In this document: positions 1-36,282 of the stretch, in pieces | Layout of the letters: each line of letters opens with the position of its first letter | How positions within the stretch are numbered: the stretch's first letter is position 1 | From: an uncultured Porphyromonadaceae bacterium | GTDB lineage: Bacteria; Bacteroidota; Bacteroidia; Bacteroidales; Muribaculaceae | DNA length: 36,282 nt | Direction of reading: 5' to 3' | NCBI GenBank assembly: GCA_947177365.1 | Contig: CAMWUD010000003.1 | Location: 1 to 36,282 of the forward strand | The notes under the pieces: model-generated | What the model saw: only the letters and a program-made list of their open reading frames with translations | Told to the model about the DNA's origin: nothing | Database searches by the model: none | Translations under genes and position numbers: made by a program

Positions 1-83
1 GTTGAATAGTTACGAATGCCAACTTAAGAGTTAAATAATATTAAATATATTATAATTTAGTGTTGTCGGCAGCAATTAATGTG

Positions 84-91
84 TAAATTTG
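84..91 (+). promoter_or_regulatory. Putative Bacteroidales -7 promoter element (TAAATTTG) for the three-gene PRTase operon
   Basis: Matches TAnnTTTG; GTTG lies at 63-66, 17 nt upstream, slightly short for a -33 element. First CDS starts at 168. Confidence 0.4.
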
Positions 92-98
92 TAACAAT

Positions 99-111
99 GC
101 GCAAATTGCGC
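99..111. promoter_or_regulatory. Inverted repeat GCGCAA-A-TTGCGC just downstream of the putative -7 element (possible operator)
   Basis: Perfect 6-bp arms around a single central base. Confidence 0.35.
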
Positions 112-167
112 CGTTTGAAATCAGAAACAAAAGTACAACACAGCTTAGTAACTTTATTCCATTGAAT

Positions 168-1712
168 ATGGAAAACAAGATATTTAGGGATTGGTATGTA
201 GACCTAATCACTTATCTGCGGATGCATTTAGACAACAATCGACAGGTTGTTGTCATAGCCTTATCGCGAAAAATGCCTCGCTTGCTTTCATTTATAAAAG
301 ATACAGTACTTGGTAAGGAAGAGGTAGACACCCTTGACAAATATCTCCATCACCCAAATTGCTATTATACAACAGAGCACGGAATTCCCTTTGTATTCCG
401 CGACGAACGGTTGAATGAGGCTGAGGTACTTGTTCTTGACGACATGATTATAACCGGAGACACGTTGAACAAAGTGTCTGATGAAATCCTCGCGCTCACA
501 GGAAGGAAGCCAAAGTACCTCGGACTTTACATGCTTCAGACAGCAACAGAAGTAGTTTCCCCCGAAAATAATATATCGGAGATTCTGCCTCACAGGAATA
601 CGAATATTGATGAGTTGCGAAAGACTATGCGAACTCTTTCGAGTCACATCGAGAGTACCGGCCTTCCCATTGATATGGAGTTTCCGATACTTCATGTCAG
701 GACAGTATTGAAGAGTTCTGACGTAGTGGAGGATGTATTCGAGCCTATGATTAGATGTCTTCGTACGACAAACCCCGAGGCCCGATACTATCCGCAGCAC
801 GTTGAAGAGAGTACAAAAGATTTCACGCAACTTATAGAAAGCGATATCAACCGTCTGTATAACAACGATTTTGCGAAAATCCGGCTCTTTCTTCACAGAA
901 GCGAGGTAAAGGTTGTCTGTTATGCTCCCAATATCTTGGGCAATAGGCAGGTGATGTCGACTGACCTTTTTGTGACTCAGGCTTATAAACAGTTGTGGCA
1001 TACGATACTAAGCTCTGTGATAAATGATCCGGTGAAAGACCGTTTCGACCATGTAATTACCGAAGAAGACCGGCTCCGTCATCGTCTGAGCAAACGACTC
1101 CATCGGTCGTTGGTTGTGATGGCCAATTATCTCTTCTCGCTTTCGATGATGATACGGGAGAAGAATACATACATAAAGTTACTGACAGATGGAATGTATT
1201 CCGCAGAGCTTAAAGAAGACGATCTCGCACTGCTTCTTGGTCCGGCTTTGGCGTCAAGCTGTATTGCGGCGTTGAATTCCTTCTTTAAAAGCGGAATAGA
1301 AAGTGCCTCTTGCCGTAGGGAAATCAGAATATCGGATATGCTTGTGCCGGACGAAATTCAAGGCGACTATGAATTTCTGAGTACAAAGATGATATTTGAG
1401 GCCAATAATGTAGAAAAGGCCATACGAGGTGTATTCGCGGCTGCCTACAAGGTCTGCTCTGATATGAATAAAAACCGGTATATGCCGGTAGAAGGCAAAC
1501 CTGTGCTTGAATCCTTCGAGTCGTTATATGGTAAACCCGGACGAATGTTCAAGGGAAAAGAAGGAGAAAAAGAAATAAATGCCGTAGTCGACAACCTGAT
1601 AGACCGGGGATATGTGGTGCCGGTTTATGAAGAGGCTGAAGACCGGAACGGTACCCGTTATTGGCGGCGTTACTTCAGGGCAACGCACACCGCCTGTATG
1701 CTTGCGGATTAG
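168..1712 (+). CDS. Phosphoribosyltransferase-like protein with probable C-terminal winged-helix region
   Basis: PRPP-binding-type motif VLVLDDMIITGDT; C-terminal EINAVVDNLIDRGYVVPVYEE..GTRYWRRYFRATH resembles a wHTH with wing. ATG at 168 preferred over TTG at 162. Confidence 0.7.
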   Translation: MENKIFRDWYVDLITYLRMHLDNNRQVVVIALSRKMPRLLSFIKDTVLGKEEVDTLDKYLHHPNCYYTTEHGIPFVFRDERLNEAEVLVLDDMIITGDTLNKVSDEILALTGRKPKYLGLYMLQTATEVVSPENNISEILPHRNTNIDELRKTMRTLSSHIESTGLPIDMEFPILHVRTVLKSSDVVEDVFEPMIRCLRTTNPEARYYPQHVEESTKDFTQLIESDINRLYNNDFAKIRLFLHRSEVKVVCYAPNILGNRQVMSTDLFVTQAYKQLWHTILSSVINDPVKDRFDHVITEEDRLRHRLSKRLHRSLVVMANYLFSLSMMIREKNTYIKLLTDGMYSAELKEDDLALLLGPALASSCIAALNSFFKSGIESASCRREIRISDMLVPDEIQGDYEFLSTKMIFEANNVEKAIRGVFAAAYKVCSDMNKNRYMPVEGKPVLESFESLYGKPGRMFKGKEGEKEINAVVDNLIDRGYVVPVYEEAEDRNGTRYWRRYFRATHTACMLAD

Positions 1713-1724
1713 TCAGCGAAATTT

Positions 1725-1739
1725 GTGGACGCAGTCCAC
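1725..1739 (+). promoter_or_regulatory. Hairpin GTGGAC-GCA-GTCCAC followed by TGGCTTTTT, between PRTase and ATPase genes
   Basis: Perfect 6-bp stem, 3-nt loop, short T-run, 13 nt before the ATG at 1753. Confidence 0.45.
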
Positions 1740-1752
1740 TGGCTTTTTGTAA

Positions 1753-3240
1753 ATGCTACAGACAGTCAAAAATATATTGAAGACAGGTATTTCAGGATTT
1801 CCCGACAATGCCGTGTTCGGCAGTATATTGGATTGTATTGAGGATCTTGGTGAAATACCGTCTGTGGTACAGTTGTTTGTGAAATTGTCGGCATTGCCGA
1901 TGTCTGTGTCTGACGGTGAGCCGGACAAACAGGAATTGGCAGTCGACCATCGAATCAGGCATTTGGCAGTATCATCGTTTAAAGGTTTTTCCGGAGATAA
2001 CTTATACGGCATAAATTGTTGTGACAGTTCCGGCAAGCGAGGAGTGGCCGAGGTTGCGTCAGTGGTATTGCTTGGGTCGAATGGTGTCGGCAAGACGTCG
2101 CTGTACAGCGCCATGGAGATTGGAGCCATGAATCATTCGTATATAGCCGATGTGCATGGTTATGAAGCTCCTGCCAAGCAGGCGGAATACATCCGCAGCG
2201 AATCAGATGCCGGCAGAGAGCCGCAAGTCCTGATTGCATACAACAACGGTCAGATATTTAAGTACCCGGAAAATACAGTGGAACTCTGTCCGAGAGCCTT
2301 CTTCTGCTCGCAGTATGATATACAATATTATGAGAGTCATGGCATGACTGTCGACTATATCATGCAGCAGCTTGGTCGGTTGAAGCTATATCGATTACTT
2401 CTTGTTCTGGTGGATTTGCAGGAAATAATGTTGAAGGCCAACATTGCTGCCAATTTGAGAAAGAGGTTGAAGGAAAGCACGAGTCAAACGGAAAAAATCA
2501 CAATTTCCAGACAGCTTTTTTCCGAAACAACAGATTTGAAGAAACTGCTTGGATTGGGAAAACTTAAAATTGCGAAATACGAGTGGGTGACGGAGAATAT
2601 ACTGAAAGACTTCAAGGAAGTATTGGACCTTGTAAAAAGCGATGTCAACACAGCTTTGGCGAAATTCAGTGATATATCCAGAGACCTCTTTCCTAAGTTA
2701 CTGAATAATTTTCTGAAAGAAGACAACGCGGAGATTATTATCACTGAGGAGGAGCAGACAGTCTTGCCTCTGATAAAAATAGCCGGGAATGACGATGTGG
2801 TAGAGCCAAGGAAATGGTTCAACACATTTAGAATGAAGCTCTTTATTCTCTCTGTCAAGTTTGTGCTTTCGTTTACATCAAAGATTATTGATAAAAACAA
2901 TTATCCGGTAGTGATGGACGATGTTCTTGATTCAAGCGATTTCAGAAACAAATATGAGATAAGACGCTTCTTTAATTCTGTCGTGTCAGGACATGATGAA
3001 TACAATGAGTTGATTCCGATGCCATTGCAGATTATATTCTTTTCACAGGATAAGATTATCGCCACCAATGTATATGAGGGCATAGCTGAATCCACTCGGT
3101 ATATGAGAGTGAAATATTGCCGTCTGTTTCATTACAAGGATGTCGATGACAATAGGCTGAACAAAGATATGGATAAGGTAAGGATGGATCTGCAGACTGA
3201 ATATTACAACCTTGCAGGTCTGATAGAGCGAAGCCGATGA
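1753..3240 (+). CDS. RecF/AAA-type P-loop ATPase
   Basis: Walker A VVLLGSNGVGKTSLYSA; Walker B-like YPVVMDDVLDSSD preceded by the conserved-looking WFNTFRMKLFILSVKFVLSF helix. Confidence 0.75.
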   Translation: MLQTVKNILKTGISGFPDNAVFGSILDCIEDLGEIPSVVQLFVKLSALPMSVSDGEPDKQELAVDHRIRHLAVSSFKGFSGDNLYGINCCDSSGKRGVAEVASVVLLGSNGVGKTSLYSAMEIGAMNHSYIADVHGYEAPAKQAEYIRSESDAGREPQVLIAYNNGQIFKYPENTVELCPRAFFCSQYDIQYYESHGMTVDYIMQQLGRLKLYRLLLVLVDLQEIMLKANIAANLRKRLKESTSQTEKITISRQLFSETTDLKKLLGLGKLKIAKYEWVTENILKDFKEVLDLVKSDVNTALAKFSDISRDLFPKLLNNFLKEDNAEIIITEEEQTVLPLIKIAGNDDVVEPRKWFNTFRMKLFILSVKFVLSFTSKIIDKNNYPVVMDDVLDSSDFRNKYEIRRFFNSVVSGHDEYNELIPMPLQIIFFSQDKIIATNVYEGIAESTRYMRVKYCRLFHYKDVDDNRLNKDMDKVRMDLQTEYYNLAGLIERSR

Positions 3241-4166
3241 GTTTGTCAATTGGACGGAATATACAATATTTACTGTTTGTACTCGCAGGGATTGTGGCAG
3301 GTGCGTTGGGTTGTGTGTTTTTCACAAACGTAGTGCTTAAATCAACAGATTTCACGCCTGTTAAATACCCTCCTGTTCCTATAACATATATTCAGGACAC
3401 AGTAAAGGCTGAAAATGGAGATACCGTTCCGCTGCTTGCAAAAGTTCAGGATGCACGCTACGATACTCTGCATATCCGTATCTGTCAGCTTGAGGCTGCT
3501 AATGCAATTATGGCTAATAGACAGGAAGTTCTTGTAGATGACCATCGACAAGAGACAAACAACTATATCAATAAGATAAATGGCTGGCTTTCGTTATGGA
3601 TACTCATTATAGGCATACTGTGTGTGCTGCTTCCGGTTATAGTCCAGTATATGAATTACAAGACAGAGCATAAAAAGCTGATTGAGCGGATACGGGAGCA
3701 GAACAGACGTCTGCTGGATACCGAGAAGCATATTAGGTCTCTGGATGACAGAATTGAGAAAAGAGAGCGAATGCACAAAGGTCTTTCTCTGATCCAGACC
3801 GGGATAGACAATTCGATTGTAGAATGCGGAACCATATCGCAGTATTCATATCTGAATACATCATGGAAGGCTGCATATGAGTATATAAAAGAAACGACAG
3901 ACGAAATATTTAAAGTCGGCCGTTTTAGCGATGATAAAATCCGGATACTTCAGGAAATGATACTCTATATGAGTGATTATAAGCGGCAGTTGATGCGTAT
4001 AGCTCCACGATATAGAAGACGTAGATTTGAAGAATTCGATGATATACTGTCATTATTGTATCGTCAGCTTGAAACCAGAGATTTCAAGGATATATTGGAT
4101 TTCAAGTCGCGCTATAACAAAGCCGTAGAGGTATTTCAGGGCTTGTTAGGCATATCCTATATGTAG
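3237..4166 (+). CDS. Membrane protein with two predicted TM helices and a coiled coil
   Basis: TM-like YLLFVLAGIVAGALGCVFFTNVV and LWILIIGILCVLLPVIVQYM, then charged coiled coil LIERIREQNRRLLDTEKHIRSLDDRIEKRE; ATGA overlap with upstream gene. Confidence 0.7.
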   Translation: MSLSIGRNIQYLLFVLAGIVAGALGCVFFTNVVLKSTDFTPVKYPPVPITYIQDTVKAENGDTVPLLAKVQDARYDTLHIRICQLEAANAIMANRQEVLVDDHRQETNNYINKINGWLSLWILIIGILCVLLPVIVQYMNYKTEHKKLIERIREQNRRLLDTEKHIRSLDDRIEKRERMHKGLSLIQTGIDNSIVECGTISQYSYLNTSWKAAYEYIKETTDEIFKVGRFSDDKIRILQEMILYMSDYKRQLMRIAPRYRRRRFEEFDDILSLLYRQLETRDFKDILDFKSRYNKAVEVFQGLLGISYM

Positions 4167-4370
4167 GTAAGTATCCAAAAATCAAGTATTCTGCTGCAGA
4201 CCATAGGACTTATCCCTTTGACACAGTAAAACAAACTTAAAAATAAACTCCAGTTTTGATAATATCTATCGAATGCCGCCTCCAGCGGCCTTCCACTGAT
4301 CCACACGTCAAAATTGGATGCTGACTTACAAACGTAAAAAACTGGGATAATTAGATTTATAGATTTCATT

Positions 4371-5609
4371 ATGAAATTTCTTTTCGATTTAGATGGTACA
4401 GTGACCAGGCAGGAGACATTGCCTATAATATCGGGACATTTCGGATGTAACGAGCAGATTGCAGAGTTGACTACCCGTACGGTAGCAGGCAATATCCCTT
4501 TTATTGAAAGCTTTATACGACGGGTGAATATTCTCGGACGGTATTCTGTCAGAGAGACAAACGAACTTCTGTCAGGCGTGTCGCTCTATCCTGCAATTGC
4601 CGAATTTATAGCCGCTCACAAAGAGGATTGCGTTATAGTGACAGGAAATCTGACATGCTGGTGTGAGGGACTGTTCAATAAAATCGGATGTCAATGTTAT
4701 GGCTCTGAAGCCGAAGTTGTGGATGACAAGGTTGTAAAAATCAAAAGCATACTGCGCAAGGAGCAGATTGTAGACCTTTATAAGGCGCTTGGCGAGACAG
4801 TGGTGTTCATTGGCGATGGCAATAATGACCTCGAGGCCATGCGTCATGCCAACATAAGCATTGCCGCCGGTCTGACACACAATCCGGCTCAGAGTCTGAT
4901 GTCCATCTGTGATTACGTAATATACAATGAGAAAGCTCTTGTACGTCAGATGCGTCAGCTATGCGGGGAATATGGCGACAGTAAATCAGTAGTGATAAGT
5001 TGCGCCGGTATCGGTTCGCGTTTGGGACTCGGCCTGACAAAAGCCTTGGTGCAGATTAATGGCAATTCACTTATCTCCTGGCAGCTGAAACTGTTTGAAT
5101 CAGTAGAGGATGTACGTCTGGTCATCGGATTTCAAGGCGGTGAAATTATTGAGGAGGTCCGCAAATACCGCGATGATGTGATATTCTGTTTCAATCACCG
5201 CTATTTCGAAACGAAGACAGGAGCGAGCTATTATCTTGGCGCCAGACATGCCAACCCGGAGACACTTGAATGGGACGGAGACCTGCTGGTTCATCCCGAT
5301 GATGTAAAAATGCTTCTGGATACTCCCGGCGAGTTCATATGTTACGGCGATATCACCTCCGACGACACAGTCTGTGTCCATGTCGATGAGAAAGGCAATG
5401 TGCTCGATTTCTCGCGTGAAGGCGGCGACTATGAATGGACCGGCCCGGCATGTATGGATAAAAAGCATCTGATATATTGTTCGCAGAATGTTTATAATAT
5501 GTTCGAGCCGCTGTGCCCTATGAGAGGTATCAAAGTCCGGGCCTATGATATAGACACCTACAATGATTATGTCAGAGTATCGGAAATAACCAAAGACTGG
5601 ACGATATGA
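4371..5609 (+). CDS. Bifunctional HAD-IB phosphatase / sugar- or phospho-alcohol-type nucleotidyltransferase fusion
   Basis: N-term HAD motifs FDLDGTVT and GDGNNDLEAM; C-term NTP-transferase motif SCAGIGSRLGLGLTKALVQINGNSLISWQL. Confidence 0.8.
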   Translation: MKFLFDLDGTVTRQETLPIISGHFGCNEQIAELTTRTVAGNIPFIESFIRRVNILGRYSVRETNELLSGVSLYPAIAEFIAAHKEDCVIVTGNLTCWCEGLFNKIGCQCYGSEAEVVDDKVVKIKSILRKEQIVDLYKALGETVVFIGDGNNDLEAMRHANISIAAGLTHNPAQSLMSICDYVIYNEKALVRQMRQLCGEYGDSKSVVISCAGIGSRLGLGLTKALVQINGNSLISWQLKLFESVEDVRLVIGFQGGEIIEEVRKYRDDVIFCFNHRYFETKTGASYYLGARHANPETLEWDGDLLVHPDDVKMLLDTPGEFICYGDITSDDTVCVHVDEKGNVLDFSREGGDYEWTGPACMDKKHLIYCSQNVYNMFEPLCPMRGIKVRAYDIDTYNDYVRVSEITKDWTI

Positions 5610-6370
5610 TAGGTGTAATCGGAGCAAATGGAGTTGCCGCTACAAACCGCCTTTGCGAACTGATAGAAGAGCGAGTGGTAAAGTCAGGCGGCTATCGCGA
5701 CTGCCATCATCCCGAGATGCTGATATGGCAGGCCACTCAGGTGCCGAGCCGGAGCATGTATCTTGAGGGACGTGGCGAGAGTTTTATTCCTGAATATACG
5801 CGTATAGGACGTAGAATGAAGGAATGCGGATGCGATGAAATCTGCATGTGTTGCAATACCGCCCATTATTATATTGATGAGTTACAGAAGGAAATCGGAC
5901 TCCCCTTCATAAACCTTATTGCGGAAGTTGCGGAAAAGGCAAAGACTCTTGGTGTAAAAAGAGTGGGTCTGATGTGTAGTGACGGATTGGCAAAAGTAAA
6001 GTTCTATGACAGAGTTTTTGCAGATGTCTGCCCGGAAATTGAAATAGTCTATCCGACAGAAGAATTTCAGACTCTTGTAACCAGAGGAATCTGCAATGCC
6101 AAGAATGTGAAACGGTATACGGAAACCACTGACGAGGAAAGTCCGGTATATTGTTTTACCCGCGCAGTGGAACATCTTTTAGGAAATGGAGCGGACTGTA
6201 TTGTCGCAGGCTGTACGGATATAAATAATGTATTCGGCTGTCCGACCGGAATTCTCAGGGAAATACCATATATTGACAGTCTTGAGGTTCTGGCGGATTG
6301 TATAGTGAACAGAAACGAGAATATGCCTTCTAAATTCAGGATTAATGAAGTTAATGGCATTATACCATAA
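5606..6370 (+). CDS. Aspartate/glutamate racemase family protein
   Basis: MIGVIGANGVAAT N-term; paired active-site Cys contexts MCCNTAHYY and IVAGCTDINN; ATGA overlap with upstream gene. Confidence 0.8.
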   Translation: MIGVIGANGVAATNRLCELIEERVVKSGGYRDCHHPEMLIWQATQVPSRSMYLEGRGESFIPEYTRIGRRMKECGCDEICMCCNTAHYYIDELQKEIGLPFINLIAEVAEKAKTLGVKRVGLMCSDGLAKVKFYDRVFADVCPEIEIVYPTEEFQTLVTRGICNAKNVKRYTETTDEESPVYCFTRAVEHLLGNGADCIVAGCTDINNVFGCPTGILREIPYIDSLEVLADCIVNRNENMPSKFRINEVNGIIP

Positions 6371-7655
6371 GTATACGCCGGAAGCAGTCAAGAGCTATGT
6401 AAGAAAACACCTTGACTATTATCGTTTGGGCATAGGAAAGTTTGAACGTCAGAATAAACAGCTTGCTAAAGTTGTCGGAAAGAAAGACAAAATTACAGTG
6501 CTGTTTATGGCGGCGAATGTTGCCATGTGGCGGTTTCAAGGTCTTTATGAGCTACTTAAAAAGGATACCCGATTCGCTGTATATGTCATCATATCTCCTT
6601 TTACAACATACAGTGCTGAAGCACAGAGAAATGATGTTGAAGGATTAAAGAAGTATTTCAAGGATAACCATATAGAGGCTATAGACGCTACAGACAGTGC
6701 TTTTTCTGTCGAGACATGGCGGAATGAACATGAAGTGGATATATTTTTCCCGGTTCAGCAATATGGAGGAATGGTTGGCAAGGGCCTGAATATAGAAGAC
6801 TTCGCATCCCGTCTTGTATGCATTGTTCCATATAGCTTCACAGTCACAGACAAGGAATGGACGTTCAACAACTACTATTTGAATATTGCGTGGCGGGTAT
6901 ACCATCCCACTCCTTCTCATAAAAAAAGAGCATCACAAAGAGCTGTCAATCATGGAAAGAATGTCAAGGTTGTAGGCGAACCCAATGCCGACAGGTATGC
7001 CTATGCTGCCAGAACGGATCCATGGAAGGTAATAGGGGATGGCAAGAGCCGCAGGAGAATCATATGGGCGCCTCATTTTTCTATAAATGACGACTGCTGG
7101 TTAAAAAACAGGACTTCATTCATAGACCTTGCTGAGTATATGCAGGAAATGTCGGACAGATATAAGGATACAGTCCAGTTTGCATTCAAGCCGCATCCGC
7201 GATTGTTTTCGGAGTTGTGCAGGCACAAGGCCTGGGGTAGCGAGAAGGCAAGGGAATATTACGATTTTTGGAAAAACAGCTATAATACCCAGATTGACGA
7301 CGGAGAGTACATCGACTTGTTTCTTACTTCCGATGCAATGATTCATGACTGTGGTTCATTTACAGCCGAGTATATGTATGTAGGCAAGCCTGTACTGTTT
7401 GTATCGCCTGATTTCGACAGTGTGAGAGCCGAGTGCAATCCTTGTGCGCAAAAATGTATGGATTTGCATTATAGAACCGACAATGCAGACGGAGTGGAAG
7501 ACTTTGTCAGGAAAGTCGTGCTTAATGGAGAGGATTACATGAAACCGAGACGAATCAAATTTTATAATAAAGTCTTGAAAACTCCGGATTCCGGCAGTGT
7601 TGCCGAAAACATATATAATGATATCTTGGATTCATTAGGATTGAAACGCAACTGA
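6345..7655 (+). CDS. CDP-glycerol glycerophosphotransferase family protein
   Basis: VLFMAANVAMWRFQGLYELLKKD..., RIIWAPHFSI, FKPHPRL, DLFLTSDAMIHDCGSFTAEYMYVGKPVLF pattern typical of the Glyphos_transf family. Confidence 0.75.
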   Translation: MKLMALYHKYTPEAVKSYVRKHLDYYRLGIGKFERQNKQLAKVVGKKDKITVLFMAANVAMWRFQGLYELLKKDTRFAVYVIISPFTTYSAEAQRNDVEGLKKYFKDNHIEAIDATDSAFSVETWRNEHEVDIFFPVQQYGGMVGKGLNIEDFASRLVCIVPYSFTVTDKEWTFNNYYLNIAWRVYHPTPSHKKRASQRAVNHGKNVKVVGEPNADRYAYAARTDPWKVIGDGKSRRRIIWAPHFSINDDCWLKNRTSFIDLAEYMQEMSDRYKDTVQFAFKPHPRLFSELCRHKAWGSEKAREYYDFWKNSYNTQIDDGEYIDLFLTSDAMIHDCGSFTAEYMYVGKPVLFVSPDFDSVRAECNPCAQKCMDLHYRTDNADGVEDFVRKVVLNGEDYMKPRRIKFYNKVLKTPDSGSVAENIYNDILDSLGLKRN

Positions 7656-7656
7656 A

Positions 7657-8739
7657 ATGGATATTTTAGTACTTATTTTAGCTGTTGCTTCATTCTGGGG
7701 AATGAAAGTTTCAGTATCAGGTCACAGCGACTATATCAATAAGAACCAGACGGATTCAATAAAAGGTATATTCGCCATTATCATTCTTTTCTCACATATG
7801 CGCGATTATCTACCCTCCCCATCAGAATCAGGTAGTTATGATATGATATATTACGGGATGCTGAATTATTTAGGCCAGCTGATGGTTGTGATGTTCCTGT
7901 TTTATAGCGGGTATGGCATAATGGAGGCGCTTAAACGTGACCTGCGCAGATATAGCGACAATTTTCTTACACACCGATTGCTCAAGGTATGGCTCATGTT
8001 CGCTATTGCAGTGACATTATATATGTTGATGAATCTGCTGCTTCAGCGTGATTATGAAATAAAGACGGTGCTGATGTCATACATAGGGTGGGAGTCCATA
8101 GGTAACAGCAACTGGTTTGTTTTTGATATATTGGTGCTGTATCTCTTTACATATATCTCGCTGAAGATTTCGGCCTATACAGGCCGGAATCTGAAGTCGG
8201 TGGCGTTTATAGTCGCGCTTATGTCGTTGGTATTATGTGGGTTGTTTATCCGCATTGGTAAAGGTTCGTGGTGGTATGATACAGTGCTTGCGTATCCTCT
8301 TGGAATGTATTATTCCCTGTACAGACAGAAAATAGAGCGGATTGTCTCGGGAAATGCATGGTTCATGGCGGTATTGGTAGCAGGCGCGGTATTTGCGCTG
8401 TTCTATCTGCGTGACGTTCTTGTTTTTGCGACGATAGGCTATGAAGGCATAGCCGGTTATATATCTCTTGGCACCTTTTTGCTTACGTCAGGCATATTCG
8501 CACTGCTGCTCGTGCTTCTGACAATGAGGATAAAGATAGATAATCGAATACTTCGTTGGCTCGGAGTCAATGCATTTGCAATTTACATATTACAGCGTAT
8601 TGCCATGATTTCAGCCTCACATATGGGCTGGAACAACAATTCGCTGTATTTTGCAGCCATAGTCATACCGCTGACACTGCTGATTTCAGCCGTGTTTACC
8701 GCTGCGACTGGAAAAATCAATAAGGTTTTATTTCACTGA
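7657..8739 (+). CDS. Acyltransferase-3 family membrane protein
   Basis: Multi-TM; SIKGIFAIIILFSHMRDY N-terminal motif. Confidence 0.75.
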   Translation: MDILVLILAVASFWGMKVSVSGHSDYINKNQTDSIKGIFAIIILFSHMRDYLPSPSESGSYDMIYYGMLNYLGQLMVVMFLFYSGYGIMEALKRDLRRYSDNFLTHRLLKVWLMFAIAVTLYMLMNLLLQRDYEIKTVLMSYIGWESIGNSNWFVFDILVLYLFTYISLKISAYTGRNLKSVAFIVALMSLVLCGLFIRIGKGSWWYDTVLAYPLGMYYSLYRQKIERIVSGNAWFMAVLVAGAVFALFYLRDVLVFATIGYEGIAGYISLGTFLLTSGIFALLLVLLTMRIKIDNRILRWLGVNAFAIYILQRIAMISASHMGWNNNSLYFAAIVIPLTLLISAVFTAATGKINKVLFH

Positions 8740-8741
8740 CA

Positions 8742-10223
8742 ATGTCAACAGAGCTAAAAGACAAGGCTGTCAATGGTGTGGCATGGACAATGGTCGAGCG
8801 CTATTCCGGGCAGATAGTTCAATTCGTCATATCAGTAATTCTTGCCAGAATGCTGACTCCGACGGAATACGGGCTGATAGGGATGCTTGCTATTTTCATA
8901 GGTCTGACAACAGTATTTATCGATGGAGGGTTTTCCAGTGCGCTTGTGCAGCGCAAGGATCGTACGGACGGGGATATTTCCACGGTGTTTTATATCAATG
9001 TGGGCATGGCGGTTATGATGTATCTGTTGCTTTTTGTCACAGCTCCATGGATTGCGGAGTTTTACAATCAGGCGGAACTGACATCAATCGTGCGTATTTA
9101 TTGTCTTGGTCTTGTTATATCGTCACTTACTTCTACGAGTGGCATACTGCTTGTAATAAACCTTGATTTCAAGACAACAACCAAAATATCACTCTCTGCG
9201 GCGGTAATATCAGGTATAGTAGGTATTGTAATGGCTTATACCGGCTGGGGTGTATGGGCCTTGGTAGGCCAGTCATTGGGCAGCTGTGTCATATCTGCCC
9301 TACTTACAGTGTACTTTGTACGCTGGTATCCGAAAAGCGGATTCAGCAAGGAATCGTTCCGTCGGTTGTTTGCATTCAGTTCCAAACTGTTTGTTGCCAC
9401 AATGATATCCACTATATATGATAATATAACGGGCGCAGTAATAGGCAAGCAGTTCAGTGCCGCTTCGCTGGGTTATTACAACAGAGCTTACGGCTTTAAC
9501 TCGCTTGTGAACAGTAATATCACTGGAGTGTTGGGTCGAGTGTCATATCCGCTTCTGAGCCAGATACAGGATCAGGAAGACCGTCTACGCCAGATTTACA
9601 AACGCTACATACAGATGTCGGCCTTTCTCACATTCCCCTTGCTGATGATATTGTGCGGTGTTGCAAAACCATTGGTGCTGTTTCTGCTCACCGACAAGTG
9701 GGGAGATTCGATAATTCTGTTGCAGATTCTATCTTTTTCTTTTTTGTTCGATGGTGTAATCGTATCAAATCTGAATCTGATAAGGGTAAAGGGACGTTCT
9801 GATCTTGTACTTAAACTTGAGATAATAAAGAAAGCAGTAGCATTTACTATTCTGGGGATTGCCATAGCCATGGACAGTATTCTGGCCATATGTATTGGAA
9901 AGGCTATATACAGCGTGTTTTTCGCATTATACCTCAACACATATTATACAAAGAAATTAATGGGCTATGGATTCCGGGACCAATTCTCGGATTTCGGATC
10001 ATATCTGTTTGTCTCATTATGCGTTTTAGCAGTTTGCCTATTGCTGAGTTATTTTATCACAGACTCTTTGACAGCCTTGTTGACAGGTGTGATATTTGGA
10101 CTATGCGCATATGCTCTGGCTTGTAAATATCTGGGGTTGTATGCATACATTGAGTTTGTGAGTATAATCGGCCCGAAATTGCAACGTATCGTTCCGAAGA
10201 AATTCTGTTCCAATAAGAATTAA
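8742..10223 (+). CDS. wzx: Oligosaccharide flippase family protein (Wzx/PST type)
   Basis: KAVNGVAWTMVERYSGQIVQFVISVILARMLTPTEYGLIGM; about 12-14 TM helices. Confidence 0.85.
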   Translation: MSTELKDKAVNGVAWTMVERYSGQIVQFVISVILARMLTPTEYGLIGMLAIFIGLTTVFIDGGFSSALVQRKDRTDGDISTVFYINVGMAVMMYLLLFVTAPWIAEFYNQAELTSIVRIYCLGLVISSLTSTSGILLVINLDFKTTTKISLSAAVISGIVGIVMAYTGWGVWALVGQSLGSCVISALLTVYFVRWYPKSGFSKESFRRLFAFSSKLFVATMISTIYDNITGAVIGKQFSAASLGYYNRAYGFNSLVNSNITGVLGRVSYPLLSQIQDQEDRLRQIYKRYIQMSAFLTFPLLMILCGVAKPLVLFLLTDKWGDSIILLQILSFSFLFDGVIVSNLNLIRVKGRSDLVLKLEIIKKAVAFTILGIAIAMDSILAICIGKAIYSVFFALYLNTYYTKKLMGYGFRDQFSDFGSYLFVSLCVLAVCLLLSYFITDSLTALLTGVIFGLCAYALACKYLGLYAYIEFVSIIGPKLQRIVPKKFCSNKN

Positions 10224-10260
10224 AGTCGGTCAGACTGTAGCTGTTAACACGAAATTCGTC

Positions 10261-11265
10261 ATGCCGTACATCTCAATAGTGATTCCTATTTATAATGTTG
10301 ATCAGTTTATTGGTGATTGCATAAACTCTGTCCTTGGACAGACTTACAAGGATTTTGAGCTGATACTTGTAAACGACGGAAGTACAGACCGGTCACTGGA
10401 GATTTGCCACCAATATGCGGATGTAGATCCGAGAATTGTTGTAATTGACAAGCCTAATAGCGGAGTCGGCAGTACACGCAATATTGGAATAGATGCCTCC
10501 AGAGGGCAGTGGATTACGTTTATCGACAGTGATGACCGTGTGGCGAGTGATTATCTTGAAAGCATGGCAAGAGCCATAAGCGATAATACCGATTTTGTGC
10601 AGTCAGGCATAATATTTTTCGACAACGATAGCGGAAACGAAATCGGGTGTGAAGTTTTGCCGGAAAAGCAGACACTTCACCGCAATATACCTGTCGAGTG
10701 TTTTGAAATGGCCATAATGCCGCTGATAACATCGCCTGTTTCAAAGCTGTACCGACGTGACATATTGAACGTAAATGGCATTCGCTTTGACACAACGCTC
10801 AGCGTGGGTGAAGACCGGGACTTCAATCTTGCTTATATCAATGTGATAAACCGTGCATGTATGATTGCATATGCAGGTTATTATTATCGAAAAGGAATTA
10901 GCGGGAATTTAAGTTCAAACCGTGATTACATTCAATTACTCAACTGGGATATAGATTATTGGAAGAAACTGAAGCGATTCTTCGATGTCAATGACTGCGA
11001 TATTGATACGACTGAGAAGTACCTCGCACACCGACTGTTTAACATCTATAACGACAGATTGGTTCAGTACTCCAATGCCGCTAAGAGACCGATGAGGCAA
11101 CTTATAGAAGCGGTCAAGACTATTGTCGGTCAGAGCGAATACACATGGCTGTGCAAGCATATCAAACAGGTGGAATGCAATCGTTTGCTTGCAAATATAT
11201 ACCTTAGCAAATCACCCATATTAATTGCTGTATATCTAAAAGTTGTCTGTCAAAAAAATGGCTAA
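10261..11265 (+). CDS. Glycosyltransferase family 2
   Basis: ISIVIPIYNVDQFIGDCINSVLGQTYKDFELILVNDGSTDRS; FIDSDD. Confidence 0.9.
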   Translation: MPYISIVIPIYNVDQFIGDCINSVLGQTYKDFELILVNDGSTDRSLEICHQYADVDPRIVVIDKPNSGVGSTRNIGIDASRGQWITFIDSDDRVASDYLESMARAISDNTDFVQSGIIFFDNDSGNEIGCEVLPEKQTLHRNIPVECFEMAIMPLITSPVSKLYRRDILNVNGIRFDTTLSVGEDRDFNLAYINVINRACMIAYAGYYYRKGISGNLSSNRDYIQLLNWDIDYWKKLKRFFDVNDCDIDTTEKYLAHRLFNIYNDRLVQYSNAAKRPMRQLIEAVKTIVGQSEYTWLCKHIKQVECNRLLANIYLSKSPILIAVYLKVVCQKNG

Positions 11266-12274
11266 ACAACGAATTTTGTACATAGACCTGATGAAAGGTC
11301 TGTCAATAACCTGGGTTGTGTGGTTTCATACCATTCATCCGGCATTTGTCGACTATGGTTTCAGGATGCCGCTGTTCTTCCTTGCCTCGGCGATATTCTT
11401 CAAACCGTATCCGCCAAGGGAGTTCATTGAGAAGAAACTCTACCAGATGATTATACCGTTTATGGTTTTCTATCTGCTGTATTATAGCTTTATGATAGTG
11501 TCGTCGGCTTTGGCCGAAGGTTCGTTTGGGGCATTTGATTATTCATGTATCCTTGATGTAATCAGACCCTATAGTGGAAACGGTGGCCCCACGGTTAATC
11601 CGCCGTTATGGTTTATAATGGCACTGCTTAACTTACAGATACTGTTATATCTGAGTGTGAAACTTGTCCGTAACAGGCACATGCTGATGATTCTGGCATT
11701 TGCACTGTCCGTCTTTGCTACATTGTGTTTGTTCGAGACATACACCTACTTCCAGTTAGGCAGGGCTTTGCGCTACTTCTGCTACTATGCGTTTGGCTAT
11801 CTCTATGGGAGAGATATAATAAGGATAATAGAAGGTGGAGGCAGGAAATCGATAAGCCTGTTTACCGTCTGTGTACTGGTTTTTGTCATGGCCTTGGGCT
11901 TTAAGCAGATAATGCACTCGCTCAACAGCCACCATGTGATAGATTATTTCCAGATTACTGCTTTGGTGATACTGCTCATATATCTGTTCAGAGCAGCTCA
12001 GGGCTGGTGGATAGTGAGACCGCTGAAATATTATGGCGCCAATTCATATATTGTGCTTGGAATGAACGAGATGATACTTTCAACATTACTTGTCGGATTT
12101 GTTCATTTGTTCCATCACATGGATATCTGGCTCGGTCTGGTTCACTGGATTCTTACCATGGTGCTTCTGATTCCTGTCATCAAGGTCATGAACCGCTATG
12201 TTCCATGGCTTGTAGGTAAGAAAAACATTTTTGATACGCACTTACGAAGATATAAGATAGCATTTCACAAATGA
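11258..12274 (+). CDS. Acyltransferase-3 family membrane protein
   Basis: MAKQRILYIDLMKGLSITWVVWFHTIHP; multi-TM. ATG at 11258 preferred over TTG at 11243. Confidence 0.8.
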   Translation: MAKQRILYIDLMKGLSITWVVWFHTIHPAFVDYGFRMPLFFLASAIFFKPYPPREFIEKKLYQMIIPFMVFYLLYYSFMIVSSALAEGSFGAFDYSCILDVIRPYSGNGGPTVNPPLWFIMALLNLQILLYLSVKLVRNRHMLMILAFALSVFATLCLFETYTYFQLGRALRYFCYYAFGYLYGRDIIRIIEGGGRKSISLFTVCVLVFVMALGFKQIMHSLNSHHVIDYFQITALVILLIYLFRAAQGWWIVRPLKYYGANSYIVLGMNEMILSTLLVGFVHLFHHMDIWLGLVHWILTMVLLIPVIKVMNRYVPWLVGKKNIFDTHLRRYKIAFHK

Positions 12275-13392
12275 AGCGCAAGCGTGTTCTGTTTTTTATC
12301 GAGTCCTTTTCCGGAGGTGGTGCGGAGCGTGTGCTGCTGACCATTCTGAGAAACCTCGACATGGCGAAATTCGATGTCATAGTGCTTGTGATGAGCGACA
12401 GCGGAGTTTACAGCCGTGATTTTCACAGTCTGGACATACGGATTGTGCCAGTGCTTAGGTCGCGCTCAGCCTTGATGAACAGCCTGAAATACAAACTGCT
12501 GTACAATATGTTGCCGCCTCAGCTGGCGCTCCGGTGGCTTTTGAAGGGGATAAAGGCAGATACATATGTGGCCTTCATCGAAGGATATTGTACGAAGATG
12601 TTCTCGCGACTGCCATCATCCACTCGCAAGATTGCATGGGCCCATATCGACCTTAAGAATTTCCCATGGCCAATAACCAAGGGCATATATGCCGATGCCG
12701 CGGAAGAAAAGCGTGCTTACGAAAAGTTCGATATGTCGGTGGGTGTATCAAACGATGTCGCGGAAGTTCTCAGAAGCGAATATGGCATCAGGGAAGTCGT
12801 TACGATATATAACCCGATTGACGAAGAGCGTATCCGGAGTATGGCCGACGAGCGATGCGATATATCGGTCGACAGGTCGGCATTCAATATTGTCAGTGTC
12901 GGACGTTTGACTGCACAGAAAGGCTATGACAGGCTTATAGACCTGATGCCTTCGGTACTTGCGCGTAATCCGCAGGTGAGACTATATATAGTGGGCGAGG
13001 GGGAGGAGCGTTCCTTGCTTGAAGAGCGGATAGAGCAGCTTAAGCTCAGCGACAATGTGATACTGACCGGATTTCTTCAAAATCCGTATTCGCTCATGAA
13101 GCAGATGGATCTGTTTGTCTGCTCTTCGGTGGCTGAAGGATTCAGTCTTGTCATTGCCGAGGCCATGATAGCCGGTCTGCCTGTCGTGAGCATGGAATGC
13201 GCCGGTCCGAATGAATTGCTTGGACACGGGCAATATGGGCGCTTGTGCGCCACATATGACGAACTGTTCGACTGTCTGGCGACACTGTCACAGAACTCCG
13301 AACAGCTCTCTGCTCTAAAACAGCGGAGCCGGGAGCGCGGCGAGTTTTTCAACACCCGAAAAATAGTGTCCGATATTGAAAACATACTGTAG
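12271..13392 (+). CDS. Glycosyltransferase family 4
   Basis: FFIESFSGGGAERVLLTILRNL; SVGRLTAQKGYDRLI; EGFSLVIAEAMIAGLPVVSMECAGPNELL. Confidence 0.9.
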   Translation: MKRKRVLFFIESFSGGGAERVLLTILRNLDMAKFDVIVLVMSDSGVYSRDFHSLDIRIVPVLRSRSALMNSLKYKLLYNMLPPQLALRWLLKGIKADTYVAFIEGYCTKMFSRLPSSTRKIAWAHIDLKNFPWPITKGIYADAAEEKRAYEKFDMSVGVSNDVAEVLRSEYGIREVVTIYNPIDEERIRSMADERCDISVDRSAFNIVSVGRLTAQKGYDRLIDLMPSVLARNPQVRLYIVGEGEERSLLEERIEQLKLSDNVILTGFLQNPYSLMKQMDLFVCSSVAEGFSLVIAEAMIAGLPVVSMECAGPNELLGHGQYGRLCATYDELFDCLATLSQNSEQLSALKQRSRERGEFFNTRKIVSDIENIL

Positions 13393-13399
13393 TGATGGC

Positions 13400-13717
13400 G
13401 AAACCGGAATGAATCCAATTCTCGACAATCTTCTTGAGATATATAATAAATCGCATATTCTTACTCGTGAGTCCTTTAAGGATAATTGCGTTGCCGATTG
13501 GATTGCTTAGTTTTCTTATGAATTGATAATCTGCAAGTATTATCATGCAATCAAGATTGGCCGACTTTCTAAACAAGAGGAATTTGAAAAAATCAAGGAG
13601 TACATCCGTAATCGTCTTTTAAAAGATGCATATAAGGTTTATAAACCCAAGACAAAGGGAGATGCATTGTAGCATGCCTTGATGAAGGCAAGGTTATATA
13701 AGCTACATTATTTATAA
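13400..13717 (+). pseudogene. Remnant of a GT2 glycosyltransferase C-terminus, paralogous to the intact GT2 at 14773-15759
   Basis: One frame reads ETGMNPILDNLLEIYNKSHILTRESFKDNCVADWIA*FSYELIICKYY...AYKVYKPKTKGDAL*HALMKARLYKLHYL. It aligns without gaps to ETGVNSVPDNLLEIYNRAQQLTRDFFNDHEAADRIAYYSYELIIYKYY...AYEAYIPSTKGERILYQLAKNGWFRTHYL. Stops at 13508 and 13670. Confidence 0.85.
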
Positions 13718-13759
13718 ATTAGAAAAGCTTTGACAGCGAGTGTAAAATACGATATAGCA

Positions 13760-14707
13760 ATGGATATTAAACTGTTATCAAAATATCGGACAGAACTAAT
13801 GGGATTCTCAATGCTTATGGTTATGTTTTTCCATACAATTGGTGGGCTTCCGGTAAAGGCTCTGTATTCCGTTAAGCCATTTATATGTTTTGATTTTGGC
13901 GTTGAGTTTTTTATAGTTCTATCTGCAATTGGTTGCACATATTCGTTAGACCGTAACAAAGATACGATAGGGTTTTTTAAGCGTAGATTTAAGCGGATTA
14001 TTCCGGCATTTGTTGTCGTTGTAGTTCTGGATTTTATCGTAAACGATTTATTGTTAGAGGGAAATACCGATTTGTTTGATTTCTTCAGAAAACTATTCTT
14101 CATGAATTTTTGGAAAGGCGATATCTCATTTTGGTTCATTTTGTATATATTGACCTGCTACATGATTACGCCATTTGTATACAGTCGGGCAGACTCAAAG
14201 ATTCTGTTGGGTTTAATAGGTATTGGAACCATCGCTTTGTTCTTTTATGGATTTAATCATGGTTGTCCTCAAAATGTTTTACTATATAGATTCCCGATTT
14301 ATTTCATTGCATTACTATGGTGTAATTATGCGATGAAGAATAACACCCAATTGAACTTTTTTTATTTGGGTATACTTACCCTTGCTGTCTATGCAATGTT
14401 GATTATGTTTATCAGCTATCCATATAAGTATCTTTTATATATGGCCGCATCAATACCTTGCCTATTATTTATAGCAATGGTGGTAGATAAGTGTAATAGA
14501 CATGTTCAATCGATTTTATCGTTTGTTGGAGGAATCAGTCTGGAGCTATATCTGATTCATGAAAAGTGCCTTGGTATATCTGATATGATTTCTACCAATA
14601 TCGCATTCCGGATAGTTTTTTCATTTACCTTAGGCATACTGTTGTCTTATCTTTTACATTTCTGTTTGACGAGGAGAAATAAACAGTTGAAAATGACCAA
14701 TCGCTAA
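13760..14707 (+). CDS. Acyltransferase-3 family membrane protein (AT-rich gene)
   Basis: KYRTELMGFSMLMVMFFHTIGG; FFIVLSAIGCTYSL; multi-TM. ATG at 13760 preferred over TTG at 13730. Confidence 0.8.
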   Translation: MDIKLLSKYRTELMGFSMLMVMFFHTIGGLPVKALYSVKPFICFDFGVEFFIVLSAIGCTYSLDRNKDTIGFFKRRFKRIIPAFVVVVVLDFIVNDLLLEGNTDLFDFFRKLFFMNFWKGDISFWFILYILTCYMITPFVYSRADSKILLGLIGIGTIALFFYGFNHGCPQNVLLYRFPIYFIALLWCNYAMKNNTQLNFFYLGILTLAVYAMLIMFISYPYKYLLYMAASIPCLLFIAMVVDKCNRHVQSILSFVGGISLELYLIHEKCLGISDMISTNIAFRIVFSFTLGILLSYLLHFCLTRRNKQLKMTNR

Positions 14708-14772
14708 AAGGTATGTACTTTTGAAATAGTGTAATAATGCGTGTAGATTAACACAAAAATATACTTAAACAA

Positions 14773-15759
14773 ATGAGTGAGCTGATTTCGATAATAGTTC
14801 CGGCATACAACTCCATAGCTACCATAGAAGCATGTGTGGATTCGATAAAGGCACAGACCTTTGGCGACTGGGAACTGATACTGGTCGACAACGGGTCGAC
14901 CGACGGCAGTTTTGCTCTGATTGAACGCGTTGCCGCCGCAGACTCGCGTATAAGCGCCCTGCGAGTGCCGCAGAAAGGGGTGTCGAATGCCCGCAATGCC
15001 GGACTTGATATAGCGCGAGGCGAGTATATATGTTTCGTTGACAGTGATGATACGGTAGATAATGATTATCTTGAATGTTTCAATCGCCATAGGCATTCTG
15101 ACCTTGTAGTATGCGGCTACAATGTAGTAAGTGTCGGAAGCGACATGTCGATAAAAAATACCGATAGGCATTGTCCTGAATCATTGGACTGGAAGCCAGG
15201 TGACTCAAAGGCGAAGCTACAGCATGCCTTCAGTAACGGGTATATGCATTTCTGTTGGAACAAGCTGTTCAAAAAGCGTATTATATCAGACAACGGCCTC
15301 AGGTTCAGAAGATTTCCGGTAAACGAGGATTATATATTCGTGATGGAGTATCTAAAACATGCAAAAAGCATTTCAATAATTGATGCGCCGCTTTATCATT
15401 GGATTAGAGTAGATAAAAGAGAAACCGGAGTGAATTCAGTTCCGGATAATCTGCTTGAGATTTATAATAGGGCGCAGCAGCTCACACGAGACTTTTTCAA
15501 TGACCATGAGGCTGCAGATCGTATAGCATATTACTCGTATGAGCTAATTATATACAAGTATTATTACTGCTATCGCAATGCAAGGATAAGCAGAGCGGAA
15601 CTAATGGCAAAGCTTAAAGAATTTCATAAAAATGTGTTTGTCGCACAGGCATATGAAGCCTATATCCCATCAACTAAAGGCGAGCGCATCTTATATCAGC
15701 TGGCTAAAAACGGCTGGTTCCGCACGCATTACTTATTGACCCAAAAGCAGCTAATGTAG
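14773..15759 (+). CDS. Glycosyltransferase family 2
   Basis: ISIIVPAYNSIATIEACVDSIKAQTFGDWELILVDNGSTDGS; FVDSDDTV. Confidence 0.9.
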   Translation: MSELISIIVPAYNSIATIEACVDSIKAQTFGDWELILVDNGSTDGSFALIERVAAADSRISALRVPQKGVSNARNAGLDIARGEYICFVDSDDTVDNDYLECFNRHRHSDLVVCGYNVVSVGSDMSIKNTDRHCPESLDWKPGDSKAKLQHAFSNGYMHFCWNKLFKKRIISDNGLRFRRFPVNEDYIFVMEYLKHAKSISIIDAPLYHWIRVDKRETGVNSVPDNLLEIYNRAQQLTRDFFNDHEAADRIAYYSYELIIYKYYYCYRNARISRAELMAKLKEFHKNVFVAQAYEAYIPSTKGERILYQLAKNGWFRTHYLLTQKQLM

Positions 15760-15763
15760 ATTC

Positions 15764-16669
15764 ATGCTTACAATATTCACACCCACATACAATAGGGCGC
15801 ATACTTTGCCACGCCTTTTCGAGTCGTTGAAGTCGCAGACCTGCAAGGAGTTTGAATGGCTTGTGATAGATGACGGCTCGACAGATCAGACTTCATCTCT
15901 GTTCGACCGATGGCAGGATGAGGCAGTCGGCTTTCAAGTAAATTATCATAAAATCGCCAATGGTGGCAAGAACCGGGCGATAAACAGAGGCTTGCAGCTT
16001 GCCAAAGGTGAATACTTCATGATCCTTGACTCCGACGACATGCTTACTGCCGATGCCGTGGAGTTTATATGCGGGAAAATGCCCGATATTGAAAACAAAC
16101 ACGGTTTTATAGGTATTTCCGGTAAAAAGGCTGATATGGATACAGGCTTGCCTGTGGGGATCATGAATAAGAATTATTCTGAAGAAGGCTATACCGACTG
16201 CAGCAACCTTGAACGTGGTCAGCACAATCTTGGCCGAGACATGGCGGAGGTGTTTATAACCGACCGCCTGCGCAAATATGAGTTCAAAGTCTGGCCCGGG
16301 GAGAAATTCACGCCGGAGGAGGTGGTATGGAACCGTATGGCACTTGACGGGTATAAACTCAGATGGTTCAACAAGATTACATATCTGTGTGAGTATCAGC
16401 AAGGCGGTTTGTCGGACTCTACATGGAGTCTGTTGCGCAAAAATCCTATGGGCTATGCCATGATGTTTGACATCCGCCTTGAAATCTACAAAGACATCCG
16501 GTCAAGGCTCACCAACGCCATCCAGTATGGCTCCTGCTGTTTTCTGGCCGGTGAGCGTGCGATGCTTGCAAAGAGTTATAAGCCTTGGCTTACAATGCTT
16601 TTGGCTCCGGTTTCATTTCTTATATATTTAAGAAGAAATATGCAGCTGAAAAAACGGGCAAGGGGATGA
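15764..16669 (+). CDS. Glycosyltransferase family 2
   Basis: MLTIFTPTYNRAHTLPRLFESLKSQTCKEFEWLVIDDGSTDQT; LDSDDML. Confidence 0.9.
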   Translation: MLTIFTPTYNRAHTLPRLFESLKSQTCKEFEWLVIDDGSTDQTSSLFDRWQDEAVGFQVNYHKIANGGKNRAINRGLQLAKGEYFMILDSDDMLTADAVEFICGKMPDIENKHGFIGISGKKADMDTGLPVGIMNKNYSEEGYTDCSNLERGQHNLGRDMAEVFITDRLRKYEFKVWPGEKFTPEEVVWNRMALDGYKLRWFNKITYLCEYQQGGLSDSTWSLLRKNPMGYAMMFDIRLEIYKDIRSRLTNAIQYGSCCFLAGERAMLAKSYKPWLTMLLAPVSFLIYLRRNMQLKKRARG

Positions 16670-16893
16670 TATTATGCTTTTGATTGAATTGACTGATGCA
16701 ATTCGTCAGTGTGTGGCATTGAAGCAGTCGCACAACCGTACCCTCTCCTGTATAGTTTAGGCGACACAAGGTGTATGCCCATGATTATTAGGAATCCCTA
16801 TGAATGCATTTACTTTGTTTGTTGGCTGCTTTGCGTTGTGTCTTCATAATGATGTACTGAATAAATGATTGTCAAGTATATTGAGAATAAAGA

Positions 16894-17172
16894 ATGAATT
16901 GGATTTCACAAGCTGTGTTTATCGGACACTCTGATAGGCATCCGGAAGGGTCGCCTGTTATTGGAGATAATTGCTGTGCATTTGCAAATTCTATTATAAT
17001 CGGAGGTATAACAATAGGGAACAACGTATTGGCTGCACCAGGAGCATTTGTAAATTATGATGTTCCAGATAATGCTGTTGTGATTGGAAATCCAGGTAAA
17101 ATTATTATGCGGAAGTCTTCACCGACAAGGAAATATATCCAATATGATGCAGACGAAGTCCGAGATTTATAA
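16894..17172 (+). pseudogene. N-terminally truncated hexapeptide-repeat (serine acetyltransferase-like) acetyltransferase
   Basis: Only the C-terminal left-handed beta-helix coils remain: SPVIGDNCCAFANSIIIGGITIGNNVLAAPGAFVNYDVPDNAVVIGNPGKII. No acceptable N-terminal domain was found in 16670-16893. Confidence 0.6.
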
Positions 17173-17192
17173 TGTGTTGCAAGTCTGCTGAC

Positions 17193-18395
17193 ATGAATAA
17201 AACAAGAATAATCATCTTGATGCACTACCTCGAACTCGGTGGTGCAGAAATGGCGTTGATCGGTCTGTTGCACGCGCTTGATCCGAAACGGACTGATGTG
17301 GATCTTTTTGTGTACGACCACCGTGGCCCTCTGATGAAGTTTATTCCCGATTGGGTGAATCTGCTGCCTGAAATCGGTGCATATACAGTAATGGAGCGTC
17401 CGTTGTCCGAAGCAGTAAGACGCAGATACTTCGGTGTCGCTTTCGGGCGTTTGGCGGCAAAACTCAGACATCAGGCATTTGTCAGAAAAAACAAACCGGC
17501 GGAAATATACAGTTCTCTGATTCAGTATGTCGGTGATTTTGTCACTCCATGGTTGCCGGATATAAATCCGGCAGTGGAGTATGACATGTGTATCAGTTTT
17601 CTTGCTCCACACAATATAGCGCGTGATAAAGTGCGTGCTCGTAGGCATGTAGCCTGGATACACACCGATTATTCTACAGTGGATATTGATGTGGTCGATG
17701 AACTTAAGGTATGGAGTGCGTTTGATTCAATTGTGTCAATTTCGCCGCAGGTCACAAACGCTTTTACCGAAAGGTTTCCGTCGTTGTCTTCCCGAATCGT
17801 CGAAATCGAGAATATTTTGCCGACAGACTATATTATCAGCCGTAGTGAGGAATTCAGCGCAGACCGGGAATTGAAAGGCTGTCCCGCTCTCTTGTCCATC
17901 GGTCGGTTTTGTCCGGCCAAGAATTATGACAATCTGCCACTTATAGCCAGACATCTGGTTGACACCTCATGCCCGGAATTGCAGTGGTATATTATCGGCT
18001 CCGGTATAGATGAGCCTCTGATACGGCAGAGAATCAGAGAGGCCGGGATGGAAAAGAATGTAATTCTGTTAGGCTCGAAGGTGAATCCATATCCGTATAT
18101 CAAGGCCTGCGACATTTATGTGCAGCCGTCGCGATTTGAGGGGAAATCCATAACCGTGCGCGAGGCTCAGATGCTTGGCAAGCCTGTGGCTGTGACGGCT
18201 TATCCTACCGCTCCGTCGCAGATTCGGCACGGTGTTGACGGTGTAATAGTGCCCCTTGACAACGAGGGCTGCGCCGCCGGCCTTGCAGAACTGATACGTG
18301 ATGTGGAAAAACAGAAATTATTGGCTGAATATTGCCTCAGTCACGACTTCGGCAATGAGTCTGAGGTTGAGAAGATTTATAAGTTGATTCGATGA
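17193..18395 (+). CDS. Glycosyltransferase family 4
   Basis: IIILMHYLELGGAEMALIGLLHAL; LSIGRFCPAKNYDNL; PSRFEGKSITVREAQMLGKPV. ATG at 17193 preferred (ORF opens at 17172). Confidence 0.9.
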   Translation: MNKTRIIILMHYLELGGAEMALIGLLHALDPKRTDVDLFVYDHRGPLMKFIPDWVNLLPEIGAYTVMERPLSEAVRRRYFGVAFGRLAAKLRHQAFVRKNKPAEIYSSLIQYVGDFVTPWLPDINPAVEYDMCISFLAPHNIARDKVRARRHVAWIHTDYSTVDIDVVDELKVWSAFDSIVSISPQVTNAFTERFPSLSSRIVEIENILPTDYIISRSEEFSADRELKGCPALLSIGRFCPAKNYDNLPLIARHLVDTSCPELQWYIIGSGIDEPLIRQRIREAGMEKNVILLGSKVNPYPYIKACDIYVQPSRFEGKSITVREAQMLGKPVAVTAYPTAPSQIRHGVDGVIVPLDNEGCAAGLAELIRDVEKQKLLAEYCLSHDFGNESEVEKIYKLIR

Positions 18396-19420
18396 AAGGA
18401 CAAAGAGATACATCGTTGGACTACATCCGACTTCTTGCATGCTTTATGGTGGTGCTTATGCATTCGCCTATTCCGTCGCCGGATGCCGATGGAATGATCC
18501 TGGCTCCGTTGAGCTATGTCACGGCTCCGTGCATTGGACTGTTCTTTATGGTGAGCGGAGCGTTGCTCATGCCGGTGAAAGGTGATTATGTCAGCTTCGT
18601 AGGCCGACGCTTCGGCAAGATTGCACTGCCGACACTGTTCTGGACGCTGGTTTATGTGGCGCTGAAACTGTACGACAGCGAGTCTGAAATCAATCTAATG
18701 CAGACTCTGGCCTCGATACCCTTTGCACCGCAGGGAGAGGGAGTGCTGTGGTTTATGTATACGTTGGCCGGCCTGTATCTGCTCGCACCTATATTGAGTG
18801 CCTGGGTAGAGAAGGCTTCAGTACGTGATATCGAACTGGTGCTGTCGCTGTGGGTGGTGACTTTGTGCTATCCGCTTCTGAAATTATGGTTTTATACAAA
18901 CAGCGGTACGACCGGCATACTTTACTATTTCACCGGCTATGCGGGATATTTTCTGGCGGGCTGTTACCTGAAGAAATATCCGGGCAGAATACCCATGTGG
19001 CTTTTCTGGAGTGTGGCGGTATCCGGTATGCTTCTGATGCTGGCGCTGAAGTATTTTGGCATTGTTTACGATTTCTACAGCCTGTTCTGGTATGAGTCGA
19101 TATTTATAGCGGGGCTGGCTGTAGCTTTGTGGCAGACGGTTGTATATGTCGCCAGAAGGAACAGGCCTGCAGGCCGGACAGTTGTCACGCTGTCAAATCT
19201 GAGTTTCGGCATCTATCTGACGCATATATTGATAATGAGGCACTGGCTATGGGATAGCAGCTGGATAGCAGCCATAAGTAATTATGGACTGCAATGTCTG
19301 GTCATCGCGGTGCTGACATTTGTTTTCTCCGCACTTGCCTGTCTGCTGATTTCATACCTGCCTATGTCGCAGTGGGTAATTGCCTGCCATATGGATTGGC
19401 GGAAATCTGCAACAAAATAG
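18392..19420 (+). CDS. Acyltransferase-3 family membrane protein
   Basis: RDTSLDYIRLLACFMVVLMHSPIP; LFFMVSGALLM; multi-TM; ATGA overlap. Confidence 0.85.
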   Translation: MKGQRDTSLDYIRLLACFMVVLMHSPIPSPDADGMILAPLSYVTAPCIGLFFMVSGALLMPVKGDYVSFVGRRFGKIALPTLFWTLVYVALKLYDSESEINLMQTLASIPFAPQGEGVLWFMYTLAGLYLLAPILSAWVEKASVRDIELVLSLWVVTLCYPLLKLWFYTNSGTTGILYYFTGYAGYFLAGCYLKKYPGRIPMWLFWSVAVSGMLLMLALKYFGIVYDFYSLFWYESIFIAGLAVALWQTVVYVARRNRPAGRTVVTLSNLSFGIYLTHILIMRHWLWDSSWIAAISNYGLQCLVIAVLTFVFSALACLLISYLPMSQWVIACHMDWRKSATK

Positions 19421-19441
19421 AGAATTATAAAGAACTGAACC

Positions 19442-20536
19442 ATGAGCCAAGCGCGATTATATAGTACGATATTTCTATATTTGACAATTGTTCTTACGCT
19501 AATATATGCTTTACAGCTGTCAAACCAGAGCTATAGTAGAATCAAAAAAGGAAGCAACAACAGCGTTTTCGCCTTGGTGCTGTGCCTGTGTCTAGCATAC
19601 TGGATTGGAATACGCACGCCATCGTATGAGTTTGCCGATACGGGTAATTATGCGCATATGTTCAATTTATACAAGGCGCATATGCCGGTGAATGAAGCAG
19701 TTGATTCTGAATGGGTCTGGAATCACTTCACGTACTATTGTTCCCAGACCATGAGTGAGCCGATGTATTTCATATTGATAGCGATGGGGTATTTTGGATT
19801 TACGTTATGGACGTGTCGTATGCTGACTCCGAACAACACAATGGTAAGCCTGCTGTTTGTCATGGGTGCATTTTCCTTTTATTCATATGCGACAAATGGA
19901 ATTAGAAATGGATTTGCATGCAGTATAGTATTGGCGGTGATTGCGATGATTGCCAAATCCCGGAAAAATTTGATTCCTGCTTTGATTCTGGCGTTTATCG
20001 CGAGTAATATTCATAAAACCACACTATTGCCGCTGGCGTGCCTGCTGTTGTCGGTATACATCATCAAGTCGTTCAAGTGGGCGTATACATTTTGGATTCT
20101 TTCGATTCTGATCAGTCTGGTCGCGGGAAATGCAATCAATGTGTTCTTTGCAAGTTTAGGCTTCGATGACAGACTTTCCTACCTTACTGTACAGCAGGCC
20201 GGCAAATTTTCAAGCATAGGATTCAGATGGGACTTCCTGCTCTACAGTATGATGCCGATTGTCTTAGGCTATTATATAGTGATTAAGAGAAGGATTTATG
20301 ACCGTGCATATATTATACTGCTCAACACTTATACTCTTGCCAATGCTTTCTGGGTGATGGTGATTCGTGCGAATTATTCCAATCGCTTCGCCTATCTTTC
20401 CTGGTTTATGTATGCGCTGGTGCTGGCATATCCGTTACTGCGGATCAATATCTGGGGTGATCGGCAGGGACTGGTTGCTTCGAGAATAATGTTGGCACAG
20501 ATTGCATTTACGTGGGTGATGGTGACTGTCTTATAG
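19442..20536 (+). CDS. wzy: EpsG-family / O-antigen polymerase-like membrane protein (Wzy candidate)
   Basis: Multi-TM; FALVLCLCLAYWIGIRTPSYEFADTGNYAHMF pattern typical of EpsG family. Confidence 0.75.
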   Translation: MSQARLYSTIFLYLTIVLTLIYALQLSNQSYSRIKKGSNNSVFALVLCLCLAYWIGIRTPSYEFADTGNYAHMFNLYKAHMPVNEAVDSEWVWNHFTYYCSQTMSEPMYFILIAMGYFGFTLWTCRMLTPNNTMVSLLFVMGAFSFYSYATNGIRNGFACSIVLAVIAMIAKSRKNLIPALILAFIASNIHKTTLLPLACLLLSVYIIKSFKWAYTFWILSILISLVAGNAINVFFASLGFDDRLSYLTVQQAGKFSSIGFRWDFLLYSMMPIVLGYYIVIKRRIYDRAYIILLNTYTLANAFWVMVIRANYSNRFAYLSWFMYALVLAYPLLRINIWGDRQGLVASRIMLAQIAFTWVMVTVL

Positions 20537-20567
20537 TGAGTTAAAGGTGCTGGTAAATGATAACAAG

Positions 20568-21308
20568 ATGATACCCAAGATTATACATTACTGTTGGTTC
20601 GGGCGCAATCCGCTGCCTGAATCCGCTCTCAAGTGCATAGCATCGTGGAAGAAATACTTCCCGGACTATGAGATAAAGGAATGGAACGAAGACAATTTCG
20701 ATGTCAATTGCATACCCTACACAGCGCAGGCATATGAGGCTAAGAAGTATGCCTTCGTCAGTGATTATGCCCGCTTCAAAATCCTTTACGAACACGGCGG
20801 CCTATATTTCGATACAGATGTTGAAGTTATCCGCCCGATGGACCATATAATACAGCGGGGCGCATTCATGGGCATTGAAAAGTCTCTTGCCACAACCAAA
20901 GGACAGGGTTGGATTGGCGTAAATGCCGGTCTTGGACTCGGTGCTCCTTCCGGGTTGCCGATATACAAAAAAGTACTTGACTTTTATGGCTGTAGGAGTT
21001 TTCTGGAAGAAAGCGCGACAGTTGTGACCAATGTCACTCAGTTGCTGATTCTTGAAGGGCTGGCAAATGAAAATGAAATGCAGCATGTGGCCGGGGTAAA
21101 TATATATCCTGCCGAATATTTCTGTCCAATGGATTCAACTACAGGTATTATGGATATAACTCCGTCCACGGTGTCGATTCATCATTACACTTGTTCCTGG
21201 ATTGACCATAATTCGCTGGAATACCGGATGCATGCGCTGAAAAAACGGCTGATAAGAATATTCGGAGAAAAATTCATCATGAAAATAGCTTCATTGATAA
21301 AACGTTGA
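20568..21308 (+). CDS. Glycosyltransferase family 32 (DXD sugar-binding)
   Basis: MIPKIIHYCWFGRNPLPESALKCIASWKKYFPDYEIKEWNE; SDYARFKILYEHGGLYFDTDVEV. ATG at 20568 preferred over GTG at 20547. Confidence 0.9.
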   Translation: MIPKIIHYCWFGRNPLPESALKCIASWKKYFPDYEIKEWNEDNFDVNCIPYTAQAYEAKKYAFVSDYARFKILYEHGGLYFDTDVEVIRPMDHIIQRGAFMGIEKSLATTKGQGWIGVNAGLGLGAPSGLPIYKKVLDFYGCRSFLEESATVVTNVTQLLILEGLANENEMQHVAGVNIYPAEYFCPMDSTTGIMDITPSTVSIHHYTCSWIDHNSLEYRMHALKKRLIRIFGEKFIMKIASLIKR

Positions 21309-21327
21309 GGCATAATATCTCAGACCT

Positions 21328-22008
21328 ATGTGCAGAAAGATTGTAAGCAGAATATCACATTATCTGGACGTATTCTATAATAAGTATTACCCGCCGCAGG
21401 TGCTGTATCGAAACAGACAGAGACGGCGCTTGAAAAACCGATCATTCTCACTGTTGACCGGCAACTGCGTTGGAGGCTATCTGTATCACCAGCTTGGACT
21501 TGGTTTTACAAGCCCGACTATCAACATGATGATATTGAATCAGGATTTCAAAAAACTGATTTTGAATCCGGAGCATTATATGAACCTTGTGCCGACTCCT
21601 TATGAAGATCCGAAGTATCCCGGAGTACCATCGGCTCTGCTTGGCGACATCGTATTGCATTTTACTCATTACCTGACTTCAGAGGAAGGCATCGCGGCAT
21701 GGGAAAAACGTAAGCGGCGTATAGACTATGATAATCTGTATGTGATAATTTCCGACATTGACCTGTCGCGAAAAGACATTGAGGAACTCCGTGATGTGAA
21801 ATGCCGTAAGCTGGTGGTTATGACATCGAGGGAATACGACATGGATTATTGTCTGTATCTGCCGGAGTTCAAGGGCCGCGAACATGTGGGTGAACTGCTT
21901 GGAAAGACCTTGTCAGGCAAATGGAAGTTTGAGAAATACTTCGATTTTGTAGATTGGGTAAACTCGGATGATTCAATAGCGCGTAACTTTTACATTGGCG
22001 AAAAATAA
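21328..22008 (+). CDS. DUF1919-like polysaccharide biosynthesis protein
   Basis: RSFSLLTGNCVGGYLYHQLGLGFTSPTINMMILNQDF...YPGVPSALLGDIVLHFTHY resembles the DUF1919 family. Confidence 0.75.
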   Translation: MCRKIVSRISHYLDVFYNKYYPPQVLYRNRQRRRLKNRSFSLLTGNCVGGYLYHQLGLGFTSPTINMMILNQDFKKLILNPEHYMNLVPTPYEDPKYPGVPSALLGDIVLHFTHYLTSEEGIAAWEKRKRRIDYDNLYVIISDIDLSRKDIEELRDVKCRKLVVMTSREYDMDYCLYLPEFKGREHVGELLGKTLSGKWKFEKYFDFVDWVNSDDSIARNFYIGEK

Positions 22009-22814
22009 TGGCTCCCCGTATATCTGTAATAATGGGCATATATAACTGTGCTCCGACTCTTGGCGAGGCATTGGATTCGCTTTTGGCACAGACTTGTCAG
22101 GATTTCAAGGTAATCATGTGCGATGACGGTTCGACTGACAATACTGTGGAAGTGGCAGAGAAGTATGCCTCCCGATATCCAGAACAGTTTATTCTTATCA
22201 GAAACCCTCGTAACATGGGTTTGAACTATACTCTCAATCATTGTCTGGAATATGCTGATACAGAGTTTGTGGCCAGAATGGACGGAGATGACATATCGTT
22301 GCCAGAGAGGTTTGAACTGGAAGTGAATTTTCTGGATTCCCATGCGGATTATGCCATAGTCAGCGGTCCGATGATATATTTTGACGAAAAGGGTGATTTC
22401 AGAACAGGCCGGATTCGTAGTCCGGAGCCTACAGAAGCAGATTTTGTAAAGGGTACTCCATTCTGTCACGCACCATGTATGGTAAGGAGAGAGGCATATG
22501 AAGCGGTCGGAGGTTATTCGGTCGACAATAAATTGCTTCGGGTCGAGGACTATCATTTATGGCTTAAAATGTATCTGGCGGGATATCGTGGTTATAGGCT
22601 AAGTAATCCTATATATAAAATGAGGGACAATCGTGAGGCCATGGTCAGACGGACTTTTAGAAACCGGATCAATGAAATGTATGTGAAGCATCTTTGCATC
22701 AAGAAGTTCAAACTGTCGAAGCTGCAATATATGCATCTGCTTGTGCCAATGCTGAAGGCTTGCTGTCCCAATAGACTCGCCATGTTGCTTCGAAAACTTA
22801 TGAGCGTGTCTTGA
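22008..22814 (+). CDS. Glycosyltransferase family 2
   Basis: ISVIMGIYNCAPTLGEALDSLLAQTCQDFKVIMCDDGSTDNT; MDGDDIS. Confidence 0.9.
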   Translation: MAPRISVIMGIYNCAPTLGEALDSLLAQTCQDFKVIMCDDGSTDNTVEVAEKYASRYPEQFILIRNPRNMGLNYTLNHCLEYADTEFVARMDGDDISLPERFELEVNFLDSHADYAIVSGPMIYFDEKGDFRTGRIRSPEPTEADFVKGTPFCHAPCMVRREAYEAVGGYSVDNKLLRVEDYHLWLKMYLAGYRGYRLSNPIYKMRDNREAMVRRTFRNRINEMYVKHLCIKKFKLSKLQYMHLLVPMLKACCPNRLAMLLRKLMSVS

Positions 22815-22858
22815 GCTGCAAAGTTAACTATCAATTATTTAATGAATTGACGGTTGTT

Positions 22859-24076
22859 ATGGATAAGACAATAAAGATAATACGTGCCTGCACGGTACCG
22901 GCCTCGCTGGGTTTTGTCAAGGGCATGATTCCGGATTTGGTAAAGAAATATGAGGTAGTGCTCTTATCTTCACCAGGGGCAAATTGGAAAGAGTTGGACG
23001 AAGTAATCCATCTTGTCAGATGTAAAAAAATCAATATGTCACGGCGGATAGACATATGGAGCGATTTGAAATCGCTTTATCGCCTGTGGCGGATGTTCCG
23101 GCGTGAACGCCCCAGGATGGTTCATTCCATGACCCCCAAGGCCGGACTGCTTTGTATGCTCGCGTCTCGGCTGGCAGGTGTGCCGGTCAGAATTCATACA
23201 TTTACCGGATTGGTCTTCCCCACATCGACGGGTTTGAAAAGACGCGTATTGATGGCCACGGATAAGATTACATGCGCGGCAGCAACCCATATAATTCCTG
23301 AGGGCGAAGGGGTGAGACGCGACCTGCTTGAAAACGGTATCACCAAGAAGGATATACATGTTCTTGGCTATGGCAATTGTCAAGGGATTGACCTTGACCG
23401 CTTTAATCCTGAACTGCATTATGACGTAGATGAATACTCCGGCGCAGAGTCTCTGCCTAAATTGTTTGAAGAGGAAAGCCCGGAGGAGTTCGCAAAGAAT
23501 CAGTATCTGAAACCGGTGTCAAGACCCGATATGGTTACTTTTATTGCCATAGGACGACTTGTCGGAGACAAAGGAATAAATGAACTTGTATACGCTTTTC
23601 AAAAGTTAAACAGTGAGTTTCCGAAAACAAGGCTCATTCTTCTCGGACCCACAGAGAGTGGGATAGACCCTTTGAAGCAGGAAACAATGGAGACAATCCG
23701 GAGTCACCGACATATTGAAGCAGTAGGTCTCCAATATGATATCAGACCATGGCTGTCTGTATCCGACTGTGCCGTACTGGCCAGTTACCGCGAGGGCTTT
23801 CCGAATGCCGTCATTGAGGCCGGTGCCATGGGGCTGCCTCAGATTGTAACGGACATCAACGGTGCCAACGAGATAATCGTCGAAGGTGAAAACGGCACGA
23901 TTGTTCCGCCGCGCGATGCTGAGGCTCTGTTTGATGCAATGAAACGTATGGTAGAGGATTCCGAATGGCGTCAGCGTCTTGCCTTGAAGGCCAGACAGAT
24001 GGTGGCATCTCGCTACGACCAGCATTATGTGCGCAGGTGCCTATATGAGTTTTATGACAAGGTTCTTGGTAATTGA
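22859..24076 (+). CDS. Glycosyltransferase family 4
   Basis: VHSMTPKAGLLCMLASRLAGVPVRIHTFTG; IGRLVGDKGINELVYAF; SYREGFPNAVIEAGAMGLPQIVTDINGANEII. ATG at 22859 preferred. Confidence 0.9.
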   Translation: MDKTIKIIRACTVPASLGFVKGMIPDLVKKYEVVLLSSPGANWKELDEVIHLVRCKKINMSRRIDIWSDLKSLYRLWRMFRRERPRMVHSMTPKAGLLCMLASRLAGVPVRIHTFTGLVFPTSTGLKRRVLMATDKITCAAATHIIPEGEGVRRDLLENGITKKDIHVLGYGNCQGIDLDRFNPELHYDVDEYSGAESLPKLFEEESPEEFAKNQYLKPVSRPDMVTFIAIGRLVGDKGINELVYAFQKLNSEFPKTRLILLGPTESGIDPLKQETMETIRSHRHIEAVGLQYDIRPWLSVSDCAVLASYREGFPNAVIEAGAMGLPQIVTDINGANEIIVEGENGTIVPPRDAEALFDAMKRMVEDSEWRQRLALKARQMVASRYDQHYVRRCLYEFYDKVLGN

Positions 24077-24088
24077 AAAGTTGAAATT

Positions 24089-24760
24089 ATGTACAGACAC
24101 TTTTTTAAAAGATTTCTTGATTTTACGCTCACATTCGTTGGGCTTATCTGCATTTCTCCGATATTTCTTGTTTTGTGCATTCTGGTCAGACTTAAGCTTG
24201 GGTCACCAATATTCTTCAGGCAGATGCGCATCGGCAGGAATGACCGTCCGTTCATGATGATAAAATTCCGCACGATGACCGATGCACGCGACAAGGATGG
24301 AAATCTTTTGCCGGATACAGACAGGTTTACAAAATTTGGCGATTTTCTGCGAAACAGCAGTCTGGATGAGTTACCGGAGCTGCTCAATGTGCTGAAGGGC
24401 GATATGTCGCTTGTTGGACCACGCCCGCTATATCCGATTTACTTACCATATTATACAAGGGAAGAGTCGCGACGTCATGATGTGCGTGGCGGAATTACCG
24501 GACTGGCTCAGATTAATGGCCGCGCACTCTGCCGGTGGAAAGACCGTTTTGCATACGATGTGCGGTATGTCGATGAATTGTCGTTCACAAACGATGTGAG
24601 AATTTTATGGCGGACATTCTTCAAGGTCGCGGCAAAGGATGATATAGGAGTTCCGTCGGTTACCGATGAAGGCGGACTGCATGTTTTGCGCGAAGTGCAG
24701 CAACCTGAAAAAGTCCGAATAGTAGAACAAATGCTTGCCAAGAGCAATAACCGGCTCTAA
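24089..24760 (+). CDS. Polyprenyl-phosphate sugar-1-phosphate transferase (PglC/WcaJ-type bacterial sugar transferase)
   Basis: FKRFLDFTLTFVGLICISPIFLVL; KFRTMTDARD; SLDELPELLNVLKGDMSLVGPRPL; RGGITGLAQINGR. Confidence 0.92.
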   Translation: MYRHFFKRFLDFTLTFVGLICISPIFLVLCILVRLKLGSPIFFRQMRIGRNDRPFMMIKFRTMTDARDKDGNLLPDTDRFTKFGDFLRNSSLDELPELLNVLKGDMSLVGPRPLYPIYLPYYTREESRRHDVRGGITGLAQINGRALCRWKDRFAYDVRYVDELSFTNDVRILWRTFFKVAAKDDIGVPSVTDEGGLHVLREVQQPEKVRIVEQMLAKSNNRL

Positions 24761-25840
24761 ATGAAGATGACCATAAACTGGGAAGTAGGCAGCACCTGGT
24801 ATGCCGATGATTTTAAATCAGACGGTAAGATGCCGGAGTATATGGAACGGATTGTTCCATCCAGCGAGCTGACCTTGTTGTCGACCTGCCGTAGCGCAAT
24901 ATCCATTGTTTTGGACAGGATTCCGATGGGTAGGCGTGCACTTGTACCTTCATTTACCTGCCATAGTGTTGTTGAGCCTTTTGTCAAGGCTGGATATGAC
25001 GTCAGACCGTATCCTCTCAAGGAAAACCTTGAGATAGACATTTGCGGTCTATCGGAACTTGTCGATTGCTTCCGTCCGGATGTAATACTGATTCATGGCT
25101 ACTTCGGATTCGATACAGTAGGGAATGCCTCGGCATATCTGGAACTGTGCAGGAACAGGGGCATAGTTGTGATTGAGGATCGGACGCAAACCATGTTTTC
25201 AACTTTCCGACGTCCTGTGGCTGACTATGTCACAGGCAGTATCAGAAAGTGGCTTCCTGTGCCGGACGGAGCTTTTTTGTCGGGTCTCAGTATTGACGGC
25301 TTGTCAGAAGACGAGTTGCTGGTGACTGCAAAAATAGAGGCCATGCAAGAAAAATGCCGATATATCTTCGCAGGCGAAGGCAGGAAAGAAGATTTCATGC
25401 CGAAATTTGCCGAGGCAGAGAGAATACTTGATTCCCGTACAGAAGCACATGCAATTTCAGGATTTACAATGTCGGCTCTCGGTGGCCTGGATATAGAAGC
25501 TCTTGCTCTTAGCAGAAGAAACAACTACAACGCTCTGACTTCAAGGCTGGCTCTGCATCCTGAGATTTCGCTCATATTTCCCCGTGCAACAGACAGCGAT
25601 GTTCCTTTCCTGTTGCCGCTATATATCAGCGAAGGACGGAAAGACTTTCAGAGTTTTATGGCCCGCCACAATGTGTACCCGACAATTATATGGACTTGTC
25701 CTGCCGAACTGGAGCAGGGGCTTGATCCGGTTGGTCGCCATATTTACGACAATATATTGTGCTTTCATGTTGATCAGCGCTACGGGGTCGATGACATGAA
25801 CCATGTGGCAGATATAATCGATTCATATTTTGAACAATAA
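24761..25840 (+). CDS. DegT/DnrJ-like PLP-dependent protein (divergent)
   Basis: LLSTCRSAISIVLDRIPMGRRALVPSFTCHSVVEPFVKAGYDVRPYPL; IVVIEDRTQTMFS; SIRKWLPVPDGAFL keeps a candidate Schiff-base Lys. Confidence 0.65.
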   Translation: MKMTINWEVGSTWYADDFKSDGKMPEYMERIVPSSELTLLSTCRSAISIVLDRIPMGRRALVPSFTCHSVVEPFVKAGYDVRPYPLKENLEIDICGLSELVDCFRPDVILIHGYFGFDTVGNASAYLELCRNRGIVVIEDRTQTMFSTFRRPVADYVTGSIRKWLPVPDGAFLSGLSIDGLSEDELLVTAKIEAMQEKCRYIFAGEGRKEDFMPKFAEAERILDSRTEAHAISGFTMSALGGLDIEALALSRRNNYNALTSRLALHPEISLIFPRATDSDVPFLLPLYISEGRKDFQSFMARHNVYPTIIWTCPAELEQGLDPVGRHIYDNILCFHVDQRYGVDDMNHVADIIDSYFEQ

Positions 25841-25843
25841 ATA

Positions 25844-26989
25844 ATGATGACTAATAACCGACTGATGATACTCGGCACGAACGAGTATCAGAATCCTCTT
25901 ATACTCCGCGCCAAAGAGCTGGGCTATGAAACCCATGTGTTTGGATGGCCGCACGGAGAGATAGGGGAGACTACAGCAGATGTTTACCATCCGGTGAATA
26001 TACTTGATTACGATTTGTTATGGGAGGAGTGCCGTAAACTGAATCCATGTGGTGTCGCATCCGTATGCTCTGAGCTTGCCATGCATCCTATGAACTATCT
26101 CTTGCGTAAGATGGGAATACCTTGCAATTCAGTAGAAACTGAAACTATAACAACCAACAAGTATCTGATGCGTAAGGCTATGAAGGAGGGCGGGGTGGAT
26201 AGCCCGAATTTCATTCTTGTAAAAAAAGGTCAGGACATAGCCGATATTGAGAAATCGGTTGCCGCTTTCACATATCCTCTCATCATAAAGCCTTGCGACC
26301 TTAGCTCAAGCCGTGGCGTATACAAAATTGAAAGTCCTGCTATGCTTCAGCATGGTGTGGATTATGCTATGGAATGGTCGAAAACCGGAGAGGCTATACT
26401 TGAGGAGTTTATCGACGGGCCTGAATACAGCGGAGAAAGCATTGCCTACAGAGGTGAATACAAGCTACTGGCCATAACGGAGAAATCCACAACTGGAGCG
26501 CCGCATTTTGTGGAGACCGGGCACAGGCAACCGGCAAGGCTTTCGGCGGAAATGACTAAGAAAGTTGAGGAGATTCTATTCAAAGCGTTCAGGTCGCTGA
26601 ATATTGAATATGGAGCTATTCATCCGGAGTTTCGTATTACACCGGATGGCAGAATCCTATTTATGGAAATAGCCACCCGTATGGGCGGTGACTGTATCGG
26701 CACGGATTTGGTGCCGCTTTCTTCCGGCTATGATTTCCTTGGCATGGTGATAGACATATGTTGCGGCAAGGCGCCTTCATTCAGGAAGATACGCCCCCCT
26801 ATGGTGGCTTGCAACCATTATATCATGACAGCCGAAGATCTTACGGAATTCAACAATCTGATGGTGTCCGCTCCTGAAAAAGTATGGCGGCACAGCGAAA
26901 TGAAGCCTGTTTCAGATTCGCCAGTTTTAAAAAGTGCTGACAGAGCAGGATACTACATAACAATAGATGAACTGGACAATACGCTATGA
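25844..26989 (+). CDS. ATP-grasp domain protein
   Basis: MILGTNEYQNPLILRAKELGYETHVFGW; TNKYLMRKAMKEGGVDSPNF; PLIIKPCDLSSSRGVYKI; ILFMEIATRMGGDCIG. Confidence 0.88.
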   Translation: MMTNNRLMILGTNEYQNPLILRAKELGYETHVFGWPHGEIGETTADVYHPVNILDYDLLWEECRKLNPCGVASVCSELAMHPMNYLLRKMGIPCNSVETETITTNKYLMRKAMKEGGVDSPNFILVKKGQDIADIEKSVAAFTYPLIIKPCDLSSSRGVYKIESPAMLQHGVDYAMEWSKTGEAILEEFIDGPEYSGESIAYRGEYKLLAITEKSTTGAPHFVETGHRQPARLSAEMTKKVEEILFKAFRSLNIEYGAIHPEFRITPDGRILFMEIATRMGGDCIGTDLVPLSSGYDFLGMVIDICCGKAPSFRKIRPPMVACNHYIMTAEDLTEFNNLMVSAPEKVWRHSEMKPVSDSPVLKSADRAGYYITIDELDNTL

Positions 26990-28317
26990 GGCTGCTTGAA
27001 GTTTTTAGAAGTAAGGCTTTCTGGTGGATGGATGGCTTCAGAGGTGGTAGAATACGCAAGTATCTGGACACTCTGACGAAAATCGAGGGTTCAGGAGATG
27101 TTTCTGAATCTGACCTGGCAGCTTACCATAAAGCGCGGTTAACAGAGCTGCTTGAACATTGTGTCAGAACAGTTCCGGCATATTCGGGCTTGAATCCCGA
27201 TTCATTGGACAGTTGGCCGGTTATAAACAAAATGACCTTAAAGGATGGCGGAGACAGATATCTTTCGACTGCATTCAATAAGGAAGGTCTCATTCCGATG
27301 TCAACGAGCGGGTCTACCGGCACTCCTTTCACGTGTCTTCAGAATGTCGATAAAAAACGACATGTGAATGCTGAGGTTCTGTTTTACAACGGTTTGACAG
27401 GGTTTGAAATCGGAAGAAAAATCATATATTTCAGGTCAGTCGTCAGCGAGGTCAGCAAATCGAGATTGCAGCAGTTCATGCAGAATATAAATCTGATAGA
27501 TTGCAGTGATCTCAGTGATGAGGGAATACGCACAAAAATCAGACAAATAAAAAAGCTTTCAAGAAACGGAGGCGCAATGATTCTGAGCTATGCATCAACA
27601 CTTGATGCCTTCTGCCGATATTTTGAAAAATATGGAACTGCAGAGGCCGAGGGATGCCGGATATATGGAATAGTATCCGGTTCGGAGATGTTGAAGGATT
27701 CGACCAGAAATGTGCTTGCCAAGGCCTTTGGCTGCAAGGTGGTTTCGCGATATGCGAATGAAGAGAATGGCTTCATCGGTCAGGATGGTATCGAGAATAA
27801 TGTATTTGCCCATAACCGTGCCCATTATTTCGTGGAGATACTGAAATTTGATTCTGATAATTCGGTTGAACCCGGTGAGGTGGGGCGCATTGTGTTGACT
27901 GACCTATACAATTATTCAATGCCGATGGTGCGTTATGACACCGGAGATGTCGGAGCTTGGCGCGAAATCAATGTAAATGGTATGGTTCGTCTTGCTATAG
28001 GCGATTTTGGCGGTCGTCGTGTAGATATGATATATGATACCGGCGGTAATATATTATCACCACATTCGATAACGAACTATATGTGGGAATATAATGAAGT
28101 TGTCCGGCAGTTCCAATTCGTTCAGCGCGACCGAGACGAATATACTCTCCGGCTCAACCTGTCAAAAGAATTCGATACTGAATGCCTTATCGCAGGGTTG
28201 CATAAAATTGTAGGTAATGATGCCCGGATTTATGTTGAAAAATGTGATGAGATACCGGTGCTTGCATCCGGTAAAAGAAGATATATAGTCAACCTCATGA
28301 ACTCACTGTCAAGATGA
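26986..28317 (+). CDS. CapK / PaaK-like adenylate-forming enzyme
   Basis: P-loop STSGSTGTPFTCLQN; YGIVSGSEML; MPMVRYDTGDVG. Confidence 0.85.
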   Translation: MRLLEVFRSKAFWWMDGFRGGRIRKYLDTLTKIEGSGDVSESDLAAYHKARLTELLEHCVRTVPAYSGLNPDSLDSWPVINKMTLKDGGDRYLSTAFNKEGLIPMSTSGSTGTPFTCLQNVDKKRHVNAEVLFYNGLTGFEIGRKIIYFRSVVSEVSKSRLQQFMQNINLIDCSDLSDEGIRTKIRQIKKLSRNGGAMILSYASTLDAFCRYFEKYGTAEAEGCRIYGIVSGSEMLKDSTRNVLAKAFGCKVVSRYANEENGFIGQDGIENNVFAHNRAHYFVEILKFDSDNSVEPGEVGRIVLTDLYNYSMPMVRYDTGDVGAWREINVNGMVRLAIGDFGGRRVDMIYDTGGNILSPHSITNYMWEYNEVVRQFQFVQRDRDEYTLRLNLSKEFDTECLIAGLHKIVGNDARIYVEKCDEIPVLASGKRRYIVNLMNSLSR

Positions 28318-28732
28318 TATTCCTCGGTGATTTGGCATGCCCGGCCGAGAAGGTGTCGGCTTTTATTGTCTGGGCAACTTCTATCTGCCTTCGGGGATAT
28401 ATTTCGGGGGCAGGCTTGTATACCCGGACAGCTCCAAGCATACTATAGGTCTGCGGATTGAGAATGATAATACAGATGTATTGCATTTCGAAACCGATAT
28501 GTCGGAACCTGTTCGGTATGTTGGTGCGGAGCCGATAATGGATGCTGCATCATCAAGCATATTGGATCTTGAGTCTTATACAAGAGTATTCAGAAGGCAA
28601 CGCTCCAAAAAATTGCTGGTGCCTGTATTTAAGTCATATACAGGCCTTGGGTTTGAGCTAAATAATAGGTGGGCAATATATAGGATAAAGTTAATAAAAC
28701 GAATATCAAAAATCATAGATAAACTGAGATGA
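28314..28732 (+). pseudogene. Internally deleted, frame-disrupted CapA-like (PGA_cap metallophosphatase) gene
   Basis: ATG at 28314 (ATGA-coupled to capK) reads MIFLGDLACPAEKVSAFI, a CapA-like start. The other frame (28337 ORF) reads YCLGNFYLPSGIYFGGRLVYPDSSKHTIGLRI, the CapA C-terminal LGNF region. The catalytic middle is absent and the two parts are in different frames. Confidence 0.7.
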
Positions 28733-29793
28733 AAACAATATTGGTGACAGGCATCGGTGGTCTCACGCCCAGGTCTATAACTGGAATCATACGCGAGAAT
28801 CATCCCGACTATCATATAATCGGAATTGATGCAAACAAGAAGGCCGTGGGCTTTTTTATGGAGAATCTGCTTGACGAGCATTTCGTGTGTCCGCGATGCG
28901 ATTCTCCGGAGTATTTCCCGTTTATCGAGAAGCTTGTAAAGGATAAGGGTATAGACTATGCCTTTGTTCAACCCGAAAGCGAAATTGTGAAATGGGGAGA
29001 GTATTATGAGTCGAATGGAAAGTTCCCATGTCCGGTTTTCATGGGCTGCAAAACTCTGTCGGAGTCGCTGCGCGATAAGTCGATTATGGCTGAGTTGCTC
29101 GAAGGCACCGACTTTATACCCAAGACGATAAAAGTTACACAACAGAACTCGTGCTTCGATCTGGTAGAGAAAGAAATCGGATTTCCGTGCTGGATACGAG
29201 CCACAGAAGGTACCGGAGGTCTTGGGTCACTGAAACTGGAGGATATGGCGAGCTATAAAAGCTGGCTGTTCATCAACAGAGCCATCCCGGAGTTTACCGT
29301 GAGCGAGTTCCTGACTGGCAGACATCTGGCAAACGAGATGCTGTACTATAATAATGAATATGTCAAGGGAGCGGCACTTGAGTGCGCGGAATATGTGATG
29401 GCTAATACAGCTCCTTCAAAGGTGACCGGCAATACTGCGTTCGGACGTTTTCTGAACGAAGACCGCATCAATAAGTTCTGTGACGACTGTATAAAATATC
29501 TCTGTGAAAAACTTGGAGTGCCGGCTCATGGTATTCTGTCGTTCGACCTGAAAGAAGACAAGAATGGAAATATGAAGGTTACGGAGGTAAATATCCGGCA
29601 TATGGCATATGCCGGAGTTATGGCTCATGTCGGTTTCGACTTGATAGAAGACACTATCAAGATAATGGAAGACGGCAATGCTGACCGTGTCGCCCGGGCG
29701 CCTTTCTTCCACTATGACAAGCCATACGTGTTTCTGCGTGATGTAGATGTGGAGCCAATAATTCTTGAAGGCGAAGATGTTTTTGAAAACTGA
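28729..29793 (+). CDS. ATP-grasp (carbamoyl-phosphate synthase-like) protein
   Basis: MKTILVTGIGGLTPRSITGIIRENHPDYHIIGIDANKKAVGFF; FPCWIRATEGTGGLGSLKL; MKVTEVNIRHMAYAG. Confidence 0.85.
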   Translation: MKTILVTGIGGLTPRSITGIIRENHPDYHIIGIDANKKAVGFFMENLLDEHFVCPRCDSPEYFPFIEKLVKDKGIDYAFVQPESEIVKWGEYYESNGKFPCPVFMGCKTLSESLRDKSIMAELLEGTDFIPKTIKVTQQNSCFDLVEKEIGFPCWIRATEGTGGLGSLKLEDMASYKSWLFINRAIPEFTVSEFLTGRHLANEMLYYNNEYVKGAALECAEYVMANTAPSKVTGNTAFGRFLNEDRINKFCDDCIKYLCEKLGVPAHGILSFDLKEDKNGNMKVTEVNIRHMAYAGVMAHVGFDLIEDTIKIMEDGNADRVARAPFFHYDKPYVFLRDVDVEPIILEGEDVFEN

Positions 29794-29817
29794 TAGCGCG
29801 AAAAATCATGCTATCAG
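29790..29817 (+). terminator. Hairpin CTGATAGC-N12-GCTATCAG spanning the stop codon of the last polysaccharide-locus gene
   Basis: Perfect 8-bp arms, 12-nt loop; 9 nt before the intrinsic terminator. Confidence 0.5.
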
Positions 29818-29826
29818 CTCTTGGCT

Positions 29827-29855
29827 GCGGCGGGGAATCCCCGCCGCTTTTTTTT
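29827..29855 (+). terminator. Rho-independent terminator of the polysaccharide locus
   Basis: GCGGCGGGG-AAT-CCCCGCCGC perfect 9-bp stem followed by TTTTTTTT. Confidence 0.92.
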
Positions 29856-29883
29856 GCATTCTTGGCATTTTGTCTTATCTTTG
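29853..29883 (+). promoter_or_regulatory. Bacteroidales-type promoter: TTTG (29853-29856) - N19 - TATCTTTG (29876-29883)
   Basis: Matches the TTTG ... TAnnTTTG consensus; precedes the CDS at 29905. Confidence 0.7.
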
Positions 29884-29904
29884 CACCGTCATACAAAATC
29901 TATC

Positions 29905-30564
29905 ATGAAATTCAAAACTGCTCTTTTGTGCATGATGTGCAGCGCCGCCGCTGCCGCACAGATACCTTATTATGCCCCGGCCGTCGGTCACGGAAACCTT
30001 AACGGCTACACCTCGCTGAAATTCCGGCCCGGTGTGGCGGCCAAGGAGACTTATACCTCGTTCCAGTTCGGACTGTCCGACTATGCCGCCGCCGGTGTCG
30101 ACCTGCAGACCTGCGGCAGCGAGGTCTATGGCGGAATCATTGCCCGCGGCGGTTATGAGTTCAGCCCCCGCTTCGGTGTGGGACTGCAGCTGACCCCTTC
30201 GTTCCGGGTCGACGGTAACATGGAGTTTTCCTATCTCACTACCGGACTGTTTTTCAGCGGCGACATCATCAGCGACAAACGTTTCTTCTGGGCGGCAAAC
30301 ACCTGGTATACCGCCCACCGCCATGCCGCCGACGATATCGAGCAATATCTCTATCTGGGTTCGACACTGCCTTTGCCGCACGGACAGACAATCACTCCTA
30401 TGCTCGGCACTATCTATTCCTGGCGCCTCGACAGCGACGCCGACATTGCCGCCGGAGCCTACTGGACCGTGGGAAAGTTCTGCTTCTATCTCTGGGCCAA
30501 CGACCTGCTGAAGGCCCATCCGCGCTTTGTGGTCGGGCTGGAGTTCACCATTCCGGCCCTGTAG
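29905..30564 (+). CDS. Exported (outer-membrane-like) protein of unknown function
   Basis: Signal peptide MKFKTALLCMMCSAAAAAQ; alternating beta-strand-like segments ending ...FVVGLEFTIPAL. ATG at 29905, not the upstream ORF start. Confidence 0.65.
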   Translation: MKFKTALLCMMCSAAAAAQIPYYAPAVGHGNLNGYTSLKFRPGVAAKETYTSFQFGLSDYAAAGVDLQTCGSEVYGGIIARGGYEFSPRFGVGLQLTPSFRVDGNMEFSYLTTGLFFSGDIISDKRFFWAANTWYTAHRHAADDIEQYLYLGSTLPLPHGQTITPMLGTIYSWRLDSDADIAAGAYWTVGKFCFYLWANDLLKAHPRFVVGLEFTIPAL

Positions 30565-30608
30565 CCGGGCGCTCCCGCATTTTATTTTTATATCTGTGGG
30601 ATATTTTG

Positions 30609-30616
30609 TAATTTTG
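30609..30616 (+). promoter_or_regulatory. Putative -7 element TAATTTTG immediately upstream of bioA
   Basis: TAnnTTTG match ending 4 nt before the bioA ATG. Confidence 0.55.
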
Positions 30617-30620
30617 CGTT

Positions 30621-31910
30621 ATGAACAAGAATATTCATGACGCCTGGGATAGGGAACATCTCTGGCATCCGTATACATCCACTATCGACCCGCTGCCGAC
30701 ATATATGGTCGACCGGGCCGAGGGCGTGGAAATCGTACTCGCCGACGGTCGGCGACTCATCGATGGCATGTCGTCGTGGTGGTCGGTAGCTCACGGCTAT
30801 AACCATCCGCGCTTGAACATGGCCGCGCAGCGACAGCTCGAAAAAATGAGCCATGTGATGTTCGGCGGCCTTACACATCAGCCGGCCATAGACCTTGGCC
30901 GACGTCTGCTCGACTGGGCTCCCGACGAGATGCACAATGTGTTTTTTGCCGATTCCGGCTCGGTGGCCATCGAGGTGGCCATGAAAATGGCGGTTCAGGC
31001 TTCGGTAAGCCGCTACGGCGACCACCGGCGCTCTAACTTCGCCGCTCTACGGCGTGGCTATCACGGCGACACCTGGAATGCCATGAGTGTATGCGACCCT
31101 GTCACCGGCATGCACGGCGCTTTCGGCCCGGCTCTGCCGGTGCGCTATTTTCTGCCGTCGCCCCGCAGCCGCTTCGACGGCGAGTGGATTCCGGCCGACA
31201 TCGAGCCGCTGCGCCGCCTGCTTGAGGAACGGGCCGACGAGCTGGCCGCTCTGATTCTCGAACCTATAGTGCAGGGAGCCGGAGGCATGTGGTTCTACCA
31301 TCCCGAGTATCTGCGTCAGGCCCGACGGCTCTGCGACGAGTACGGACTCTATCTGATTTTCGATGAAATTGCCACCGGATTCTGGCGCACCGGACGGCGC
31401 TTCGCCCTGGAACACGCCGGAGTGGTGCCCGACATCATGACGGTGGGCAAGGCTCTCACCGGCGGCTATCTGACCCTCAGCGCGGTGTTGACCACCCGCG
31501 ACGTGGCCGACACGATTTCGCGTGGCGAGGCCGGTGTGATGATGCACGGCCCCACGTTCATGGCCAATCCGCTGGCCTGCGCCATAGCCTGCGAGTCGCT
31601 GCGGATTTTCGAAGAGCAGAACATGCCTGCGGTGGTGTCGCATATCGAGGAGGTGATGCGCCGTGAGCTGGCTCCGGCAGCCGACATGCCACAGGTGGCC
31701 GATGTGAGGGTGCTCGGCGTCATAGGTGTGATACAGACCCGTGAACCGGTGGATGTTGGCATGTTCCAGCGGCTGTGTGTCGAACGCGGCATATGGGTGC
31801 GCCCTTTCGGCTGCAACGTCTATATCATGCCGCAGTATATTATCAGCGACAGCGAGCTAGAACGCCTCTGCCGCGGCATGCTCGACACTCTCAGCGCCCT
31901 CTGGAAATGA
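30621..31910 (+). CDS. bioA: Adenosylmethionine-8-amino-7-oxononanoate aminotransferase
   Basis: [83 protein letters not shown]. Confidence 0.97.
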
Positions 31911-33019
31911 ACTGTGACTTCTACAGCCTGCAATTGCAGCAGCTCGCCGCCGCCGGAAATCTGAGAACCATACCCGCCGGCACGCCAGAAGGCGTGTGCG
32001 ACCTGTCGTCGAACGACTATCTCGGACTGGCCGAGGAACCCGGTCTGGCTGATGCCTTCCTTGCCGCCACCGACATCACAGCTGCGTTGCTGACATCGAG
32101 CGCCTCGCGTCTGCTGGCTCCGCGACAGACCGCCTACGAGGCTCTGGAACAGACTCTCGCACGGATGTACGGACGTCCGGCCCTGCTGTTCAACTCCGGC
32201 TATCACGCCAATGTCGGGGTGGTGCAGGCTTTGGCCGACAGACGGACTCTGATTCTGGCCGACAGGCTGGTGCATGCAAGCATCATCGACGGCATCCGGC
32301 TTTCCGGAGCCGTATTCGAGCGCTTCCGCCACAATGACGTGGTGCATCTGGAGCAGCTCATAGCACGCCGCCGCGCCGATTTCGACCGCCTGCTCGTGAT
32401 TGTCGAGAGTGTGTATTCGATGGACGGCGATACTGCGCCGCTGGATGCTCTGGTCGAACTCCGCGACCGCACTCCCGGCATGATGCTTTATGTCGACGAG
32501 GCCCACGCCGTGGGTGTCTGCGGACCGCAGGGTCTTGGCTTAACGGCTGCTCTGGAGCATCCCGAAAAGGCCGACATCGTGGTGGGCACACTCGGCAAGG
32601 CTCTGGCCTCGGCGGGCGCATATGTGATCTGTACGGAAGTGCTCCGTTCATATCTCATCAACCGCTCGCGCAGTCTGATTTTTTCCACAGCCTTACCGCC
32701 GCTGCAGGCTTTGTGGAGCAAATACATTTTGGAAACCATGGCCGGGATGGACGACCGCCGCGAACATCTGCGCCGTCTCGGCTCACAGCTGGCGCGTTTC
32801 ACCGGATGCAGTCATCACGGACATATACAGCCGCTCGTCACAGGCAGCTCCGAGTCGGCGCTGGCTCTCTCGCGTCGTTTGCTCGACATCGGATACAAGG
32901 TGCTGCCGATACGCACTCCGACTGTGCCGCCGGGCACCGAACGTCTGCGCTTCAGTCTGTCGGCCGCCTTGTCCTGCGAAGCCATCCAAGGGCTCGAAAG
33001 GGCAGGGGAGTTGTGCTGA
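31907..33019 (+). CDS. bioF: 8-amino-7-oxononanoate synthase
   Basis: [66 protein letters not shown] overlap with bioA fixes the start at 31907. Confidence 0.95.
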
Positions 33020-33045
33020 CGTGTCATCATCACTAACATTATGAA

Positions 33046-34437
33046 ATGAAATACGAATTGACAAGCAGCTGCGGTTCTGACCGTCTGATACTGATCTTTG
33101 CCGGATGGGGCATGGAACCACGGGTGTTCGCCCATCTGCGCCATGAGGGCTATGATATTGCCGTGGTATGGGACTACCGCGACTTCGGCATCGACTGGAG
33201 TGTAATCGACTCATACCGCGAGATATGTGTCATAGCCTGGAGTCTCGGTGTCTACGCTGCCGCCATGACCTGCCACGGAATCGAGAACCGGGTGACTCTG
33301 CGCATAGCCGTCAACGGCACAACAACTCCCGTCCACGACAGTCTCGGCATTCCCGAGGCTGTCTATGAAGGTACGGCGGCCACACTCGACAGCCGCCGTC
33401 TGGAGAAGTTCTTCCGGCGCATGTGCGGCGACCGCGACTCGTATGCCCATTTCAGCAGCTGTGCCCCGCAACGGCCTGTCGATGAACTTGTCGACGAGCT
33501 CAACGCCATCTGGCCGCAGCCGGTGCTGGCCAATCCTCAGGTCAGCGGCTGGGACAGGGCGTATATCGGACGTTCCGACGCCATATTCCCCGCAGTCAAC
33601 CAGCAGAGAGCATGGGATGCCGCCGGTGTGCCTGTCACGGCTCTTGACGCACCGCACTATATCGACCTGCAGCGGATCATCGACCATGCTGTAATCCATA
33701 AGGAACTTGCCGCGCGACGCTTCGGCGAGCGGCGTCAGAGCTACGAGAAGCATGCCCGCGTACAGCGCCGCATCGTCGAGGCTCTTGACGCGGCAATACG
33801 CCGCAACCGCATCGACGAGCATCTGGCCGTCAGCGGTCATGCCGTGCTTGAAATCGGCTGCGGCACCGGTCTGCTGACCCGTTGCCTGCTCGAATATCTG
33901 AAGCCCGAGGCTCTCCACCTGTGGGATATCGCCCCCGATGCCTTTACAGTGCCGGGAGCCACATTCCGGGCCTGCGACGCCGAACTGGCCATCACCCGTA
34001 CGTTGCCGGAGCGTTTCGATGCCATCGTGTCCGCCTCCACAGTGCAGTGGTTCAACTCGCCCCGGCGATTCATGGCCGAGTGCGGCCGAGTGCTCCGCCC
34101 GGGCGGCTGGCTGGTGCTGAGCGCCTTTGCCCGTGGAAATCTCGAGGAAGTGGCGCAGGCCACCGGACGCTCGCTGCCCCTTCTGCCCGCCGAGGAGTGG
34201 AAGGCTATGGTTCCCGACGGCTTCGAGGTGATAGAGTTTACATGTAACACAGCCGAACTGGTGTTCGGTTCTCCGATCGATGTGTTCCGCCATCTGCAGC
34301 TGACCGGCGTCAACGGTCTGGGCAGCTACAGCGGCGCCGCTCTGCGGCGTGCGATAGACAACTATCCGATGAGGCTCGACGGACGCTACTACCTTACATA
34401 CAAACCATTCATACTTATAGCAAGAAAAAAACGATGA
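33046..34437 (+). CDS. BioG (DUF452 pimeloyl-ACP methyl ester esterase) - BioC (malonyl-ACP O-methyltransferase) fusion
   Basis: N-term LILIFAGWGMEPRVF, VIAWSLGVYAA (alpha/beta-hydrolase nucleophile); C-term VLEIGCGTGLLTRCLLEYL SAM-methyltransferase motif, VSASTVQWF. Confidence 0.9.
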   Translation: MKYELTSSCGSDRLILIFAGWGMEPRVFAHLRHEGYDIAVVWDYRDFGIDWSVIDSYREICVIAWSLGVYAAAMTCHGIENRVTLRIAVNGTTTPVHDSLGIPEAVYEGTAATLDSRRLEKFFRRMCGDRDSYAHFSSCAPQRPVDELVDELNAIWPQPVLANPQVSGWDRAYIGRSDAIFPAVNQQRAWDAAGVPVTALDAPHYIDLQRIIDHAVIHKELAARRFGERRQSYEKHARVQRRIVEALDAAIRRNRIDEHLAVSGHAVLEIGCGTGLLTRCLLEYLKPEALHLWDIAPDAFTVPGATFRACDAELAITRTLPERFDAIVSASTVQWFNSPRRFMAECGRVLRPGGWLVLSAFARGNLEEVAQATGRSLPLLPAEEWKAMVPDGFEVIEFTCNTAELVFGSPIDVFRHLQLTGVNGLGSYSGAALRRAIDNYPMRLDGRYYLTYKPFILIARKKR

Positions 34438-35087
34438 ACATTCAGCCCAAGGTTATATTCGTAAGCGGCATCGACACAGATGCCGGCAAGACATACGCTA
34501 CGGCATGGCTCGCCCGCAAGTGGATGGACAGCGGTCTGAGCGTGGCCACACAGAAATTCATACAGACCGGTAACAACGGACGCAGCGAGGACGTCGAGGC
34601 GCACCGCCGTCTGGCCGGCATGGCTCCACTGCCCGAAGACTCCGACCTGACCACGGCTCCCGTGATATTCAGCTATCCGGCATCTGCCCAGCTGGCCGCG
34701 CGTATCGACGGACGTGAAATCGATGTCGAGGCCATCGACCGCAGCCGGGAACTGCTTTCGTCGCGCTACGACCGCCTGCTCATTGAAGGAGCCGGCGGGC
34801 TGATGGTGCCGCTGACCGACGACTATCTGGCCATCGACTATGTGGCCGGACGCCGTCTGCCTCTGGCGCTGGTCACCAACGGACGCCTCGGCTCAATCAA
34901 CCACACACTGCTTTCGCTGGAAGCAATCCGCAGCCGTGACATCGAGTTGCCCTATGTGCTCTATAATACATATTTCGACAGCGACAGCACTATCGCCGCC
35001 GACACCTATGGCTTTATCGAGCGCTACCTCCGGCGCCATTTCCCCGCTACGGAGTTGCTCCGGGTGCCTGTGATGCAGGCGATTTAG
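34434..35087 (+). CDS. bioD: Dethiobiotin synthetase
   Basis: IFVSGIDTDAGKTYATAWLA; TQKFIQTG; LIEGAGGLMVPLTDDYL; ATGA overlap with the bioG-C fusion. Confidence 0.95.
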   Translation: MNIQPKVIFVSGIDTDAGKTYATAWLARKWMDSGLSVATQKFIQTGNNGRSEDVEAHRRLAGMAPLPEDSDLTTAPVIFSYPASAQLAARIDGREIDVEAIDRSRELLSSRYDRLLIEGAGGLMVPLTDDYLAIDYVAGRRLPLALVTNGRLGSINHTLLSLEAIRSRDIELPYVLYNTYFDSDSTIAADTYGFIERYLRRHFPATELLRVPVMQAI

Positions 35088-35143
35088 AGTCGGATATGGT
35101 AACTACTCATCTATCCTGATTTCCGTAAACTGTTCATTATCAA

Positions 35144-35228
35144 TGTAGGGACGCACCCCGGTGCGTCCGCAGCAACGAGATTTGGGATAACCGGCGGCCG
35201 TCCGGACGCACCGGGGTGCGTCCCTACA
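35144..35228. repeat. REPIN-like element: two self-palindromic GGACGCACC-NN-GGTGCGTCC units as a perfect 25-bp inverted repeat
   Basis: Left arm 35144-35168 TGTAGGGACGCACCCCGGTGCGTCC is the exact reverse complement of right arm 35204-35228 GGACGCACCGGGGTGCGTCCCTACA; spacer 35 nt. Confidence 0.85.
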
Positions 35229-35348
35229 AGATGTTGTTTGCCAGCGATTTAACATAGTTGAATAGTTTCCGGATATGTGATAGGATGAAACAGAAGTAAA
35301 TAGATGTTAAAATCTATTAAATTTCAAGGCGCAAGGGTGCAAAATTTG

Positions 35349-35356
35349 TAACTTTG
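35349..35356 (+). promoter_or_regulatory. Putative -7 element TAACTTTG for the exonuclease gene
   Basis: TAnnTTTG match ending 4 nt before the ATG at 35361. Confidence 0.55.
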
Positions 35357-35360
35357 TGTG

Positions 35361-36005
35361 ATGATAGAATCTGAAATAAATATCAGCATACCGAAGCAAA
35401 TACTGCCTTCATTACCTCAGGCCCGCTTCCCCGGTCAGATTACGGTCATTGACTCGCTCGACCAGGCACGACAAGCTTTGAGATATCTTCGGCGTGCGGC
35501 TATAGTAGGATTCGACACTGAAACCAGACCTTCGTTCCGCAAAGGCAACCCTCACAAAGTGGCTCTGTTGCAGCTTAGTACCGACGCACGTTGTTTCCTG
35601 TTCCGGCTCAACCGGATGGGAGTCAGCAGGGCGTTGTGCAACTTTCTGCAGGATCCGGCGGTGATGAAGGTCGGACTGAGCGTCCACGATGACTTCAACG
35701 TCCTGCGGCGTTCGGTCTCCGAGCTGAAACCTCAAGGTTTCATCGAACTTCAGGCTTATGTCAAACGTTATGGCATAGTGGATATAAGTCTGCAAAAAAT
35801 CTATGCCATAGTTTTCGGCGAATACATGCCGAAAAACCAGCGGCTTACCAATTGGGAGGCTGACCAGCTTACGCCTCACCAGCAGGCATATGCGGCTATG
35901 GACGCATGGGCTTGTCTGCGGATTTATACTTACTTGAATTCCGGGCGCTTCATACCTATGGAATCGCCCTACAGAATCCCGCCACCTGACGACAGCGGAG
36001 GCTGA
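35361..36005 (+). CDS. RNase D-like / DnaQ-type 3'-5' exonuclease domain protein
   Basis: AIVGFDTETRPSFRKGNPHKVALLQLST; VGLSVHDDFNVLRR; YAAMDAWACLRIY (DEDDy-type motifs). Confidence 0.9.
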   Translation: MIESEINISIPKQILPSLPQARFPGQITVIDSLDQARQALRYLRRAAIVGFDTETRPSFRKGNPHKVALLQLSTDARCFLFRLNRMGVSRALCNFLQDPAVMKVGLSVHDDFNVLRRSVSELKPQGFIELQAYVKRYGIVDISLQKIYAIVFGEYMPKNQRLTNWEADQLTPHQQAYAAMDAWACLRIYTYLNSGRFIPMESPYRIPPPDDSGG

Positions 36006-36050
36006 TGTCGCTGACGGTTTCTGTACGAAACTGTTTATTTATTTAGCACC

Positions 36051-36282
36051 ATGAAACTCAAAAGATCTATCGTGATACCCTCGCTGCTGCTCGTCTATCT
36101 CGGCGTTATGGCGACTCTGGGTTATCCCGAATTCAACAGCGGGACTACTTCCCCGCAAGAGTATTTCGGCATTATTGCCGTGACTCTTATTGTGATAGTG
36201 TTCCTGCACTTCAACCTCAGGCACCGCGAGCATGCGCTGCAGCGGAAGTCCGAATCCTCCGCCTGCGTGGCAACCGTTGAAA
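36051..36282 (+). CDS. Small membrane protein, truncated by the window end
   Basis: Open frame MKLKRSIVIPSLLLVYLGVMATLGYPEFNSGTTSPQEYFGIIAVTLIVIVFLHFNLRHREHALQRK... with two hydrophobic segments. Confidence 0.6.
   Translation, partial: MKLKRSIVIPSLLLVYLGVMATLGYPEFNSGTTSPQEYFGIIAVTLIVIVFLHFNLRHREHALQRKSESSACVATVE

Follow-up and report, generated by a model that had tools for sequence, protein, structure and literature searches.

Lamassu/ABC-3C systems usually comprise three genes, LmuA-LmuC-LmuB, with an effector in two parts, of which the N-terminal one is enzyme-like and the other C-terminal, a short-armed SMC/Rad50-like ATPase and, as third component, a small protein; nothing matching a two-TM protein is described among them (PMC10586767). 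The effector domains listed for Lamassu do not include a PRTase (PMC10586767), and "Lamassu" together with "phosphoribosyltransferase" was not found in the literature searched. Retrons and DprA-PRTase both have PRTases as likely effectors, whose mode of action has been called unknown, and DprA-PRTase is a two-gene system in which a PRTase accompanies a putative DNA-binding DprA sensor and for which abortive infection has been proposed (PMC9122126). Other described systems that touch on the locus reported here are the PRTase-CE family (PF24390), which includes the retron type III PRTase and others, the PtuA ATPases of Septu (PtuAB) and retron I-A, and OLD/Gabija.

The locus (Table 1) lies in a window of 36,282 nucleotides, the whole stretch of DNA that was analysed, from an uncultured Porphyromonadaceae bacterium. 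We read it, with a probability of roughly 0.58, as a mobile conflict module of three components, most likely directed against phages or plasmids, which has a Lamassu/ABC-3C-like build, is tied to the inner membrane, and carries a PRTase in the effector slot. The initial annotation had proposed a same-strand operon of three genes, the last two overlapping in an ATGA, ahead of a polysaccharide locus, without an obvious housekeeping role and outside any named family. The coordinates bear out the arrangement: the TGA of gene 2 occupies 3238-3240 and the ATG of gene 3 begins at 3237, genes 1 and 2 are separated by 40 nt, and polysaccharide genes follow on the same strand. No housekeeping role was found for the three genes, none of which passes a curated threshold of Pfam or NCBIfam; the PADLOC matches of the window module are marginal. 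Since seven other genomes have relatives in which order and motifs are the same, the frames can be taken as real genes.

Table 1. Features of the operon and its surroundings, in window positions.
Feature	Position	Strand	Description
TAAATTTG	84..91	+	candidate Bacteroidetes-type -7 element of the operon (TAnnTTTG pattern); function putative
GCGCAA-A-TTGCGC inverted repeat	99..111	.	5' of gene 1; possible operator, read from sequence
Gene 1	168..1712	+	514 aa predicted PRTase-fold protein; proposed effector
PRPP-binding loop of gene 1, VLVLDDMIITGDT	426..464	+	residues 87-99; from alignment of 9 homologues
Gene 2	1753..3240	+	495 aa RecF/SMC/Rad50-type ABC ATPase; proposed sensor/switch
Gene 3	3237..4166	+	309 aa two-TM protein; proposed membrane tether
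Accessory exopolysaccharide locus	4371..29793	+	context, outside the module; first gene downstream of the operon begins at 4371, genes extend to about 29.8 kb

Gene 1 contains an SRK loop (residues 33-35), a TE..PF motif (69-75), the PRPP loop and an LPIDxEFP motif (166-173), followed by a long helical region and a conserved C-terminal block at about 470-503; R34, T69, E70, P74 and D92 are invariant in the alignment of nine homologues. The PRPP-type motif seen at first reading is present and follows the type I pattern, a hydrophobic strand and then [DN]-D-x(3)-[TSH]-G-x-[TS], with the second D kept in 9/9 homologues and the G in 8/9. Two copies have an altered loop, with G97 replaced by S in C26 and D91 by N in G220, the latter copy being probably broken. 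Pfam Pribosyltran is reached below threshold by several homologues, and the gene 1 profile matches solved purine PRTases around the PRPP loop only (best E 7.6e-4). The gene 1 product may carry out PRTase catalysis. As for the winged-helix-like tail also proposed at the outset, the conserved C-terminal block (WIDxxIDxG-VVPxY-W-R-F) is there, while a helix-strand-strand there is suggested by an unreliable single-sequence AlphaFold model; a winged-helix or docking domain is possible. The single-sequence models have a pLDDT of 36 and 41, too low to serve as support for the PRTase fold. No ABC-3C CTD family was found in Pfam scans of the gene 1 homologues, and a search with one ABC-3C CTD family was run without a positive control.

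Gene 2 encodes Walker A (GSNGVGKT at 108), a signature-like NTFRMKL at 357 and a Walker B/D-loop, VVMDDVLDSSD, at 386, and its product has a short arm. Of the original description as a RecF/OLD-like ATPase, the RecF/SMC-type assignment holds; the protein appears to be LmuB/Rad50-like rather than OLD-like, and no TOPRIM match was obtained in the ATPase. Against the PADLOC LmuB and PtuA profiles, the window ATPase scores marginally (E 0.003-0.04; LmuB 0.04), and the match to LmuB is clearer for the related ATPase of G177 (2.6e-13). In G871, a more distant genome, the LmuB profile spans nearly the whole ATPase (1.3e-13; residues 108-767 of 798 aa, profile positions 23-606 of 611). Lamassu and the module have in common an SMC/Rad50-like ATPase with short arms, the usual number of genes, a two-part architecture of the proposed effector and an apparently variable upstream partner. 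There are also differences. Many Lamassu members, but not all, have a CPxCG-like zinc hook at the tip of the arm, whereas the hook is absent from the window ATPase and the other ATPases of the same family, whose arms are shorter; the Walker B of LmuB is described in an E-to-Q form, whereas that of the module ATPases ends DD. No LmuC/MC gene, which is missing in some Lamassu systems as well, lies between genes 1 and 2, scans of the module proteins gave no match to the MC Pfam family, and the last gene encodes a two-TM protein, where Lamassu has a small LmuC in the middle.

That gene 3 encodes a two-TM membrane protein, as the initial annotation held, is confirmed by hydrophobic segments at residues 12-30 (TM1) and 118-136 (TM2). 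TM1 is followed by a predicted periplasmic loop, by RQETNNYINK (104-113) just ahead of TM2, and by a helical or coiled-coil domain that the predicted topology places in the cytoplasm. All eight homologues examined share this two-TM plan, and the motif, as RQE[ST]NNxI[NDE]K, recurs in 6/7 members from the same family.

These comparisons bear on the possibility that the module is a plain member of a described family, be it PRTase-CE/retron type III-like, DprA-PRTase, Lamassu, Septu or OLD/Gabija, which we consider unlikely. The LmuB and PtuA matches of the ATPases point in that direction, as does a single PRTase-CE match among the nine gene 1 homologues (G062, 25.2 bits against a gathering cut-off of 27 bits, with no match for the other eight). 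Gene 1 shares with PRTase-CE a predicted PRTase fold with a PRPP loop, a probable place in conflict loci and possibly a winged-helix-like tail, but the profile-profile comparison fails, giving a probability of 2.9%, and the protein is not a plain member of this family. The classic PRTase-CE members found in the phylum, which we rejected as direct relatives, have reverse transcriptases, NADAR-like genes and others as partners, and in no case is this ATPase-TM pair their neighbour. Reading the open frames around the loci, we recognised no reverse transcriptase, as retron type III would require, and no DprA-like gene; DprA-PRTase, although it too pairs a PRTase with a putative sensor, has no ABC ATPase or membrane protein. 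The likeness to PtuA is a weak match in the Walker A region; the module lacks the HNH partner gene of Septu and differs in gene order and partners. It likewise lacks the TOPRIM domain and UvrD helicase partner of OLD/Gabija, and no ABC-3C CTD or MC family was found in genes 1 or 3.

PRTase loci of this kind are rare and patchy, with nine found in 8/399 genomes of the same family (about 2%), and the window's genome has two copies of the module at 41% identity. The ATPase follows the PRTase in 8/8 loci with an intact gene 1, and the full three-gene order is kept in 7/7 loci whose contig continues, in agreement with the conserved co-occurrence that the initial annotation had put up for checking. 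Protein identity between loci is low, about 20-40%, but gene order, motifs and close spacing have been preserved, and the divergence of the three proteins is correlated (Mantel tests on their distance matrices, r 0.57-0.77; permutation p 0.0002-0.017). As a single cassette the three genes travel between gut-type Bacteroidales genomes, where they occupy scattered and partly mobile locations. Several further candidates were set aside. A PRTase-gene 3 "fusion" in G220 was not accepted as evidence of a link: TM1, the C-terminal end of the PRTase and the ATPase are all missing from it, and it resembles the product of an in-frame deletion or of faulty assembly. PRTase matches outside the family but within the same taxonomic order are short frames of about 240 aa that match the PRPP loop only and were taken as ordinary PRTases; the weak ATPase matches of G482, G440 and G564 belong to other ATPases in different contexts; and two IMG/VR matches were read as a phage RecF-like protein and a helicase-loader-like ATPase, that is, chance ATPase matches. 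Two scans of genome contigs with degenerate peptide patterns, and the other IMG/VR, plasmid and phage searches, gave no relatives.

The settings of the nine loci leave room for other roles. Defence-type neighbours are present in some relatives, as in G177, where a genuine but separate Gabija lies about 380 nt away (GajA 4.5e-237, GajB 1e-211), while at most loci none of the neighbours is a named defence system. Because such neighbours are few and polysaccharide genes adjoin 3-5 of the 9 loci, another role is possible. PyrR-type regulators respond to PRPP, and gene 1 could similarly be a PRPP-responsive regulator that adjusts how the adjoining exopolysaccharide locus is expressed or supplied with precursors, with the membrane protein sensing the envelope and the ATPase relaying the signal. 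In the window, in G140 (EpsG 65 nt downstream) and in G1019 the operon borders on a polysaccharide locus or is contained in one; in G177 it is near such a locus, and in G220 it is preceded by a NusG-domain (UpxY-like) gene. Polysaccharide loci are variable regions, however, and may merely receive cargo; at least three loci (C26, G062 and G1061) have no polysaccharide genes nearby, G1061 being on a conjugative element with a T4SS coupling protein and G062 near an integrase-type arm-binding gene. A TAnnTTTG element within 170 nt 5' of gene 1 in 6/9 loci moreover provides candidate promoters of the operon's own. We regard a role as surface polysaccharide regulator as unlikely. The inverted repeat ahead of gene 1 in the window is not common to the other loci of the nine.

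Also unlikely, in our estimate, is a PRPP or nucleotide stress switch, a toxin-like complex tethered to the membrane that would arrest growth on starvation or DNA damage with no foe involved. A PRTase domain, a RecF/SMC-type ATPase and a membrane anchor would suit a damage-sensing growth regulator, but presence in about one in fifty genomes of the family, highly divergent sequences and some mobile or defence-associated sites would be uncommon for a physiological one.

If the module is instead a conflict system, its proteins would form a physical complex in which the ATPase serves as sensor or switch and gene 3, through its two TM helices and cytoplasmic helical domain, anchors the whole to the membrane. 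The C-terminal part of gene 1 would dock to this complex, and its N-terminal PRTase domain would bind PRPP. Foreign DNA ends or structures, or a disturbance of the envelope, might change the state of the ATPase and release the activity of the PRTase, which would then use up PRPP or alter a base, a nucleotide or a nucleic acid, so that growth stops. Such a system would extend the Lamassu/ABC-3C logic to a membrane-anchored complex with a PRTase under SMC-type control, and would add to this gut-bacterial group a defence family missed by the versions of Pfam, NCBIfam and PADLOC used. With its SRK, TE and PRPP-loop motifs, Walker motifs and RQETNN, the compact 4-kb cassette makes the mode of action of a PRTase testable.

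In genomes outside the family the ATPase-TM pair is found with no PRTase, and the ATPase is then longer, with a Rad50-type zinc hook (CPxC) in mid-arm, CPLC in G432 and CPFC in G871. The conserved core is the ATPase and the membrane protein, with the PRTase probably one occupant of an upstream slot. A wider reading, which we offer tentatively and with considerable doubt, is that SMC/Rad50-type immune complexes tethered to the membrane make up a family of their own that has no name, built on the ATPase and a two-TM protein of the RQE[ST]NN type and combined with varied upstream effectors, a PRTase in one Bacteroidales family and a PDC-S54-type nuclease in another lineage, and that the form with a PRTase uses PRPP chemistry at the membrane to kill or arrest the cell. 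The idea of effector swapping is drawn from a single case, G871, where the pair is distantly orthologous (ATPase 7e-89, TM protein 1e-21) and the gene upstream matches PADLOC PDC-S54 (2.6e-145), a predicted defence nuclease that its PADLOC name marks as a single-gene candidate. Two AbiE pairs lie alongside, a defence setting that also argues against the polysaccharide regulator, and the gap between the PDC-S54-type gene and the ATPase is 166 nt.

The three genes of the operon lie on the same strand; gene 2 starts 40 nt after the end of gene 1 and overlaps gene 3 at an ATGA. None of the three window proteins passes a curated cut-off in either Pfam or NCBIfam; their PADLOC matches are marginal. 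The window is the entire contig G000:C3 of a 2.3-Mb genome that is 82% complete, and there is no sequence 5' of base 1. Gene content and genome size suggest that the host is a Muribaculaceae-like member of the Bacteroidales. The inverted repeat 5' of the operon, a possible operator from its sequence, is not common to the other operon loci.

Coordinates of the operon, its surroundings and related loci (L, extracted locus DNA)
Feature	Location	Description
Inverted repeat	window 99-111	GCGCAA-A-TTGCGC
Operon	window 168-4166	three genes
Gene 1		514 aa, PRPP-type loop
Gene 2		495 aa, P-loop ATPase
Gene 3		309 aa, two-TM protein
Polysaccharide locus	window 4371 to about 29,793	same strand as operon; biotin genes after
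Start of polysaccharide locus	window 4371-7655	HAD phosphatase fused to MobA-like NTP transferase; Asp/Glu racemase-family protein; TagF-like protein
Part of biotin cluster	window 33046-34437	BioG-like region and BioC-like methyltransferase
Second gene-1 copy, window genome (C26)	L003:1-2107	ATPase follows, cut by contig end
G220 joined frame	L012:1538-3472	gene 1 and gene 3 parts
G177 GajA + GajB	L013:1354-5368	complete pair, about 380 nt from operon, between it and polysaccharide locus
G432 upstream genes	L080:118-10254	directly 5' of ATPase-TM pair
G1019 adjoining cluster	L069:11040-14846	STAS-like DUF4325 protein and TM proteins, within polysaccharide locus

A gene-1 profile search over 399 same-family genomes recovered 9 loci in 8 genomes. 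An ATPase gene directly follows gene 1 in all 8 loci where gene 1 is intact, and a TM gene comes next in all 7 where the contig continues (the window, G140, G152, G062, G177, G1061 and G1019). Genes 1 and 2 are about 11 to 210 nt apart, and the spacing of genes 2 and 3 ranges from -95 to +31 nt. The initial annotation's proposal of a three-gene system, which depended on the genes co-occurring elsewhere, thus holds on this point. The second gene-1 copy in the window's own genome is 41% identical; in it, S replaces the conserved G of the PRPP loop. In G220, the N-terminal part of the PRTase is in frame with the TM2/coiled-coil part of gene 3 and the ATPase is missing; this is probably the remnant of a deletion, or else a misassembly.

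Within this one taxonomic family, homologues share only about 20-40% identity, but their motifs are nevertheless kept. Gene 1 has R34, T69, E70, P74, D92, D234, K237 and R239 invariant in 9/9 sequences and G97 in 8/9; gene 2 conserves Walker A, NTFRxKL and DDVFDSSDF; gene 3 carries RQE[ST]NNxI[NDE]K immediately N-terminal of TM2 in 6/7 same-family members, and all have a proline where TM2 ends. Over 7 loci, the distance matrices of the three proteins are correlated with one another (Mantel r 0.65, 0.77 and 0.57; exact permutation p 0.014, 0.0002 and 0.017, respectively), which fits joint inheritance of the genes as a unit.

The gene-1 profile reaches solved purine PRTases (1vdm, E 7.6e-4) around the PRPP loop only, and all Pfam Pribosyltran matches of gene-1 proteins fall under the cut-off. 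Classic PRTase-CE was matched by one homologue, also under the cut-off, and profile-profile comparison gave 2.9% probability. The classic PRTase-CE genes recovered in the phylum adjoin reverse transcriptases, NADAR-like genes and others, with no ATPase or TM partner. Structure predictions of gene 1 from the window sequence alone were unreliable (pLDDT 36 and 41).

Gene 2 encodes an ABC-type ATPase that belongs to the RecF/SMC/Rad50 group, with marginal profile matches to the structures of Rad50, SMC3 and PtuA; the G177 ATPase matches LmuB at 2.6e-13 (PADLOC). When the order and the phylum were searched, two orthologous but distant ATPase-TM pairs turned up outside the family, in G432 (E 4e-55 for the ATPase, 1.5e-11 for the TM protein) and G871 (7e-89 and 1e-21). 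Both ATPases, of about 800 aa, carry a mid-arm hook (CPLC or CPFC), and that of G871 matches the LmuB profile nearly end to end (1.3e-13; PADLOC). Window-type ATPases look like shortened, hookless kin of these.

No gene-1 homologue was found in G432 or G871, in a profile run that included no positive genome; a near-identical profile does recover the window's own copy. Directly upstream of the G432 pair are a radical-SAM/B12 protein, an NMT1-type ABC transporter and two proteins with no Pfam match, with no obvious effector among them. G871 encodes, 166 nt 5' of the ATPase on the same strand, a 408-aa protein (PADLOC PDC-S54, 2.6e-145) in which GKTDI...VFVAECKFW resembles a PD-(D/E)XK site. Downstream there are two AbiE-like pairs. 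The ATPase-TM pair is thus the core, and the PRTase occupies a slot that can apparently hold other genes too. The single G871 case does not prove effector swapping, because the PDC-S name denotes a single-gene candidate.

The three-gene module is real and conserved, and none of the libraries used has a name for it. It is related to Lamassu/ABC-3C but not a member by the criteria tested: it has neither a middle component nor a docking-domain family, and the window-type ATPases lack the hook. In Lamassu/ABC-3C, LmuB, which is SMC-like, is likely to be the sensor and the enzymatic LmuA the effector (PMC10586767), and PRTases are probable effectors, of unknown mode of action, in retrons and a DprA-PRTase system (PMC9122126). 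By analogy with Lamassu/ABC-3C, we infer each step of a scheme in which gene 2 would be the sensor, gene 3 the inner-membrane tether of the complex, and gene 1 the executor through PRPP chemistry.

The main rival explanation, that the operon is tied to surface polysaccharide, is favored by three to five of its 9 locations: polysaccharide loci house it in the window, G140 and G1019, and in G177 polysaccharide genes follow an adjoining Gabija. However, some loci have no polysaccharide genes, and mobile and defense settings also speak against such a tie. The G1061 operon is on a conjugative element that encodes a T4SS coupling protein, and an integrase-type arm-binding gene lies near that of G062. 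The C26 copy has TonB-type surroundings, and the gene upstream in G220 has a NusG domain. Occurrence in 8/399 genomes is typical of mobile cargo; mobility, like co-occurrence, is well supported. In 6/9 loci, a Bacteroidetes-type -7 element is present no more than 170 nt 5' of gene 1 (chance expectation about 22 in the whole window, both strands), which argues for independent expression of the operon from a candidate promoter.

The DUF4325 cluster adjoining the G1019 operon may be a further conflict or signaling system. In the window, the genes at the start of the polysaccharide locus suggest an unusual phosphate- or amino-acid-type decoration. Farther downstream, where gene assignment rests on reading of the translations, the BioG-like region is apparently fused to the BioC-like methyltransferase.
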